DNA of 64,000 bases from an uncultured Lachnotalea sp. (GTDB taxonomy: Bacteria > Bacillota > Clostridia > Lachnospirales > Lachnospiraceae). Positions 1 through 64,000 of this stretch are shown piece after piece; position 1 is the first letter of the stretch; each line of letters starts with the position of its first letter. The stretch is taken from NCBI GenBank assembly GCA_947066815.1, contig CAMSZT010000005.1:1-64000 (forward strand). The letters run 5' to 3'. The notes under the pieces were generated by a model. It was not told where the DNA came from, did no database searches, and saw only the letters and a program-made list of their open reading frames with translations. A program made the position numbers and the translations under genes.

Positions 1-780
1 TACCTGGGATCACTCGGATGCGCTGGCAATGATCATGGGGGTATATGTAGTAGGGTTGATGAAAATAATATCTGTGATTCCATAATCAATAAGATTTTTG
101 ACGCAATACAGAAATGTCCTATGGCAATTTGTGATTTAAGCAATAGAAATCCCAATGTTTTATATGAATTAGGGCTAAGACAGGCATATGATAAGCCAGT
201 AGTATTGATTCAGGATGATAAAACACAAAAGATTTTTGATGTAGCTGGAATAAAAACTGTCTTTTATAAGAGTACAAGGTTTTACGAAGATGTAATGGAA
301 GCCAGGGAAAAAATTAAAAAAGCTATTTTAGCGACAAAAGAAGGGGAAGAAAATACGCTGGCAAAAGTTATAAAGGTGAATGCAGCAGATTTTTCTCAGA
401 TTGAAGTGTCTCAGGAGGATAAGATAAATATAATATTAGCAGGAATTTATAGTGAACTTAGGGAATTAAAAAATAAAGGGCAAGACGGTCTTCTGGGTTT
501 AGTTTCAACAGAATTAAAAAAGAGTAGTAGTGTTGAAAAATCTCAAAATTTCTTGGAAGTTATAATAGAATGTGATGATTTTGAAATGGCGAAAGCTTTT
601 GCGGATAAACTTAATAGTTCTTCTGCATTATCTCAGATAGGTATAGAAAATGAAAATAATAGTTGGCGGTTAATATTTATTATAAATAATAATCGGTGGC
701 ATATTAATGCGTTAAAAAACTATATATATGATGTTGCTGTTAAATTTAATGTAAAGGTTGTTTACATATATTGTAATTAA
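1..780 (+). CDS. Partial protein with nucleoside 2-deoxyribosyltransferase-like/SLOG/TIR-like nucleotide-binding fold; possible phage cargo or defence effector
   Basis: Frame is open upstream of the listed ATG (121) to base 1: YLGSLGCAGNDHGG...IFDAIQKCPMAICDLSNRNPNVLYELGLRQAYDKPVVLIQDD; the DLSxRNPNVxYELGxxxAxxKPVVLI motif is typical of the fold; very AT-rich. Confidence 0.55.
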   Translation, partial: YLGSLGCAGNDHGGICSRVDENNICDSIINKIFDAIQKCPMAICDLSNRNPNVLYELGLRQAYDKPVVLIQDDKTQKIFDVAGIKTVFYKSTRFYEDVMEAREKIKKAILATKEGEENTLAKVIKVNAADFSQIEVSQEDKINIILAGIYSELRELKNKGQDGLLGLVSTELKKSSSVEKSQNFLEVIIECDDFEMAKAFADKLNSSSALSQIGIENENNSWRLIFIINNNRWHINALKNYIYDVAVKFNVKVVYIYCN

Positions 781-963
781 CTTAACTTATTTGCATGATT
801 TATTCATAAACATTTATTACAGATTTGGCAGAACCAAAGAAACCACAATATTTTAAAATGTGCACACAAATGCACTCGTCAGTGTGGTATTATTGTATCA
901 TTGGAAAAGGTTAAAAAAACAGTACCGCCCATATCACAGTATTGTATATACCCTCAGAAGCAC

Positions 964-1006
964 AGGGCCGCTTTATATACCTCTATATAGAGCAGCCCTT
1001 TTTATA
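964..1006 (+). terminator. Rho-independent terminator
   Basis: AGGGC-C-GCT-T-TATATA (cctc) TATATA-G-AGC-A-GCCCT followed by TTTTATAT. Confidence 0.75.
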
Positions 1007-1019
1007 TCGCATTATATAC

Positions 1020-1320
1020 AACGGTGCAGAGTACCGCACACAGGGAGACAGAGCACACAGCAGCAGGGCAGGCACAGCATACAGCGCATACCTTAAGTCA
1101 TAGTGAGCAGCAGCACAGAGCACAGCTTACACATAGAGACAAGGCAGCGCACGCCCTTCTACCGTTGCGACGTCGCAAGAGACACAAGACACAGAGAGCC
1201 CAGGCCATAGGCCGAAGGCTTAAACAGAGAGAGGGGACCGCAGCGCAAAACAAAAAGGTACTTCCTGGAGCAAATAAGCACTGCGGGGCGAGGAAGGCCC
1301 GGTATTTTCCTCCATGAAAA
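1020..1320. other. Non-coding, T-poor region with CACAG-rich degenerate repeats upstream of the packaging genes; candidate cos/pac or protein-binding region
   Basis: Repeated gCACACAG, CACAGCA, GCACAGAGCACAGC, GACACAAGACACAGAG strings; no convincing ORF; contains palindrome TTGCGACGTCGCAA. Confidence 0.3.
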
Positions 1321-1422
1321 CAAAAAGATTTTTTACCTTTCGTTACGTAAAGGGCTGTTTTGATAACGGGATAGCCCAAAACGATAACGATTTTTTATTT
1401 TGATGAGAGAGGGGGCGGCTCA

Positions 1423-2688
1423 ATGCGGCTGGAAAAGAGATTGCTCACAGACCTGAAGCCCGCAGCGTATAACCCGCGCAAAGCATTCAAGCCGGGAGAT
1501 GATGAATATGAGAAGCTGGCTGCCAGCATAAAGCGCCACGGCTACATAGATCCCATAGTAATAAACGAGGACGGGACCATCATAGGAGGCCATCAGCGGC
1601 GGACCGTTATGATGGATCTGGGCTATACGGAAGCCGAGGTCATTATCGTCTCCATTCCCGATAAGAACAGTGAGATCGCGGCAAATATTGCGCTTAACCA
1701 GATCACGGGAGAATTTGAAAAAGATGTCCTCATGGGTCTCCTTATCCGGCTTGAAGATGCAGGGTATGACACGATGGCTGTTGGTTTTAATTCTCATGAT
1801 CTATCAGAGCTTTTCACAGAGGCAGACCTTACGCGGGAAGCCAGTGAAGACCACTATGACATAGAGCAGGCGGCCAGGAAAGCAGAAGAGGAGGAGCCGG
1901 TCACAAAGTATGGTGATATATGGCAGCTGGGAGAACACCGCTTGATGTGCGGCGACGCTTCTGATTTTTCGGATGCAGGGATCCTTATGGCAGGTTCCGC
2001 CGCGGATCTTATGATCATGGCTCCGCCGGGTAACACAAGCTACGATTTTCTTTTCGGGGTATTTTCCAATATTTGCGGTGTCGCAAGAGCGGGAGCCGCT
2101 GCCTACGTGTTCCATGCAGAAAGCGAGGGCCTGACCTTCCGCCAGGCTTTTGATGCTTCCGGTTTTAAGCTGGGACAAGTCTTGATCTGGGAAAAGGATC
2201 AGTTTGTTATAGGCCGTCAGGATTATCACTGGAGACACGAGCCGATCTTATACGGCTGGAAGGAAGGGGCGGCCCATTATTTCATAAATGACCGCAGTCA
2301 GGATACCGTTTTTATTGAGGACGATATCGACCTTTCAGCCATGAAAAAACAGGATCTTATCGCTTATATTGAAAGGATCCGTGAGGAGCTTACGGCACAT
2401 GCCTCCGTACAATACGAAAAGAGACCGGCTCGCGGTAATATGCACCCGACAATGAGGCCGGTGGGGCTTATCGGCCGCCTTATGGCAAACAGCAGCCGGC
2501 GCGGGGAACTTGTCGCAGACTTTTTCGGCGGATCCGGCACCACCATGATCGCGGCGGAGCAGCTGGGGCGCGTCGCATATCTTATGGAGATAAGTCCGAA
2601 ATACTGCGATATCATTGTAAACCGGTGGGAGGAGTATACCGGAAAGAAGGCTGTAAAGGTGAGAGGAGGCGATATGTATGGCAGATAA
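1423..2688 (+). CDS. ParB-like N-terminal domain fused to a DNA methyltransferase domain; catalytic motif altered
   Basis: ParB region LLTDLKPAAYNPRK...GGHQRRTVMMDLG; MTase motif I DFFGGSGTTMIAAEQLGR; motif IV position reads ADLMIMAPPGNTSYDF. Confidence 0.85.
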   Translation: MRLEKRLLTDLKPAAYNPRKAFKPGDDEYEKLAASIKRHGYIDPIVINEDGTIIGGHQRRTVMMDLGYTEAEVIIVSIPDKNSEIAANIALNQITGEFEKDVLMGLLIRLEDAGYDTMAVGFNSHDLSELFTEADLTREASEDHYDIEQAARKAEEEEPVTKYGDIWQLGEHRLMCGDASDFSDAGILMAGSAADLMIMAPPGNTSYDFLFGVFSNICGVARAGAAAYVFHAESEGLTFRQAFDASGFKLGQVLIWEKDQFVIGRQDYHWRHEPILYGWKEGAAHYFINDRSQDTVFIEDDIDLSAMKKQDLIAYIERIREELTAHASVQYEKRPARGNMHPTMRPVGLIGRLMANSSRRGELVADFFGGSGTTMIAAEQLGRVAYLMEISPKYCDIIVNRWEEYTGKKAVKVRGGDMYGR

Positions 2689-3253
2689 AGAGGGGGCCGC
2701 TTCCGGCGGCGTGCAGTTTGTGAGAGTTGAAGTGATAAGCCAGCTGTTCGGAGTTTCCGTCCGCAGGGTGCAGCAGCTCACCCAGGAGGGTATCATAGGG
2801 ACGACAGAGATTCCGGGCCAGGGCCGGCGCTATGAGCTGGTGCCGACGATCAAGACATATATCCAGTATCTGAGTGATAAAGCATACGGGAAGTCAAGAT
2901 CGGAAAAAGAGGCGGAGCTTAAAGAACAGAAGCTGCAGGCGGAGATCGCCTTAAAAGAGTCCCAGGGAGAGATGCACCGGATGCGCCGCGAGATCGCGGC
3001 CGGGAAATACTTAGATGCAGAGGAGGTGGCGCTGGATTATCAGAAATTTTTTGTGGTCTTTAAACGCTTCGCACTGAGCATACCTGCCCGCCTTGTAAGC
3101 ATGATCAGCGATCGGGTGGCGCCGTTGGAGGCCAGGAAGATCGAGAAGGAGATGAACGGAGAAGTCAAGCGGATGCTTACCGCTTTCGTTATCGCCGGAG
3201 CTGCAGAAAGACCGGAGGCAGACAAGGAAAAGGGAGCCGGTGGTGAAACCTAA
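2678..3253 (+). CDS. Phage terminase small subunit, Nu1-like
   Basis: N-terminal winged-HTH (VISQLFGVSVRRVQQLTQEGII), charged coiled middle, directly upstream of GpA-type large subunit. Confidence 0.75.
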   Translation: MADKEGAASGGVQFVRVEVISQLFGVSVRRVQQLTQEGIIGTTEIPGQGRRYELVPTIKTYIQYLSDKAYGKSRSEKEAELKEQKLQAEIALKESQGEMHRMRREIAAGKYLDAEEVALDYQKFFVVFKRFALSIPARLVSMISDRVAPLEARKIEKEMNGEVKRMLTAFVIAGAAERPEADKEKGAGGET

Positions 3254-5162
3254 GCGGTTACGGATGCGGAAATATACCTGCAAGGAGTACATAAAAGGCG
3301 CGCTTGAATCCTTGAAGCCCCCGGAAAGTATCACAGTATCAGAGTGGGCCGAGAAGTACAGAGTCCTTGACAGCAAGACATCGGCAGAACCCGGTCCCTG
3401 GAATAATGACCGGACACCGTATCTTAAAGGGATCATGGATGAATTCACCAATTATGAGACCGAGGAGATCATTTTTGTAAAGCCGACACAGGTCGGCGGA
3501 ACAGAGGCGATGAACAATATGCTCGGTTATGTGATCCAGCAGGATCCGTCACCGACAGAAGTCGTATATCCGACGGAGACTCTGGCCGAGACGATCTCAA
3601 ACCAGCGCCTGCAGCCTATGATCACATCCTCGGAACCGTTACGCAGGAAATACGACGCGAACAGTTCAAAACTTGAGCTTAACTTTTCGGATATGTTCGT
3701 AAAGATCGTGGGAAGTAACAGCCCGGTCGGGGTTGCTTCCTTTGCGATGAAATACCTTTTTATAGACGAGGTTGACAAATTCCCGGGAGCCAGCAAAAAG
3801 GAGGCAGATCCGGTAAGCCTGGCAGAAGAGCGTACAAAGACTTTCCGGGGACGGAAGATCTTTAAGACTTCCACGCCGACGATCCGGACCGGGCATATCT
3901 GGAGCGCAAAGGAAAATGCGGATGCGGAGAAGCATTATTTCATACCGTGCCCGCACTGCGGCGAGTTCATAGAGCTGCATTTCTCGAATCTTAGATGGCC
4001 CGGCAAAGATAAGGACATGGTGGAGGCCTATGGGGCCGAGAGCATAAAGGAGCAGCTTGAGGCACTGGAGCCGGATCCGGAAAGCGAGGGCTTGAGCGAT
4101 GCGGACCGGGCAGAATTTGCTTTTTATGTCTGCCAGGAGTGCGGCTGCGTAATTACGGATCTGCAGAAACAGCAGGCAGTAAAGCGCGGCCATTGGGAAA
4201 CCGTGAGCAGCCGGACCCAATTTGTAAAGAAGGTTTGTTTCTGGATCAATACGCTTTACAGCCCCTTTGTCCGATTTTCCGAGATCGCCAAGAAGTTTAT
4301 GGACAGCAAAAACGATCCGGAGAAATTGCAAAACTTTGTGAACAGCTGGCTGGCGGAGCCCTGGGAGGATACCAGGCTGAAGACGACAAAGGAACTTGTG
4401 CTTGAGCGCCAGACGGAACTGCCGGCCTACATCGTACCGGAGTGGACGAAGCTGCTGACCGGCGGCGTAGATGTGCAGGAAAGCAGCATTTACTGGACCA
4501 TACGGGCCTGGGGAGACTATATCACAAGCCAGAACATAGCCCACGGCCAGGCTTACGGCTTTGCGGAGGTTGAAGCTGTGATGAATATGGAATTCAAGAC
4601 ACTGTCCGGTCTTCCCTTTGTGGTGAACCTTTGCTTAATAGATTCCGGCCACGATACAGACAACGTATACGATTTTTGCGCACTCAATTCAGAGTGGGCG
4701 CTGCCTTGCAAGGGAGCCAGCAATCCCATGCAGAATCATTTCAAGATAAGCGTGATCAATAAAGACAGCAGCAAAGCATATGGAATGAATCTTGTCATTG
4801 TGGATGGCGGTAAATATAAAGACATGATCGCCGGACGCCTTCGCAAGCCGAACGGCCGGGGAAGCTGGATGGTATATAAGGACTGTGACGAAGAATATGC
4901 CGAACAGGTGACGGCCGAACACAAGATAAACGTAAAGAACGGATCCAAAGTAAGGCAGGAATGGGTACAGAAGACCAGCCACGCCGACAATCATCTTCTT
5001 GATTGCGAGGTGTATGCAATGGCTGCCGCTGATACTTTAGGGGTAAGGATGCTCCACCTGCAGACCATGGAGGAGCAGGACAGGGAAGCGGTGAAACCGC
5101 CAGAACCGCCGCCGGAGGAAGGCTGGATCCGGCAGAACGATGAATGGATCAGGGAGGGATAA
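3240..5162 (+). CDS. Phage terminase large subunit, GpA family (GTG start)
   Basis: VSEWAEKYRVLDSKTSAEPGPWNNDRTPYLKGIMDEFT...IIFVKPTQVGGTE...IPCPHCGEF. Confidence 0.93.
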   Translation: MVKPKRLRMRKYTCKEYIKGALESLKPPESITVSEWAEKYRVLDSKTSAEPGPWNNDRTPYLKGIMDEFTNYETEEIIFVKPTQVGGTEAMNNMLGYVIQQDPSPTEVVYPTETLAETISNQRLQPMITSSEPLRRKYDANSSKLELNFSDMFVKIVGSNSPVGVASFAMKYLFIDEVDKFPGASKKEADPVSLAEERTKTFRGRKIFKTSTPTIRTGHIWSAKENADAEKHYFIPCPHCGEFIELHFSNLRWPGKDKDMVEAYGAESIKEQLEALEPDPESEGLSDADRAEFAFYVCQECGCVITDLQKQQAVKRGHWETVSSRTQFVKKVCFWINTLYSPFVRFSEIAKKFMDSKNDPEKLQNFVNSWLAEPWEDTRLKTTKELVLERQTELPAYIVPEWTKLLTGGVDVQESSIYWTIRAWGDYITSQNIAHGQAYGFAEVEAVMNMEFKTLSGLPFVVNLCLIDSGHDTDNVYDFCALNSEWALPCKGASNPMQNHFKISVINKDSSKAYGMNLVIVDGGKYKDMIAGRLRKPNGRGSWMVYKDCDEEYAEQVTAEHKINVKNGSKVRQEWVQKTSHADNHLLDCEVYAMAAADTLGVRMLHLQTMEEQDREAVKPPEPPPEEGWIRQNDEWIREG

Positions 5163-5164
5163 GG

Positions 5165-5386
5165 ATGGCAGATATAGCGACGGCAAAGGAGATGCTCGAC
5201 CAGGTAAATGCAGCTATCACAAGTGTACTTGCAGGTGGCCAGTCTTATAAGATTGGATCCCGTCAGCTTAACCGGGCCGATCTCGCCAAGCTTTATGAGA
5301 TGCAGAGGGACCTTCAGGCTCAGGTGGCGGATGGGACCCCCGGATTTTTAGACGATACCTATGTCGCAGTCTTTGAGGGGAGGTGA
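5165..5386 (+). CDS. Small gpW-like head-tail joining protein
   Basis: 73 aa, position between terminase and portal; ITSVLAGGQSYKIGSRQLNRADLAKLYEMQRDL. Confidence 0.7.
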   Translation: MADIATAKEMLDQVNAAITSVLAGGQSYKIGSRQLNRADLAKLYEMQRDLQAQVADGTPGFLDDTYVAVFEGR

Positions 5387-7080
5387 GGCCGGTGGGCAAT
5401 TTTTTAGACAGCATTATCAGCTTCTTTTCCCCGGAAGCCGGAGCCAGGCGGGAAGCCTGGAGACAGAGTCTAAATGAGATACGCAGCTACGATGCGGGGA
5501 ATTATGACCGGCTTAACGCCGGGTGGATCACCTATAATCAATCGGCGGAGAATACGGACCGGTACAGCAGGGAGACCGTAAGGGCCAGGGCACGGGATCT
5601 TGAGCGGAACAGCGATATGGCCAACAGTGTGATCGGGGCGTATAAGCGCAATATCGTGGGCCTCGGTGTAACCCTGCGGGCCAACACGCCAAGCGAGAAA
5701 TTGAACGATCGGATAGAGGGGGCCTGGAGGGAGTGGTGCAAAAGGAAAAACTGTGACGTTACGGAAACGCAGAGTTTTTCGCAGATGACCAGAATGGCGG
5801 TCGAACGGAAGAAGGTGGACGGAGGGATTCTTTTTAAGAAATGCTATCTGCGCGGCGGTGTTGTCCCCTTCCGGTTACAGGCCCTGGAGGTTGACGAGCT
5901 GGACACCACGGCCGTGACGCCGCACGGCAAAGGGAACCGTGTGGTGGGCGGGATCGAGTACAACAGCTACAACAAGCCGATGGGATACTGGATCCGCCAG
6001 TACAGTATAGATGGATTCTCGAATATAGACCCAATTTATGTTCCGGCGAAAGATATCATTTTTATTTTCACGAAGCGACGGCCTTCCCAGATCAGGGAAA
6101 TGAGTGACTTAAGTCCGACCATAACCCGGATCCGGGATGCGAACGAGTTTATGACTGCCGTGAGCGTAAAGGAGCGTATAGCAGCCTGTCTTTCTGTTTT
6201 TATTAAAAAGACGATACCGACGATCGGATTCGGACGCGGGACATCTCCTGAGCCGAAGGCCGGTCCACGGATCAGCTATGAGGGGAAAAACATAAGCCCC
6301 GGTATGATAAAGGAGCTCAACGCAGGGGATGAGATCCAGGTGGTAAACCCGACCGGCCAGGCCACCGACGCCGCGAGCTACATTAAGCTGCAGCAGCGCC
6401 TGATCGGAGCGGGCCAGGGCCTGAGCTATGAGGCTACCAGCCGCGACATGAGCCAGAGCAATTACAGCAGCGCCCGCCAGGGGATCATCGAGGATGAGCA
6501 GACTTACATCGAGGACAGCGAGCTGTTTGACGAGTTCCGCGATGAGGTTTACGAAACCTTTGTCATATCCGGCGTCCTTTCCGGTCTTTTTGATATCAAA
6601 GATTTTTGGAATCCGGAGAAAAGAAAAAAATACCTGGCCCATGAGTGGATCGCAGCGCCCAAGCGCTGGATCGACCCGCTCAAAGAAGTACAGGCAATGA
6701 AAACGGCAGTGCAGACCGGTCAGAAAACCTTCCAGCAGGCAGCAGCCGAAAACGGTAAGGACTGGAAAGACATGATCGACAATATGGCGGAGGTTTTGGA
6801 GTACGGCCGGAAAAAAGGGATAGAATTGGGAGGCGTAATCTATGACAGAGATGCAGGAGAGCTCACGCCGGCTGACGATGAGCCAGAACAGACAGATCCG
6901 GTGCCGGGCGGCCCAGGAACCGAAGGAGAGGCCCCAGGAGAAGCCCCAGGCGGCCCAGGAGGGCAAGAAACCGGAGCAGGCGGAGAAACCTCAGGGGACG
7001 GACAAGAAGCCCCAGAAGAGGCCGCAGGGGACGCCACAGGAGGGCAGGAAAGCGGAGCAGAAGCAAACGGCGGGAAATAA
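5383..7080 (+). CDS. Phage portal protein, lambda family
   Basis: Arg-rich N-terminus, WREWCKRKNCDV...; YEATSRDMSQSNYSSARQGIIED motif; low-complexity G/P/E-rich C-terminus. Confidence 0.93.
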   Translation: MRPVGNFLDSIISFFSPEAGARREAWRQSLNEIRSYDAGNYDRLNAGWITYNQSAENTDRYSRETVRARARDLERNSDMANSVIGAYKRNIVGLGVTLRANTPSEKLNDRIEGAWREWCKRKNCDVTETQSFSQMTRMAVERKKVDGGILFKKCYLRGGVVPFRLQALEVDELDTTAVTPHGKGNRVVGGIEYNSYNKPMGYWIRQYSIDGFSNIDPIYVPAKDIIFIFTKRRPSQIREMSDLSPTITRIRDANEFMTAVSVKERIAACLSVFIKKTIPTIGFGRGTSPEPKAGPRISYEGKNISPGMIKELNAGDEIQVVNPTGQATDAASYIKLQQRLIGAGQGLSYEATSRDMSQSNYSSARQGIIEDEQTYIEDSELFDEFRDEVYETFVISGVLSGLFDIKDFWNPEKRKKYLAHEWIAAPKRWIDPLKEVQAMKTAVQTGQKTFQQAAAENGKDWKDMIDNMAEVLEYGRKKGIELGGVIYDRDAGELTPADDEPEQTDPVPGGPGTEGEAPGEAPGGPGGQETGAGGETSGDGQEAPEEAAGDATGGQESGAEANGGK

Positions 7081-7663
7081 GTCTTTTACAAGGGAGTTTA
7101 CTGGAGGAAGCGCGATCCGGGCCCTGGAGGGCGAAGGGAACGAAAGAAAGTTTGTGCTGAGTTTTTCCAGCGAGGAGCCATACAACCGCTGCTGGTGCGT
7201 TGAGATATTGGATCACGCACCCGGAGCCGTAAACCTTACCCGCCTTAACGATATTGGTGTCCTTCTGTTTAACCATAAGAGAGACGCGGTGCTGGGGCGT
7301 ATCGACCGGGCCTGGATCGAAGGGGACCGGGGATATGCGGAAGTAGAATTTGACACCGATGAAGCCGCAGAGGTCATTTACCAGAAGGTCAGGAGCGGTA
7401 CCCTGAAAGGTGTTTCTGTTGGGTACCTGATCGAGAGCATCGAGGAGGTCATGCCGGGCAGGACAAGCGCCGACGGCAGGTTCACCGGCCCTTGCGACGT
7501 CGCAAGAAAGTGGGAACCTTTTGAGATCTCCATTGTTTCAGTACCGGCAGACCCTACCGTCGGAGTAGGCCGGGAGTTTGAGGAAAACGGCGGGACAGGA
7601 GGGAAGCGCGCGCCGTCACTTCGTGAGCGGCAGCTTCAGATAAACATCAATAAATCTTTATAG
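6842..7663 (+). CDS. HK97-type prohead maturation protease
   Basis: LFNHKRDAVLGRIDRAWIEGDRGYAEVEFD...GVSVGYLIES...KWEPFEISIVSVPADPTVGVGR; RBS gggagg before ATG 6842; overlaps portal by 239 nt. Confidence 0.85.
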   Translation: MTEMQESSRRLTMSQNRQIRCRAAQEPKERPQEKPQAAQEGKKPEQAEKPQGTDKKPQKRPQGTPQEGRKAEQKQTAGNKSFTREFTGGSAIRALEGEGNERKFVLSFSSEEPYNRCWCVEILDHAPGAVNLTRLNDIGVLLFNHKRDAVLGRIDRAWIEGDRGYAEVEFDTDEAAEVIYQKVRSGTLKGVSVGYLIESIEEVMPGRTSADGRFTGPCDVARKWEPFEISIVSVPADPTVGVGREFEENGGTGGKRAPSLRERQLQININKSL

Positions 7664-7677
7664 GAGGTAGGAACACC

Positions 7678-9240
7678 ATGAACAAGAGACAGCTTAGAGC
7701 CATGAAGATCGCCGCGCAGCAGGCGCTTGTGAATGGCGCAGCAGGCAGAGAGCTGACCGCCGAAGAAAGCGCGCAGTTTGACACCCTGCAGAGAGAGATC
7801 GATGCCTTGACTCTTGAGATCGAGGCGCAGGAGAGGACGCAGCCCCAGGCAGCAGGAAGCGGCCAGGCGGCAGATACCGGAACCACGGGAGCGGCGGATC
7901 CGCAGCAGAGAGACCTGGGAGGCCGGGGAGACGCAGCTGCCAGGGCGGTGGCAGAAGAGCGTCAGAGGATCCAGGATATTTCTGACCTTTGCCGTGAGTT
8001 TGGAACAGATCCTGCAGAATACGTCCGGACCGGCGCAACCATTGACCAGGTAAGAGCGGCCATCCTTGAAGGGATGAGGCAGACCGGAGGGCCTGCCCAG
8101 GTACAGGTTACCAGTGACGAGGGCGATACCTTCCGGCAGAGAGCCACAGATGCGCTGATCCTTCGTGCAGGTATCCGGATCCAGGACCCGGCAGAGGGCT
8201 GCAACGAGTTTCGGGCGATGAGCCTCAGAGATCTGGGCATTGAATGTCTATCCAGAGAAGGACAAAACACGGGGGCTCTCTTAAGGATGAGTTCCGACGA
8301 GCTTTACGGGGAGCTTTGCCGCCAGTTTTACAATCCTTCCGCGGCCTTTCCGGCCATTCTTGACAGCACGATCAGAAAGAGCATTGTGGAGCTTTACAGC
8401 CTGGTACCTACGACCTTCGAGGCCATCACCACAAGGGGCACCTTAAAGGATTTCAAGCAGACGGCGGACCGCGAATACGTGATCGGCGGAGTGGGCGATT
8501 TCCTTATGGTGCCGGAAAACGGAGAGATCAAGCCGGATAAGCCGAGGACCGAGATGCTGCCGCAGCGTAAGCTGGACACCTACGGGAAGCAGTTCAGCAT
8601 GACCCGGCAGGCGTTCATTAACGATGATATCGGCTTCTTGACTAAGGTACCGGGCCTGTACGCGACCGCGGCAAAGAAGACCATTAACAAGCAGGTTTAT
8701 ACGATCCTTTTCAAAAACGCGAAAGTTTTTGACGGCCTGCAGCTTTTCTGCGATAAGCATAAGAACATCATGAAAAAGGGCTCCAAGCCTTCCCAGGCCT
8801 CCATCCAGGCAATGATCACCAAGATGGGCAAGCAGACGGACCACTTCGGCGAAGCGGTCTATATCACGCCGCAGATCATTGTGGTGCCGATCGGGTATGA
8901 GTTCGATCTTTCTGTTATCTTCCATTCTGCCCAGGTGGTAGGGAGCAGCAATAACGACGTAAACCCGCTGTATAACTATCCGTTAAAGACTGTGCAGGAT
9001 CCCGTTCTGAATGCTTTGGCGGGCGATGGAGTATGCCCCTGGTTCATGTTCGGCAGCGGCGCAGCAGGTATCCAGGTGGATTACCTGAACGGCCAGGAGA
9101 CCCCGACCGTAAGGCGTATGGAGGTGCCGGGCACGCTGGGCTTTGTCTGGGATATTTACCTGGACTGGGGGATCGCAGTCAGAGACTTCCGCAGTATGGC
9201 CATGAATCCGGGCGTACAGATCCCGTCTGAGGAAGAATAG
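7678..9240 (+). CDS. Phage major capsid protein with N-terminal coiled scaffold-like region
   Basis: Follows protease; 520 aa; AFINDDIGFLTKVPGLYATAAKKT... Confidence 0.82.
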   Translation: MNKRQLRAMKIAAQQALVNGAAGRELTAEESAQFDTLQREIDALTLEIEAQERTQPQAAGSGQAADTGTTGAADPQQRDLGGRGDAAARAVAEERQRIQDISDLCREFGTDPAEYVRTGATIDQVRAAILEGMRQTGGPAQVQVTSDEGDTFRQRATDALILRAGIRIQDPAEGCNEFRAMSLRDLGIECLSREGQNTGALLRMSSDELYGELCRQFYNPSAAFPAILDSTIRKSIVELYSLVPTTFEAITTRGTLKDFKQTADREYVIGGVGDFLMVPENGEIKPDKPRTEMLPQRKLDTYGKQFSMTRQAFINDDIGFLTKVPGLYATAAKKTINKQVYTILFKNAKVFDGLQLFCDKHKNIMKKGSKPSQASIQAMITKMGKQTDHFGEAVYITPQIIVVPIGYEFDLSVIFHSAQVVGSSNNDVNPLYNYPLKTVQDPVLNALAGDGVCPWFMFGSGAAGIQVDYLNGQETPTVRRMEVPGTLGFVWDIYLDWGIAVRDFRSMAMNPGVQIPSEEE

Positions 9241-9258
9241 GAGAAGGAGGACAGATTT

Positions 9259-9591
9259 ATGAGTAAAGCAGAATACTGGCAGCGCGGCGAAGCGATCGAC
9301 TTCACAAACGGGGGCGATGCCAAGATCGAAGCAAATCAGATCGTTACTTTTGGCACCCGCTTAGGCGTAGCCGGTACCCCTATCGAAATAGGGGAGACCG
9401 GAAGCCTTCATGTCTTCGGCGTATTCGAGATGCCTAAGAAAGCAGATGAGGAGATCGCAGCAGGTGCGGCGGCATATTACGATCCCGAAGCAGAAGCGAT
9501 CACGGCCACGGCCGGTGACATTACCGCTGGTTATGCAACGGAGGCAGCCGCTGCAGCGGATACAACGGTAAAGGTCAAACTTTTAGGCTGA
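9259..9591 (+). CDS. DUF2190-like capsid decoration protein
   Basis: IDFTNGGDAKIEANQIVTFGTRLGVAGTPIEIGETGSLHVFGVFEMPK; position after capsid. Confidence 0.75.
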   Translation: MSKAEYWQRGEAIDFTNGGDAKIEANQIVTFGTRLGVAGTPIEIGETGSLHVFGVFEMPKKADEEIAAGAAAYYDPEAEAITATAGDITAGYATEAAAAADTTVKVKLLG

Positions 9592-9923
9592 TGGCGGAGC
9601 GCTTGATCGCTCTCGTCCCAATTCTTCACGGAAATAAACAGTACAGGCCGGGAGAGGCGCTGCCAACCGATCCGGCTTACGTTTCCGTCTGGATCCAGGC
9701 GGGCTCGGCTGTTTGGGAGAACGAGGGCGACAGCGGCAAAAGAGAAGATCAGAAAAAAGCGACCCCTAAAGCGCGGTCCAAAACAGCCCCGGCAGGTGCC
9801 GTCGGCATCGCACAGCCCGCCACCGGCGGTGCGGAAGTCGATCAGGTCGGGAAGGTGCCGAGTAAAAAGGCACGCGGAGCAGCTGAGGAGAAAATCAGAC
9901 GCCCCGCGAAGTCCCGGGCGTAA
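9591..9923 (+). CDS. Hypothetical phage protein, low-complexity basic C-terminus
   Basis: ORF with overlapping start/stop with both neighbours. Confidence 0.6.
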   Translation: MAERLIALVPILHGNKQYRPGEALPTDPAYVSVWIQAGSAVWENEGDSGKREDQKKATPKARSKTAPAGAVGIAQPATGGAEVDQVGKVPSKKARGAAEEKIRRPAKSRA

Positions 9924-10246
9924 TGCCAGGCTTTAAAGACATAATGCGCGCCGATCTTGATATTTTTATGAACCTTGACGAGTTCGCAGCCATGCACTCG
10001 GTAAACGGGAAAAAGATGGCCGTTACGATCGACAATAATGAGCTGATAGAGCGGGCCAAGAAGGCGAAATCCAATATGGACGGGATCTATGTTAAGAGTA
10101 CGCTCATCTACGTGAAAGCGAAAGATTTCGGCCAGCTCCCGGCAGTCGGTTCCGCCTTTCACCTTGACGGGAAGATATTTAAGGTTACAGACGCAACCAA
10201 CGAGGACGGGCTTTACAGCATACACCTGGAGGCGAATAGAAGCTAG
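9923..10246 (+). CDS. Head-tail attachment/joining protein-like
   Basis: Size and position; IFMNLDEFAAMHSVNGKKMAVTIDNNEL. Confidence 0.6.
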   Translation: MPGFKDIMRADLDIFMNLDEFAAMHSVNGKKMAVTIDNNELIERAKKAKSNMDGIYVKSTLIYVKAKDFGQLPAVGSAFHLDGKIFKVTDATNEDGLYSIHLEANRS

Positions 10247-10264
10247 GGCAGATAGGAGACGGTT

Positions 10265-10936
10265 ATGGGAATTGTTATTGAAGGCATTGATCTGGCCCAA
10301 GTAGAAAAGCAATTAGGATCTATGAAACAAAAGGCTCCGAAAGTTTTAAAACTTGCAGTCAACGACACAGCGCGAAAAGCAAGGTCAAGACTTGCTAAAG
10401 AGGCCCAAAAAACATATGCCGTCAAAGTCGGTGGCTTTAACCGTGCCATGGTAATCAAGCTGGCCACGAATGGAAATCCTGTAGCCATAATACGTTCTAC
10501 TGGGAAGAAAATACCACTTTTTAAATTTGCCCATAGGCGAAACACTCTCGGATCAGAAAAATACTACAATCCAACCCTCCATCGGATGCAAGTTGGAAAA
10601 GGAGGCCGTGGGGCAAGTGCCAAACAATTAAAAAGTTCTTCCTTTAAGTCTGACAATGGTGCAAATTTAAAATGGTTCATAGCTCAGATGCCTAGCGGGC
10701 ATACTGGTATATTCCAACGGAATGGAGGGGTTTCCCGTGGGAAAGGCAATAAAAACTATGCGATATTGAAAAAGCTGGGAGTAGGAGCGGAAATCAGTGA
10801 AAAAATGGGGCCGTCGGCCCCTGAGATGCTTGGGAATGAAGAACGGGTATACGGAATAGTGGAGCCTTATATAATGTCAGATTTAGAACAAGCTGTGAAC
10901 AGGCATGTTTTGCGTGCGATTAGGAACGAAATATAA
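10265..10936 (+). CDS. Minor tail protein, GpZ-like tail completion
   Basis: VNDTARKARSRLAKEAQKTYAVKVGGFNRAMVIKLAT... Confidence 0.65.
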   Translation: MGIVIEGIDLAQVEKQLGSMKQKAPKVLKLAVNDTARKARSRLAKEAQKTYAVKVGGFNRAMVIKLATNGNPVAIIRSTGKKIPLFKFAHRRNTLGSEKYYNPTLHRMQVGKGGRGASAKQLKSSSFKSDNGANLKWFIAQMPSGHTGIFQRNGGVSRGKGNKNYAILKKLGVGAEISEKMGPSAPEMLGNEERVYGIVEPYIMSDLEQAVNRHVLRAIRNEI

Positions 10937-10956
10937 AGATATTGGAGGCGTAAAAG

Positions 10957-11493
10957 ATGGTGGCAACATTCTTGCAGGATGATCTTGTGGAAGAGCTTAA
11001 GGAGATTTTTAAGGACTTCCGTCTGAAAAATCCTATGGGGGAGTTGAGCGAGATAAATGTATTCCCCCAGGAGCTGCCGGTCCCGGCACCGGCGACGCCG
11101 CCGGGGGAAAGCGAGGCGGACCCGGTGCTGCTGGAGGAGGGACTGGCGGGAGATACGGATCCGGCCGGGGCGGAAGACCCTTACCCTTATGCGATCGTGC
11201 GCATTGAGGATGGGGAGATCAGGACCATAGACGGAGAGCAGACCATAACGCTCCTGATCATTTTGGGGGCATACGACAACAGCCTGAAAAACCAGGGGCA
11301 CAAGGACATCTTAAACATGATTCAGAAAATATATGAACGCTTCGCAAAAAATGCGATCTTAGCCGGCAAGTATGAGTGCTTACACCCCATGCAGTGGTCG
11401 CTGCAGGAGGAAGGGAGTTATCCGTATTTTATCGGCGGGATGGCTTTAAGTTTCAGCGTGGCAGCGATAAGAAGGGAGGATCCATACATATGA
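10957..11493 (+). CDS. Hypothetical phage tail-region protein (tail terminator-like position)
   Basis: ORF with position; IVRIEDGEIRTIDGEQTITLLIILGAYDNS. Confidence 0.55.
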   Translation: MVATFLQDDLVEELKEIFKDFRLKNPMGELSEINVFPQELPVPAPATPPGESEADPVLLEEGLAGDTDPAGAEDPYPYAIVRIEDGEIRTIDGEQTITLLIILGAYDNSLKNQGHKDILNMIQKIYERFAKNAILAGKYECLHPMQWSLQEEGSYPYFIGGMALSFSVAAIRREDPYI

Positions 11494-11831
11494 GTGGAAC
11501 AAAGAAAACCCAGGCGGAAACGACCGCAATGACGGCCGCAGGCGCAGAAGCCAGGGTGGCAGCCGGAAAGGCGAAGGAAGGCAAAAAGGAGCCGGTGGCC
11601 TACGTAGGTCCGGATATCAAGAATATAGCGGTCAACGGGACCGTGTATATTGACGGATTGCCGGAGCCCCTGCAGGAGAAGATCAGAGACGTACCGGCGC
11701 TGAAAGGCCTTTTGGTGCCTGTTTCCGGCCTTGCAGCCGCAGGCGTAGCGATCGCGACCCAGGGGACGGCGCTCAATCATCTGTATCACGCCGTTTCCGC
11801 AAGGCTGCAGGAGCAGCAGAAAAACAGATAA
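11490..11831 (+). CDS. Hypothetical phage protein preceding sheath
   Basis: ATG 11490 (MSGTKKTQAETT) with upstream aagggagg; overlaps previous stop. Confidence 0.55.
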   Translation: MSGTKKTQAETTAMTAAGAEARVAAGKAKEGKKEPVAYVGPDIKNIAVNGTVYIDGLPEPLQEKIRDVPALKGLLVPVSGLAAAGVAIATQGTALNHLYHAVSARLQEQQKNR

Positions 11832-11846
11832 GGAGGAAAAGAGAAA

Positions 11847-13301
11847 ATGGCATATAACCATGGGGTAAGAGTCCTGGAAAACCCGACCAGTCTGACGACG
11901 CCGAGACAGGGCACCGCAGGGCTGCAGGTTATTATCGGCGTAGCGCCGGTAAATCTGGCTAAGGATCCTTACAAGGCTACAAACAGACCTATGATCGCAT
12001 ACAGCTTCGCGGAGGCAAGTGCGGCCGTAGGATACTGTGATGATTTTAAGGATTATAACATCTGCGAATCGGTGGATGTTTCTTTCCGGATTTTAAATAT
12101 CGCACCTGTTATCCTGATCAATGTATTGGACCCCAGGACACACAAGAAGGCCCTGGAAGAGCAGGAAGTGGAGGTGGCGGAGGGCCAGGCGGTAGTAGAG
12201 ACCTTTGGGATTCTTGCCGATACCCTGCAGGTGAGGTCCGGAGACCGGGCGATGGAGGCCGACACGGATTATATCGTAACATTTGATGACAGGGGGATGG
12301 CGGTCATCACACTGGTAGAGGCTGCCGGCATCAAGACACTCACGGTTTCCGGTTCCGTGATCGACCCTTCCAAGATCACCTATACAGATATCATCGGAGG
12401 CTACAATGTAAACACCGGAGAGGAGAAGGGCCTGGAAGTCATCCGCCAGATCTTCCCGCTGCTGCAGCTCACTCCCGGGCTGCTTGTTTCCCCCGGGTGG
12501 AGCAAGCAGCCAAACGTCGGTGCAGCCATCGCGGCCAAGTGTACCGGGATCAACGGCGTATTTTCCTGTGAGGCTGTCGTAGACCTTGACACCACAGAGG
12601 AAGCCGGAGCCCGGAAATACACAGACGTTTTGGCCGTAAAGCAGGCTTCCGGCTTTGTGAGCAGCCATATAAGTGTCGAGTGGCCATGCGTAAAGATTGG
12701 AGACAAGATCTACCATGCCAGCGCGGTCAAGGCGGCACTTACCGCGTATATCGACGCAGGGAACGACGATGTGCCCTCCTTAAGCCCTTCGAATAAAGCT
12801 GTCGGCATTTCCGGCCTCTGCCTTGAGGACGGCACCGAGGTGGTCCTGGACGAGCAGCAGGCGAATCTGGTCAACAGCTTCGGCGTCTGCACCTTTAACA
12901 ACTTTTCCGGATGGACCACCTGGGGGAACAATACAGCTGTCTATCCGACATCAAACGACCCGAAAGACCGGTGGTTTTGCTGCCGCCGCTTCTTTAGCTG
13001 GTGGGGGAATTCCTTTATCCTGACCTACCATGAACGGGTGGATGATTACAATAACCCGCGTTTGATCGAAGCCATTGTCGACGATGAAAACGTCCGCGGC
13101 AATTCCTACGCAGCCCAGGGAAAATGTGCAGGGGCTTACATTGAGTGGCGGGAGCAGGAGAACACGGCAGACGACATTATGGACGGCAGGATGCGGTTTT
13201 TACACCATTTAGCGCCCTGGACACCGGCGGAAGATATCCTGGACGTTTTGGAGTTTGATCCGGACTTATTGGAGGCAGCATTTACAGGAGGTGAGTCTTA
13301 A
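11847..13301 (+). CDS. Contractile tail sheath protein
   Basis: MAYNHGVRVLENPTSLTTPRQGTAGLQVIIGVAPVNLA...; C-terminal DVLEFDPDLLEAA; followed by tube. Confidence 0.92.
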   Translation: MAYNHGVRVLENPTSLTTPRQGTAGLQVIIGVAPVNLAKDPYKATNRPMIAYSFAEASAAVGYCDDFKDYNICESVDVSFRILNIAPVILINVLDPRTHKKALEEQEVEVAEGQAVVETFGILADTLQVRSGDRAMEADTDYIVTFDDRGMAVITLVEAAGIKTLTVSGSVIDPSKITYTDIIGGYNVNTGEEKGLEVIRQIFPLLQLTPGLLVSPGWSKQPNVGAAIAAKCTGINGVFSCEAVVDLDTTEEAGARKYTDVLAVKQASGFVSSHISVEWPCVKIGDKIYHASAVKAALTAYIDAGNDDVPSLSPSNKAVGISGLCLEDGTEVVLDEQQANLVNSFGVCTFNNFSGWTTWGNNTAVYPTSNDPKDRWFCCRRFFSWWGNSFILTYHERVDDYNNPRLIEAIVDDENVRGNSYAAQGKCAGAYIEWREQENTADDIMDGRMRFLHHLAPWTPAEDILDVLEFDPDLLEAAFTGGES

Positions 13302-13813
13302 TGTTAGTGACGAAGATCAACGCCTACAATGTATACAACGGAGGCACCAGGCTGGTCGGACTTTCCGATGAAGTCAGCCTGCCGGACTTTGAGTCCATGA
13401 CCGAGACGATCAGCGGGCCGGGCTTCCTGGGGGAGGTCGACGAGCCGCTTTTGGGGCACTTCGGCGCTTCGGAGATCGAGATCCCTTTCAGGACCTTGAA
13501 CGAGGATATGTTTGCACTTTTGCAGCAGGGGATGGCCGTAAACCTTACCTTGCGGATGAGCACCCAGGCGATCCAGGAGTCTACGCTTGCGACCGACTTT
13601 ATGCCGAGCCGGGTGGTCATCAAAGGTAAGAGCAAGGGCTTTACCGGCGGCAAGGTAAAGCAGGGGGAAGGGACCGGATCTGCTGTCAAGGTAGAGGTCA
13701 TCTATATCCTTATTGAGGTGAACGGCAAAAAGAAGTTTGAGCTTGATAAGATCAATTTCCAGTATAAAGTGAACAATGTTGACCTTTTGGCAAAGATCAG
13801 AAAGCAGGTGTAA
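13301..13813 (+). CDS. Phage major tail tube protein
   Basis: INAYNVYNGGTRLVGLSDEVSLPDFESMTETISGPGFLGEVDEPLLGHFGASEIEIPFR. Confidence 0.9.
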   Translation: MLVTKINAYNVYNGGTRLVGLSDEVSLPDFESMTETISGPGFLGEVDEPLLGHFGASEIEIPFRTLNEDMFALLQQGMAVNLTLRMSTQAIQESTLATDFMPSRVVIKGKSKGFTGGKVKQGEGTGSAVKVEVIYILIEVNGKKKFELDKINFQYKVNNVDLLAKIRKQV

Positions 13814-13816
13814 GAT

Positions 13817-14191
13817 ATGGGGACCAATAAGACTTTCGAAACAGATATCCGGGAGCAGAAGACGAAGGAGATTACGGCAGCGGTACAGGGGCCGGAGGAG
13901 AATAAGTATATCATCAAACTCCGTAAGCCTTTCGTATTTGAGGACGAGACATATGTCGAGATCGATCTGAGTGGTCTGGAGGATATGAGCGCCAGAGACA
14001 TGATCCAGGCGCAGCGCACGATGGAACGGTCCGGCAGTATCAACGTGCTGCCGGAAATGTCCATGGAGTATGCCTGCATTTTTGCCGGCAGGGCTACCGG
14101 GCTGCCGGTCGAGTTCTTCCAGTCGCTGCCGCCGAAGGAGGCGATCAAGGTAAAGAACAAAGTGACAAATTTTTTCTACGGCGAGGATTAA
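13817..14191 (+). CDS. Tail assembly chaperone, short (0-frame) product
   Basis: 124 aa between tube and tape measure; ends NKVTNFFYGED*. Confidence 0.85.
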   Translation: MGTNKTFETDIREQKTKEITAAVQGPEENKYIIKLRKPFVFEDETYVEIDLSGLEDMSARDMIQAQRTMERSGSINVLPEMSMEYACIFAGRATGLPVEFFQSLPPKEAIKVKNKVTNFFYGED

Positions 14192-14334
14192 AGCCGACAG
14201 ACGGCGCGCATCTTCGCAGATTAACGGTACGGCTGTCCATTCTTTTAAAGACAGGCCTCAAGGATATTGAGGACCTGTCTATTTTTGACCTTGCCGACGT
14301 AGCAAAGGAGGTGGCGGAAGCATATGGCAAGTAG
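13817..14334 (+). CDS. Tail assembly chaperone, predicted -1 frameshift product
   Basis: Slippery A_AAT_TTT at 14167-14173 overlapping T_TTT_TTC at 14170-14176; -1 frame adds FLRRGLKPTDGAHLRRLTVRLSILLKTGLKDIEDLSIFDLADVAKEVAEAYGK* ending at TAG 14332-14334. Confidence 0.85.
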
Positions 14335-17300
14335 GAGCAAAGAGATGGAGCTCGCTATAAAAATAGCGGGCAAAGTTGAGTCTTCCTTTACGGGAGCCTT
14401 GGGTACTGCCGGAAACGGAATAAAAAGGCTTACGAAAACTTTAGCCACGGCTTCTGTTGAAGCCGCGAAGGCTGTCGGAGCGCTGGCCGTCTCTGCCGTA
14501 AACGTCGGCAAGGAATTTGAGACTGCCATGAGCCAGGTGCAGGCCACCATGCTTTTGGACACCGGCACGGCGGAGGGCGCGGCAGCTATGGCCACCCTTG
14601 AGGAGGCGGCCAGGGAATGCGGGCGTACTACGGCCTTTTCGGCTACCGAGGCGGCGGAAGCCTTAAATTATTTGGCCCTTGCCGGTTACGACGCCGAACA
14701 GGCAGCCACAGCGCTGCCCACGGTTCTAAAGCTTGCAGGGGCGGGCGCCATGGATCTGGCAGCGGCCAGCGATATGGTGACGGACAGTATGTCCGCTTTG
14801 CAGATTGAGGCTACGGAGGAAAATTTAAACAGCTTCGCGGATCAGCTGGCACAGACAGCATCAAAAGCCAACACTTCCGTATCGCAGTTAGGCGAAGCGA
14901 TACTTACAGTGGGGGCCACCGGTGCAAACTTGGCCGGGGGAACCACGGAGCTGAACACGGCGCTCGGCATTCTGGCCGACAACGGCTTAAAGGGGGCTGA
15001 GGGCGGAACACACTTAAGAAATGTTATCCTTTCTTTGCAGAGTCCCACAGACAACGCCAGCGAGGCGCTTAAAAACCTGGGTGTGGACATTTATGACACC
15101 AAGGGGAATATGCGGGGGCTCAACAATATTTTCGGGGATCTGAGCTCTGCGATGGAGGGGATGACGCAGGAGCAGAAAGACAGTATTATCAGTACTATCT
15201 TCAATAAAACAGACCTGACATCCGCGAATGCGCTGCTGGCGAATTGTACTGACCGGTGGGATGAGCTGAACCTGGCGATCGAAAACAGCGCCGGGGCCTG
15301 TGAGGATATGTATGCGATACAGCTCGATAATTTGGACGGTGATATAAAGATACTGCAATCCGGACTTTCAGACCTTGGGATCAGTATTTATCAGGACCTG
15401 AACGGCCCCCTTCGCTCTATGACACAGCTTGCGACGGATATGGTCGAAGAGCTTTCCGCAGCTTACAGTGAGGGCGGGATGCAGGGCATGGTCGGAGCCA
15501 TAGGCGGCTGTCTCTCCGAAGCGGTCGGGGTGATCTCAGAGTACATACCGCAGGCAGTATCCATGGGAGTGGACCTCATAGGAGGATTTGTGGAGGGGAT
15601 AGCAGACAATGCGGGCCCCCTGGCAGACGCGGCATCGGAAGCGTTGACTCTTTTCATAGACGGCCTTTTTTCTCTGGTCCCCCAGGTCTTGCTTGCCGGG
15701 ATCGACATCGTGACACAACTGGCAAACAGCATTACAAGTAAGCTTCCGACACTGATAAGCAACGGCATCCGGGCGATTACAAACTTTGTGAGCGGTATCA
15801 TTCAGAGACTGCCGGCGGTCATATCGACAGCCCTTACGCTGATCCAGACATTGGCAGACAGCTTAGTGGCCAATGCCCCCACACTGATAAACGCAGCGGT
15901 CCAGCTTATGGTCAGTTTGGTGACCGGCATCTTATCCATGCTCCCGCAGCTCCTGCAGACGGGGATACAGATTATTTTGAGTCTGGCCCAGGGGATCATT
16001 GCAAGCCTGCCCTCTATCCTGCAGGCAGGCGTCCAGGTCATCACGGGTTTTATTTCTTCGATAGCGCAGATGCTCCCCATGATCGTACAGGGCGGAGTGC
16101 AGCTGATCATATCTCTTATCCAGGGGATCATAGCGAATCTGGGGAATATAGCGCAGGCGGCAGGACAGATCATCGTGGCACTGATCACTGGCCTTGTCTC
16201 TGCCATCCCACAGATCTTTGCATCGGCAGGACAGCTTGTGGGGGCGATCATTGACGCTATCTTTGAAACAGACTGGATCGAGGTCGGCGGGGAGATCATA
16301 GGCGGGATCGCAGATGGCTTTATGTCCGGCTTTTTCGGACTGGTTGATAAAGTAAAAGGATTGTGGAACAGCTTCACAGGCTGGCTGTTTGGTGATGATG
16401 AAGACGAGGAGGCAGAGCAATCCGGAGAAGCAGCAGCCAGCAGTTATGCAGATGGGGTTTCCAGTGGCAGCGGCTCCGTAAGTGCGGCATTGAGCGACGT
16501 GGTGGCAACTTTTAGCAACATAGATACGACCACGGTCTCGGAAGCTGGAAATACGGCGGCTGCGGCCTATACGACAGGAATGACCGATAGCCTTAACAAT
16601 TTTACTTTCGATCCCTCCGGCATCGGCTTTGACAGCACGACACTCACAGCGAACCTCAGCGCGACGGGGCTTGAGAGCGGGACAGCGTTCACGGCCAGTT
16701 TAGGCCAGAGTGTGACGGGATACAGCATCGATACATCGGGGATCGTTGTGGATATGTCCGGCCTCGAAAGCGGTCTTATGACAGCGGGAACAACGGGCAC
16801 GGCAGTGTTGAGCGACGGGATCAGCAATAATTCCGAGATGGTGACGGCAGCGGCGGCCGGTCTTGCAAGCGATGTCAACGGGGCATTAGACTCCGGATGG
16901 AACACGGCAAAGAGCAGCGCAGAGAGTGCCATGGGCAGCTTGGCCAACACGGTTCAGGCAAAAGCCCAGGAGGCGGCGCAGGCGGTTAAGGCGGCCTTTG
17001 AAAACATGGTCATCACGATCCCGAAACCGAAAATACCGGTCATAAGCGTTTCAACGGATTCGGTTTCATACGGAGAAGGCGGGAACGTGAGTGTCCCCCA
17101 GTTTTCTGTAAATTGGAACGCGCTCGGCGGTATTTTTGATGCCCCGGCCATATTTAATACGCCGGAGAACGGCCTGCAGGGCGTAGGGGAAGCGGTACTG
17201 CCACTTGATACTCTGTGGAGCCGGATGGAAGGCATGATAACCGACGCCGTGAAGCAGAGCAGCGGCGCAAGCATGATAGAGTCGCTACTGCAGAGAGTAC

Positions 17301-17506
17301 GGGGGATAACCGATGGAGCAGGCAGTGTGGGTGGCGGCCTGGAGCTTGCGGGAGCAGGCGGGCCGAGCATTTCTTACGCACCTGTTTACAATCTTTACGG
17401 CAGCGCCACGAAAGAGGAAGCCGTCGAGGCAGAAAGGTTGAGCCAGGCAGATTTTAACAAGATGATGAAGCAATGGCAAAGAGAAAATAGCAGGATCAGG
17501 TTTTAA
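14324..17506 (+). CDS. Phage tail tape measure protein
   Basis: 1060 aa; GKEFETAMSQVQATM...ATLEEAARECGRTTAFSATEAAEALNYLALAGYDAEQ; long hydrophobic helical repeats. Confidence 0.95.
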   Translation: MASRSKEMELAIKIAGKVESSFTGALGTAGNGIKRLTKTLATASVEAAKAVGALAVSAVNVGKEFETAMSQVQATMLLDTGTAEGAAAMATLEEAARECGRTTAFSATEAAEALNYLALAGYDAEQAATALPTVLKLAGAGAMDLAAASDMVTDSMSALQIEATEENLNSFADQLAQTASKANTSVSQLGEAILTVGATGANLAGGTTELNTALGILADNGLKGAEGGTHLRNVILSLQSPTDNASEALKNLGVDIYDTKGNMRGLNNIFGDLSSAMEGMTQEQKDSIISTIFNKTDLTSANALLANCTDRWDELNLAIENSAGACEDMYAIQLDNLDGDIKILQSGLSDLGISIYQDLNGPLRSMTQLATDMVEELSAAYSEGGMQGMVGAIGGCLSEAVGVISEYIPQAVSMGVDLIGGFVEGIADNAGPLADAASEALTLFIDGLFSLVPQVLLAGIDIVTQLANSITSKLPTLISNGIRAITNFVSGIIQRLPAVISTALTLIQTLADSLVANAPTLINAAVQLMVSLVTGILSMLPQLLQTGIQIILSLAQGIIASLPSILQAGVQVITGFISSIAQMLPMIVQGGVQLIISLIQGIIANLGNIAQAAGQIIVALITGLVSAIPQIFASAGQLVGAIIDAIFETDWIEVGGEIIGGIADGFMSGFFGLVDKVKGLWNSFTGWLFGDDEDEEAEQSGEAAASSYADGVSSGSGSVSAALSDVVATFSNIDTTTVSEAGNTAAAAYTTGMTDSLNNFTFDPSGIGFDSTTLTANLSATGLESGTAFTASLGQSVTGYSIDTSGIVVDMSGLESGLMTAGTTGTAVLSDGISNNSEMVTAAAAGLASDVNGALDSGWNTAKSSAESAMGSLANTVQAKAQEAAQAVKAAFENMVITIPKPKIPVISVSTDSVSYGEGGNVSVPQFSVNWNALGGIFDAPAIFNTPENGLQGVGEAVLPLDTLWSRMEGMITDAVKQSSGASMIESLLQRVRGITDGAGSVGGGLELAGAGGPSISYAPVYNLYGSATKEEAVEAERLSQADFNKMMKQWQRENSRIRF

Positions 17507-17520
17507 AGGAGGCCGGCGGC

Positions 17521-17763
17521 ATGGCGAAAAAGACCTACATCACAAAACAGGGAGATACCTGGGATAATATAGCTTTGCAGGTATATGGCGGGGAACGGTA
17601 CGCCGATTTTTTAATGCAGAATAATTACGCCTTCTTAGACATCCTTGTGTTTTCGGCGGGAACCGTTCTCAGTACCCCGGCATTGCCGGAGGAACGGGAC
17701 GGGGCTCTGCCGCCCTGGCGGACCGATCGGACGGGCGGGGAGCGGGATCCATATGACGATTGA
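17521..17763 (+). CDS. Tail protein X
   Basis: YITKQGDTWDNIALQVYGGERYADFLMQNN (LysM-like). Confidence 0.85.
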   Translation: MAKKTYITKQGDTWDNIALQVYGGERYADFLMQNNYAFLDILVFSAGTVLSTPALPEERDGALPPWRTDRTGGERDPYDD

Positions 17764-17774
17764 GGAGGCGCGTT

Positions 17775-19082
17775 ATGGGAGTGGATACACCAAGAAAGGC
17801 AAAAGTTTTTATTGCCTATATGCCGAAAGGGACAGCTGCTACCAGGACGGCAGATGCGATGGCAGAATACGAGGAGGGTTTTTCTTATGTCGACGCAGCT
17901 ACCGGACAATCCGATACGATGAGCCTTAAGGTCTGTAACCGGGATCTGAGGTGGGCAGACAAGTGGCTTCCGAAAAAGGGCGATAAGATGACAGCAAAGA
18001 TAAAAGCGTTCAGCTGGGATATAGCCGGGCGGGATCTTTCTTTTTCCTGTGGGAAGTTTTGCTGTGACGATCTGAGTTTCAGCGGGCCGGAGCTGGTCTG
18101 CACGATCGGAGGCGTATCGGTCCCGGAAGGCCAGGCTTTCCGGTCCACACAGCGGACCTATACCTGGGAAAAGGCGACCATACAGGAGATCGCCAGGCGG
18201 ATCGCCAAACGGTATGGATTAGAGCTCTGCTATGAGGCAAAAAAAATATCTATAGCCAGTATGGAACAGAACAAGCAGAGTGACTGTGAATTTTTAAATG
18301 GCCTCTGCGAAGATTACGGGCTGTACATTAAAGTCTATTACGGAAAGATCATCATCTATGATATAGACGCCTATGAATCGAAAGAAGCAGTTGCTGATTA
18401 TCACATAACAGATTTTGATACATGGAGTTACAACACTACGCTCACCGGTACTTACACGGGAGCAACGATCAAATATAGCAGAGGAGACAGCGAGGAGGAG
18501 CTGACCCTTACGGTAGGATCCGGAAACCGGATATTAAACATAAATGAAAAGGTGGACGGCCTGGTCGATGCACAGCTAAAGGCGTGTGCAAGAGTAAACA
18601 AGGAGAACCGGAACGCCGTTACGATGACAGCCACCATAAAGGCCAGCTTTAAGATCGCGGCCGGAGTATGCATCCAGGTTAAGGGAGCCTACAGCCTGGA
18701 TGGAAAATATTTCATTGACAAGGTCACCCATAATATAGAGGCGGAGGGTGCTTATACAATGGATCTGGAGATGCACAAGGTCCAGACCAAGATCAAACAG
18801 GTTACAAATTCTTCGTCTATCAAACCGACGAAACCCGCGCCCGGCAGTTCCGGATCCGCGGCACCGGAAGCAAACGATGCCCTGGCTGTGGGCGATAAGG
18901 TTATCGTAAACGGTCCTGCCTATTATGCGGGAAATGGAGGCCGGAGTAATAGCTGCAGCAATATGACAATGTACATTACGGAGATCTTGGGCGGAGGCTA
19001 TAAATACCAGTACGGAGTGGCCAAGAGGAAAGGTGGTACCAGGTACGGATGGTGTGCAAAGGGAAGCTTGAGGAAGGCGTAG
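17775..19082 (+). CDS. Late control D-like baseplate hub protein
   Basis: MGVDTPRKAKVFI...KKISIASMEQNKQSDCEFLNGLCEDYGLYIKVYYGKIIIYD; C-terminal SH3-like segment; likely start ATG 17775. Confidence 0.85.
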   Translation: MGVDTPRKAKVFIAYMPKGTAATRTADAMAEYEEGFSYVDAATGQSDTMSLKVCNRDLRWADKWLPKKGDKMTAKIKAFSWDIAGRDLSFSCGKFCCDDLSFSGPELVCTIGGVSVPEGQAFRSTQRTYTWEKATIQEIARRIAKRYGLELCYEAKKISIASMEQNKQSDCEFLNGLCEDYGLYIKVYYGKIIIYDIDAYESKEAVADYHITDFDTWSYNTTLTGTYTGATIKYSRGDSEEELTLTVGSGNRILNINEKVDGLVDAQLKACARVNKENRNAVTMTATIKASFKIAAGVCIQVKGAYSLDGKYFIDKVTHNIEAEGAYTMDLEMHKVQTKIKQVTNSSSIKPTKPAPGSSGSAAPEANDALAVGDKVIVNGPAYYAGNGGRSNSCSNMTMYITEILGGGYKYQYGVAKRKGGTRYGWCAKGSLRKA

Positions 19083-19095
19083 GGAAGGAGTCGGC

Positions 19096-19563
19096 ATGGG
19101 AGATATCAGGATCGGGAAAGTCTCAAGTGTTGATCATGAAAACGGTATGATCCGGATACTTTATACAGACCGGGACGGGGCCGTCACGAGGGCGCTGCCG
19201 GTCATGACCTTTAACGACGAATACAAGATGCCGCAGGTCGGCCAGTATGTCCTGGTGGTCCACCTGAGCAATGGATCGGAGGCCGGATACATACTGGGCA
19301 CCTATTGGAACAAGGCCAATGGGCCGTCCAGGAGCGGAAAGGGGATCTACCGGAAGGAGATGGGATTTACGCCAGGCGAGGCATACGCGGAATATGAAAG
19401 CGAGGAAAAGCGCCTGGAGCTCCACGCCGACAATGTCCTGTTATCCGGGCTTAAGATCGATATCGTAGCCAATACGGTAGATATTGAAGCCGATACGATC
19501 ACATTTACGGACAGCGGCGGTAGCATTACCCTTGCGGAGCTGAGAGAAAAGTTATTCACATAA
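19096..19563 (+). CDS. Baseplate assembly protein V-like
   Basis: IRIGKVSSVDHENGMIRILYTDRDGAVTRALPVMTF...MPQVGQYVLVVHLSNGSEAGYILGTYWN. Confidence 0.85.
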   Translation: MGDIRIGKVSSVDHENGMIRILYTDRDGAVTRALPVMTFNDEYKMPQVGQYVLVVHLSNGSEAGYILGTYWNKANGPSRSGKGIYRKEMGFTPGEAYAEYESEEKRLELHADNVLLSGLKIDIVANTVDIEADTITFTDSGGSITLAELREKLFT

Positions 19564-19587
19564 AAGAAAGGAAAGAGGTAATGAGGG

Positions 19588-19986
19588 ATGGCGATCGGGA
19601 ATTTTGGCTCACTTATCACCTTTGAGACCAGCGACGCCAGGATATTGAGTCTGCAGGATATAAAGCGGGAAGTGAGCGGCAGATGGGCGGTCCATCCCCG
19701 CATAGGGAAAAAACCTCTGCGCCAGTTCCTGGGGGCGGATACAGAGAAGGTCACATTTACCATTAAGCTGGATGCCAGACATGGAATACGGCCGCGGACA
19801 ACGATAGAGAGGATAGAAGACCATGTGAGGAGCGGTACTCCGGAGAGTCTGGTCATAGGCGGAAAGAAAATGGGAAGCAGTAAAATGACGATCAACAGCA
19901 TAAGTGAGACCTGGGATGAGATATGGAACAGGGGGGAGCTTGTACGGGCTTCTCTTGATCTCAGTCTTGAAGAATACCCGGAATAG
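19588..19986 (+). CDS. Phage tail protein U-like (GpU)
   Basis: IGNFGSLITFETSDARILSLQDIKREVSGRWAVHPRIGKKPLRQFLG. Confidence 0.8.
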   Translation: MAIGNFGSLITFETSDARILSLQDIKREVSGRWAVHPRIGKKPLRQFLGADTEKVTFTIKLDARHGIRPRTTIERIEDHVRSGTPESLVIGGKKMGSSKMTINSISETWDEIWNRGELVRASLDLSLEEYPE

Positions 19987-19999
19987 AAAAGGGGGTAAT

Positions 20000-20347
20000 A
20001 TGGCTATAGTACAATTTGTTGGCTTTGATTATATGAGTACCAGCTGCGTGGCAGAAATCAAACGGAATGTTACTGCTCTGATCGAAACACCGGAGGGAAG
20101 CTGTCCTGGAGACCGGTCTTACGGGATCCCGCAGGAATTCATAGGAATGCCGCCTGATATTGCCCGTAACCTTGCGGCACTTTCTGTGATCGAAAAGCTG
20201 GAGATCTATGAGCCAAGAGTAGAACTGCGTGAGGTAACGGCAAAAGCATCTTTGGAGGACGGCCTTTTGAAGAGTATATATTTGATCGGGCCAAACACAA
20301 AATATGAGGCGGAATCGGAAGAAAAAGAGGATGCCGACGAGGAGTAG
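20000..20347 (+). CDS. Baseplate wedge protein, gpW/gp25-like position
   Basis: Position between GpU-like and gpJ; starts MAIVQFVGFDYMST. Confidence 0.5.
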   Translation: MAIVQFVGFDYMSTSCVAEIKRNVTALIETPEGSCPGDRSYGIPQEFIGMPPDIARNLAALSVIEKLEIYEPRVELREVTAKASLEDGLLKSIYLIGPNTKYEAESEEKEDADEE

Positions 20348-20360
20348 GGAGGCGGTTTTT

Positions 20361-21515
20361 ATGGCAGATATGCTGGCCGGTATCGACAGTTTACCGGATA
20401 TCAGCTTCATTGATGATCTGACCTTGACAGACGTACAGGCGCTTGTGCTTAATGCATTTTATGATCATTACAAGCAGATCACCGGAAAAAAGATCATTCT
20501 TGCCAGGGGTGATCCTTACCGGATCATGATGCTGGCCTGTGCGCAGGTTATCTACCAGGGCCTGCAGCAGGTGGACAAGGCCGGGAAGATGAATTTTCTC
20601 AAATATGCTTATGGGGATTACCTTAAGAATCTGGCCGCACTTAAAAGAGTTACGGAAAACGAGCCGGAAAAGGCGGCTGTCAGGGTACGCTGGAAGCTTG
20701 AACGGCCAAGAGAGTCCGCGACTGCCATCCCTGCAGGGAGCAGGATCACGGCAGATTATGCAGTATATTTTGAAACCCAGGATTATGCGGAGATACCGAT
20801 CGGGGAGACAGAGATCGTTTTGACCATGCTCTGTACAGAGGCCGGGGAACAGGGCAACGGCTACATGGCCGGGGAGCTCAGTGTCCTTGTCGATCCAGTG
20901 GCATTCATTGAAAGCGTGGCCAACATTGAGACATCAAAGGGCGGTACCGACAGGGAATCCGATCAGAGTATCGCAGAGCGGACATTCCTGGCTCCTTCCA
21001 GTTTTTCTACAGCCGGTCCGGATGACGCTTACATATACCACGCGAAGGATTTTAACCAGGAGGTGGGGGACGTTCTGCCAACATCCCCTACGCCGGGCAT
21101 AGTAGACATACGTTTTATCCTGAAGGACGGCAGCATTCCGGGAGAAACTATGATCGCAGAGATGGAGAGACATTTGCGGCAGCGCAGCAAGCGTCCTCTT
21201 ACAGACTTCGTACAGGTCGCGGCGCCGGACGTTGTAAAGTATAACACGGACTTCACTTACTGGATCAATGCCAGCGATCATGCTTCCGCTGCACAGATCC
21301 AGGAGCAGGTCAAACAGGCTGTAAGCGATTATCAGCTGTGGCAGAGTACCGGGATCGGCAGAGACTTAAACCCGGATGAGCTTAAGGCCCTCCTCAAGAA
21401 AGCAGGGGTAAAAAGGGCGGAGATCCGGGAACCGGTATTTACCGTACTGGAGGACACAGAAGTGGCTCAGGCTGCCAGTACAAATATCGTATACGGAGGG
21501 CTTGAGGATGATTGA
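20361..21515 (+). CDS. Baseplate J/gp47 family protein
   Basis: GSRITADYAVYFETQDYAEI...GKGGTDRESDQSIAERTFLAPSSFSTAGPDDAYIYHAKDFNQEVGDV. Confidence 0.92.
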   Translation: MADMLAGIDSLPDISFIDDLTLTDVQALVLNAFYDHYKQITGKKIILARGDPYRIMMLACAQVIYQGLQQVDKAGKMNFLKYAYGDYLKNLAALKRVTENEPEKAAVRVRWKLERPRESATAIPAGSRITADYAVYFETQDYAEIPIGETEIVLTMLCTEAGEQGNGYMAGELSVLVDPVAFIESVANIETSKGGTDRESDQSIAERTFLAPSSFSTAGPDDAYIYHAKDFNQEVGDVLPTSPTPGIVDIRFILKDGSIPGETMIAEMERHLRQRSKRPLTDFVQVAAPDVVKYNTDFTYWINASDHASAAQIQEQVKQAVSDYQLWQSTGIGRDLNPDELKALLKKAGVKRAEIREPVFTVLEDTEVAQAASTNIVYGGLEDD

Positions 21516-22122
21516 TTTTTACGACGGAGAGATAAAAGATATCCTGCCGGCCAACTTGATGGAGGACCCTGCCGCTCAGGCATTCAGCTATGCATTGCGG
21601 GAAGGTACCAGGCTTTTAAACCGATACACGCAGCTTTGTTATGTTTACTGCAACATAGATACAGCACCGGATGCAGTGGTGGACATTTTGGCAAAGGAGC
21701 TCCGGACACAGTATTACAGTGATTCTATGGAGCTCGATGTGAAACGTGGATTAGTGCGAAACACGTTGTCCTGGTATATGACGGCCGGGACACCTGCTGC
21801 CGTTGAAGAACTGGTCGGTATTGTTTTTGGAGAGGGGGAGGTCTCAGAATGGTTTGAGTACGGCGGGAAGCCATACTGGTTTAAGATCAAGACCAATGCC
21901 ATATTGACGGAGGATGCAAACACCTTTTTTTCAGATATGATCAAAAGGGTAAAAAATACCCGAAGCCATATTGAGTCTATAGAGATCCATCGGACTACAA
22001 ACACAAATATATATGTCGGGGGGAGCTACGTGCAGCGGTACAGGCAGGTTGCCGTTGCTGATGCCTATGAAATGAACCTGGAAAAGGATCAGACAATTTC
22101 TTTGGATTCTGAGGAGGGATAA
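21508..22122 (+). CDS. Phage tail protein I
   Basis: IKDILPANLMEDPAAQAFSYALREGTRLLNRYTQLCYVYCNID...DILAKELRTQYY. Confidence 0.9.
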   Translation: MIDFYDGEIKDILPANLMEDPAAQAFSYALREGTRLLNRYTQLCYVYCNIDTAPDAVVDILAKELRTQYYSDSMELDVKRGLVRNTLSWYMTAGTPAAVEELVGIVFGEGEVSEWFEYGGKPYWFKIKTNAILTEDANTFFSDMIKRVKNTRSHIESIEIHRTTNTNIYVGGSYVQRYRQVAVADAYEMNLEKDQTISLDSEEG

Positions 22123-22124
22123 GT

Positions 22125-23198
22125 ATGCCACAGCCATTCAATACAGCAGTTATAACAGACAACGGTGCTCAGTTACTCACCAGGGCTCATGCCGGTGAGG
22201 TCAAAGTAGAATTTACAAGGATCGTAATCGGGAATGGATCCTACAGCGAAGAAGAGCGGTCGGTAACGGCCCTGCAAAAACGGACGGCGCTAAAATCACA
22301 GAAAAACAGCTATCCACTTTCTGATGTTGTCGTTCATTCCGAACACAGCGTAAAGGTGACAGCCCTGATCACAAATCAGGATCCGATCACAGGAGAAGCC
22401 ATAATAAATGATGGATATTATATTAATGAAATGGGCTTGTATGCCAAAGTGAAGGGGGGAGATGACAGCACAGAGATCCTTTACAGCATTACCACAACGA
22501 CAGGCGAAAACGGAGATTTTATGCCTCCTTATAACGGCTATAATCCGGCTCAGATAATACAGGACTATTATGCGACGGTAAGTAATTCAAAAGAGGTCAC
22601 TATCTGTACCGATAACCAGGCGGTAGCTTTGGCTGAGGATATAGAGGAGATCCGGAGGAAATTAGATGAAGATATGGGAGAGGTCAGGGAGGAACTGGCG
22701 GAAAATATAGGAGGGATCAGGGGAGAGCTGGCAGAAAATACAGGAGGAATCCAAACTCAGCTTACCAAATTAACGAATGATCTGGCTGAAAAAGCGGATG
22801 CCTCCCATACACACAGCTACGCCGGCTCCGCATCGGCCGGAGGTTCGGCCGCCAGCGCGGTCAAGCTGGATACTGCGGCGGCTGGGTCGGGGACTCAGCC
22901 AGTGTATTTTTCCGGGGGTAAGCCGGTGGCATGTACTTATTCTCTGGCCAAGTCTGTGCCGGCAAATGCCGTTTTCACGGATACCAATACCTGGAGAGGA
23001 GTGCAGAACAACCTAACCAGTACAGCCACAGACCAATCCCTAACGGCAAATATGGGACGGGTTTTGAACAACAGTATCAGCAGTCTCCGTTCATCATTGA
23101 GCGATGATATCATCAGCCTTCGTTCATCAATACTTAACTATAAAATGTCAGGATTAAATTTTGCCAGCGGCATTAGCGTGGTTGGAGCCGGACAATGA
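22125..23198 (+). CDS. Tail fibre/collar protein; continues in the same frame past TGA 23196-23198 to TAA 23490-23492
   Basis: MPQPFNTAVITDNGAQLLTRAHAGEVKVEFTRIVIGNGSY N-terminal tail-collar motif; 97 open codons after TGA. Confidence 0.88.
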   Translation: MPQPFNTAVITDNGAQLLTRAHAGEVKVEFTRIVIGNGSYSEEERSVTALQKRTALKSQKNSYPLSDVVVHSEHSVKVTALITNQDPITGEAIINDGYYINEMGLYAKVKGGDDSTEILYSITTTTGENGDFMPPYNGYNPAQIIQDYYATVSNSKEVTICTDNQAVALAEDIEEIRRKLDEDMGEVREELAENIGGIRGELAENTGGIQTQLTKLTNDLAEKADASHTHSYAGSASAGGSAASAVKLDTAAAGSGTQPVYFSGGKPVACTYSLAKSVPANAVFTDTNTWRGVQNNLTSTATDQSLTANMGRVLNNSISSLRSSLSDDIISLRSSILNYKMSGLNFASGISVVGAGQ

Positions 23199-23593
23199 GG
23201 AATTGGTAATAGGGGGAATAATCAAATTATAAAATTTCCTGCCACCGGATTATGCATCTTATCTGCACAATTTGGATTCGATAGGGTACCTTCAAACCCG
23301 CTTGCTTTTGCGACGTTCCCCAGTGGTTTTCAGCCAATCGTCTCAATGGGATTCGATTCCGTCGCATTAAACGGAAAGATCTTGAATTTAGAATTTGGAG
23401 AGACGGGGATTGGGACTTATAGTACCATTTCTGTGGGAGAACAGCATCGTATATGTGTTACATATTTATCTAACCCGGAAGTGGTAGTTTAATTGATGAA
23501 AATGGCACAGATTGTTATATGAAATCTTATTGATAAAATGAATTTTCTATCTATTAGACAGAGAAAGGACAAAAATGAACAGAACACGCGACG

Positions 23594-23620
23594 CTCCCTC
23601 ATCAGGGAGTTATTTTTATA
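23594..23620 (+). terminator. Hairpin CTCCCT-catc-AGGGAG followed by TTATTTTTAT
   Basis: Perfect 6-bp stem with T-rich tail between fibre and lysis genes. Confidence 0.6.
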
Positions 23621-23661
23621 CAGAATTTTATGTGCGAAGTCGCATGGAAAGGAGGAGCACG

Positions 23662-23907
23662 ATGACAGAGGCGATCATTGTAGCGGTACTGTCTCTGGCC
23701 GGGACGCTGGCCGGCAGCTACCTATCCAGCCGGAAATCAGCGGTCCTTGTAGCATACCGTTTGGAGGAACTTGAGAAAAAGGTACAGGCTCACAATAATC
23801 TGATCGAACGGACATACCGCCTGGAGGAACGGACAGAGCTTCAGGAGGAGAAGATCAAAGTAGCAAATCACAGGATCGAGGATCTGGAGAAAGAGAGGAA
23901 TCAATAA
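23662..23907 (+). CDS. Small membrane-anchored coiled-coil protein of the lysis module
   Basis: MTEAIIVAVLSLAGTLAGSYLSSRKS + coiled coil; RBS ggaggag. Confidence 0.75.
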   Translation: MTEAIIVAVLSLAGTLAGSYLSSRKSAVLVAYRLEELEKKVQAHNNLIERTYRLEERTELQEEKIKVANHRIEDLEKERNQ

Positions 23908-24111
23908 ATGAATGAGAAAACGAGGATGTGGTGGAAAGCAGCGGGTGTCAGGGCTGTAAAGACGGTCGCGCAGACAGCGGTCGCTACGATCGGCACGGCA
24001 GCAGCTCTGGGGAATGTAGACTGGTTTATGGTGGCTTCTGCTTCCGCGTTGGCAGGGATTTTGTCAATCCTTACATCAGTTGCAGGGCTTCCGGAGGTCA
24101 AGGAGGGATAG
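23908..24111 (+). CDS. Phage holin
   Basis: 67 aa with two hydrophobic segments, r1t-like: VDWFMVASASALAGILSILTSVAGLPEV. Confidence 0.85.
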   Translation: MNEKTRMWWKAAGVRAVKTVAQTAVATIGTAAALGNVDWFMVASASALAGILSILTSVAGLPEVKEG

Positions 24112-24114
24112 GAT

Positions 24115-25158
24115 ATGGTAAAGATCGGATTAGATGCAGGACATTATGCAGGCGACGGCAGAGTGGACAAGGATTTCAGAGCCGCTCTTGGAACAAAAGA
24201 TGAGTACACGCTCAATCTGAGAGTGTATAAGGTTGTTGAAAGGATTTTAGAATCCTCTGGCCATACGGTTATTGACATTGGCCGCCAGGAACAGAGCGTG
24301 ACGGTAAGGGCAAAGAGGGCGGCTCAGAATGAATGTGATCTGGTGGTATCGATCCATCATAATGCAGGGAGAGGACGCGGCGCTACCCTGTTCCGGCATA
24401 AGAACGGGACTATGGGAAGTGCAAGCAGAAGGTTACAGGAGTCCATTTATGCACATGTTGAGAAGATCAATAGGGGAAACCGGAGCACTCCGATCAATAA
24501 GGAAGAGTTTGGTGTGATCAACTGCGATGTTACAAAATGCCCGTCCGTACTGGTCGAATGTGCCTTTATGGATAACTGCACAGATATCGGATTGATCAAT
24601 TCCGCAGGATACGCAGAGCGCATGGGAGCGGCCATCGCGGCCGGGATCAATGATTATACCGGTGCCGCAGGTAATACTGGATCTGGAGAGACTGATGATA
24701 AGCATGCGCCTGTGCCCGCAGTGGTAAAGACGTATAATCCGGCGGCATATGCCAAAGTCAGGGGCCTTACCAAAGCAGATTCTCATCTCAACGTCCGTTC
24801 CGGTCCGGGGACCGGCCATGGAATCCTCCGACAGTTGGCCAATGGCAATGAGGTGGATGTACTGACTCTGTACTCTAACAACTGGGCGAAAGTTAACATC
24901 GTCGGGCAGCAGGGATATGTCCATGCAGATTACCTGGATATCCAGGAGCGGAAACCGGCGAAGCGGATCGTGACTGTGACCGGATGCACAGCCCTCAACG
25001 TCCGGACAATCCCGAACGGCCCGGTCGTCGCGGGGATCGTTAAGGCCGGCACTGTGCTGGACGTGATTGGCTCCGGGAAGGACTCCGACGGGGACACGTG
25101 GCTCCAGGTGAGGCACGGGGGGCTGGCGGGATTCATCTGGCCGAAGTATGTGGAATGA
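24115..25158 (+). CDS. N-acetylmuramoyl-L-alanine amidase endolysin with two SH3-type repeats
   Basis: KIGLDAGHYAGDGRVD...VSIHHNAG...CPSVLVECAFMDN; LNVRSGPGTGHGIL and LNVRTIPNGPVV repeats. Confidence 0.95.
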   Translation: MVKIGLDAGHYAGDGRVDKDFRAALGTKDEYTLNLRVYKVVERILESSGHTVIDIGRQEQSVTVRAKRAAQNECDLVVSIHHNAGRGRGATLFRHKNGTMGSASRRLQESIYAHVEKINRGNRSTPINKEEFGVINCDVTKCPSVLVECAFMDNCTDIGLINSAGYAERMGAAIAAGINDYTGAAGNTGSGETDDKHAPVPAVVKTYNPAAYAKVRGLTKADSHLNVRSGPGTGHGILRQLANGNEVDVLTLYSNNWAKVNIVGQQGYVHADYLDIQERKPAKRIVTVTGCTALNVRTIPNGPVVAGIVKAGTVLDVIGSGKDSDGDTWLQVRHGGLAGFIWPKYVE

Positions 25159-25174
25159 GTATAAGATAAGTCCA

Positions 25175-25195
25175 GTTAGTAACACGTTAGTAACA
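25175..25195. repeat. Tandem direct repeat GTTAGTAACA-c-GTTAGTAACA just past the endolysin; candidate integrase arm site/attachment-end region
   Basis: Two identical 10-mers with 11-bp period at the phage/host boundary. Confidence 0.3.
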
Positions 25196-25361
25196 AAAAT
25201 TCTTCGAAAGTATAGAGTTTACAGGGTTTCTTGCCTTAAAATCTTAAGAAAAATTTAAAGAATCCCTCCGGATCTTTTTCAGGATATCCCGCTATGATAA
25301 AGGAAATCGGGAAGAAGGCAGACAAAAATTTTGTCAGAAGTATCCTGGAAGGAGGGGTAAG

Positions 25362-26489
25362 ATGAAAGGGAGACGGATCGCAGTTTTTTTCTGTATCGGT
25401 ATTCTGGCTTTTTCCGGCTGCAAAAAAGCGGACAGTGAGGGGGGAACGGCCGGTTCGGTCACACGGGCTCAGTATTGCTTCACAGAGGACGGGCTCCTGC
25501 ACAGACAGTCCCTGCGGGGTGGCAGCAAGATCGCGTATTTTGACTATCGGACGAGGACCTGTTACCCTCTGTGCGGGGACCCGAACTGCCTCCACGACAG
25601 CAGGGAGTGTACGGCCGTGTATCTGGCGGATACTAACTGTATCGGGCGGATTGGAGATAAATGGTATTACCAGAAGGATTCGGGGACGGATGCCCAGGTA
25701 TTTTACTGCTGTGACCTGGATGGAAAAAATGAGAAGGTTCTGGGAGAATTCCCGCGTTACTGCACAGGGACCAGTCTTTTTTTCGACCACTTTCTTGTGG
25801 CTGCGACGGAGGAGTGGTTCGTGGACGAGGAAACCGGGGAGGTCAGTGAAAACATGAAATGCGGCATTTACCGGTATGACCTTGAGAGCGGGAAGGAAGA
25901 GCTTCTCGTCCCGGAGCGTGAAAGCCAGCTTGGCGCATACTGCGTATATGGCTGTCATGAAAATCTGCTGGCGTATCTGGAGCTGACCGACGAGGCGGAA
26001 ATGAAATATGAACTCCGGGTGATGGATTTGGAGACGAAACGCGTCACAGAGCCTTTGGGAGACAGGAGGCTCTGGTCACCCGCCCCCTATGCCATGAGCG
26101 GAAGTCTTCTGGTATGCAGCGTCCAGGATGGAGGTGCCTGGGAGGTCGTCGAACTGGATATCGAGTCCGGTGAGTGGAACAGGATCTGGCTGGAAGGCCA
26201 GAAGGGGACGGCGGATATCATCTGGAGTCCGGAGCTTAAGCTTCTGCGGCTTTATGACGAGATAGAGGGCAGGCCCTGCCATAGGACCTGGCAGTATACG
26301 GAAAAGGGGGAATGTGTCCTGGTCCGGGAGGACTGGGAGGAATACCCGTTTTCTCCGATCGTGATCAAGGACGGCGTGATCGTCGGACCATATGGAGGAT
26401 GGGACGATACGACGGGGTTCACACTCGCCGTGATCGGCACGGAGGATTACCTCGCCGGAAAAAGCAATTTTATCAGCCTGCAGGACTGA
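25362..26489 (+). CDS. Lipoprotein, beta-propeller-like, with C-x4-C-x-H-x4-C motif
   Basis: Lipobox LAFSGC; PLCGDPNCLHDSREC. Confidence 0.8.
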   Translation: MKGRRIAVFFCIGILAFSGCKKADSEGGTAGSVTRAQYCFTEDGLLHRQSLRGGSKIAYFDYRTRTCYPLCGDPNCLHDSRECTAVYLADTNCIGRIGDKWYYQKDSGTDAQVFYCCDLDGKNEKVLGEFPRYCTGTSLFFDHFLVAATEEWFVDEETGEVSENMKCGIYRYDLESGKEELLVPERESQLGAYCVYGCHENLLAYLELTDEAEMKYELRVMDLETKRVTEPLGDRRLWSPAPYAMSGSLLVCSVQDGGAWEVVELDIESGEWNRIWLEGQKGTADIIWSPELKLLRLYDEIEGRPCHRTWQYTEKGECVLVREDWEEYPFSPIVIKDGVIVGPYGGWDDTTGFTLAVIGTEDYLAGKSNFISLQD

Positions 26490-26532
26490 CGGATGGCCTT
26501 ATGGGGTTCCCGATGAAGGGAAGGGGGATTTT

Positions 26533-27681
26533 ATGGGATTTAAGAAAAAGAGCAAGCAGGCATGCCTGTTAGGGATCGTTTGCATCCTGGCGCTTTTTGG
26601 CTGCGGGAAAGAGAAGAAGACGGACGAGGCAGGGGGCTCTGTCATGCTTGTGAACCGGTGTTTTACGGAGGAGGGGATCGTACAGCAAAACAACTCCCGC
26701 ACCGGAAAGGTGGATTATTTTGACTATAAGACGAAGAGTTACCGCCCCTTGTGCGGGGCACCAAGCTGTCCCCATAACAGTGAGGAGTGTTTTGCGTTTT
26801 ATCTGAGAAAACATACCGATATCATCGGCCGCCTGGGAGAACGCTGGTATTACCAGAAGGATAAGCCGGACGGAAGCAGGGTGTTTTGCAGCAGCAGCCT
26901 GGACGGGCAGGATGAAAAGGAAATCGGAGAATTTTCCCATGGAAAGGCTTTTGGAGCCGCCCTGTTTTTCGACCATTTCCTTATGACTGCGACCGTGGAC
27001 TGGTTTATCAACGAGGAAACCGGGGAAGTCGACGAAAACGGGAAATGCGGGATCTACCGGTATGATCTTGAGAGCGGGGAGGAAGAGCTTCTCGTCCCAG
27101 AGCGGGAAAGCCTGTGGGATGCATACTGCGTATACGGCTGTTATGAAAACCGTCTGGTGTATCTGGAGCAGACGGACGAGGAGGGCATGGAATACGGGCT
27201 GAGGATCAAGGACCTGGGGACAGGGGATGTCACGAAGCCTTTGGGAGACCTGCTGTTCTGGCCCGTATCCCCCTATGCCATGGAGGGAAGTACCCTGGTG
27301 TGCAACGCGAAAGAGGGGGAATCCAGGAAGGTGATCGAGCTTGATGTGGAGTCCGGAGAGTGGAAGGAGATCCCGAAAGAGCAGGAGGGCGGGGTGGCGG
27401 AGATCTTCTGGACCAAAGATCTCAAGCTTTTAGAATTCCGCGAGGATGTGGACGGAAAGAGTATCCGGAAAGTCTGGCAGTATGGGGAGAACGGAGACGC
27501 CGTATTGGTCCGGGAGACCGAAGGATATCCCTGGTTCCGGCCTTTGGGCATCGCGGACGATCTGCTGGTCGGGCAGTATGGGGAGGAACAGGTGAGCAGA
27601 GACGACGGATTCGAGCTGGGCACCATCCCTGTAGAAGACTATCTGGCAGGGAAAAACAATTTCACCCTCCTGAAGTATTGA
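26533..27681 (+). CDS. Lipoprotein, tandem paralogue of the preceding gene
   Basis: Lipobox LALFGC; PLCGAPSCPHNSEEC; extensive shared segments (YRYDLESGxEELLVPERES). Confidence 0.8.
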   Translation: MGFKKKSKQACLLGIVCILALFGCGKEKKTDEAGGSVMLVNRCFTEEGIVQQNNSRTGKVDYFDYKTKSYRPLCGAPSCPHNSEECFAFYLRKHTDIIGRLGERWYYQKDKPDGSRVFCSSSLDGQDEKEIGEFSHGKAFGAALFFDHFLMTATVDWFINEETGEVDENGKCGIYRYDLESGEEELLVPERESLWDAYCVYGCYENRLVYLEQTDEEGMEYGLRIKDLGTGDVTKPLGDLLFWPVSPYAMEGSTLVCNAKEGESRKVIELDVESGEWKEIPKEQEGGVAEIFWTKDLKLLEFREDVDGKSIRKVWQYGENGDAVLVRETEGYPWFRPLGIADDLLVGQYGEEQVSRDDGFELGTIPVEDYLAGKNNFTLLKY

Positions 27682-27732
27682 ACGAAAAGAAAAATGGCCG
27701 GACAGGGGATGCGCTCCCTCTGCCCGGTCCTT

Positions 27733-29094
27733 TTACAGCTGCAGCAGGGTTTTCTTCCGGCCAAGGTAATAGGCCAGCCCGATAAAGTCGGCCAGGAACC
27801 AGCCGATGGGCACGGACACCCAGATGCCGACGACCCCGACGGCGGGGATGGCGGAGAGGGTATAGGCCAGAAGGACACGGGTGCCGAGGGACACGATGGT
27901 CAGTACCACGGACATGCCGGGCTTTTGGATGGCCCGGTAGAGGCCGTAGAGGAGGAAGAGGCAGCCGATTCCGCAGTAGAAGGCGCCCTCGATGCGCAGA
28001 TACTGGACGCCGGTGGCGAGGATCTCGGTCTCATGGGGCTTCACGAAGATCAGCATCAGGGGTTTTGCAAAGATGCAGACTCCGGCCGTGATCACCAGGC
28101 AGAAGACCACGGAGGAGGCGATGGCGCTTTTGATCCCGCCGCGGATCCGGTCCGTCTTCCCGGCTCCGTAGTTCTGAGCGATGAAGGTGGAGAAGGCATT
28201 GCCGAAATCCTGGACCGGCATGTAGGCGAAGGAGTCGATCTTCACGGCGGCGGCAAAGGCGGCCATGACCGTGGGGCCGAAGCTGTTGATCCGTCCCTGG
28301 ACCATGAGGATGCCGAAATTCATGATGGACTGCTGGAGGCAGGTGAGGAAAGAAAACTGAGAGATCTCCGGCAGGATGCCGGGCTCCAGGTGCAGGTGCC
28401 TCCGGCTAAGCCTGAGCTCCGGAAATTTCACCAGGGTGTAGATCAGGATGCCGATCCCGGATACATACTGGGAGATCACCGTGGCGGCCGCTGCCCCCTC
28501 GGCTCCCCAGTGGAAGGAGAGGACAAATAACAGGTCCAGCCCGATGTTTAAGAGGGCGGAGACTCCGAGGAAGAGGAGGGGGACGACGGAGTTTCCCAGG
28601 GCACGGAGCAGTGAGGCGAAGAAATTGTAGAGGAAGGTGGCGGCGATCCCCATGAAGATGATCCACAGATACCCCCGCATCATCTCGTAGATCTCCTCCG
28701 GCGTCTGCAGGAGCCGCATGATCGGATCGATGAACAGGAATACGGCCAGGTTCAGGACCACGGCACAGCCCGCCACCAGGAAGAAGGAGGCAAAAATACT
28801 GTATTTTAACCGCTCCATATTTTTGGCGCCATAGCAGGTGGAGAATACGGCCCCGCTCCCCATGCAGAGCCCCAAAAGGATCGAGGTCAGAAAGGTCATC
28901 AGCGTGTAGGCGGAACCGACGGCGGCCAGAGCACCTGATCCCAGAAACTGGCCCACGATCAGGGTGTCCGCGATGTTATAGAGCTGCTGGAGAAGATTTC
29001 CCAGAATCATGGGAAGGGCGAACAGCAGCATGGTCTTTGTGATGTCTCCGGTGGTGAGGTCTTTTTTCTTTTCGGTCAGATCCTTTGTTTTCAT
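27733..29094 (-). CDS. MATE family efflux transporter
   Basis: TTGDITKTMLLFALPMILGNLLQQLYNIADTLIVGQFLGSGALAAVGSAYTL. Confidence 0.95.
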   Translation of the reverse strand: MKTKDLTEKKKDLTTGDITKTMLLFALPMILGNLLQQLYNIADTLIVGQFLGSGALAAVGSAYTLMTFLTSILLGLCMGSGAVFSTCYGAKNMERLKYSIFASFFLVAGCAVVLNLAVFLFIDPIMRLLQTPEEIYEMMRGYLWIIFMGIAATFLYNFFASLLRALGNSVVPLLFLGVSALLNIGLDLLFVLSFHWGAEGAAAATVISQYVSGIGILIYTLVKFPELRLSRRHLHLEPGILPEISQFSFLTCLQQSIMNFGILMVQGRINSFGPTVMAAFAAAVKIDSFAYMPVQDFGNAFSTFIAQNYGAGKTDRIRGGIKSAIASSVVFCLVITAGVCIFAKPLMLIFVKPHETEILATGVQYLRIEGAFYCGIGCLFLLYGLYRAIQKPGMSVVLTIVSLGTRVLLAYTLSAIPAVGVVGIWVSVPIGWFLADFIGLAYYLGRKKTLLQL

Positions 29095-29129
29095 CGTTTT
29101 ATTTCCTCTGCAGGTTTCTCCTGTCTGTC

Positions 29130-30029
29130 TTACTGATGCCTGAGCGCCGTCCGCTTATCTAAGAAGATCCCGGCACAGACCACGGCGATCCCGAGAAATT
29201 TTCCGAGAGGAAAGCTTCCCAGGAGGATCAGGTCCGCCACGATGCTGGCGGCGATCTGGCCGATCAGAAGGAAGATCGTCGCGTGGAATACCTTCATGCT
29301 CCCGTAGGCCATGTTGTTGAGGGCACAGCTGAAGGCGCCGAGAGGGCCGGTCAGATAGCCGATGAGAGGAGCGCTTTTAAAGCCGGATACGGGAAGCTTG
29401 AAGCCGGTGGCAAAGAGGAGCAGGATGAAAGCCACGACAGCCCCGAAACCGCCGTTGTAAAAGCTTCCGGCGATCTTTCCCACATAGCGGCTGGCTTCAT
29501 AGTTGAACATCCTGGCAAAGACCGTGACGCAGCCGATGAAGATCGCGAAGATCAGGAGCAGGAACAGCATCCCCTGGCCGGAGACACCGGTAAAGGAATC
29601 CCCTCCGGCGAAATTGATGACGAACACACCGGCAAGGATGCACAGGAAGCCGGGCAGACGGTATGTATGGAAGGTGACTTTCTCCGAACCGAACCACCCG
29701 AAATGGTCGACCACCGCCGACATGATGAGCTGGCCGGAGACGGAAAGGCAGACCGTGACGGCGCTCCCCAGCTTCGCCACCAGATAGCCGGAAAACCCCA
29801 GAACAAAGATGGCGCATACGCCTCCGAAGCAGGCGTGTATCGGCATTCCGTTCGGCTTCGGGAATTTTCTCGTGGCGGCAAGTTCCATGATGAGGCTTGT
29901 AAGGGCATTTAAAAGCTGGCTGATAAAGCCCACGCCCAGGACGCCGATAAAAGGGTAGAGCATGCCGTTGTAGCTGCTTTGGGCAGAGATCATCGCACCG
30001 GAGATCACCGCCAGAATGATATAAAGCAT
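29130..30029 (-). CDS. DMT/DUF606 (YdcZ-like) membrane transporter
   Basis: Two repeats of hydrophobic segments; ISGAMISAQSSYNGML. Confidence 0.8.
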   Translation of the reverse strand: MLYIILAVISGAMISAQSSYNGMLYPFIGVLGVGFISQLLNALTSLIMELAATRKFPKPNGMPIHACFGGVCAIFVLGFSGYLVAKLGSAVTVCLSVSGQLIMSAVVDHFGWFGSEKVTFHTYRLPGFLCILAGVFVINFAGGDSFTGVSGQGMLFLLLIFAIFIGCVTVFARMFNYEASRYVGKIAGSFYNGGFGAVVAFILLLFATGFKLPVSGFKSAPLIGYLTGPLGAFSCALNNMAYGSMKVFHATIFLLIGQIAASIVADLILLGSFPLGKFLGIAVVCAGIFLDKRTALRHQ

Positions 30030-30256
30030 AGTAGATCCGTCCTCCTGCGGAAAACCGCTGTATTCTTATGAAGATCATCCATATGGAATCGTATCGGGCA
30101 ACGTTACTGATTATAATATCAATATCCGAAATAATCAATATGATTTCTGGCAATCCGGGAAGAACTGTGGTATGATAGGGACAGAGTTTTACGTTTCATC
30201 GATACGTCTCCTTCCCGGAGAGAAGGAGGGTCAACAAAGAACAGGAGGTAAATTTT

Positions 30257-30970
30257 ATGGCAACTCCACATAATCAGGCAGAAAAAGGACAGATCGCAGA
30301 GAGTATCCTGCTGCCGGGCGACCCGCTCCGGGCCAGATTCATCGCGGAAAATTTCCTGGAAGACGCCGAGATGTTCAATTCGGTGAGAAACATGTTCGGC
30401 TTCACCGGGACCTACGGCGGGAAACGGGTGTCGGTCATGGGTACCGGCATGGGCTGCGCCTCCATCGGTATCTATTCCTACGAGCTGATCCATGTTTACG
30501 GGGTGAAGAACCTGATCCGGGTCGGATCCTGCGGGAGCATCCAGGAGAGCCTGCCCGTGGGCAATCTGGTCATGGCCATGGCGGCCAGCACCGACGGGAA
30601 TTTCGCCCACCAGTACGGGCTTCCCGGGACCTACTCGGCCCAGGCCTCCTATGAGCTTCTGGAACAGGCCGTCCGTTCGGCAAAGGCCAACGGCTATCCC
30701 TGCCGGGTGGGGAACGTCCTGTCCTCGGACCTTTTCTATACGGAGACCCCGGAGTGGAAGCAATGGGCAAAGATGGGACTTCTCTCCGTGGAGATGGAGA
30801 GCTACGCCCTCTACTGCAACGCGAACCGCGCGGGCGTCCGGGCCCTGGGGATCTTTACGGTCTCCGATTCCATCGTGACGGGGGAGGGCCTCTCGGCCGA
30901 GGAACGCCAGACAGGCTTCACCAACATGATGCAGGTGGCCCTGGAAACGGCTGCGGCTTTCACCGAATGA
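30257..30970 (+). CDS. deoD: Purine-nucleoside phosphorylase
   Basis: MATPHNQAEKGQIAESILLPGDPLRARFIAENFLEDAEMFNSVRNMFGFTGTYGGKRVSVMGTGMGCASIGIYSYEL. Confidence 0.97.
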   Translation: MATPHNQAEKGQIAESILLPGDPLRARFIAENFLEDAEMFNSVRNMFGFTGTYGGKRVSVMGTGMGCASIGIYSYELIHVYGVKNLIRVGSCGSIQESLPVGNLVMAMAASTDGNFAHQYGLPGTYSAQASYELLEQAVRSAKANGYPCRVGNVLSSDLFYTETPEWKQWAKMGLLSVEMESYALYCNANRAGVRALGIFTVSDSIVTGEGLSAEERQTGFTNMMQVALETAAAFTE

Positions 30971-31007
30971 CATGGCCCGGCGGGCCGGGACCCCTTAAGA
31001 GGAATCT

Positions 31008-32543
31008 ATGAAAAAGAAGTACAAAAAATTGATCACCAACCGGATCCTGCTCACCGGGATCCTGCTGGTGGTCCAGGCGGTATGGCTGGTGATCTTCCTC
31101 CGGAGGCTCATCAGCTATTCCGCGTGGGTAAACGCCGGTTTTACGGTGCTCAGTATCCTGATCACCCTGTTCCTGATCGGAAAAGAGGAGAACTCCGCCT
31201 ACAAGATCGCCTGGATCATCCTGATCCTCTGCCTGCCTCTTTTCGGCGGTCTTCTCTATCTTTCTTTCGGCAATAAGAACCCGTCCCAAAATATGAAAAG
31301 ACGACTCACGAACTCCCACCGGGCCATGGCGAAGGGCTTTCGGGGCGGGTTCGAGGCGGTCGAAGCCCTGAAAAGGCTTGACGAGCGGGCAGCCGGCATC
31401 AGCATTTATCTGAAGAACGCCAGCGATTACGGGCTCCATCAAAATACGGACGTCCGCTATTACCCCCTGGGGGAGCTTTGGTTCCAGGACCTTCTTGACG
31501 ATCTGGAGAATGCCAGATACTACATTTTTATGGAGTATTTTATCATCGAGGAGGGCTATATGTGGAACCGGATCCTTGGGATCCTGGAGCGGAAGGTCTC
31601 GGAGGGGGTGGACGTCCGCCTGATCTACGACGATATGGGATGCGTTTCCCTGCTTCCGAAGGGGTATGACAAATGGATGGAGCGGAAGGGCATCCGCTGC
31701 ATGGCCTTCAACCGGATCGTTCCCTTTTTTGCTATGGTCATGAACCACCGGGACCACCGGAAGATCACGGTCATCGACGGCCACACGGCCTACACGGGAG
31801 GCATCAACCTGGCCGACGAATACATCAATGTGAAGAAGCGGTTCGGCCACTGGAAGGATTCCGGCGTCCGCCTGGAGGGGGAGGGCGTCTGGAACTTTAC
31901 CCTGATGTTTCTGGAAATGTGGAACGCCTACCGGAAGGAGGACGGGAGCCTGGAGCAGTTTAGGCCCCGGCTCCATCATCCGGAGCCATTCTCCGGCAGA
32001 GGGTTTGTCCAGCCCTTCGGCGACACACCCCTGGACAATGAGACTGTGGCGGAAAATGTTTATATCGAGATCCTGAATCAGGCCAGGGATTACTGCTATA
32101 TTTTTACGCCATACCTGATCGTGGACGACGAGATGAAGCTGGCCCTTTCCCTGGCGGCAAAGCGGGGGGTGGACGTCAAGATCGTGACGCCCGGGATCCC
32201 GGACAAGCCCCTGGTGTTCAGGCTCACCCGCTCCAACTACGCGCCCCTCTTAAAGGCAGGCGTGAAGATCTACGAGTATGCGCCGGGATTCATCCATGCG
32301 AAAAGCTACGTCTGCGACGATGAGTTTGCCCTGGTGGGCACCATCAACATGGACTACCGGAGCCTGTACCTGCACTTTGAATGCGGAACCTTCATGTACC
32401 GGACCGACGCGGTGGCCGATCTGAAGATCGACGCCATCCGGACCATCGGAAAGAGCCGCCCCATATCCTTAAAGGACTGCCGGACCGGCCTGTTCGGCGG
32501 GCTTTTCGACTCGGTCCTGCGGATCCTGGCGCCGCTGTTTTAA
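31008..32543 (+). CDS. cls: Cardiolipin synthase (two HKD/PLD motifs)
   Basis: NHRDHRKITVIDGHTAYTGGINLAD; FIHAKSYVCDDEFALVGTINMDYRS. Confidence 0.95.
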   Translation: MKKKYKKLITNRILLTGILLVVQAVWLVIFLRRLISYSAWVNAGFTVLSILITLFLIGKEENSAYKIAWIILILCLPLFGGLLYLSFGNKNPSQNMKRRLTNSHRAMAKGFRGGFEAVEALKRLDERAAGISIYLKNASDYGLHQNTDVRYYPLGELWFQDLLDDLENARYYIFMEYFIIEEGYMWNRILGILERKVSEGVDVRLIYDDMGCVSLLPKGYDKWMERKGIRCMAFNRIVPFFAMVMNHRDHRKITVIDGHTAYTGGINLADEYINVKKRFGHWKDSGVRLEGEGVWNFTLMFLEMWNAYRKEDGSLEQFRPRLHHPEPFSGRGFVQPFGDTPLDNETVAENVYIEILNQARDYCYIFTPYLIVDDEMKLALSLAAKRGVDVKIVTPGIPDKPLVFRLTRSNYAPLLKAGVKIYEYAPGFIHAKSYVCDDEFALVGTINMDYRSLYLHFECGTFMYRTDAVADLKIDAIRTIGKSRPISLKDCRTGLFGGLFDSVLRILAPLF

Positions 32544-32561
32544 CAAGAAAAGAGGAGAGCG

Positions 32562-35204
32562 ATGGGAAATTTAAAAACAACGAGGTGGAGCGGTCAGGTT
32601 ACGCCGGAAAACGCCTGGCGGGAGTACCCCCGGCCGGCCTTCGCGAGGAAAGGCTGGATCTGCTTAAACGGCCTCTGGGAGTATGCCTTTACGAAGGAAG
32701 AGCAGATCCCGTCCCGGTTTGACGGACAGATCCTGGTCCCCTTCTCCCCGGAGGCTCCCCTCTCCGGGGTGGAGAGGCAGTTAAAGCCGGAGGAGTTTCT
32801 CTGGTATCGGAGGCGTTTTCTCCTTCCGGCGGGCGGCCGGGATGGGGGGCGGCGGGTACTGCTCCACTTCGGGGCCGTGGACCAGACCTGCACCGTCTGG
32901 CTGAACGGTGAGAAGGCCGGGAGCCATACGGGAGGATACCTGCCCTTTACTATGGATATCACGGACCTCTGCGGGGAGGGGGAGCAGGAGCTTCTTGTCA
33001 AAGTCCGGGACGTGAGCGATGCGGGCTGGCACAGCCGTGGAAAGCAGAAATTAAGATCCGGAGGGATGTTCTACACAGCCCAGAGCGGCATCTGGCAGAC
33101 AGTCTGGCTGGAGATCGTCCCGGAGCAGTACTTAAAAAGCGTCCGCATCCGGCCGGACTATGACAGAAGCCTGGTGCGCCTCCGCCTCCAGGGACCGGCT
33201 GCCCTTCCCGTAAAGCTTACGGTCCTCGAGGACTTTACCGACGAGACTCTCGCCGGGTTCCTGGAGACCGGCGAGGCGCGGGGAGAGAAACGGCTCTCCC
33301 TGTCTGCAGCCTGCGGACGGGAATGGGGGATCCCCATGGAGGGTTTCACAGCCTGGTCCCCGGAGCGCTCGAAGCTTTACGGCCTCCTCATGGAGGCCGG
33401 AGAGGACCGGGTCCTCACCTACTTTGCCATGCGCAGCTGTTCCGTGGAGCCGGCCGGAGAGGGTGTTTTCCGGCTCTTCCTCAACGGAAAGCCCTATTTC
33501 CAGACCGGCCTTCTGGATCAGGGCTACTGGCCCGACGGCCTTTACACGGCCCCCTGCGACGAGGCCGTGGTCTTTGACATCGAGACGGCGAAGTCCATGG
33601 GCTTCAACATGCTCAGGAAGCATGTGAAGGTCGAAGCGGCGAGATGGTATTACCACTGTGACCGGCTGGGGATGCTGGTGTGGCAGGACATGGTGAACGG
33701 CGGGAGCGCCTACCGCTCCTGGTTCATCACCTATTTTGCCACAGCGGCCGCCTGCCTCCACATTCCCGTGAAAGACACCCACAGGAGGCTTTTGGCCAGG
33801 AGGGAAAAGGAGGGGAGGTTCGCATTTCGAAGAGAACTCCGGGAAATGGTGAAGGTCCTCTACAACCATCCCTCCATCGTCTGCTGGGTCCCCTTCAACG
33901 AGGGCTGGGGCCAGTTTGAGACGGAAGCTGTGACAGAGGAACTCCGGAGGCTGGATCCTCTTCGCCTCATCGATGCCGCCAGCGGCTGGTTCGACCAGGG
34001 GGGCGGAGACCTTTTCAGCATCCATTCCTATTTCTTCTCCTACAGCTTAAGCAAGACTTCTGCCCCGAGGAAACTCAGGGAAGCCGGAAGGAGACGGGCT
34101 GCTGCCCTCACGGAATACGGCGGCTACTGCCTCCCCGTGGAGGGGCACCGGTATTCCCGGAAGACCTACGGGTACCGGCGGTGTCGGGAGGCGGGGGAAC
34201 TGTCCGCGGCCCTGGAAGCTCTCTGGGAAGAAAAGGTCCGCTCCCGGATCAGAGAGGGGCTGTCGGCGGCAATCTACACCCAGCTCTCCGACGTGGAGGA
34301 GGAGGTCAACGGGCTCCTCACCTACGACCGGGAGATCCTGAAGGTTCCGGAGGCGGCCATAAGAGCCCTGAACGGACGGCTGTCCGGCACCCTGTCCGAG
34401 ATCCTTCCGGCCGTGGTGCCGGAATGCGGTGCGGGGGACAGAGCCGGGGAGACTTTGGCCGAAATGCCGCAAAAAAGCAGCGGACGGGGAACCGTCATCA
34501 TCGGAGGGGCCGACGGGCCCACGGCGGTCTTTCTGGCCGGGACATACAGGGGGCTCCGAAAGAGAGTGCGGCAGAGGAAGCAGGAGCAGGATATGAAACG
34601 AAAAACCGCCGGACTGACACCGAACGCCCACACCACGGAAGAGATGAGGGCCTACCTGGCCGAAACCTACGGGGCCGCTCCGCTCCCGGAGGACTCGGAG
34701 GAATACGGCTTTTTCTACCGGGCCATGAAGAGCACCCTGGTGATACGGGAAGCGCCGGAGCTTCTGCAAACTCCAGAGCCAAAGCTTCCGAACGGTTTGG
34801 AAGAGCCGGACGGCCGGCTGAAAAAAATGCTCTGGAGACTGACTTGGAGGTTCCGGTGGAAAAAGCTCTCGGAGACTCCGGACCAGGAAGCCTTCACCGC
34901 CTACACGGAAGTCTTTGAGAGGCGGATGAGGGAGGCGGAGGAACTGCCGGAGGATATCTTCCCCATGTCCTATTCCGTCTGGCGGTTCCCGGTGCTGGAA
35001 AGCGGAGAGAAGCTTGGGGAGATGACCGTGGAGCTGGAGGATATCCGGCAGCAGATCGGCCTGTCCTACGCCAATTTCAAAGGACAGGAGGAGCCGGAGG
35101 AAATCTCAAAGGACATCATCCGTTACTTCGGCGTCCGCCGGGAGGATATCGATACCTGCAGCGAGCGCCTCGTCAGGTATCTTCACATGCTCGGGAAGAT
35201 CTGA
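32562..35204 (+). CDS. Glycoside hydrolase family 2 protein fused to an IGGADGPTAVFLAG segment and an uncharacterised C-terminal domain
   Basis: GH2 sandwich/immunoglobulin regions, catalytic-type PFNEGWGQFE and LTEYGG; GTVIIGGADGPTAVFLAGTYRG at ~34481-34550; ~200 aa extra C-terminus. Confidence 0.88.
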   Translation: MGNLKTTRWSGQVTPENAWREYPRPAFARKGWICLNGLWEYAFTKEEQIPSRFDGQILVPFSPEAPLSGVERQLKPEEFLWYRRRFLLPAGGRDGGRRVLLHFGAVDQTCTVWLNGEKAGSHTGGYLPFTMDITDLCGEGEQELLVKVRDVSDAGWHSRGKQKLRSGGMFYTAQSGIWQTVWLEIVPEQYLKSVRIRPDYDRSLVRLRLQGPAALPVKLTVLEDFTDETLAGFLETGEARGEKRLSLSAACGREWGIPMEGFTAWSPERSKLYGLLMEAGEDRVLTYFAMRSCSVEPAGEGVFRLFLNGKPYFQTGLLDQGYWPDGLYTAPCDEAVVFDIETAKSMGFNMLRKHVKVEAARWYYHCDRLGMLVWQDMVNGGSAYRSWFITYFATAAACLHIPVKDTHRRLLARREKEGRFAFRRELREMVKVLYNHPSIVCWVPFNEGWGQFETEAVTEELRRLDPLRLIDAASGWFDQGGGDLFSIHSYFFSYSLSKTSAPRKLREAGRRRAAALTEYGGYCLPVEGHRYSRKTYGYRRCREAGELSAALEALWEEKVRSRIREGLSAAIYTQLSDVEEEVNGLLTYDREILKVPEAAIRALNGRLSGTLSEILPAVVPECGAGDRAGETLAEMPQKSSGRGTVIIGGADGPTAVFLAGTYRGLRKRVRQRKQEQDMKRKTAGLTPNAHTTEEMRAYLAETYGAAPLPEDSEEYGFFYRAMKSTLVIREAPELLQTPEPKLPNGLEEPDGRLKKMLWRLTWRFRWKKLSETPDQEAFTAYTEVFERRMREAEELPEDIFPMSYSVWRFPVLESGEKLGEMTVELEDIRQQIGLSYANFKGQEEPEEISKDIIRYFGVRREDIDTCSERLVRYLHMLGKI

Positions 35205-35247
35205 GCCGCCCGGCTCTCGATGATTTTCAAAAGAAAGGGGGAATTTT

Positions 35248-36150
35248 ATGCCCGTCCAGATCATCCGCAACGACATCACCAAAATGAAGTGCGACGCCAT
35301 CGTCAACGCCGCCAATCCATCCCTCCTCGGGGGCGGCGGCGTTGACGGGGCCATCCACCGGGCGGCAGGTCCGACGCTTCTGGAAGAGTGCAGGAAGCTT
35401 GGCGGCTGTCCCACAGGGGAGGCCAGGATCACGAAAGGCTATGCCCTTCCCAGCAAATACGTGATCCACACAGTGGGCCCCGTCTGGCAGGGGGGAGACC
35501 ATGGAGAGCGGGAGCTTCTTATCTCCTGTTACCGGGAGTCCCTGCGGCTTGCCCTTGCCTTCCGGTGCGAGACGGTGGCCTTCCCCCTGATCTCCTCCGG
35601 TGTCTACGGCTATCCGAAGGACCAGGCCCTCAAGGTGGCGGTGGATACCATCGGGGAGTTTCTCCTGGAACATGAGCTTTCCGTCTATCTGGTGATCTTT
35701 GACCGGGCCTCTTACACCATCGGGGAAAAGCTGTTTGCGGACATCCGCTCCTATATCGACGACCATTACGTGGAGCTTTGCGGGGATGCCGGCAGGTCGA
35801 GAAACCTGTGGGAAGAAACCTCCGCCCTTCCCGCCGCCGGTCCCCGGGAAAGCTTTTCCAAGCGCAACCCCTGAGAAGGCTTCCCGCGGCAATGTCTGGT
35901 ATAAGCCCAAAAAACAGACGGCCCTCGCCTTTGCCATCGCCCTGGAGCTTTCCCTGGAAGAGACGAAGGAGCTTCTCATGAAGGCGGGATTCGCCCTGTC
36001 CCACAGCAGCAAATTCGATATCATCATCGAATACTTCATCGAAAACGGAAATTACAACATCTTTGAGATCAACGAGGCCCTCTTTGCCTTCGACCAGAGC
36101 CTCCTGGGGCGTGACAGATCAAAAATTTTTGTCGCCTTCCGGGCGACCAT
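35248..36150 (+). pseudogene. Macro (ADP-ribose-binding) domain protein, internally deleted and frameshifted
   Basis: Macro domain [24 protein letters not shown] intact in frame 1 (35248-35874); C-terminal [69 protein letters not shown] in frame 2. Confidence 0.75.
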
Positions 36151-36205
36151 TTCCTCCGAAAAAACCGGTACAATGACTGCAGACATTGGAACAAAAAAAG
36201 AACGG

Positions 36206-36844
36206 AGGAAACGGATATGACAAAGGCTGCAGAGAAAGAATGGACGGGGAAAGACGGGAGCAAAGAGAAAGACGGAGGGGGACTGTTTCGTCTCGACCGT
36301 CCTATTTAATAATACGAGCCGGGTGCTCCACGACCGGACAGATCTTTTCAAGATCCCGAAAATGACGGACGCGGATTACACGACCTGCGGCTGTACGGCG
36401 CTGCTTGACGCCATCGGAGGAGCCATCCACCACATCGGAAATATCCACAAATACGCCCGTCCGGAGGATGTGCCCGCCCACACCATGTTCGTGATCACCA
36501 CCGACGGGATGGAAAACGCCAGCCGACGCTACGATATCCGCCGGGTACGGCAGATGATCGAACGGCAGAAGAGTAAATACGGCTGGGAATTCCTCTTTAT
36601 CGGCGCCAACATCGACGCGGTGGAGACGGCCGGTGCCTTCGGGATCGGTGCGGACCGGGCGGTCAATTACCGTGCGGACTCCAGGGGAACGACGGTTCTT
36701 TACGACACGGTCTGTGAAACTGTGGCCAATGTCCGGGGAGGCGTACCCCTGCAGGCTTCCTGGTCCAAAAAAATGAGGAAGATCATAACAAAAGGAATCA
36801 TCACAGGAACGCAAAATCCCCTGCGCCGAAACGGATGTTCCTGA
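36206..36844 (+). pseudogene. vWA domain protein lacking its N-terminal MIDAS (DxSxS) region
   Basis: ATG 36217 region frame ends ...GGLFRLDRPI*; alternative frame reads CFVSTVLFNNTSRVLHDRTDLFKIPKMTDADYTTCGCTALLDAIGGAIHHIGNIHKYARPEDVPAHTMFVITTDGMENASR. Confidence 0.7.
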
Positions 36845-36856
36845 AGCACAGGGGAT
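36816..36856 (-). terminator. Terminator for the minus-strand PTS-like gene
   Basis: ATCCCCTG ... CAGGGGAT inverted repeat, followed on the minus strand by TTTT. Confidence 0.5.
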
Positions 36857-36872
36857 AAGGACATGATCCTGC

Positions 36873-37928
36873 TTACATATCCAGCTTCATATCGCCGTCC
36901 TGGATCCAGCCTTTCTTTCTCATGAACCAGGCGATGGCAAAGGCCATGACGCCGGGCAGGAGGAAGTGGAGCAGCGCGATCTTAAAGAGCACCGGTCCGG
37001 CGCCCTCCGCGGCGGCCATGGTCTGGAAGGTCATGATCTGTCCCACCAGCCCGGCGGTACCCATGCCGGATCCGACGGGATTATTGGTCATATGGAAGAC
37101 CAGGGTGGAGACCGGCCCAAGCACGGCGCTGGTGAGGATGGCCGGAAGCCAGATCACAGGCTTTCGGACAATGTTTGGAACCTGGAGCATGCTGGTGCCG
37201 ATCCCCTGGGCAAGAAAGCCGCCCATTTTGTTCTCCCGGTAGCTGGCAGCCGCAAAACCGATCATGTTGGCACAGCAGCCCACCGTGGCGGCTCCCGCGG
37301 ATAAGCCGGAAAGGCTTAAGGAGACGCCCAGGGCGGCGGAACTGATGGGCAGGGTCAGGATCATACCCATGAGGACGGAGACGATGATCCCCATGAGAAA
37401 GGGCTGCTGTTCCGTCCCCCAGTTGATCAATCCGCCGAGGGATGTCATAAAGGCGGAGATGGGAGGACTCAGGATCATGCCGACCACGGAGCCGGAAACG
37501 ATGCAGACAATGGGCGTGAGTACGATGTCCAGCTTGGTCTTTCCGGCGATCAGGTGTCCCAGTTCAATGCCCACGTAGGCGGCGATGAAGGCGCCCAGAG
37601 GTTCGCCGGGACCTGCAAGGACAACGGCCCCGTCCGCCAGGACCTGCCCTGCCAGGATCTTTCCGGCAAAAGCGCCCACCATTCCGGTGGCGGCGGCGGA
37701 GAGCACCACCAGGGGGCTTTCCCTGAATTTACAGGCAACGCCGCAGCCGATCCCCGCTCCGGTCAGGGCCGCCGCGACTTTTCCAAACAAAAACAGATAA
37801 CCGCCCGCCGCCCCGCCGACGAGCGTTCCGATCTGCTGGATAATGGTCCCCACGATCAAAGTGGAAAAGAGACCTGTGGCCATGCCGCCAAGGCCGTCGA
37901 TAAACAGCCGGTTCAGCCATTTCTTCAT
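36873..37928 (-). CDS. PTS IIC-type membrane transporter (EIIC_2-like)
   Basis: Multi-TM; GGMATGLFSTLIVGTIIQQIG...GVACKFRESPLVVLSAAATGMVGAFAG. Confidence 0.8.
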   Translation of the reverse strand: MKKWLNRLFIDGLGGMATGLFSTLIVGTIIQQIGTLVGGAAGGYLFLFGKVAAALTGAGIGCGVACKFRESPLVVLSAAATGMVGAFAGKILAGQVLADGAVVLAGPGEPLGAFIAAYVGIELGHLIAGKTKLDIVLTPIVCIVSGSVVGMILSPPISAFMTSLGGLINWGTEQQPFLMGIIVSVLMGMILTLPISSAALGVSLSLSGLSAGAATVGCCANMIGFAAASYRENKMGGFLAQGIGTSMLQVPNIVRKPVIWLPAILTSAVLGPVSTLVFHMTNNPVGSGMGTAGLVGQIMTFQTMAAAEGAGPVLFKIALLHFLLPGVMAFAIAWFMRKKGWIQDGDMKLDM

Positions 37929-38182
37929 AATCAGTTACCGCCTTTCTGTCCATACGGGGATCCCGTATGGATTTCTATGTGTAAAATAATAATACAGCAG
38001 CTGTCTTGTCAGTTGTCGTTCCCAACTATAGCACAAAAAGAGGGGAGGCGCAAGTATATTTTCAGCCATTGTCGTCACTCAGAAGAAAAAAGGGCGGACA
38101 TTCCCGCCGGTAAGTGTTACAATAAAACCGTAATTGCAAATCGTAGAATTGCCGGGTACAGATAAAATCAAGGAGAAGGACC

Positions 38183-38698
38183 ATGAAAATAAGGGAGATC
38201 TTTCATAGGAAAACGAAAGAGGCGAAAGAAGCAGAGACGGTGGAGATCTGTCACGAACGGTTCGGTCAGTGCGTGCTTGAAAAGGACGACTGGGGCGCTT
38301 TTATGCTTATCCTCCCCTCTTTGCCCTTTGGGAAACACGAGGACGTGGAGATCGAACTGGACGTGACGGAGGAAAAGATCGCCGCCGCGGTCCGGTGTCT
38401 CGCTGAAATTTATGACGGACAGGAATCGTATCTAACGAAATTTTATGAAGGGATCCTGTCTTTCTGCGAGGAGTGGGAAGAAACCGATTCGGAGGGAAAT
38501 GCCGTCACCATGGAACTGGTCGAAAAAAACGGCAGTCTCTTCCGTGTCCTGGTGCAAGAGGGCGGAGAGGGGAATATGGTGATCTCCTTCTCCGGCATGA
38601 TGTTTGACGACGAGGGGGAGGAGCTTTTAGGCTGCCACAGCGTGATCATGGAAATCGACTGTGCGACCGGTGAGATAGGATACGATCTGGAGGGGTAG
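38183..38698 (+). CDS. Hypothetical acidic protein
   Basis: Complete ORF with aaggagaagg RBS; no recognised domain. Confidence 0.65.
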   Translation: MKIREIFHRKTKEAKEAETVEICHERFGQCVLEKDDWGAFMLILPSLPFGKHEDVEIELDVTEEKIAAAVRCLAEIYDGQESYLTKFYEGILSFCEEWEETDSEGNAVTMELVEKNGSLFRVLVQEGGEGNMVISFSGMMFDDEGEELLGCHSVIMEIDCATGEIGYDLEG

Positions 38699-38826
38699 AG
38701 AGAAAACTCTCCGTGCCGCATGATCAGGAGGATCGAGGCGGGAAACCGCAGCTCAAGATCCCATTGCACAGCCCTTCCATCCATGGTACAATAGACGGGA
38801 AGAAAAAAGAGGGAGGCAGTAATCTC

Positions 38827-39963
38827 ATGAAAAAAATTCGGACAAGACGGATAAGGTCAGGCATTGCCCTGCTGTTGATCCTGATCGTGGCGGCCGGCTG
38901 CGGGAAAAAGGCGGAAGAGGACACACAGGCCGCCACCGAAGCGGAGACGACACCGGCGCCGCCGGCAACCCTGGCCCCGGCGGCCACGCAGGCAGAGACA
39001 GAGCCGGAAACAGAAGCGGAAGCAGGGCCGGAGGGTATGGTGCAAAGCTTCCTAACCGGAAAGTGGGTCCCGGAGGAGATCGGCAGGAGACGGCCGGTGG
39101 CAGTGATGGTCAGCAATGTGCTGGCGGCACAGCCCACCTACGGCCTGAGCCATGCGGACGTGGTCTACGAGACGCCTGGCGAAGCCAGCGCGGTCCGTTT
39201 CGTGGCGATCTTTGAACAGTATGACGATATCAAAGAGATCGGTTCCATCCGGAGCGCCAGGACTTATCACGCCTTTATCCAGGAAGAATTTGAGTCCATT
39301 TTTTTCCATTACGGACAGGCCGCCTATGCGGTCCCCTACCTGGAGGGCGGAGAGTGCGAGTGCGTCAACGGCGTGACGGGCGCCAGCGAATGGGCTTACC
39401 ACAGCATGGATGACCGGACACCTCCCCACCACCATTTCACCAACAGCGAGGAGATCAAATACGCGATCGAGCGGCTGGGCTATTCCACGGAATATCCGGA
39501 AAAATATCTGCAGAACGGCCATTACAAATTTTTGGAAGAAGGGGAGGCTCCCCATATGCCCGGGGCTTCTCCGGCCAATAAGGTCACGGTGGGCTATGTA
39601 TCCAACAAGCCCTGGTTTGAATACAACCCCGAGGACGGCCTCTACTATCGGTATCAGTTTGAGAAACCCCATGTGGACGTGGGAAACGACGACGTGCAGC
39701 TTGCCTATGACAACATCATCATCCAGGTCTGCAATTACGAGCATTACGACAATACCGATTATCTGAACATCGACATGCACAGCGGCGGCCCCGGACAATT
39801 TATCACCGGCGGGCAGGTGATCCCCGTGACCTGGGAAAAGGACGGCACCTGGGGCGTCACCCGCTACTATGATCAAGAGGGCAATGAGATCCGGCTGAAG
39901 CAGGGCCGCACCTGGGTCTGCATCGTCCGCACCGAGCGGGCAAACCGGGTCGAGATCGAGTAA
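38827..39963 (+). CDS. DUF3048 (YerB-like) lipoprotein
   Basis: Lipobox VAAGC; RPVAVMVSNVLAAQPTYGLSHADVVYETPGE; SIRSARTYH. Confidence 0.9.
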   Translation: MKKIRTRRIRSGIALLLILIVAAGCGKKAEEDTQAATEAETTPAPPATLAPAATQAETEPETEAEAGPEGMVQSFLTGKWVPEEIGRRRPVAVMVSNVLAAQPTYGLSHADVVYETPGEASAVRFVAIFEQYDDIKEIGSIRSARTYHAFIQEEFESIFFHYGQAAYAVPYLEGGECECVNGVTGASEWAYHSMDDRTPPHHHFTNSEEIKYAIERLGYSTEYPEKYLQNGHYKFLEEGEAPHMPGASPANKVTVGYVSNKPWFEYNPEDGLYYRYQFEKPHVDVGNDDVQLAYDNIIIQVCNYEHYDNTDYLNIDMHSGGPGQFITGGQVIPVTWEKDGTWGVTRYYDQEGNEIRLKQGRTWVCIVRTERANRVEIE

Positions 39964-40043
39964 AAAACCAGAAAGACAGGAAGAAAATCGGTCCCTTTCC
40001 GAAATGACCCTATTTTCTTCCGTGATCCCACATAATGAGGAAC

Positions 40044-40087
40044 CCCTCCTGCATATACTTTACCAGCATATACAGGAGGGATTTTTT
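40044..40087 (+). promoter_or_regulatory. Terminator-like hairpin whose 3' arm contains the spoIVA Shine-Dalgarno
   Basis: CCCTCCTG (40044-40051) / CAGGAGGG (40073-40080), then ATTTTTT, then ATG 40088. Confidence 0.6.
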
Positions 40088-41560
40088 ATGGACAGTTTTC
40101 ACGTATACAAGGATATCGAGGCGCGGACGGGAGGGGAGATCTACATAGGCGTGGTGGGGCCTGTCCGTACGGGAAAATCCACCTTCATCAAACGGTTTAT
40201 GGATCTTCTGGTGCTCCCCGGGATGGAAGACGCCAACGAGAGGAGCAGGGCCCAGGATGAGCTTCCTCAGTCGGCGGCGGGGAAGACCATCATGACCACG
40301 GAGCCGAAATTTATCCCCAAAGACGCGGCCGAGATCGAAGTGGGAGACGCAAATGTGAAGGTCCGGCTCATCGACTGTGTGGGCTACATGGTGGAGGGGG
40401 CCAGCGGCCATGTGGAGAACGACGAAGAACGGCTGGTAAAAACGCCCTGGTTTGACTATGAGATCCCCTTCACCCAGGCAGCGGCCATCGGAACGGAAAA
40501 AGTCATCAAGGAGCATTCCACCATCGGGATCGTGGTCACCACCGACGGCTCCTTCGGGGAGATTCCGAGGAACGGGTACATAGACGCAGAGCGGCAGACC
40601 ATCGAGGAGCTGAAGAGGATCGGAAAGCCGTTCCTGATGCTCTTAAACACCAACCGCCCTTATTCCGACGAAGTCCGGGATCTGGCGGCCGCCCTTGGAG
40701 AAGAATACGGGGTCCAGGTGCTTCCGGTCAACTGTGAGCAGTTAAAAAAGGAAGATATCACCAGGATCCTGGGCGAGGTGCTGAACGAATTCCCGGTGAC
40801 GGAGCTGGACTTCTTTATGCCGAAGTGGGCGGAGATCCTTCCGTCTGACCACTGGCTGAAGGAGCAGATCGTCTCCATTGTAAAAGGGCTGATGGGGGAT
40901 ATCATCCAGATGAAGGACCTGGCCCCGGAATACGCCCAGCCGGAGGACCTGGCTGTCCGGCGTGTCCACCTGCGCAAAGCGGACTATTCCGACGGGACGG
41001 TGGCCCTGGACGTGGTGGTGGACGACAACGTCTATTACCAGATCTTGAGCGATTACACGGGAATGGAGATCGGCGGTGAGTACCAGCTGATGGGGATCCT
41101 AAAGCAGTTCGCCAGGACAAGGGGCGAGTACGGGAAGCTCAAGAATGCCATGGACGCGGCGAGACAGAAGGGCTACGGCGTCATCATGCCGGAGCGGAGT
41201 GAGATCCTCCTGGACGATCCGGAAGTCATAAAGCACGGCAACAAATTCGGCGTAAAGATCCACGCCCAGGCGCCCTCCATCAATCTGATCCGGGCCTCCA
41301 TCGAGACGGAGCTGGCCCCCATCGTGGGAGACGAAAAGCAGGCGGAGGACTTGATCGCCTACATCCGGGAGAACAGCCGGGAAAACGAGGACGGCGTCTG
41401 GAATACCAGCATCTTCGGGAAATCCATCGAACAGATCGTCACCGACGGCATCCAGGCCAAAGTGGCCCAGATGACAGACTCCTGCCAGATGAAGCTGCAG
41501 GATACGCTGCAGAAGATCATCAACGATTCCAACGGAGGGATGATCTGCATCATCATTTAG
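40088..41560 (+). CDS. spoIVA: Stage IV sporulation protein A (spore coat morphogenetic ATPase)
   Basis: DSFHVYKDIEARTGGEIYIGVVGPVRTGKSTFIKRFMDLLVLP...GMICIII C-terminus. Confidence 0.97.
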   Translation: MDSFHVYKDIEARTGGEIYIGVVGPVRTGKSTFIKRFMDLLVLPGMEDANERSRAQDELPQSAAGKTIMTTEPKFIPKDAAEIEVGDANVKVRLIDCVGYMVEGASGHVENDEERLVKTPWFDYEIPFTQAAAIGTEKVIKEHSTIGIVVTTDGSFGEIPRNGYIDAERQTIEELKRIGKPFLMLLNTNRPYSDEVRDLAAALGEEYGVQVLPVNCEQLKKEDITRILGEVLNEFPVTELDFFMPKWAEILPSDHWLKEQIVSIVKGLMGDIIQMKDLAPEYAQPEDLAVRRVHLRKADYSDGTVALDVVVDDNVYYQILSDYTGMEIGGEYQLMGILKQFARTRGEYGKLKNAMDAARQKGYGVIMPERSEILLDDPEVIKHGNKFGVKIHAQAPSINLIRASIETELAPIVGDEKQAEDLIAYIRENSRENEDGVWNTSIFGKSIEQIVTDGIQAKVAQMTDSCQMKLQDTLQKIINDSNGGMICIII

Positions 41561-41656
41561 GATTTCAGGGCAAAAGCCCTGGGTCGGGAGACTCAATACA
41601 CATCATTTTTATCATGATAATAATAATCCACCAATCAAAACCAGGCAATATCTATT

Positions 41657-41682
41657 GAAAAAGGCGAATTTTCGCCTTTTTC
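41657..41682. terminator. Bidirectional terminator GAAAAAGGCGAATTTTCGCCTTTTTC
   Basis: 11-bp perfect stem flanked by A and T runs. Confidence 0.85.
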
Positions 41683-41709
41683 TTGACTTTTCAGAGAAAA
41701 ACGTATAAT
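41683..41709 (+). promoter_or_regulatory. Candidate sigma-A-type promoter TTGACT ... TATAAT (15-bp spacer; alternative -35 TCTTGA gives 17 bp)
   Basis: Hexamers read from sequence. Confidence 0.5.
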
Positions 41710-41803
41710 ATGCAAGAGAAAATTCTTTTTATGCGTGATCCTTCGACAAAAAGGTATGATTTTTATCGTGATAAAAAGAAATTGAAATGGCGAGGAAAAT
41801 GAT

Positions 41804-42493
41804 GTGAAAAAGCACGCAGGCGGAAAGGCAGGTATGGCTATGAATGACGAGTTGGACAGGTATGCAAAGCTGGTCCCCTTTCTGGGGGAGGCCCTGGGGG
41901 AGCATTTCGGGATCCTCCTTTACGACATGACGGATCCATCCTGTCCGGCCGTGTCCTCGGCGAACGGCACGGAAGAGGAGAAAGAGAAGCTGCGCCCCCT
42001 CCTCCTCGAGGCGGCGGCAAGCCGGAAGGTCCGTCTGGAAGGCTATCTGGCCAATTATCCCTTTAGCTGTGAGTTTGGAAAAATGTTCCGGGTCTCCATG
42101 TATTTCCTGTCCGGCGCAGACGGCAAGGTCCTGGGGGCGCTCTGCATCTGCATGCGCTGCGAGCTGTTTTTCCAGATGGATTCTTTTGTGAAGGGAATGC
42201 TCCGGTTCCACATGGAGGATATGGATCCCGAACCTGAGATGCTGGAGGAAAAACAGGACGGCGGTGCCGGGGAGCTCTCGCTGGATGCCATCGCGGAGGT
42301 GGTACGAAGGCTTGGCGTGGAGCCGGAGCGGGCCACCCAGAAGGAGCGGATGGAGATCCTTTTCGAGCTCTATGGCATGGGGATCTACAATCTGAAAGGG
42401 GCGGTGGCCCGGACGGCAAAGGAACTGCAGATTTCCGAACAGAGCGTTTACCGCTACCTGTCGAAGCTCAGAAAAACCGGAGAGAGTTGTTGA
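41804..42493 (+). CDS. YheO-like PAS domain/HTH transcriptional regulator
   Basis: YAKLVPFLGEALGEHFGILLYDM...; C-terminal GIYNLKGAVARTAKELQISEQSVYRYLSKLRK. Confidence 0.85.
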   Translation: MKKHAGGKAGMAMNDELDRYAKLVPFLGEALGEHFGILLYDMTDPSCPAVSSANGTEEEKEKLRPLLLEAAASRKVRLEGYLANYPFSCEFGKMFRVSMYFLSGADGKVLGALCICMRCELFFQMDSFVKGMLRFHMEDMDPEPEMLEEKQDGGAGELSLDAIAEVVRRLGVEPERATQKERMEILFELYGMGIYNLKGAVARTAKELQISEQSVYRYLSKLRKTGESC

Positions 42494-42525
42494 CAGTCCC
42501 TTTTTGTGGTATCCTATAAAGAAGG

Positions 42526-42597
42526 CAGGCAATTGCGAAACTCGAAATTGTAGAACAGGTCCTGAAGACCACGTCCATCCGGTTTCACGATTGTCTG
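42526..42597. repeat. MITE-like palindromic element, copy A
   Basis: CAGGCAATTGCGAAAC ... GTTTCACGATTGTCTG. Confidence 0.65.
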
Positions 42598-42629
42598 ACA
42601 GGAAAGAGTCGGGAAGGGGACAGCAGGGC

Positions 42630-44321
42630 ATGGACAGACAGACGGTAACTTATGTGGGATTTTTCCTGGCAGTGTGCGTATTTCTTTTCCTCCAGTCGGT
42701 GACCGCAGGCCGGAGGCAGAGGGCGCGGCTCAGGGAGCGGGTCCGGGATCAGTGGGGGAAGATCCCCCGGCGGGAATATTCCCTGGAGGAATTTGAAAAG
42801 ATCTCCCACTATTACAAGCGGAGGAAGGACGGCCGTTTTTTTATCGACGACATCACCTGGAACGATCTGGGGATGGATGAGATCTTCCTGCTCCTCAACA
42901 CGGCAGATTCCGCCGTGGGGGAGGAGTACCTGTACCGGGTGCTGCGCACGCCGGAATTTGACAAGGAGGTCCTTGAGGAGCGCTCTGTCCTTGCGGATTT
43001 TTTTCGGGAACATCCGGGACTCAGGGAGGAATTCAAGGTCTGCTTTGGCAGGATGGGCCGGAGGCGGCGGGTAGCTCTCTCGGATTATATCGGGAAGCTC
43101 TCCTTTCTCCCCGCCTTTCCCATGTGGCCCCACGCGGCGGCCCTGGGGCTCCTTGCGGCGGCCGTCGGTATGTTTTTCCTAAAGCCGGCCTATGGGATAG
43201 CGGCCCTGATCGGGGTGATCGTCCTCAACCTGATCACCTACTACAAATATAAAGGGGACATGGCCATGTATTTTGCCTGCATGTCCCAGGTGGCCGACCT
43301 GGTGGAATACGGCGGGCAGCTCACCCGCGTTTCCGGGGACGAGCCCATTCTCGCCCCCTACAAAAAGCTCCTCGCCGAGGACTGTGAAAGCCTGAAAGCG
43401 ATCCGCAGGCATGCCTGGATCCTGGTGGACAAGAGCGACGTGGGCGGGAACCTGGTCAAGGTGGTGCTGGATTACCTGTGCATGATGACCCACCTGGACC
43501 TGCTCTTGTTCCGGCAGATGGCGGAGACCATAAGACACCAGGGACAGGTTTTGGAACGTCTCATGGAGACCATGGGGCGGCTGGAGCTGGCCCTCTGTAT
43601 CGGCTCCTTCCGGGACCTTCTGGAGGAACACTGCCTGCCCGTGTTCCACGAGGCGCCGGAGAGGACCCTGTCCTGCGAGGCCGTCTACCATCCGCTGGTG
43701 GAGCATGCGGTGGCCAATTCCATCCGGACGGGGAGTTCCGTGCTGATCACCGGCTCCAATGCCTCGGGAAAGTCCACCTTCTTAAAGACCATCGGCGTCG
43801 GCGCCATCCTGGCCCAGACCATCTACACGGTGCCGGCGGCCTCCTATGAGGCGGACTTTTTCCGGATCTATTCCTCCATGGCCCTGAGTGACAGCCTGGA
43901 GACGAAGGAGAGCTATTATATGGTAGAGATCAAGTCCTTAAAACGGATCCTGGACGCCGTCTCCGGGGAGACGCCGGTGCTCTGTTTTGTGGACGAGGTC
44001 CTCCGGGGGACCAACACCGTGGAGCGGATCTCCGCCTCCTCAAAGATCCTGGAGAGCATGGCCGGAAAAAATGTACTGTGCTTTGCCGCCACCCACGACA
44101 TCGAGCTGACTTCCCTTTTGGAGGGCCTTTATGCCAACTATCATTTCGAGGAGCAGGTGGAGGAGGGGGACGTCTCCTTTTCCTACCGGCTGGAGGAGGG
44201 CCGGGCGGGGAGTCGGAACGCCATCCGGCTGCTTGGCATCATGGGCTACGACGAAAGGATCATCCAAGACGCCGAGGAGATGGCGGAGCGGTTCGCCCGG
44301 ACCGGGGAGTGGAGGCTTTAA
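42630..44321 (+). CDS. MutS-family ATPase (membrane-anchored MutS-like)
   Basis: N-terminal hydrophobic segment; Walker A TGSNASGKSTFLKT; VDEVLRGTNTVERI; ATHDIELT. Confidence 0.93.
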   Translation: MDRQTVTYVGFFLAVCVFLFLQSVTAGRRQRARLRERVRDQWGKIPRREYSLEEFEKISHYYKRRKDGRFFIDDITWNDLGMDEIFLLLNTADSAVGEEYLYRVLRTPEFDKEVLEERSVLADFFREHPGLREEFKVCFGRMGRRRRVALSDYIGKLSFLPAFPMWPHAAALGLLAAAVGMFFLKPAYGIAALIGVIVLNLITYYKYKGDMAMYFACMSQVADLVEYGGQLTRVSGDEPILAPYKKLLAEDCESLKAIRRHAWILVDKSDVGGNLVKVVLDYLCMMTHLDLLLFRQMAETIRHQGQVLERLMETMGRLELALCIGSFRDLLEEHCLPVFHEAPERTLSCEAVYHPLVEHAVANSIRTGSSVLITGSNASGKSTFLKTIGVGAILAQTIYTVPAASYEADFFRIYSSMALSDSLETKESYYMVEIKSLKRILDAVSGETPVLCFVDEVLRGTNTVERISASSKILESMAGKNVLCFAATHDIELTSLLEGLYANYHFEEQVEEGDVSFSYRLEEGRAGSRNAIRLLGIMGYDERIIQDAEEMAERFARTGEWRL

Positions 44322-44375
44322 GGTAATAGTGAAACCACAGAATCTGCTCTATAATTTTGAGTTTCACAATTACCT
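44321..44375. repeat. MITE-like palindromic element, copy D
   Basis: AGGTAATAGTGAAAC ... GTTTCACAATTACCT. Confidence 0.65.
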
Positions 44376-44408
44376 GGCGAAGGCTTTCAAAGAGAGGAGA
44401 TTTTTGAC

Positions 44409-44894
44409 ATGATGAAGGTAACCTTATACACGGACGGCTCTGCCAGGGGGAACCCGGACGGGCCCGGCGGCTACGGGGCGGTGCTCCAGTATGTGGACGG
44501 AAAGGGAGTGCTCCACGAGAAGGAGCTCTCGGCAGGTTATAAAAAGACCACCAACAACCGCATGGAGCTCATGGGAGTCATCGCGGGACTGGAGGCGTTA
44601 AACCGGCCCTGCCAGGTGGAGGTGATTTCCGATTCTTCCTATGTGGTAAAGGCCTTTACGGAGCGCTGGATCGACGGCTGGGTACGCAGGGGCTGGACGC
44701 GGGGAAAAAACGAGCCGGTGAAAAACTCGGACCTGTGGAAACGGCTCCTTGCGGCAAAGGAACCCCACCAGGTGACCTTCCGCTGGGTCAGGGGACACGC
44801 CGGGCATCCGGAAAACGAGCGGTGCGACCGCCTGGCCACGACGGCGGCGGACGGAGCGCCAGGCACCCTGCTCACGGATCCCGGCGTGTCCTAA
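44409..44894 (+). CDS. rnhA: Ribonuclease HI
   Basis: [23 protein letters not shown]...[16 protein letters not shown]...[17 protein letters not shown]. Confidence 0.95.
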
Positions 44895-44916
44895 GGAAAC
44901 ACTGATTTTTTCAAAT

Positions 44917-44940
44917 CAACACAAAACAGAAACTGTGTTG
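44917..44940. promoter_or_regulatory. Palindrome CAACACA-n10-TGTGTTG upstream of the TetR-fragment gene
   Basis: 7-bp perfect arms. Confidence 0.4.
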
Positions 44941-45015
44941 TTCCGTTTCGGAGCAGGATCTTCTATGATCTTATTAACAGCCGCGGCTGAAATAAGATCC
45001 AAAGGAGAAAGCATT

Positions 45016-45447
45016 ATGAACACAGACAAGATTTATGCAGAGAAGATCGCAGGCGAATATGCCCCGAAAGACGCATCCAAGGTGATCGCCTTAAAGAAAC
45101 TGGACAGAAAAGCAAAGAGCAAGGAGGACTATCTCCTTCCCTACCTGCAGTTTATACGTGAGAACAAAAAAGTCTACCGTGCGGACTTCCGGAATCCAAA
45201 CGGGATGCGGACAGATATACGGTATGGGAATCTGAAAAAATACATTCTTGAACCCATTCTGAAAAAATTTGAAGTCCCGGACGGGCTTCATCGCTATTAT
45301 ATCGCATATTACATAGAGGGGACAACGGCGATCATCAAGGAATGGTTAAAAGAAGACTGCGGGGAGCCCGCCGAGATGATCGCCGCGATCATAGAAGAAT
45401 GTGTCAGACCGTCCGTCGGTGCGGAGAGGAAATTGTATGGCAAATGA
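45016..45447 (+). CDS. Chimeric protein: short foreign N-terminus + TetR/AcrR C-terminal effector-binding domain, no HTH
   Basis: MNTDKIYAEKIAGEYAPKDASKVIALKKLDRKAKS then LPYLQFIRENKKVYRADFRNP...LEPILKKFEVPDGLHRYYIAYYIEGTTAIIKEWLKEDCGEP. Confidence 0.7.
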   Translation: MNTDKIYAEKIAGEYAPKDASKVIALKKLDRKAKSKEDYLLPYLQFIRENKKVYRADFRNPNGMRTDIRYGNLKKYILEPILKKFEVPDGLHRYYIAYYIEGTTAIIKEWLKEDCGEPAEMIAAIIEECVRPSVGAERKLYGK

Positions 45448-46114
45448 CATTATGACCGAAAAAGCAAAACAATTTCTCGAGAAATGGAAGAGGGATTACG
45501 CCTTCAAGACGCTGGCCGGCTCCCTCCTTTCCTTCGGCGTCACCGTATTGTTTGCGTTCTATAACGGATTTCTGGGTATTCATCTGTCGTCCATATGGCA
45601 CGGCAGCATCTGCGTGTATTACCTGCTCCTCGTCACGATCCGGGGGATGATCCTGCTGGCGGAAAAGAACAACCGGGCAAGCAAGGAGCGGGCGGCCTGC
45701 AGGCGGAGGATCTTTTTTATCAGCGCCGTCATGCTGCTGGCATTAAATTTGGCCCTGATCTTTCCCATCTCGCAGATGGTCCTGCTGGAAAAGCCGGTGA
45801 ACATGGGGATGATCCCCGCGATCGCCATGGCTGCCTACACAACCTGGAAACTCACCATGGCCTCCGTCCATGTCCGGAAGCAAAGACGAAACAGCCAGGA
45901 CAATGTCCTGGTGGCAGAGCTTCGGACGATCAACTTTATCGACGCCCTGGTGTCCATCATCACACTCCAAAACACGCTGATCATGGTGAATCAGGCGAAA
46001 GCAAATACAAAGGACATGATCGTCTTATCCGCCGTCTCCTGTGCCGCGATCTACCTGCTCATCCTCCTCACGACCGTCCGATCGCTGATAAGGGGCCTTC
46101 TTATACAATATTAA
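45437..46114 (+). CDS. Hypothetical multi-TM membrane protein
   Basis: Several hydrophobic helices; ATG 45437. Confidence 0.75.
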   Translation: MANDIMTEKAKQFLEKWKRDYAFKTLAGSLLSFGVTVLFAFYNGFLGIHLSSIWHGSICVYYLLLVTIRGMILLAEKNNRASKERAACRRRIFFISAVMLLALNLALIFPISQMVLLEKPVNMGMIPAIAMAAYTTWKLTMASVHVRKQRRNSQDNVLVAELRTINFIDALVSIITLQNTLIMVNQAKANTKDMIVLSAVSCAAIYLLILLTTVRSLIRGLLIQY

Positions 46115-46196
46115 TATTTTCGAATTTTTCCAGAAAGTTTACAACTTGTATACATCTCTGTGTTAAAATGGATCTGACGAGAGGGGATGACACAGG

Positions 46197-46850
46197 ATGA
46201 AAAAGATTTTGATCGTGGAGGATGAAGAGGCCATCGGGATCCTGATGTGCCGCACGCTTTTGTCCGAAGGCTACCAGTGTGACTGGGTGCGGACGGGGAC
46301 CGAGGGTGCGAAGCAGATCGAGAGGGCCTCTTATTCTTTGGTCTTGTTGGATATCATGCTGCCCGGACTGAACGGCTACGAGCTTTTGGAGTATATCCGC
46401 CCGCTTGGGATCCCGGTCATCTTTGCGACGGCCAAGGGGCAGGTGTCGGAGCGGGTCTACGGGCTTAAGCTGGGGGCCGACGACTACATCACCAAGCCCT
46501 TCCAGGTGAGCGAGCTTTCTGCCAGGGTGGAGGCGGTCTTAAGGCGGAGCGGGAGCCACAGGCGGACCGTGACCGTCGACGACGTCACCGTGGATTTCGA
46601 GGGCCGGTCCGTGACGAAGGGGGATGTGCCGGTGATGCTGACAGCCAAGGAATACGGCCTTCTTGCGGAGCTGGTCCTCCACAAGAATGTGGCCCTCTCC
46701 AGGGAGCAGCTTTATGAGAAGGTTTGGAACGAGCTCTATACAGGCGAGACCAGGACCTTGGACTGCCACATCCAGCGGCTCAGGAAAAAGCTGCACTGGG
46801 AGGACAAGATCCGGACCGTGTTCCGGGTAGGTTATCGTCTGGAGGTCTGA
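46197..46850 (+). CDS. OmpR-family response regulator
   Basis: KKILIVEDEEAIGILMCRTL...LVLLDIMLPGLNGYELLEYI...GADDYITKPF. Confidence 0.95.
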   Translation: MKKILIVEDEEAIGILMCRTLLSEGYQCDWVRTGTEGAKQIERASYSLVLLDIMLPGLNGYELLEYIRPLGIPVIFATAKGQVSERVYGLKLGADDYITKPFQVSELSARVEAVLRRSGSHRRTVTVDDVTVDFEGRSVTKGDVPVMLTAKEYGLLAELVLHKNVALSREQLYEKVWNELYTGETRTLDCHIQRLRKKLHWEDKIRTVFRVGYRLEV

Positions 46851-46876
46851 TATTTTGCGGTCTGGAGGTCGGTTTC

Positions 46877-48280
46877 ATGCGGCTGTTTGTGAAAATCTTC
46901 CTTTCTTTTATGTTGGTGCTGATCTTGGCTCTCTGCAGCGTGGAGTACTGCATGGTCTCCGCAAGTTTTGAGCAGGCCCTGGAGCAGGCGGTGAGCCATG
47001 AGATGGAACAGTTCCGGTTCATCCGGATAGTGACTTATATGGGCGGCGCCCGTACCGGGGAGCAGCAGCTGGGAGAACGGAGCATGCTCCTCCTGGCGGC
47101 GGACGGGGCCGTCCTTTATCCCGGCTTTTCGGAGGCGCTCCTGAATGCCTCCGAAGGGATGGAGCAGTCCGGCAAGATCACTTATGTGGTCCGGGAGACA
47201 GAGGGGCGCCATATGCTTTTCGTGGCGGGGGAGATCCCTTCCGGGGACACCATGCAGGTCTTAAAGACGGCGGCGGATATTTCCCATATTTACAGGGAGC
47301 GGGCACTTTTAGAAAAGCAGTACGGCTACTACATCTATGCGGCCCTGCTGGTCTGCGGCCTCCTGGCGGCCGGGATCTCCTATGTTCTGGTGAAGCCTCT
47401 GAAACGGCTCCAGCGCTCGGCAGACAGGATCGCCATGGGAGAATATGCCGGCCGGGTGAAAGAGGGCGGCCGGGATGAGATCGGGGAGCTGGCCCGGTCC
47501 TTTAACCAGATGGCCGAGGCCGTGGAGCAGAAGGTGGAAGAACTCAAACTGGAAGCCGTGAGGAAGGAACAGTTCATGGGGGATTTCTCCCATGAGATCA
47601 AAACCCCCATGACAGCCATCATCGGGTACGCGGACACCCTCTACCAGAAGGAACTCTCCAGAAAAGAGACGAAGGAGGCCGCCGGTTATATCTTAAATGA
47701 GGGGATGCGCCTGGAATCCCTGGCCAAAAAGATGATGCGCTTCATCGCGCTGGACCAGGAGGACTTCTGCTTCGAGGAGATCCCGGCGGAGGAATTCTTC
47801 CAGGACATCCGCGAGACCACAGCGCCCTTTTTTTCGGACAGGGAGCGGAACCTTCGGATCTCCTGCCGGGAGGGCTGCCTCAATGCGGAATGGGATCTGA
47901 TGAAGACCCTTGTGATCAACCTGATCGACAATGCAAAGAAGGCCGGGAGCCGCCGGATCTTCCTTCGGGGAGAACCGGAGGAGGGGGGCTACCGGATCAC
48001 CATAAGCGACGACGGGAGGGGGATCCCGGCGGAAAGCCTTTCCCGCGTCCAGGACGCTTTTTATATGGTAGACAGATCCCGGAGCCGGAAGCAGAACGGG
48101 GCCGGACTGGGCCTGGCCCTCTGCAAAAAGATCGCGGCCCTCCACGGAACGTTTTTAAATTTTTACAGCAGAGAGGGAAAGGGGACCACGGTGACGCTGT
48201 GGATCCCGGGAAGGAGGGACCGCCATGCCGGCGAAGGATCAAAAACAGAAGATGCCGCACAGGGAACGGAAGCGGATTAA
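46877..48280 (+). CDS. Sensor histidine kinase (HAMP, HisKA, HATPase)
   Basis: FMGDFSHEIKTPMTAIIGYADTLY...NLIDNAKKAG...GAGLGLALCKKIAALHG. Confidence 0.95.
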   Translation: MRLFVKIFLSFMLVLILALCSVEYCMVSASFEQALEQAVSHEMEQFRFIRIVTYMGGARTGEQQLGERSMLLLAADGAVLYPGFSEALLNASEGMEQSGKITYVVRETEGRHMLFVAGEIPSGDTMQVLKTAADISHIYRERALLEKQYGYYIYAALLVCGLLAAGISYVLVKPLKRLQRSADRIAMGEYAGRVKEGGRDEIGELARSFNQMAEAVEQKVEELKLEAVRKEQFMGDFSHEIKTPMTAIIGYADTLYQKELSRKETKEAAGYILNEGMRLESLAKKMMRFIALDQEDFCFEEIPAEEFFQDIRETTAPFFSDRERNLRISCREGCLNAEWDLMKTLVINLIDNAKKAGSRRIFLRGEPEEGGYRITISDDGRGIPAESLSRVQDAFYMVDRSRSRKQNGAGLGLALCKKIAALHGTFLNFYSREGKGTTVTLWIPGRRDRHAGEGSKTEDAAQGTEAD

Positions 48281-49277
48281 ATACCTGTCTGCCGGTCTGG
48301 GCCTGCTCCTGGCCCTTCTCCTCATCAGCAGCTTCGGCATGTGGCTGGTACAGGAATTTTTGGATCATTTTGACGGCAGGCGATACCGGGAAGCCGCCGC
48401 GGTTTCAGACGGTGCCTGGACGCAGGCCGCGGAGCCGGAGACACTCCTCCCCGCCGATGTGACCGCCGGAGACGACACGGATCCGGGGGAAGAGACCCTG
48501 AACGCGGTCCTTCTGGACGGGAACCGGTTAAATGACACCGAACGGCTCCGGATCCTGACGGAATTATCCCTGAAGCCTTACGGGAAGGCCTACAGGGATC
48601 ATCTGGAGAGGGAGCCTTTGGAGGAGATCGAGCTGACGGAAGCGGAGGCCAGGGAGAGGGCTTTTCAGTTCCTGAAGCTTATCAACGCCTCCCTTCCGTT
48701 TTCCTATGTGCAGTATCGGGCAGAGGGGGTAAAGCTGGATTTCCGGGCGGACCCTGCCCACCCTTCCGTCTCCCTGTGGGCGGCGGACTTTACCACCTAC
48801 GGATGCGTCGTACTCCTCTATCTGGACGCAAGGACAGGGCTTCCCGTCCGGTTCCGCGCCGCCTACGATCCCTTTGCACAGAAGGGGGATACGGGCCTTG
48901 TCTGCGAAAATGCGGCTGCCCTGGACATCCTGGCCACCGGCAGAAGTGTACAGACGGACAACCCGGTGTTTTTGGAGACGTTACTCTCTTATCTGGCGGA
49001 CAGCCTGAAGGCCAACTTTTATACCAACCCGATCGTGGGGAACGCTTACCCGGAAGCGGACGACGTGGGAAACATCCTCTATCTCCCGGTATCCCAGTGG
49101 ATGACGGACGATTACCGGTACGTGCTGACCTGGGCCTTCCGAAACAGCGCAGAGGCAGGAGGACACCTGTCGGAATTTGACCTGGTCCTATCTCCTATGG
49201 AAGCTCAGGAGACGGTGCGGAACATCTTCGCCGTCGAGTATGGATACTGGATGGAGATGGGGGGATCGGACGGATAG
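48225..49277 (+). CDS. Hypothetical membrane-anchored protein, part of the two-component operon
   Basis: One N-terminal TM helix; overlaps kinase 3' end by 56 nt. Confidence 0.8.
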   Translation: MPAKDQKQKMPHRERKRIKYLSAGLGLLLALLLISSFGMWLVQEFLDHFDGRRYREAAAVSDGAWTQAAEPETLLPADVTAGDDTDPGEETLNAVLLDGNRLNDTERLRILTELSLKPYGKAYRDHLEREPLEEIELTEAEARERAFQFLKLINASLPFSYVQYRAEGVKLDFRADPAHPSVSLWAADFTTYGCVVLLYLDARTGLPVRFRAAYDPFAQKGDTGLVCENAAALDILATGRSVQTDNPVFLETLLSYLADSLKANFYTNPIVGNAYPEADDVGNILYLPVSQWMTDDYRYVLTWAFRNSAEAGGHLSEFDLVLSPMEAQETVRNIFAVEYGYWMEMGGSDG

Positions 49278-49376
49278 TCCGGCGCCTGCCTTAGAATCTT
49301 CTTGCGAAAGCATCCGCTTTGTGATAGGATAAAGAGATGGATCGAGATTTTAGAGATTGCATAGGAGGATTTTTCC

Positions 49377-49505
49377 ATGGGAGCATTTTTTTCAGAGCTT
49401 TATCAGATGGCAGTGAAGTTTGTTTTTCTGGGCGCAGTAGCCTTCGGCGGCATCATGTGCGGGATCAAACTGAGAAAACATAAGAACGCGAAGGAAGGGG
49501 AATGA
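49377..49505 (+). CDS. 42-aa small membrane protein upstream of alaS (missed by ORF track)
   Basis: MGAFFSELYQMAVKFVFLGAVAFGGIMCGIKLRKHKNAKEGE*; RBS ataggagg; ATGA overlap with alaS. Confidence 0.75.
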   Translation: MGAFFSELYQMAVKFVFLGAVAFGGIMCGIKLRKHKNAKEGE

Positions 49506-52144
49506 TCGTGGCAGCGTACGGCGTAAACCAGTTAAGACGGATGTTCTTAGAGTTTTTCGAGAGCAAGGGACATCTGGCCATGAAGAGCTTTTCCCTCGTG
49601 CCTCATAATGACAACAGCCTCCTGTTGATCAATTCCGGCATGGCGCCCTTGAAGCCTTATTTCACCGGGCAGGAGATCCCGCCCAGGAGGCGGGTGACCA
49701 CCTGTCAGAAGTGCATCCGCACCGGAGACATTGAGAACGTGGGAAAGACAGCCCGCCACGGCACATTTTTCGAGATGCTGGGCAACTTTTCGTTCGGCGA
49801 TTATTTTAAGAGGGAGGCCATCCACTGGTCCTGGGAGTTTCTGACTGAGGTGGTAGGCCTGTCCCCCGACCGGCTGTATCCGTCTGTCTATCTGGAGGAT
49901 GACGAGGCTTTTGAGATCTGGAACAAGGAGATCGGCATCGCGGCCGAGCGGATCTTCAGGTTCGGCAAGGAGGACAATTTCTGGGAGCACGGGGCAGGGC
50001 CCTGCGGCCCCTGTTCGGAGATCTACTATGACCGGGGAGAGAAGTACGGCTGCGGAAAGCCCGGCTGCACGGTGGGCTGTGACTGCGACCGCTACATTGA
50101 GGTATGGAACAACGTCTTTACCCAGTTCAACAATGACGGGAAGGACCATTACACCCCCCTGGAACAGAAGAACATCGACACGGGCATGGGTTTGGAACGT
50201 CTGGCCGTGGTGGTCCAGGACGTGGACTCCATTTTTGCGGTGGACACCATCAAGGCTCTTTTGGACGCAGTTGCCGGCCTGGCTGGTGTCTCTTATCTGG
50301 AGGACGAGGCGAGGGATGTTTCTCTGCGGCTGATCACGGACCATATCCGTTCCTGTACCTTCATGATCTCCGACGGCATCATGCCCTCCAACGAGGGGCG
50401 GGGCTACGTGCTTCGGAGGCTTCTAAGAAGGGCGGCCCGACACGGCAGGATTCTCGGGATCGAGGGAAAGTTCCTGGCGAAGCTGTCCGAGACGGTGATC
50501 GCCCTGTCGAGGGACGGGTATCCGGAGCTGGACGAAAAGAAGGAGATGATCTTCCGGGTCCTCACGGAGGAAGAGGACAAGTTCAACAAGACCATTGACC
50601 AGGGGCTGGCCATTCTGGGCGACCTGGAAGAGAAGCTTTCTGGCGAGGGGAAGCCGGAACTTTCCGGCGAGGATGCGTTCCGGCTCTATGACACCTACGG
50701 CTTCCCGCTGGATCTGACCCGCGAAATTCTGGAAGAAAAGGGCTTCTCGGTGGATGAGGAAGGCTTTGCGAAGGCCATGGATGTGCAGAGGGAGACGGCC
50801 AGAAGTTCCAGGAAAAAGAGCAATTATATGGGCCGTGAGGATATCTATCAGAATTTAAGTGCGGATCTCACCACAGAATTCACGGGATATGAGACCTTGA
50901 TCGATACAGGGCTTGTGACGGCGCTCACCACCGCGGAGGAGATCGTGGAGGCGCTGACCGACGGACAGAAGGGGACCATCATCACGGACCGGACGCCTTT
51001 TTACGCCACCATGGGCGGACAGAAGGCGGATCTGGGCGTGATCCGCACGGAGGATGCTGAGTTTTCCGTGACGGACGTGGTGGGGCTCCAGGGCGGAAAG
51101 GTCGGGCATATAGGGACCGTGACAAAGGGCATGTTCCGGCTCGGCGACCGGGTGACCATGGAGGTGGATGCCGGAAACCGGACCGAAACCTGCAAGAACC
51201 ACAGCGCCACCCACCTTCTGCAGAAGGCCCTCCGCATCGTACTGGGAGGCCACGTGGAGCAGGCCGGTTCCTTTGTGGCGGCGGACAGGCTCCGCTTCGA
51301 CTTCACGCATTTTTCCGCCATGACAAAGGAAGAGCTTGACCGGGTGGAGGAGTTGGTCTGTGACGAGATCGCGAAGGCTGTCCCCGTGACCACCGAGATC
51401 ATGACTCTGGACGAGGCCAGGAAGGCCGGCGCCATGGCGCTGTTCGGAGAAAAGTACGGCGACACGGTCCGGGTGGTCTCCATGGGTGACTTTTCCAAGG
51501 AACTCTGCGGCGGCACCCATGTGGCAAACACGGCCTCCATCGCCACCTTTAAGATCGTCTCCGAGGCGGGGATCGCCGCCGGCGTGCGCCGGATCGAGGC
51601 CCTGACCGGGAGGGGCGTGGCCCGCTATTATAAAGAACTGGAGGACGAGCTTTTCCTGGCGGCAAAGGCGGCCAAGACGGAGCCGGCCGGGCTGGTGAAA
51701 AAGATCGAATCCCTCCAGGAGGAGTTAAAGGCGCTCCACGGAGAAAATGAGAAGCTTAAGAGCAGGCTCGCAAAGGATGCCATGGGCGACGTCATGGACC
51801 AAGTCCGGGAGATCGGCGGCGTGAAGGCCCTGGCTGTCTCTGTAAAAGATGTGGACATGAACGGTCTCAGGAACCTGGGCGACCAGTTAAAAGAAAAGCT
51901 GGGCGAGGGCGTCGTGGTCCTGGTCTCCGAGACAGGCGGAAAGGTGAACCTGATGGCCACGGCCACGGAAGGAGCCCAGAAGAAGGGCGCCCACGCGGGG
52001 AATCTCGTCAAAGCGGCGGCGGCATGTGTCGGCGGCGGCGGCGGCGGACGTCCCGGCATGGCCCAGGCGGGAGGAAAGAACCCGGCCGGGATCCCCGATG
52101 CGCTAAAGAAGGCTCTGGAGGTACTGGCGGAGCAGCTGAAATAA
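49502..52144 (+). CDS. alaS: Alanyl-tRNA synthetase
   Basis: LRRMFLEFFESKGHLAMKSFSLVP...NSGMAPLKPYF...CGGTHVANT. Confidence 0.98.
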   Translation: MIVAAYGVNQLRRMFLEFFESKGHLAMKSFSLVPHNDNSLLLINSGMAPLKPYFTGQEIPPRRRVTTCQKCIRTGDIENVGKTARHGTFFEMLGNFSFGDYFKREAIHWSWEFLTEVVGLSPDRLYPSVYLEDDEAFEIWNKEIGIAAERIFRFGKEDNFWEHGAGPCGPCSEIYYDRGEKYGCGKPGCTVGCDCDRYIEVWNNVFTQFNNDGKDHYTPLEQKNIDTGMGLERLAVVVQDVDSIFAVDTIKALLDAVAGLAGVSYLEDEARDVSLRLITDHIRSCTFMISDGIMPSNEGRGYVLRRLLRRAARHGRILGIEGKFLAKLSETVIALSRDGYPELDEKKEMIFRVLTEEEDKFNKTIDQGLAILGDLEEKLSGEGKPELSGEDAFRLYDTYGFPLDLTREILEEKGFSVDEEGFAKAMDVQRETARSSRKKSNYMGREDIYQNLSADLTTEFTGYETLIDTGLVTALTTAEEIVEALTDGQKGTIITDRTPFYATMGGQKADLGVIRTEDAEFSVTDVVGLQGGKVGHIGTVTKGMFRLGDRVTMEVDAGNRTETCKNHSATHLLQKALRIVLGGHVEQAGSFVAADRLRFDFTHFSAMTKEELDRVEELVCDEIAKAVPVTTEIMTLDEARKAGAMALFGEKYGDTVRVVSMGDFSKELCGGTHVANTASIATFKIVSEAGIAAGVRRIEALTGRGVARYYKELEDELFLAAKAAKTEPAGLVKKIESLQEELKALHGENEKLKSRLAKDAMGDVMDQVREIGGVKALAVSVKDVDMNGLRNLGDQLKEKLGEGVVVLVSETGGKVNLMATATEGAQKKGAHAGNLVKAAAACVGGGGGGRPGMAQAGGKNPAGIPDALKKALEVLAEQLK

Positions 52145-52294
52145 CGGAGAGACGGACTGCAGCCGGTAAAAATAAAATCAAAATGGGTATTGACGAAATG
52201 GCAAATTGTGCTATACTTGATGTAGTGCGAAAAATATACCCAAACAGTTGTATTAGGCACAATACACAACTGGAGGGAGGTTAGGTGTGAGTCT

Positions 52295-52471
52295 ATGTCA
52301 AACGTTATTGTGAAAGACAATGAGAGTTTAGATAGTGCCCTGCGCAGATTCAAGCGGAATTGCGCAAAGGCCGGCATTCAGCAGGAGATTCGTAAGAGAG
52401 AGCATTACGAAAAACCCAGCGTGAGACGCAAGAAGAAGTCTGAAGCCGCCAGAAAACGGAAATATAATTAA
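52295..52471 (+). CDS. rpsU: 30S ribosomal protein S21 (missed by ORF track)
   Basis: [58 protein letters not shown]. Confidence 0.97.
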
Positions 52472-52482
52472 AATGTGTAAAA

Positions 52483-52516
52483 AAAAGAACTGTCTGAGAG
52501 GATAGTTCTTTTTTTT
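52483..52516 (+). terminator. Terminator after rpsU
   Basis: AAAAGAACTGTC tgaga GGATAGTTCTTTTTTTT. Confidence 0.8.
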
Positions 52517-52561
52517 GCCCACTTTTCATAGACTGAATTGTAAAAGGAGAGAGGTGGGCCC

Positions 52562-52825
52562 ATGAAAAAAAGGCTTGATGCCCTGGTGGAGGCGCTGGAA
52601 CTTCCGAAGGATCTGTGTCTTGGCGCCGCCGTGATCACGGCCGTGGGCTGCATGGAACTGACCGTGGAAAACCACAGGGGACTTTTGGAGTACACTCCGG
52701 AATGCATCCGGATCCTGAGCGGCATGTGCCGGATCCATATTTCCGGGGAAAATCTGGTCATTTCTTATTTCGGGAGGGATGCCATGAAGATCAAAGGGAG
52801 GATCCGGGGGATCAGTTATGAATAA
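52562..52825 (+). CDS. yqfC: Sporulation protein YqfC (YabP/YqfC family)
   Basis: CMELTVENHRGLLEYTPECIRILSG...; directly upstream of yqfD. Confidence 0.88.
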   Translation: MKKRLDALVEALELPKDLCLGAAVITAVGCMELTVENHRGLLEYTPECIRILSGMCRIHISGENLVISYFGRDAMKIKGRIRGISYE

Positions 52826-54014
52826 AAAAGCGGCTATGGATCGAAGGGACAGGTGGAAAGGACGGCTGACGGTCAGGGTGATGGGAGGAAGCCCTGAACG
52901 TTTTTTTAATTTGTGCAGCTTTCACGGGATCTTTCTGGAGTACCTGGAACAGAAGGAGAACGGCATTTTCTTTTTTATGGAGGCAAAGGAATTTTTCCGG
53001 GCCGGAAGGCTGGCAAAAAAGGCAGGCGTGAAGCTCTGCATTACAGAAAAAAGAGGGCTTCCCTTCTGGCTCCGCAGGAGCAGGAAGAGGACCGCGTTTT
53101 ATGCGGGGATCCTTTTGTGCCTGGGATTATTATATGTCTCCTCCCTGTTCATCTGGGATATCCACATGGAGGGAAACCTCAAATATACGGACAGCACCCT
53201 CCTGCGTTTCCTGGAGGAGCAGGGCTATACCCACGGCATGGCGAAGTCCGGTATCTTCTGCGAGGACATTGAGAAGGCGATCCGGAACCGCTACAACGAC
53301 ATCACCTGGGTGTCGGCCGAGATCAGGGGAAACCGGCTGATCATCCGGATCAAGGAAAACGAACTGACAGAACCGGAGGGTGAGGCATCCCCGGCGGCCG
53401 CAGCCGGGGACGTGACGGCAAAAAAAAGCGGCAAGGTAGTGTCTGTCATCACCAGGTCCGGTACGCCGAAGGTCCATACGGGCGACGAGGTGGAGGCAGG
53501 ACAGCTCCTGATCTCCGGTACGCTGGAGATTTTTGACGAGGGCGGGAATCTTTTAAAGACGGAATCTGTGCAGGCCGACGGGGACATCATCGCCTCCACC
53601 GTCTACCATTACGAAGAAGAGCTCCCTTTCGCCACCTCCGCAAAACATTATACCGGAGAGGAAAAAAGCCGCCGTTACCTCTGGCTCTTTGGAAAACGGG
53701 TCTTCCTCCCGGGTGGGAAAGATCACTATGACTTATCCGACCAGGTGGATTCCTACGAGACCCTCCACCTCTGGGAAAATTTTTATCTGCCTTTGGGGTT
53801 CGGCTCCGTGACATTTCGGGAATACCGGGAGGCCGTCCTGGTCCTCCCCCCGGAAAAAGCGAAATCGGAGGCCGAAAAACGGTTTGAAAAATACTGCGAA
53901 GAACTTGCCGTCTCCGGCGTGACCATCAGGGACGCCTCCTGTACCGTGGATATGGATGCAGATTCCTGCACTGTCACCGGCACGATCCATGCGGAGGAGT
54001 CTATCGGAAAATAG
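52818..54014 (+). CDS. yqfD: Sporulation protein YqfD
   Basis: RFFNLCSFHGIFLEYLEQKENG...FYAGILLCLGLLYVSSLFIWDIHMEGN. Confidence 0.93.
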   Translation: MNKKAAMDRRDRWKGRLTVRVMGGSPERFFNLCSFHGIFLEYLEQKENGIFFFMEAKEFFRAGRLAKKAGVKLCITEKRGLPFWLRRSRKRTAFYAGILLCLGLLYVSSLFIWDIHMEGNLKYTDSTLLRFLEEQGYTHGMAKSGIFCEDIEKAIRNRYNDITWVSAEIRGNRLIIRIKENELTEPEGEASPAAAAGDVTAKKSGKVVSVITRSGTPKVHTGDEVEAGQLLISGTLEIFDEGGNLLKTESVQADGDIIASTVYHYEEELPFATSAKHYTGEEKSRRYLWLFGKRVFLPGGKDHYDLSDQVDSYETLHLWENFYLPLGFGSVTFREYREAVLVLPPEKAKSEAEKRFEKYCEELAVSGVTIRDASCTVDMDADSCTVTGTIHAEESIGK

Positions 54015-54076
54015 AGGGCGGGTTTTGCCGCCCCCTTCCTCTGCAAAAGCCGTCCATAAAGCGCACTTCGCCTGTT

Positions 54077-54781
54077 TTAATCCGCTTCTCCCTGATATCT
54101 CCGCAGTTCTTCTCTTAATTTCTGTAGTTCGCTCTCTGCCAGATCGGCCCGTCTCTTTTCACGCTCTGTATTCAAGCGCTCCTCCTCACGGCCTTTTGAG
54201 ATTCCTTCAGCGAGCCCTTCAGCGAGCCCTTCAGCGTGTCCCTCAGCAAGCCCCTCAGCATGTCCCTCAGCATGTCCCTCGACTCGTCCTTTTGAAAGTC
54301 CCTCAGCTCGTCCTTCCGCAAATCCTTTCGAGAGTCCCTCGGCGTGTCCGGCCTCGAGGGCCTCCCTGCGGATCTCTTCTTCCCATTCCCAAGACTTCAT
54401 ATAGCTCAGTTCCACCTCCTCATTCCGTTTCACGGCTTCCACGATCTGATGGAGCCGCCTCAGATTTTCATTCACGGCGAATTCTGCCGTGCTGTTCTCC
54501 ATATAGCGCAGCAGCTGACGCAGGACTTCCGGAGGATTTCCCTTGGTTCCTCTGGTATACAGAAACAGCGTCTGCGCACCGTCATGATACGGAAGCTCCG
54601 GCTCTTCCACACACATGGTCCGCACCGTGTATATCATCCGCTCCGCTCCAAAGGGATCATTTGGCATGATAAAGATGACATATACGTTTTTCAGAGAAGT
54701 ATATTTTTCTCCGGACTTCAAACCGTCCGTATCGATCAAGGCGTGATACAGCCTGTTCCGCCTTGTTTTTTTATTGTCCAT
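54077..54781 (-). pseudogene. N-terminally truncated Rpn-family (PD-(D/E)XK) recombination-promoting nuclease
   Basis: Begins mid-domain (RRNRLYHALIDTDGLKSGEKYTSLKNVYVIFIMPNDPFG); in-frame stop 4 codons upstream of the ATG; low-complexity AEG repeat tail. Confidence 0.75.
54199..54350 (-). repeat. Degenerate 12-bp tandem repeat encoding (H/L/R)AEGxxKG/AEG units
   Basis: Repeated CCCTCAGC(A/G)(A/T)GTC-type units. Confidence 0.8.
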
Positions 54782-54949
54782 ACAGGGGAATCAGTAACCG
54801 AATGGTCCAGATGTGCTCCCGGATATGTAATCTTATTTTAGCTTTTTAGCGCAGGGTTGTCAAGAAGTTTTTCCATACCGGGAGAGGGGATAGGTCGGAT
54901 TTCCAAACATGACATATAGCTGTCCGGTTTTCGTGGTATACTGTTTTCA

Positions 54950-55041
54950 CAGGCAATTGCGAAACTGCATTTGGCGCTGCAGGCTTTGGATGGATCAATT
55001 GTCAGAATCCACTCGGCAATCCCACGTTTCGCAATTACCTG
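54950..55041. repeat. MITE-like palindromic element, copy B, flanked by 13-bp direct repeat
   Basis: CAGGCAATTGCGAAAC ... GTTTCGCAATTACCTG; flanks TATACTGTTTTCA (54937-54949) and TATACTGTTTTTA (55043-55055). Confidence 0.8.
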
Positions 55042-55077
55042 ATATACTGTTTTTAGGGAGAAAGGAGGCGACCTGGA

Positions 55078-56007
55078 ATGAAGCTGGAACGGATGATCGG
55101 GATCTTGTCGATCCTGCTCCAGAAAGGGCAGGTGACGGCGCCTTATCTGGCGGAGAAGTTTGAGGTTTCCCGCCGCACCATCAACCGGGACATCGAGGCG
55201 CTTTGTATGGCCGGAATCCCATTGGTGACAAAGCAGGGGGCAAAGGGCGGCATTTCCATCATGGAGGGATATCACATTGACCGGACGCTGCTCAGCACCT
55301 TGGACATGCAGGCCATCCTGGCGGGGCTTCGGAGCCTGGACAGCGTGAGCGGCACCAACCGATATGCGCTGCTGATGGAGAAGCTCAAGGCAGGTGCCTC
55401 CGGACTGCTTGCGGGGGATGCGCACATCCTGATCGATCTGTCCTCCTGGTACAGGGCCTCTCTGGCCCCGAAGATCGAGCTGCTCCACGGCGCGATCCTC
55501 TCGGGAAACAAGGTCTCTTTTACCTACCATTCGCCGAAAGGGGAATCCAGAAGGACGGTGGAGCCCGGCCGTCTGGTCTTCCAGTGGGCCGGCTGGTACC
55601 TGTGGGGCCGGTGCGGGAGCAGGAAAGAATTCCGTCTCTTTAAGCTGGGGCGGATGACGGACCTTGTGCTGAAGGGGCCCTTTGAAAAGCGGGACATCCC
55701 CCTTCCGGACCTCTCCCCGGAACGGGTCTTCCCCTGTCGGTATCCGGTGAAGGCGAGGATCCGGCCGGAGTACAAATGGCGACTCATCGAGGAATTCGGC
55801 CCGGAAAGCTTCACAGTCCTGTCCGACGGAAACCTGCTCTTTTCCTTCGGATTTGCGGACAAGGAGACGGTCGTGGGCTGGATCATTTCCTTCGGGGAAG
55901 GAGCCGAACTTCTGGAGCCGGAGGAGCTTAGGAGGGACGTGCTGGCCTTTGCGGAGGGAATCCGGAAGAATTATGGGAAGTCCGAGGAAAAATCATCGTT
56001 TCCCTAA
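55078..56007 (+). CDS. YafY-type HTH/WYL-domain transcriptional regulator
   Basis: LERMIGILSILLQKGQVTAPYLAEKFEVSRRTINRDIEALCMAGIPLVTKQGAKGGISI. Confidence 0.92.
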   Translation: MKLERMIGILSILLQKGQVTAPYLAEKFEVSRRTINRDIEALCMAGIPLVTKQGAKGGISIMEGYHIDRTLLSTLDMQAILAGLRSLDSVSGTNRYALLMEKLKAGASGLLAGDAHILIDLSSWYRASLAPKIELLHGAILSGNKVSFTYHSPKGESRRTVEPGRLVFQWAGWYLWGRCGSRKEFRLFKLGRMTDLVLKGPFEKRDIPLPDLSPERVFPCRYPVKARIRPEYKWRLIEEFGPESFTVLSDGNLLFSFGFADKETVVGWIISFGEGAELLEPEELRRDVLAFAEGIRKNYGKSEEKSSFP

Positions 56008-56044
56008 AGAAACGAGAAAACGCATCAGAAGAAAGGAGAAAACC

Positions 56045-57094
56045 ATGGCATCGAAAATCGAGTTTGTAGAATTTGTCGCAGATCAGCTCCGGGAGGCCGG
56101 AACCATCACCTATAAAAAAATGTTCGGGGAATACGGGCTCTACGGGGACGGAAAGATCTTTGCGGTGATCTGCGACGATCAGCTGTTCATCAAGAAGACG
56201 GAGTCCGGACAGAGGCTCTGCCCAAAGCTTCCGGAAGCGCCGCCCTATGCGGGGGCCCAAAATTATCTGCTGGTGGAGGATATAGAGGACCGGGAGCTTC
56301 TCACACGTCTGGTGACGGAAACCCTGCGGGAGCTTCCGGCGCCGAAACCGAAAAAGCCGAAAAAGAGAAAAGAAGCGGAGGAAACCTGCGGGCAAGCGCA
56401 GAGGGCGACGGACAAAAAAGACCGGGAGGAATCCGGACAGAAAAAAAGGACGGCGGCCTTTGACTATAAGAAGGAGTATAAGGAATTCTACCTTCCGAAA
56501 AATAAGCCCGGCCTGGTCACGGTTCCCTCCATGAATTTCGTCGCCGTGCGGGGCGAGGGGGATCCCAACCTGGAGGGGGGCGCCTACAAGCAGTCCATCG
56601 GCCTGCTCTACGGGATCGCCTTTACCATCAAGATGAGCAAGATGGGCAGCCACCGGATCGAGGGCTATTTTGACTACGTGGTCCCGCCTCTGGAGGGGCT
56701 CTGGTGGCAGGAGGGAAGGAGCGGCATCGATTATGCCCACAAGGAGGACTTCTGCTGGATCTCCATGATCCGCCTGCCGGAATTTGTCACCAAGGAGGAT
56801 TTTTACTGGGCGGTGGCGGAGACTTCCGCAAAGAAGGGGACTGATTTCTCCAAAGTGGAATTTTTCACCTACGAGGAGGGCCTCTGCGTACAGTGCATGC
56901 ACATCGGCCCCTACGACGACGAGCCGGCCACCATAGAAGCCATGGATGCCTTTGCCGGGGCGGGCGGATATCTGCCGGACATGGGCGGCCCCCGCTATCA
57001 CCATGAGATCTATCTGAGCGACGTGCGCAGGTGCAAACCTGAAAACCGGAAGACGGTGATCCGTCATCCGGTGAGAATGGCGGCCAAACTGTAA
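56045..57094 (+). CDS. TfoX N-terminal domain fused to a GyrI-like small-molecule-binding domain
   Basis: FVADQLREAGTITYKKMFGEYGLYGDGKIFAVICDDQLFIKKT; linker KPKKPKKRKE; DYKKEYKEFYLPKNKPGLVTVPSMNFVAVRGEGDPN...HIGPYDDEPATIEAMDAF. Confidence 0.88.
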   Translation: MASKIEFVEFVADQLREAGTITYKKMFGEYGLYGDGKIFAVICDDQLFIKKTESGQRLCPKLPEAPPYAGAQNYLLVEDIEDRELLTRLVTETLRELPAPKPKKPKKRKEAEETCGQAQRATDKKDREESGQKKRTAAFDYKKEYKEFYLPKNKPGLVTVPSMNFVAVRGEGDPNLEGGAYKQSIGLLYGIAFTIKMSKMGSHRIEGYFDYVVPPLEGLWWQEGRSGIDYAHKEDFCWISMIRLPEFVTKEDFYWAVAETSAKKGTDFSKVEFFTYEEGLCVQCMHIGPYDDEPATIEAMDAFAGAGGYLPDMGGPRYHHEIYLSDVRRCKPENRKTVIRHPVRMAAKL

Positions 57095-57095
57095 A

Positions 57096-57233
57096 CAGGT
57101 AATTGCGAAACATGAAATTGCGGAATGGATTTTGACAGTTGATCGATCCAGAGCCTGCTCCATGGCGCAGAGGGCTTTTCCTGGATGCAATTGTCATAAT
57201 CCTTCCCATGTTTTGCGGCTTCGCAATTACCTA
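57096..57233. repeat. MITE-like palindromic element, copy C, flanked by 11-bp direct repeat
   Basis: CAGGTAATTGCGAA ... TTCGCAATTACCTA; flanks CAAACTGTAAA (57085-57095) and CAAACTATAAA (57234-57244); near full-length internal inverted repeat. Confidence 0.8.
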
Positions 57234-57239
57234 CAAACT

Positions 57240-57290
57240 ATAAAGACAGAAGGGAAAACGCCGTAGAAATGGCGGCGGAGCTGTCTTTAT
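57240..57290. other. Hairpin ATAAAGACAG ... CTGTCTTTAT with inner CGCC/GGCG stem
   Basis: 10-bp perfect outer arms. Confidence 0.5.
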
Positions 57291-57470
57291 GTACACATCA
57301 ATTCCCCAAAAAATATGGGAATTCTCACAATAAACAGAAATATTCTTGTATTTTATGCCTGTAATTGTTATGATTAAACAAATATGGTGCCGAGAATTCT
57401 TATGTTTAACAGCCCGGCAGCCGAACAGGAAAAGACAGGATGTTCCGTCCTGCTAAATGGGGGAAGAGGC

Positions 57471-59297
57471 ATGGAATACACGATCGGCAAAAAGGTTTTG
57501 GACGGATGGGAGATCGTCCGTCCGATCGGAGCGGGCTCCTACGGGAAAGTATATGAGGTGAAAAAGACCAGCTACGGAGTGGAGACGGTCTCCGCACTGA
57601 AAGTCATCCGCATTCCCGAGTCTCCGGCCGAGATCCGCAGCGCCCTTAACGACGGGATGGACGAGCAGTCGGTGACCGGCTACTTCAAGGGCTTTGTGGA
57701 CGAGATCCTCCACGAGATCGCCATCATGTCCGTGGTGAAGAGCCATCCAAATATCGTCAGCTATGAGGACCACCACCTGGAGGAATATCCGGGGGAGATC
57801 CGCTGGGATATCCTGATCCGCATGGAGTTTCTTGCGCCCCTGGACCATTATCTTCAGGATAAGGCCCGCCGCTCCGAAGCCTCTCTCGGAGGGCTTCCTA
57901 TGTCTGAGGTGGTCCGGCTGGGGCGGGAGATCGGCAGCGCCCTGGCCTTCTGCCAGCGGAAAAACATCATCCACCGGGATATCAAGCCGGAAAACATCTT
58001 TATCAGCGAGGCGGGCCAGTTCAAGCTGGGGGATTTCGGCGTGGCAAAAACAGCCGCCTCCCGGAGCACCGGCGGCTCCCATAAAGGAACGGAGCGGTAC
58101 ATGGCGCCGGAGGTATTTTTAAACCAGCCCTACGGGTCCTCGGTGGATATTTATTCTCTGGGGCTTGTGATGTACCGGCTCTTAAACGGCGGGCGGCTCC
58201 CTTTCCTGCCGCCGGCGCCGAAGCCCCTCTCCTTCGGGGATTACGAAAACGCGCAGATCAGGCGGATGCAGGGAGTTCCTATCCCTCCGCCGGCGAAGGC
58301 GGACGCCTCTCTGGCTTCGATCATTTTAAAGGCCTGTGCCTTCCGTTCGGCGGACCGGTTCCGGAGTGCCGCAGAGCTTGTGGAGGCGCTGGATACATAC
58401 GTCAAGTCCCATCCGGAGGGAGAGCCGTCTGCCTTCATCGAAGACCTGCCCGTCCAGTTCCAGGAGGGCCCCTTCGCCGTCGGCTGGCGCTCTCAGGAGC
58501 CGGAAGCGGCAAGGCGGCCGGAGGAGGTACAGCCCTCAGAAGCTGCACCAGAGCGGGTAACCGAAGAAAGCCTCGGAAACGCTGCGTCACAAGGGCGGCA
58601 GGACCGTACCGTGGGCGGATGGAGACCGGATGAAAACCAGGAACAGACCGTCGGTGGCTGGAACGGCAGTGGGAGAGCGGAGGGAACCGTCGCTGGATGG
58701 AACAATAGAAATCAGAACGCAGGCGGAATACAGAACAAAATAAACGGGGAACAGACTGCAGCGTACAGCGAAACACAGAGAATGGTCATGGGTTCCGGCA
58801 TTATGAAGGCAGAACCGGCATCCGGCAGAAAACAGAGCAACGCGGTCAACTGGCCTCTGGTTCTCACCGTGCTGGCCGCACAGATCTTCTGCGGAAGCGT
58901 TGCCCATTATAACATCCTGCAAATGTCTTTTGGACACGTTGACGTTATTATGACACTTGGACCCATTAGCGTTACGGACATGCTGCTTCGTTATTGTGCT
59001 GCAAATGGAATTTTGTCGGGCCTGCTTAGCTACATCTTCGTCTACCAGTCCAGGAAGACCGCGGCATGGACCTTTGCCGGCATGGCCGCCGGAACGCTGA
59101 TCAGCAATTATCTGATGACGGCATGGAAAGAGATAATTGGATTGACTTTTTTCGGTTTTGTCATCGATCTCCTGCCCTGCGGCGTCTGCCTTGTGGTAAC
59201 TGTTTTAATGACTGGAAAAATCAGGTCGAAACAAAAGCTTCTGTGTATTTTGTCAGGATGCTATATGGCGGTTTATGCACTTGGCTGGTTCTTGTGA
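57471..59297 (+). CDS. Ser/Thr protein kinase with C-terminal TM segments
   Basis: IGAGSYGKVYEV...IIHRDIKPENIFI...LGDFGVAKT...GTERYMAPEV; hydrophobic C-terminus. Confidence 0.93.
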   Translation: MEYTIGKKVLDGWEIVRPIGAGSYGKVYEVKKTSYGVETVSALKVIRIPESPAEIRSALNDGMDEQSVTGYFKGFVDEILHEIAIMSVVKSHPNIVSYEDHHLEEYPGEIRWDILIRMEFLAPLDHYLQDKARRSEASLGGLPMSEVVRLGREIGSALAFCQRKNIIHRDIKPENIFISEAGQFKLGDFGVAKTAASRSTGGSHKGTERYMAPEVFLNQPYGSSVDIYSLGLVMYRLLNGGRLPFLPPAPKPLSFGDYENAQIRRMQGVPIPPPAKADASLASIILKACAFRSADRFRSAAELVEALDTYVKSHPEGEPSAFIEDLPVQFQEGPFAVGWRSQEPEAARRPEEVQPSEAAPERVTEESLGNAASQGRQDRTVGGWRPDENQEQTVGGWNGSGRAEGTVAGWNNRNQNAGGIQNKINGEQTAAYSETQRMVMGSGIMKAEPASGRKQSNAVNWPLVLTVLAAQIFCGSVAHYNILQMSFGHVDVIMTLGPISVTDMLLRYCAANGILSGLLSYIFVYQSRKTAAWTFAGMAAGTLISNYLMTAWKEIIGLTFFGFVIDLLPCGVCLVVTVLMTGKIRSKQKLLCILSGCYMAVYALGWFL

Positions 59298-59313
59298 GGA
59301 TAGGGGGGGTTTT

Positions 59314-59577
59314 ATGGTGGAAATGATCATATTGATTATATTATATATGGTTTTGGGAGGGGGCATTTCGCTGCTGACGGCCTTTTTGATCACCCGTCTT
59401 GTGAAATGCGGGAAAAGACGGGCGGTCATCCGCCTTATGAAGCGCGGGGAAAATCGGGACGGAAATCAGGGCGGCACTGTCTACTGGATCTTGTTTGGTC
59501 TCTTCGTGGTCCTGGCGGCAGCAATGCTGACCCTTGAATATACTTACTTTTACAGTCTTGGTTTTTTACAGCCTTAG
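59314..59577 (+). CDS. Small two-TM membrane protein
   Basis: MVEMIILIILYMVLGGGISLLTAFLITRLV...YWILFGLFVVLAAAMLTLEYTYFYSLG. Confidence 0.7.
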   Translation: MVEMIILIILYMVLGGGISLLTAFLITRLVKCGKRRAVIRLMKRGENRDGNQGGTVYWILFGLFVVLAAAMLTLEYTYFYSLGFLQP

Positions 59578-59629
59578 CTGACTTTTGGAAAACAGCGGTA
59601 CGAAAAAACGATGCAAAGAAGGGGAGAGC

Positions 59630-62600
59630 ATGAACGAGTATCTCAGAATCTATCAGGGGAGCGGTATGCGAAGCTGCGCCCTTGACCCGGAGAGAGGTTT
59701 TCTGGCGGGAGCGGCGCCCGGGGCGGATCTTTTGCTTCCCGGCGGAGAACTTTCGGGGAGATCCCTCCGGCTTCAGAGGAGAGGGGAAGGGTGGCAGGCA
59801 GACTGCACCGGCGAGGTGTTCCTGTTTGGAAAGCGGGTGAGCCGGACGGCCGTCCGCTCCGGCGATATGTTCCTCTTAAGTAAGTCCAGGCAGATCCTGG
59901 TCCAGTATATCCGGGAGGACGGGCAGAAGACCATTCCCTTGAGTGGAGAAACCTCCGTCTCTCTGGGGCGGTCGCAGGACGCTGATCTTAGGTTTTCCCA
60001 TCCGCTCGTTTCCGGAGATCACGCCCGCCTGGAAAAGCGGGGCGCTTCCTTTGTCATCCGGGACTTAAACAGCACCAACGGCACTTACGTGAACGGGGAG
60101 CGGCTTACAGGGGAGCGGGTTCTTTCGCCCGGGGACTCGGTGGTCATCGGCCCCTTCCGTCTGGAGATGGGGGAGGGGGAGGTGACTGTGTACGGGGAGG
60201 GGACGGCGCAGGCGGTAACGCTCCGTGGGTCGTCTATGGAGCCGGAAACTCCGTCCGCCGCTCATGCATCCTCCGGGAAAAAGCCGGCGGTTTCCGGAAG
60301 TGATCGGCCTTCGTCCGCTTCCGCTTCCCCGTCCGCTCCGCCGGCCTATCCTTTTTTCACCAGATCCCCCAGACTTCTCACGGAAGTTTCCTCCGGGGAG
60401 ATGGAGATCGAGGCGGCCCCGGCCATCGGGACGAAACCGGAGATCAACTGGCTCTCCACGCTGTTGCCGAGTTTGGGCGGGGTGGCGGTCATGGGAGTCA
60501 TGATCGTAGCCATGGGTATGAGTCCCATATCTCTGGCCCTCTCTGGTTCCATGGCGGTCTTCGGCCTGGTGGTGACCCTCGTCAACTACCGCCGCCAGAC
60601 AAAACATTATGAGGAGGCCAAGGAAAGCCGTTCCAGGCGGTATGAGAAGTATCTGGAAGACTGCGAAGCGGCTCTTAAGCAGACGGCTCTTAAGCAGCAA
60701 AGCGCTGTCCTCGCCTCCCACCCCTCCCCGGCGGAGTGCCTGGAGCTTGTGACAGAGCGAAAGCCGGCCCTCTGGGCGAGGACCCTGTCGGACAGGGATT
60801 TCCTGTCTCTTCGGGCGGGGCTGGGGGAGGAACCCCTCGCCCTCGACGTCCGGACGCCGAAATTAAGCCCTCTGGCGGAGGAGGATGAGTTTTCGAGAAA
60901 GCCCGGTGAACTGGCAGGAGCCTTTCGGATGGTCTCCGGCGTACCGGTGTTCTGCGATCTGATACGGTTTTCGGGGCTGGGGATCGTGGGGAGACGGGAG
61001 GAGACAGTCTCCATGGCGGGAACGCTGGCCGTCCAGGCGTCCGCCCACCACGGCTATGACGAGCTAAAGCTGGTGGTCCTCTTTCCGGAGGAGGAGCGGG
61101 AGCAGTGGGAATGGATGCGGTGGCTGCCCCATGTGTTTGACGAAAATCGGACGGTCCGCTACATGGCCTCCAACCGGTTTGAGGCGGAGACGGTGTTTGG
61201 AGCCCTTCTTCCTGAGCTAAAAAAACGGGCGGCCGGAAAGGAATCCTGGGGACAGAAGCAGACACCGTCGCCCTATTACCTCTTCCTGGTGGGGGATCCC
61301 TCCCTGCTTTCCGGTCAGATTTCCAGCTATCTCTTAAAGAATGACAGACGTCTGGGAACAAGCTGTATTCTTCTGGGGAACCGGCTGTGGGAGCTCCCGG
61401 GGGAGGTGGACCTTCTTTTGGAGCTTGCCGGAGGGGAGGGACAGCTTTACGCGAAGGAGAAGGCCGGAGAGCGGAAGCGTCTGAGGGCAGATGCCCTCTC
61501 CCTGGCGGAATGCGGGCGGTTCGCCAGAGCCATGGCGCCCATCCGCCTTCCCGGGGGAGGTGGAAAAGAGGGGCTTCCGCTGTCTGTCAGCTTCTTGAAG
61601 GGCTGGCGGGCAGAACGGGTCGACCGGTTGGATCTGAAAGAGCTCTGGGAGAATTCCGTCTGCGAGGAGACCCTGGCCGTGCCCATCGGCGTCCGGGCGG
61701 ACGGGAAGTCCTTCTATTTTGATATCCATGAGAAAAAACACGGTCCCCACGGGCTGGTAGCCGGGATGTCGGGGAGCGGGAAGTCGGAGCTGGCCCAGTC
61801 CTGGATCGCCTCCATGGCGCTGCAGTTTTCCCCCAGGGACGTGAACTTTATCCTGGTGGACTTTAAGGGTACCAGCCTTCTGCAGCCTTTCCTCACCCTT
61901 CCCCACCTGGCAGGGTACATATCCAACCTGGACACAGATATCGACCGGAAGCTTCTGGCCCTAGACGGGGAGATGGAGCACAGGCAGCGGCTTTTGGACC
62001 AGTACGGGGCCAGGGATATCCTGGAGTATCAGAGACGGAGGAGGAGGGATCCCTCTATGGAGGAGATGCCCTTCCTGATCCTCGTCTTTGACGAGTTTGC
62101 GGAGTTCAAGCTCCAGTTCCCGGACTTTACCAGGGCCCTGGACCACGTGTTCCGGGGAGGCCGTTCCCTGGGCGTCTATTCGGTCCTGATGACCCAGAAG
62201 CCCTCCGGCGTGGTCACGGAGCAGATGAACGCCAACGCCGCCTTCCGCTGGTGCCTGCAGGTGCAGTCCGACGCCGACAGCAGAGAGCTTCTCGGGAACA
62301 CGGACGCCGCCTATATCCGGAATCCGGGACGGGTCTACGTAAAATGCGAGGACGGGACCTACGAATGCCTGCAGGCTTATTACGCCGGAGCTCCCTACCT
62401 GCCTGAGAGAGGGGCAGCGGGGGAGGCGGTTCCGGTGAGTCTCGTCTCTCTCACGGGGGAGCGGAGGCCCCTGGTCCCGCCCGCCCGGAGGGCAGGCGGG
62501 CTCCGCTCCCAGCTGGAGGCCGTGGTGGAGCGGATCGTAAGACACTGTGAGCGGCGGGAGATCCCCCCGGCGAAGCCCATCTGGCAGGAAAAGCTTCCGA

Positions 62601-64000
62601 AGGAGCAGGAACTCTTTTCCCTGCTTCCAGGAGGAAAATCCTGGGAGGCCTGGCCTCTCAGGACCAAAGGACTCACGCCTCCGACTGCCTTCCTCGGACT
62701 GGTGGACGATCCCGCCGGTCAGAGACAATTCCCCCTGGTCCATAATTTCTGGCGGGACGGGCACCTGGCCCTTTACGGCATGACCGTCTCCGGGAAGACG
62801 ACGTTCCTCAAATCTCTTCTGGTCTCCCTGGCCTGCACCCACACGCCGGGACAGGTTCAGTTTTACCTGGCGGAGTTTGGCGGTTTCGGCCTGCGGTCCA
62901 TGGAGGCCTTCCCCCATGTGGGGGCCGCGGCCGGGAATGACGAGCCGGAGACCCTTGGGGGGTTGGCGAAGCTTCTGGGAGAGGAACTGGACCAGAGGAA
63001 AAAAAGGTTCCGGAAGCTTGGAACAGGTTCCCTCCAGGCTTATCTGGAGGCGGGAGGGGAGGGGCTTCCCACCTGGATCGTCCTGGCGGACAACCTGAAC
63101 CTGGCGGGCTATGAGTTCCCGGAGATCCAGGAGATGTTCATCCGGGTCGGCAGGGAAGGCGCATCCTTCGGCATCTATCTGGCCTGCACCTTTGCCGGCC
63201 TCACGGGCGTGAGCCCCCAGCTGACTCAGAACATCAAAACCATACTGTCCCTGCAGCTGGCGGACCGGATGGATTACGGGATCTTTGTGGGCCGGGTGCG
63301 GGGAAACATCCCGGAGTCTGTGCCCGGCAGGGGACTTGTGAGGGGCCCCCTGGAATTCCAGACGGCTGTTCCTTACAGCGGGCTCTCCGACGGAAAGCGG
63401 GCGGCAGCCCTTAGAGGACTGGCGGAGGGGATGACGGCCGCCTGGAAGGGAGAAAAGCCGAAGGGCATCCGGTCCGCACCGGAGGAACTTCCCTACGGCT
63501 CCCTGGAGGGAGAGCCCTTCCTTCTGGGACTTTCCGGGAAGACCCTGGAGCCGGTGAACCTTCCGTGGACGGACACGGTCAGCGTGTTGATCAGCGCAGA
63601 GGAGCCGGAGGCGGACGGGATCCTGGAACTTCTTCTAAAGGAGGCCGTGCGCCTCGCGGGGGACTCCCTGTTCTTCTTCTCGGAGAGCCGGACGGCAGAG
63701 GAGCCGGCCCGGACCTTCCATGAGGCGGAGGATTTTGACGAGGAGGTGTTCTCCCTGGCGAATACGCTCCGGCAAAGGCAGGAGGAGAAGCGAGAATGGC
63801 CGGAAGTCGTCTTTTCTCCCATCGTGGTGTTCATCGACGGGCTGAAGGCCTGCCTGGACTGCGTGAAGCCGGACACGGTCTCCAGGCTTGAAGTGTTCAT
63901 CCGCCTGGGAGAAGGGCTCGGCATCACCATCCTGGCGGCAGATGTGCCGGAGCGGGTGGCTTCCTGCTATTACGGCGGGGACATCCTAACGGCCACCATG
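59630..64000 (+). CDS. essC: Type VII secretion FtsK/SpoIIIE ATPase EssC, 3' truncated by window
   Basis: ATG 59630 with ggggag RBS; open to base 64000; FHA LGRSQDADL...SGDHARLEK...LNSTNGTYVNG; TM region; Walker A GMSGSGKSELAQ and GMTVSGKTTFLK; LVDFKGTSLLQPFLTLPHLAG. Confidence 0.95.
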   Translation, partial: MNEYLRIYQGSGMRSCALDPERGFLAGAAPGADLLLPGGELSGRSLRLQRRGEGWQADCTGEVFLFGKRVSRTAVRSGDMFLLSKSRQILVQYIREDGQKTIPLSGETSVSLGRSQDADLRFSHPLVSGDHARLEKRGASFVIRDLNSTNGTYVNGERLTGERVLSPGDSVVIGPFRLEMGEGEVTVYGEGTAQAVTLRGSSMEPETPSAAHASSGKKPAVSGSDRPSSASASPSAPPAYPFFTRSPRLLTEVSSGEMEIEAAPAIGTKPEINWLSTLLPSLGGVAVMGVMIVAMGMSPISLALSGSMAVFGLVVTLVNYRRQTKHYEEAKESRSRRYEKYLEDCEAALKQTALKQQSAVLASHPSPAECLELVTERKPALWARTLSDRDFLSLRAGLGEEPLALDVRTPKLSPLAEEDEFSRKPGELAGAFRMVSGVPVFCDLIRFSGLGIVGRREETVSMAGTLAVQASAHHGYDELKLVVLFPEEEREQWEWMRWLPHVFDENRTVRYMASNRFEAETVFGALLPELKKRAAGKESWGQKQTPSPYYLFLVGDPSLLSGQISSYLLKNDRRLGTSCILLGNRLWELPGEVDLLLELAGGEGQLYAKEKAGERKRLRADALSLAECGRFARAMAPIRLPGGGGKEGLPLSVSFLKGWRAERVDRLDLKELWENSVCEETLAVPIGVRADGKSFYFDIHEKKHGPHGLVAGMSGSGKSELAQSWIASMALQFSPRDVNFILVDFKGTSLLQPFLTLPHLAGYISNLDTDIDRKLLALDGEMEHRQRLLDQYGARDILEYQRRRRRDPSMEEMPFLILVFDEFAEFKLQFPDFTRALDHVFRGGRSLGVYSVLMTQKPSGVVTEQMNANAAFRWCLQVQSDADSRELLGNTDAAYIRNPGRVYVKCEDGTYECLQAYYAGAPYLPERGAAGEAVPVSLVSLTGERRPLVPPARRAGGLRSQLEAVVERIVRHCERREIPPAKPIWQEKLPKEQELFSLLPGGKSWEAWPLRTKGLTPPTAFLGLVDDPAGQRQFPLVHNFWRDGHLALYGMTVSGKTTFLKSLLVSLACTHTPGQVQFYLAEFGGFGLRSMEAFPHVGAAAGNDEPETLGGLAKLLGEELDQRKKRFRKLGTGSLQAYLEAGGEGLPTWIVLADNLNLAGYEFPEIQEMFIRVGREGASFGIYLACTFAGLTGVSPQLTQNIKTILSLQLADRMDYGIFVGRVRGNIPESVPGRGLVRGPLEFQTAVPYSGLSDGKRAAALRGLAEGMTAAWKGEKPKGIRSAPEELPYGSLEGEPFLLGLSGKTLEPVNLPWTDTVSVLISAEEPEADGILELLLKEAVRLAGDSLFFFSESRTAEEPARTFHEAEDFDEEVFSLANTLRQRQEEKREWPEVVFSPIVVFIDGLKACLDCVKPDTVSRLEVFIRLGEGLGITILAADVPERVASCYYGGDILTATM

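Follow-up and report, generated by a model that had tools for sequence, protein, structure and literature searches.

A conserved RNA hairpin with terminator-like features inside the predicted -1 frameshift extension of a prophage tail-assembly chaperone gene

Frameshifting in the genes for tail-assembly chaperones is a well-known and conserved device (PMC5009743); it has been measured at 6-7% in an HK97-like cluster (PMC3711429), and a predictor has been trained on such frameshifts (PMC10885494). Phage lambda makes a short and a long chaperone, G and G-T, through a -1 slip immediately ahead of the tape-measure gene (PMC5009743). In P2, the FETUD operon yields gpE and gpE+E' with the gene order tube-E-T, a T_TTT_TTG site near the end of E, given as T6G (PMC3931495), and a -1 extension that overlaps the start of T (E+E' ends at 19857 and T starts at 19850). 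Vibrio phage X29 likewise carries a PF10109 homologue that has T_TTT_TTG and a joined -1 CDS and precedes the tape measure; its chaperone is already annotated with this frameshift, as 'lambda gpGT analog'. The prophage locus described here shares these arrangements. It differs from lambda in that the latter slips on GGGAAAG and in an unrelated protein; it differs from P2 in that BLAST with the protein of this locus did not find P2; and its chaperone is 34% identical to that of X29. The preliminary description had set the layout beside those of lambda, P2 and Mu, of which lambda and P2 are apt parallels and Mu, with a shift of -2 (PMC5009743), is not one in direction. The frameshift at this locus is an unsurprising further case of a known device and serves mainly to correct annotation, the record of the close phage FP_Epona, for instance, having only the short form. 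The new part is a conserved hairpin within the extension; the literature, within an incomplete coverage, yielded no account of either a hairpin or a terminator in the extension of a tail chaperone.

The window, that is, the whole 64,000-nucleotide stretch analysed (the start of contig CAMSZT010000005.1 from an uncultured Lachnotalea sp.), contains a tailed prophage whose tail genes encode sheath, tube, chaperone and tape measure, followed by more tail and baseplate genes (Table 1). Elsewhere in the window, the portal ORF (5383-7080) and an apparent prohead-protease ORF (6842-7663) share 239 nt in different frames and are both of low complexity there. The nearest relatives are from Lachnospiraceae and other Clostridia, which makes a host of that group probable. 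The chaperone has PF04985 before it and PF10145 after it. Judged by profile matches, it is a Phage_TAC_7 protein of the P2 E / Mu 41 type: the short form scores 31.1 bits against PF10109 (tail chaperones E, 41, 14; curated cut-off 25; E=2.4e-7) and matches phrog_3140 at E=9.3e-34. The fusion with the -1 extension does better than the short form for both profiles (35.4 bits for PF10109), and its match to phrog_166 improves from E=0.07 to 0.00096, with an alignment that enters the extension. Sequence searches with the fusion returned no relatives of solved structure.

Table 1. Coordinates of the tail-gene features in the window
Feature	Position	Strand	Evidence or remark
Sheath	11847-13301		
Tail tube gene (P2 FII type)	13301..13813	+	PF04985 E=1.7e-35; just upstream of chaperone
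Short form of the tail-assembly chaperone (P2 E type), 124 aa	13817..14191	+	PF10109, phrog_3140
Tandem slippery run A_AAU_UUU_UUC	14167..14176	+	In-frame register; conservation falls on U_UUU_UUC (14170-14176)
-1 frame extension, 53 codons and stop TAG 14332-14334	14173..14334	+	Open frame; conserved protein
Conserved RNA hairpin AGACAGGCCTCAAGGATATTGAGGACCTGTCT inside extension	14249..14280	+	Synonymous-recoding z -4.2; family peak; covariation; -19.6 kcal/mol
U-tract TTTTT after hairpin; together terminator-like	14282..14286	+	T-run association across homologues
Shine-Dalgarno-like AAAGGAGG of tape-measure gene, inside -1 extension	14304..14311	+	Sequence
Tape-measure gene	14324..17506	+	PF10145 E=2e-47 and several tape-measure PHROGs

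The reading frames around the slip site are exactly as the preliminary description gave them. The 0-frame ends GTG ACA AAT TTT TTC TAC GGC GAG GAT TAA (stop 14189-14191), the overlapping heptamers A_AAT_TTT (14167-14173) and T_TTT_TTC (14170-14176) both lie in the 0-frame register, and the -1 frame runs on to a TAG that overlaps the tape-measure start, with 11 nt shared between gene and extension. A slip at either heptamer gives the identical 172-aa fusion. The -1 frame is without stops from 13942 on, and the +1 frame has a stop at 14268. A separately started -1 gene was considered and rejected: that frame contains no ATG, GTG or TTG at 13942-14311 (only CTG/ATT), which leaves no independently started gene of useful size. 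Among the 174 ORFs of at least 90 codons on both strands of the window, six carry a canonical heptamer within their last 12 codons, and a heptamer together with a -1 extension of at least 40 codons occurs in this chaperone and in only two minus-strand ORFs, which lack other support.

Comparison across the family places the slip site and the extension on a firm computational basis. Homologues were gathered by protein, by -1 extension and by extension profile, and not by slip site, and in the resulting non-redundant set a canonical -1 heptamer stands at or just upstream of the junction in 50 of 51, which is the decisive argument that the frameshift exceeds chance. The site is U_UUU_UUN in 46, only G_GGU_UUU in two, A_AAA_AAC in two and lacking in one (L018); an automated tally had given 45 with the U6 site and four without, and the final count adds L040, a U6G site whose junction was displaced by an insertion in the extension, while L105 and L106 were scored by an A_AAA_AAC a few codons upstream, where the -1 frame is open. 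Since A_AAU_UUU accompanies the U6 site in only 16 of the 51, the two overlapping heptamers are probably unequal, with the U6 site the main one. Past the 0-frame stop, the -1 extensions align as a conserved protein and evolve as one (pN/pS about 0.14-0.49, with differences mostly at third positions). One homologue, L034, has a stop within the -1 frame, its siblings being intact, consistent with a decayed prophage. Taken with the chaperone family, the gene order and a tape-measure overlap like that of P2, the kept slip site and the kept -1 protein bear out the programmed -1 ribosomal frameshift proposed earlier, and this reading of the sequence is very probably correct. Two exceptions to the usual site deserve mention as such: L018/L104 keep the -1 extension and the hairpin but have ATG GTT TTC TCG at the junction in place of a canonical heptamer, through a non-standard slip, decay or sequencing error, and L105, L106 and L111 have A_AAA_AAC about seven codons upstream in place of the U6 site, the -1 frame being open from there.

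In the working of such a system, most ribosomes would stop at 14191 and release the 124-aa short form, while a presumed minority would slip by -1 on U_UUU_UUC (perhaps on A_AAU_UUU as well) and continue to 14334. The resulting 172-aa fusion would correspond to P2 E+E' and lambda G-T. On the model of the family, the short form may coat the tape measure and the long form may recruit tail tube subunits.

The hairpin, which the preliminary description had not noticed, lies 72 nt beyond the slip site and 57 nt beyond the 0-frame stop. A stimulatory fold had earlier been suggested for 14177-14240. That segment alone reaches z=-2.31, and homologues have no conserved excess there; the bases near the slip site, being read in two frames, were not recodable, so a proximal stimulator may still exist. 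Folding of 14177-14290 gives z=-4.95, and the added stability was traced to the hairpin. Structure was separated from protein constraint by synonymous codon recoding of the homologues. A scan of the 51, over the 180 nt that precede the junction and the 150 nt that follow it, produced a single sharp peak for scanning windows starting at +61 to +79 (positions counted from the junction), where the mean z is about -2 and roughly half of the sequences fall below -2, and no comparable peak at the slip site or upstream. In a best-window test on 59 extensions, P<=0.05 was reached in 64% and P<=0.01 in 53%, as against 10% and 5% in the chaperone and 18% and 4% in the tape measure as controls. A proximal stem at 14181-14217, considered as a stimulator and set aside, folds well in the window and has no consistent excess over synonymous recoding in homologues.

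Covariation points in the same direction. In an alignment of 24 distinct sequences, partly picked by structure, 86% of the stem cells are paired, 31 cells are double-changed, compared with 11.0 in shuffles, and the score is 0.340 against at most 0.128 when the stem is slid; one pair appears as G-C in 8, C-G in 7 and U-A in 3. Here as in the other comparisons, the counts are taken over kindred sequences and do not represent independent events. In the 51 sequences unselected by structure, the same register takes several top ranks by excess pairing out of 5571 possible 9-pair stems. A strand test on G-U versus A-C cells (26 versus 15) hangs too much on single pairs to be used. Rfam, searched with 10000-26000 at E up to 1, gave no match. 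Conserved structure in this RNA is a computational observation, and the hairpin is very likely an RNA element under selection in its own right.

What such an element does is best approached through what follows it. The stem of -19.6 kcal/mol runs into ATTTTTGA, a stable hairpin and then a U-tract, as in intrinsic (Rho-independent) terminators, where a stable stem is directly followed by a T run. Unlike ordinary terminators, this element is located within coding sequence, in an extension that only frameshifted ribosomes translate, and termination here is a prediction. TTTTT follows the 3' arm in most of the main class of homologues, in which the hairpin spans +74 to +110. A T run of at least four is present in 16 of 27 hairpin-bearing and 2 of 24 other homologues (Fisher P=1.5e-4), and T is the last base of the V/I codon that follows the stem in 19/22 versus 2/15 (P=1.9e-5), both P values being optimistic owing to the kinship of the sequences. 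Other V/I codons in the same extensions have no such bias, and well-supported tree branches force at least five changes of the hairpin label. Terminator-like elements are ten times as dense over the first 160 nt past the slip site (3.06/kb) as in the flanks (0.29/kb). Further, a covariance model built on the element, searched blind in 397 genomes, matched the chaperone extension in 10 and, in three other, related genomes, stem-loops with T runs outside long frames that resemble intergenic terminators; the window contains a single match. As the model itself contains the T run, these matches are supportive and not proof. An off-the-shelf terminator scan missed the element on the + strand, a bulge in the stem being the probable cause. 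The U-tract is short (5 U) and is absent in the hairpin-bearing L012, L015, L037 and L039, which weakens a pure terminator reading. On this evidence from sequence comparison, the favoured role of the hairpin and U-tract, at about even odds, is that of a partial intrinsic terminator or a pause site for RNA polymerase. A device of this kind in the tail operon would leave tube, sheath and chaperone in excess over the tape-measure and baseplate proteins. If it does so, tail phages of gut Firmicutes would set abundant tail parts against few tape-measure and baseplate copies by two ratio devices, one translational and one transcriptional, within about 120 nt.

Hairpins in the extension are not confined to the main class. 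Where a subfamily lacks the +74 hairpin, a strong one is often present at another place in the extension (for example, +18 to +69), mostly with no U-tract. L004, L017, L068, L075, L103 and L044 carry strong hairpins at about +21 to +69, which start near the 0-frame stop and replace the one at +74. X29 differs from the prophage studied here in having no +74 hairpin and a weaker one at +21, and in P2 and its close kin a different hairpin, which has no U-tract, occupies +54 to +97. This long-stemmed E' hairpin (CTGATGGCGG...CCGCCATCAG) is shared by P2 (L001), PSP3 (L215) and Kp4852-2 (L224), and Aeromonas phage LPM4 (L222) has a different strong hairpin at +71. A general hairpin of P2-like E' genes was considered and set aside: only a minority of 11 phages are significant, and P2 itself is unstable between tests (P 0.01 versus 0.175).

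These U-tract-less and shifted hairpins make a serious rival of the view that the structure is an element of mRNA decay, end protection or translational insulation in a region, from the 0-frame stop to the start of the tape-measure gene, that would be almost free of ribosomes. Across subfamilies, hairpins start anywhere from +18 to +78, no further upstream than the 0-frame stop, a U-tract is lacking in most of the hairpins positioned away from +74, and the Vibrio phage homologue L044 and the Exiguobacterium homologue L040 have one too. However, the U-tract is tied to the hairpin in the main class, and the covariance model of the element finds terminator-like intergenic places elsewhere. Such a function is a tentative alternative to termination.

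Frameshift stimulators usually start 5-9 nt past the slip site, and not every tail-chaperone frameshift has a proximal one. That the hairpin is instead a distal stimulator of the frameshift could be argued from its conservation within the gene that carries the slip site, at a fixed distance of 72 nt in the main class; but that constancy follows from a protein free of indels, and across subfamilies the distance varies from about 15 to 75 nt. A stimulatory role is unlikely.

A further elaboration of the terminator reading would unite frameshift and hairpin in one switch, a frameshift-controlled transcription attenuation. A leading ribosome in the -1 frame would trail RNA polymerase through 14249-14286 and block the hairpin, permitting transcription of the tape-measure and baseplate genes, whereas after an unshifted ribosome had stopped at 14191 many transcripts would end at the U-tract; a single event would then set the ratio of long-form chaperone to tape measure. 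RNA polymerase outruns ribosomes in Bacillus subtilis and probably in other bacteria too (PMC13323073), which weakens such coupling, and the switch is quite unlikely. The embedded hairpin is nevertheless of more interest than the frameshift itself, and it offers a clear site for asking whether frameshifting and transcription are coupled.

It is very improbable that the hairpin merely reflects constraint on the protein and its codons. The outer stem bases do encode conserved residues (T-G-L ... L-S-[IV]-F), but protein-preserving recodings are seldom as stable (P<=0.01 in 53% of 59 sequences) and the stem pairs alter on both sides, and the idea is already largely refuted. Least credible is transcriptional slippage on the T6 run as the source of the long form, in that, although the run is six T or slightly more in most homologues, its phase relative to the 0-frame is that of a tandem-slip heptamer, the G_GGT_TTT homologues L037 and L038 have only four T, L105 and L106 carry the upstream A_AAA_AAC, and known relatives shift ribosomally (PMC5009743, PMC3931495). 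Among the relatives, L020/L027 (G261:C7) and L039 (phage FP_Toutatis) apparently have two tandem chaperone domains in one ORF that ends in the U6 slip site.
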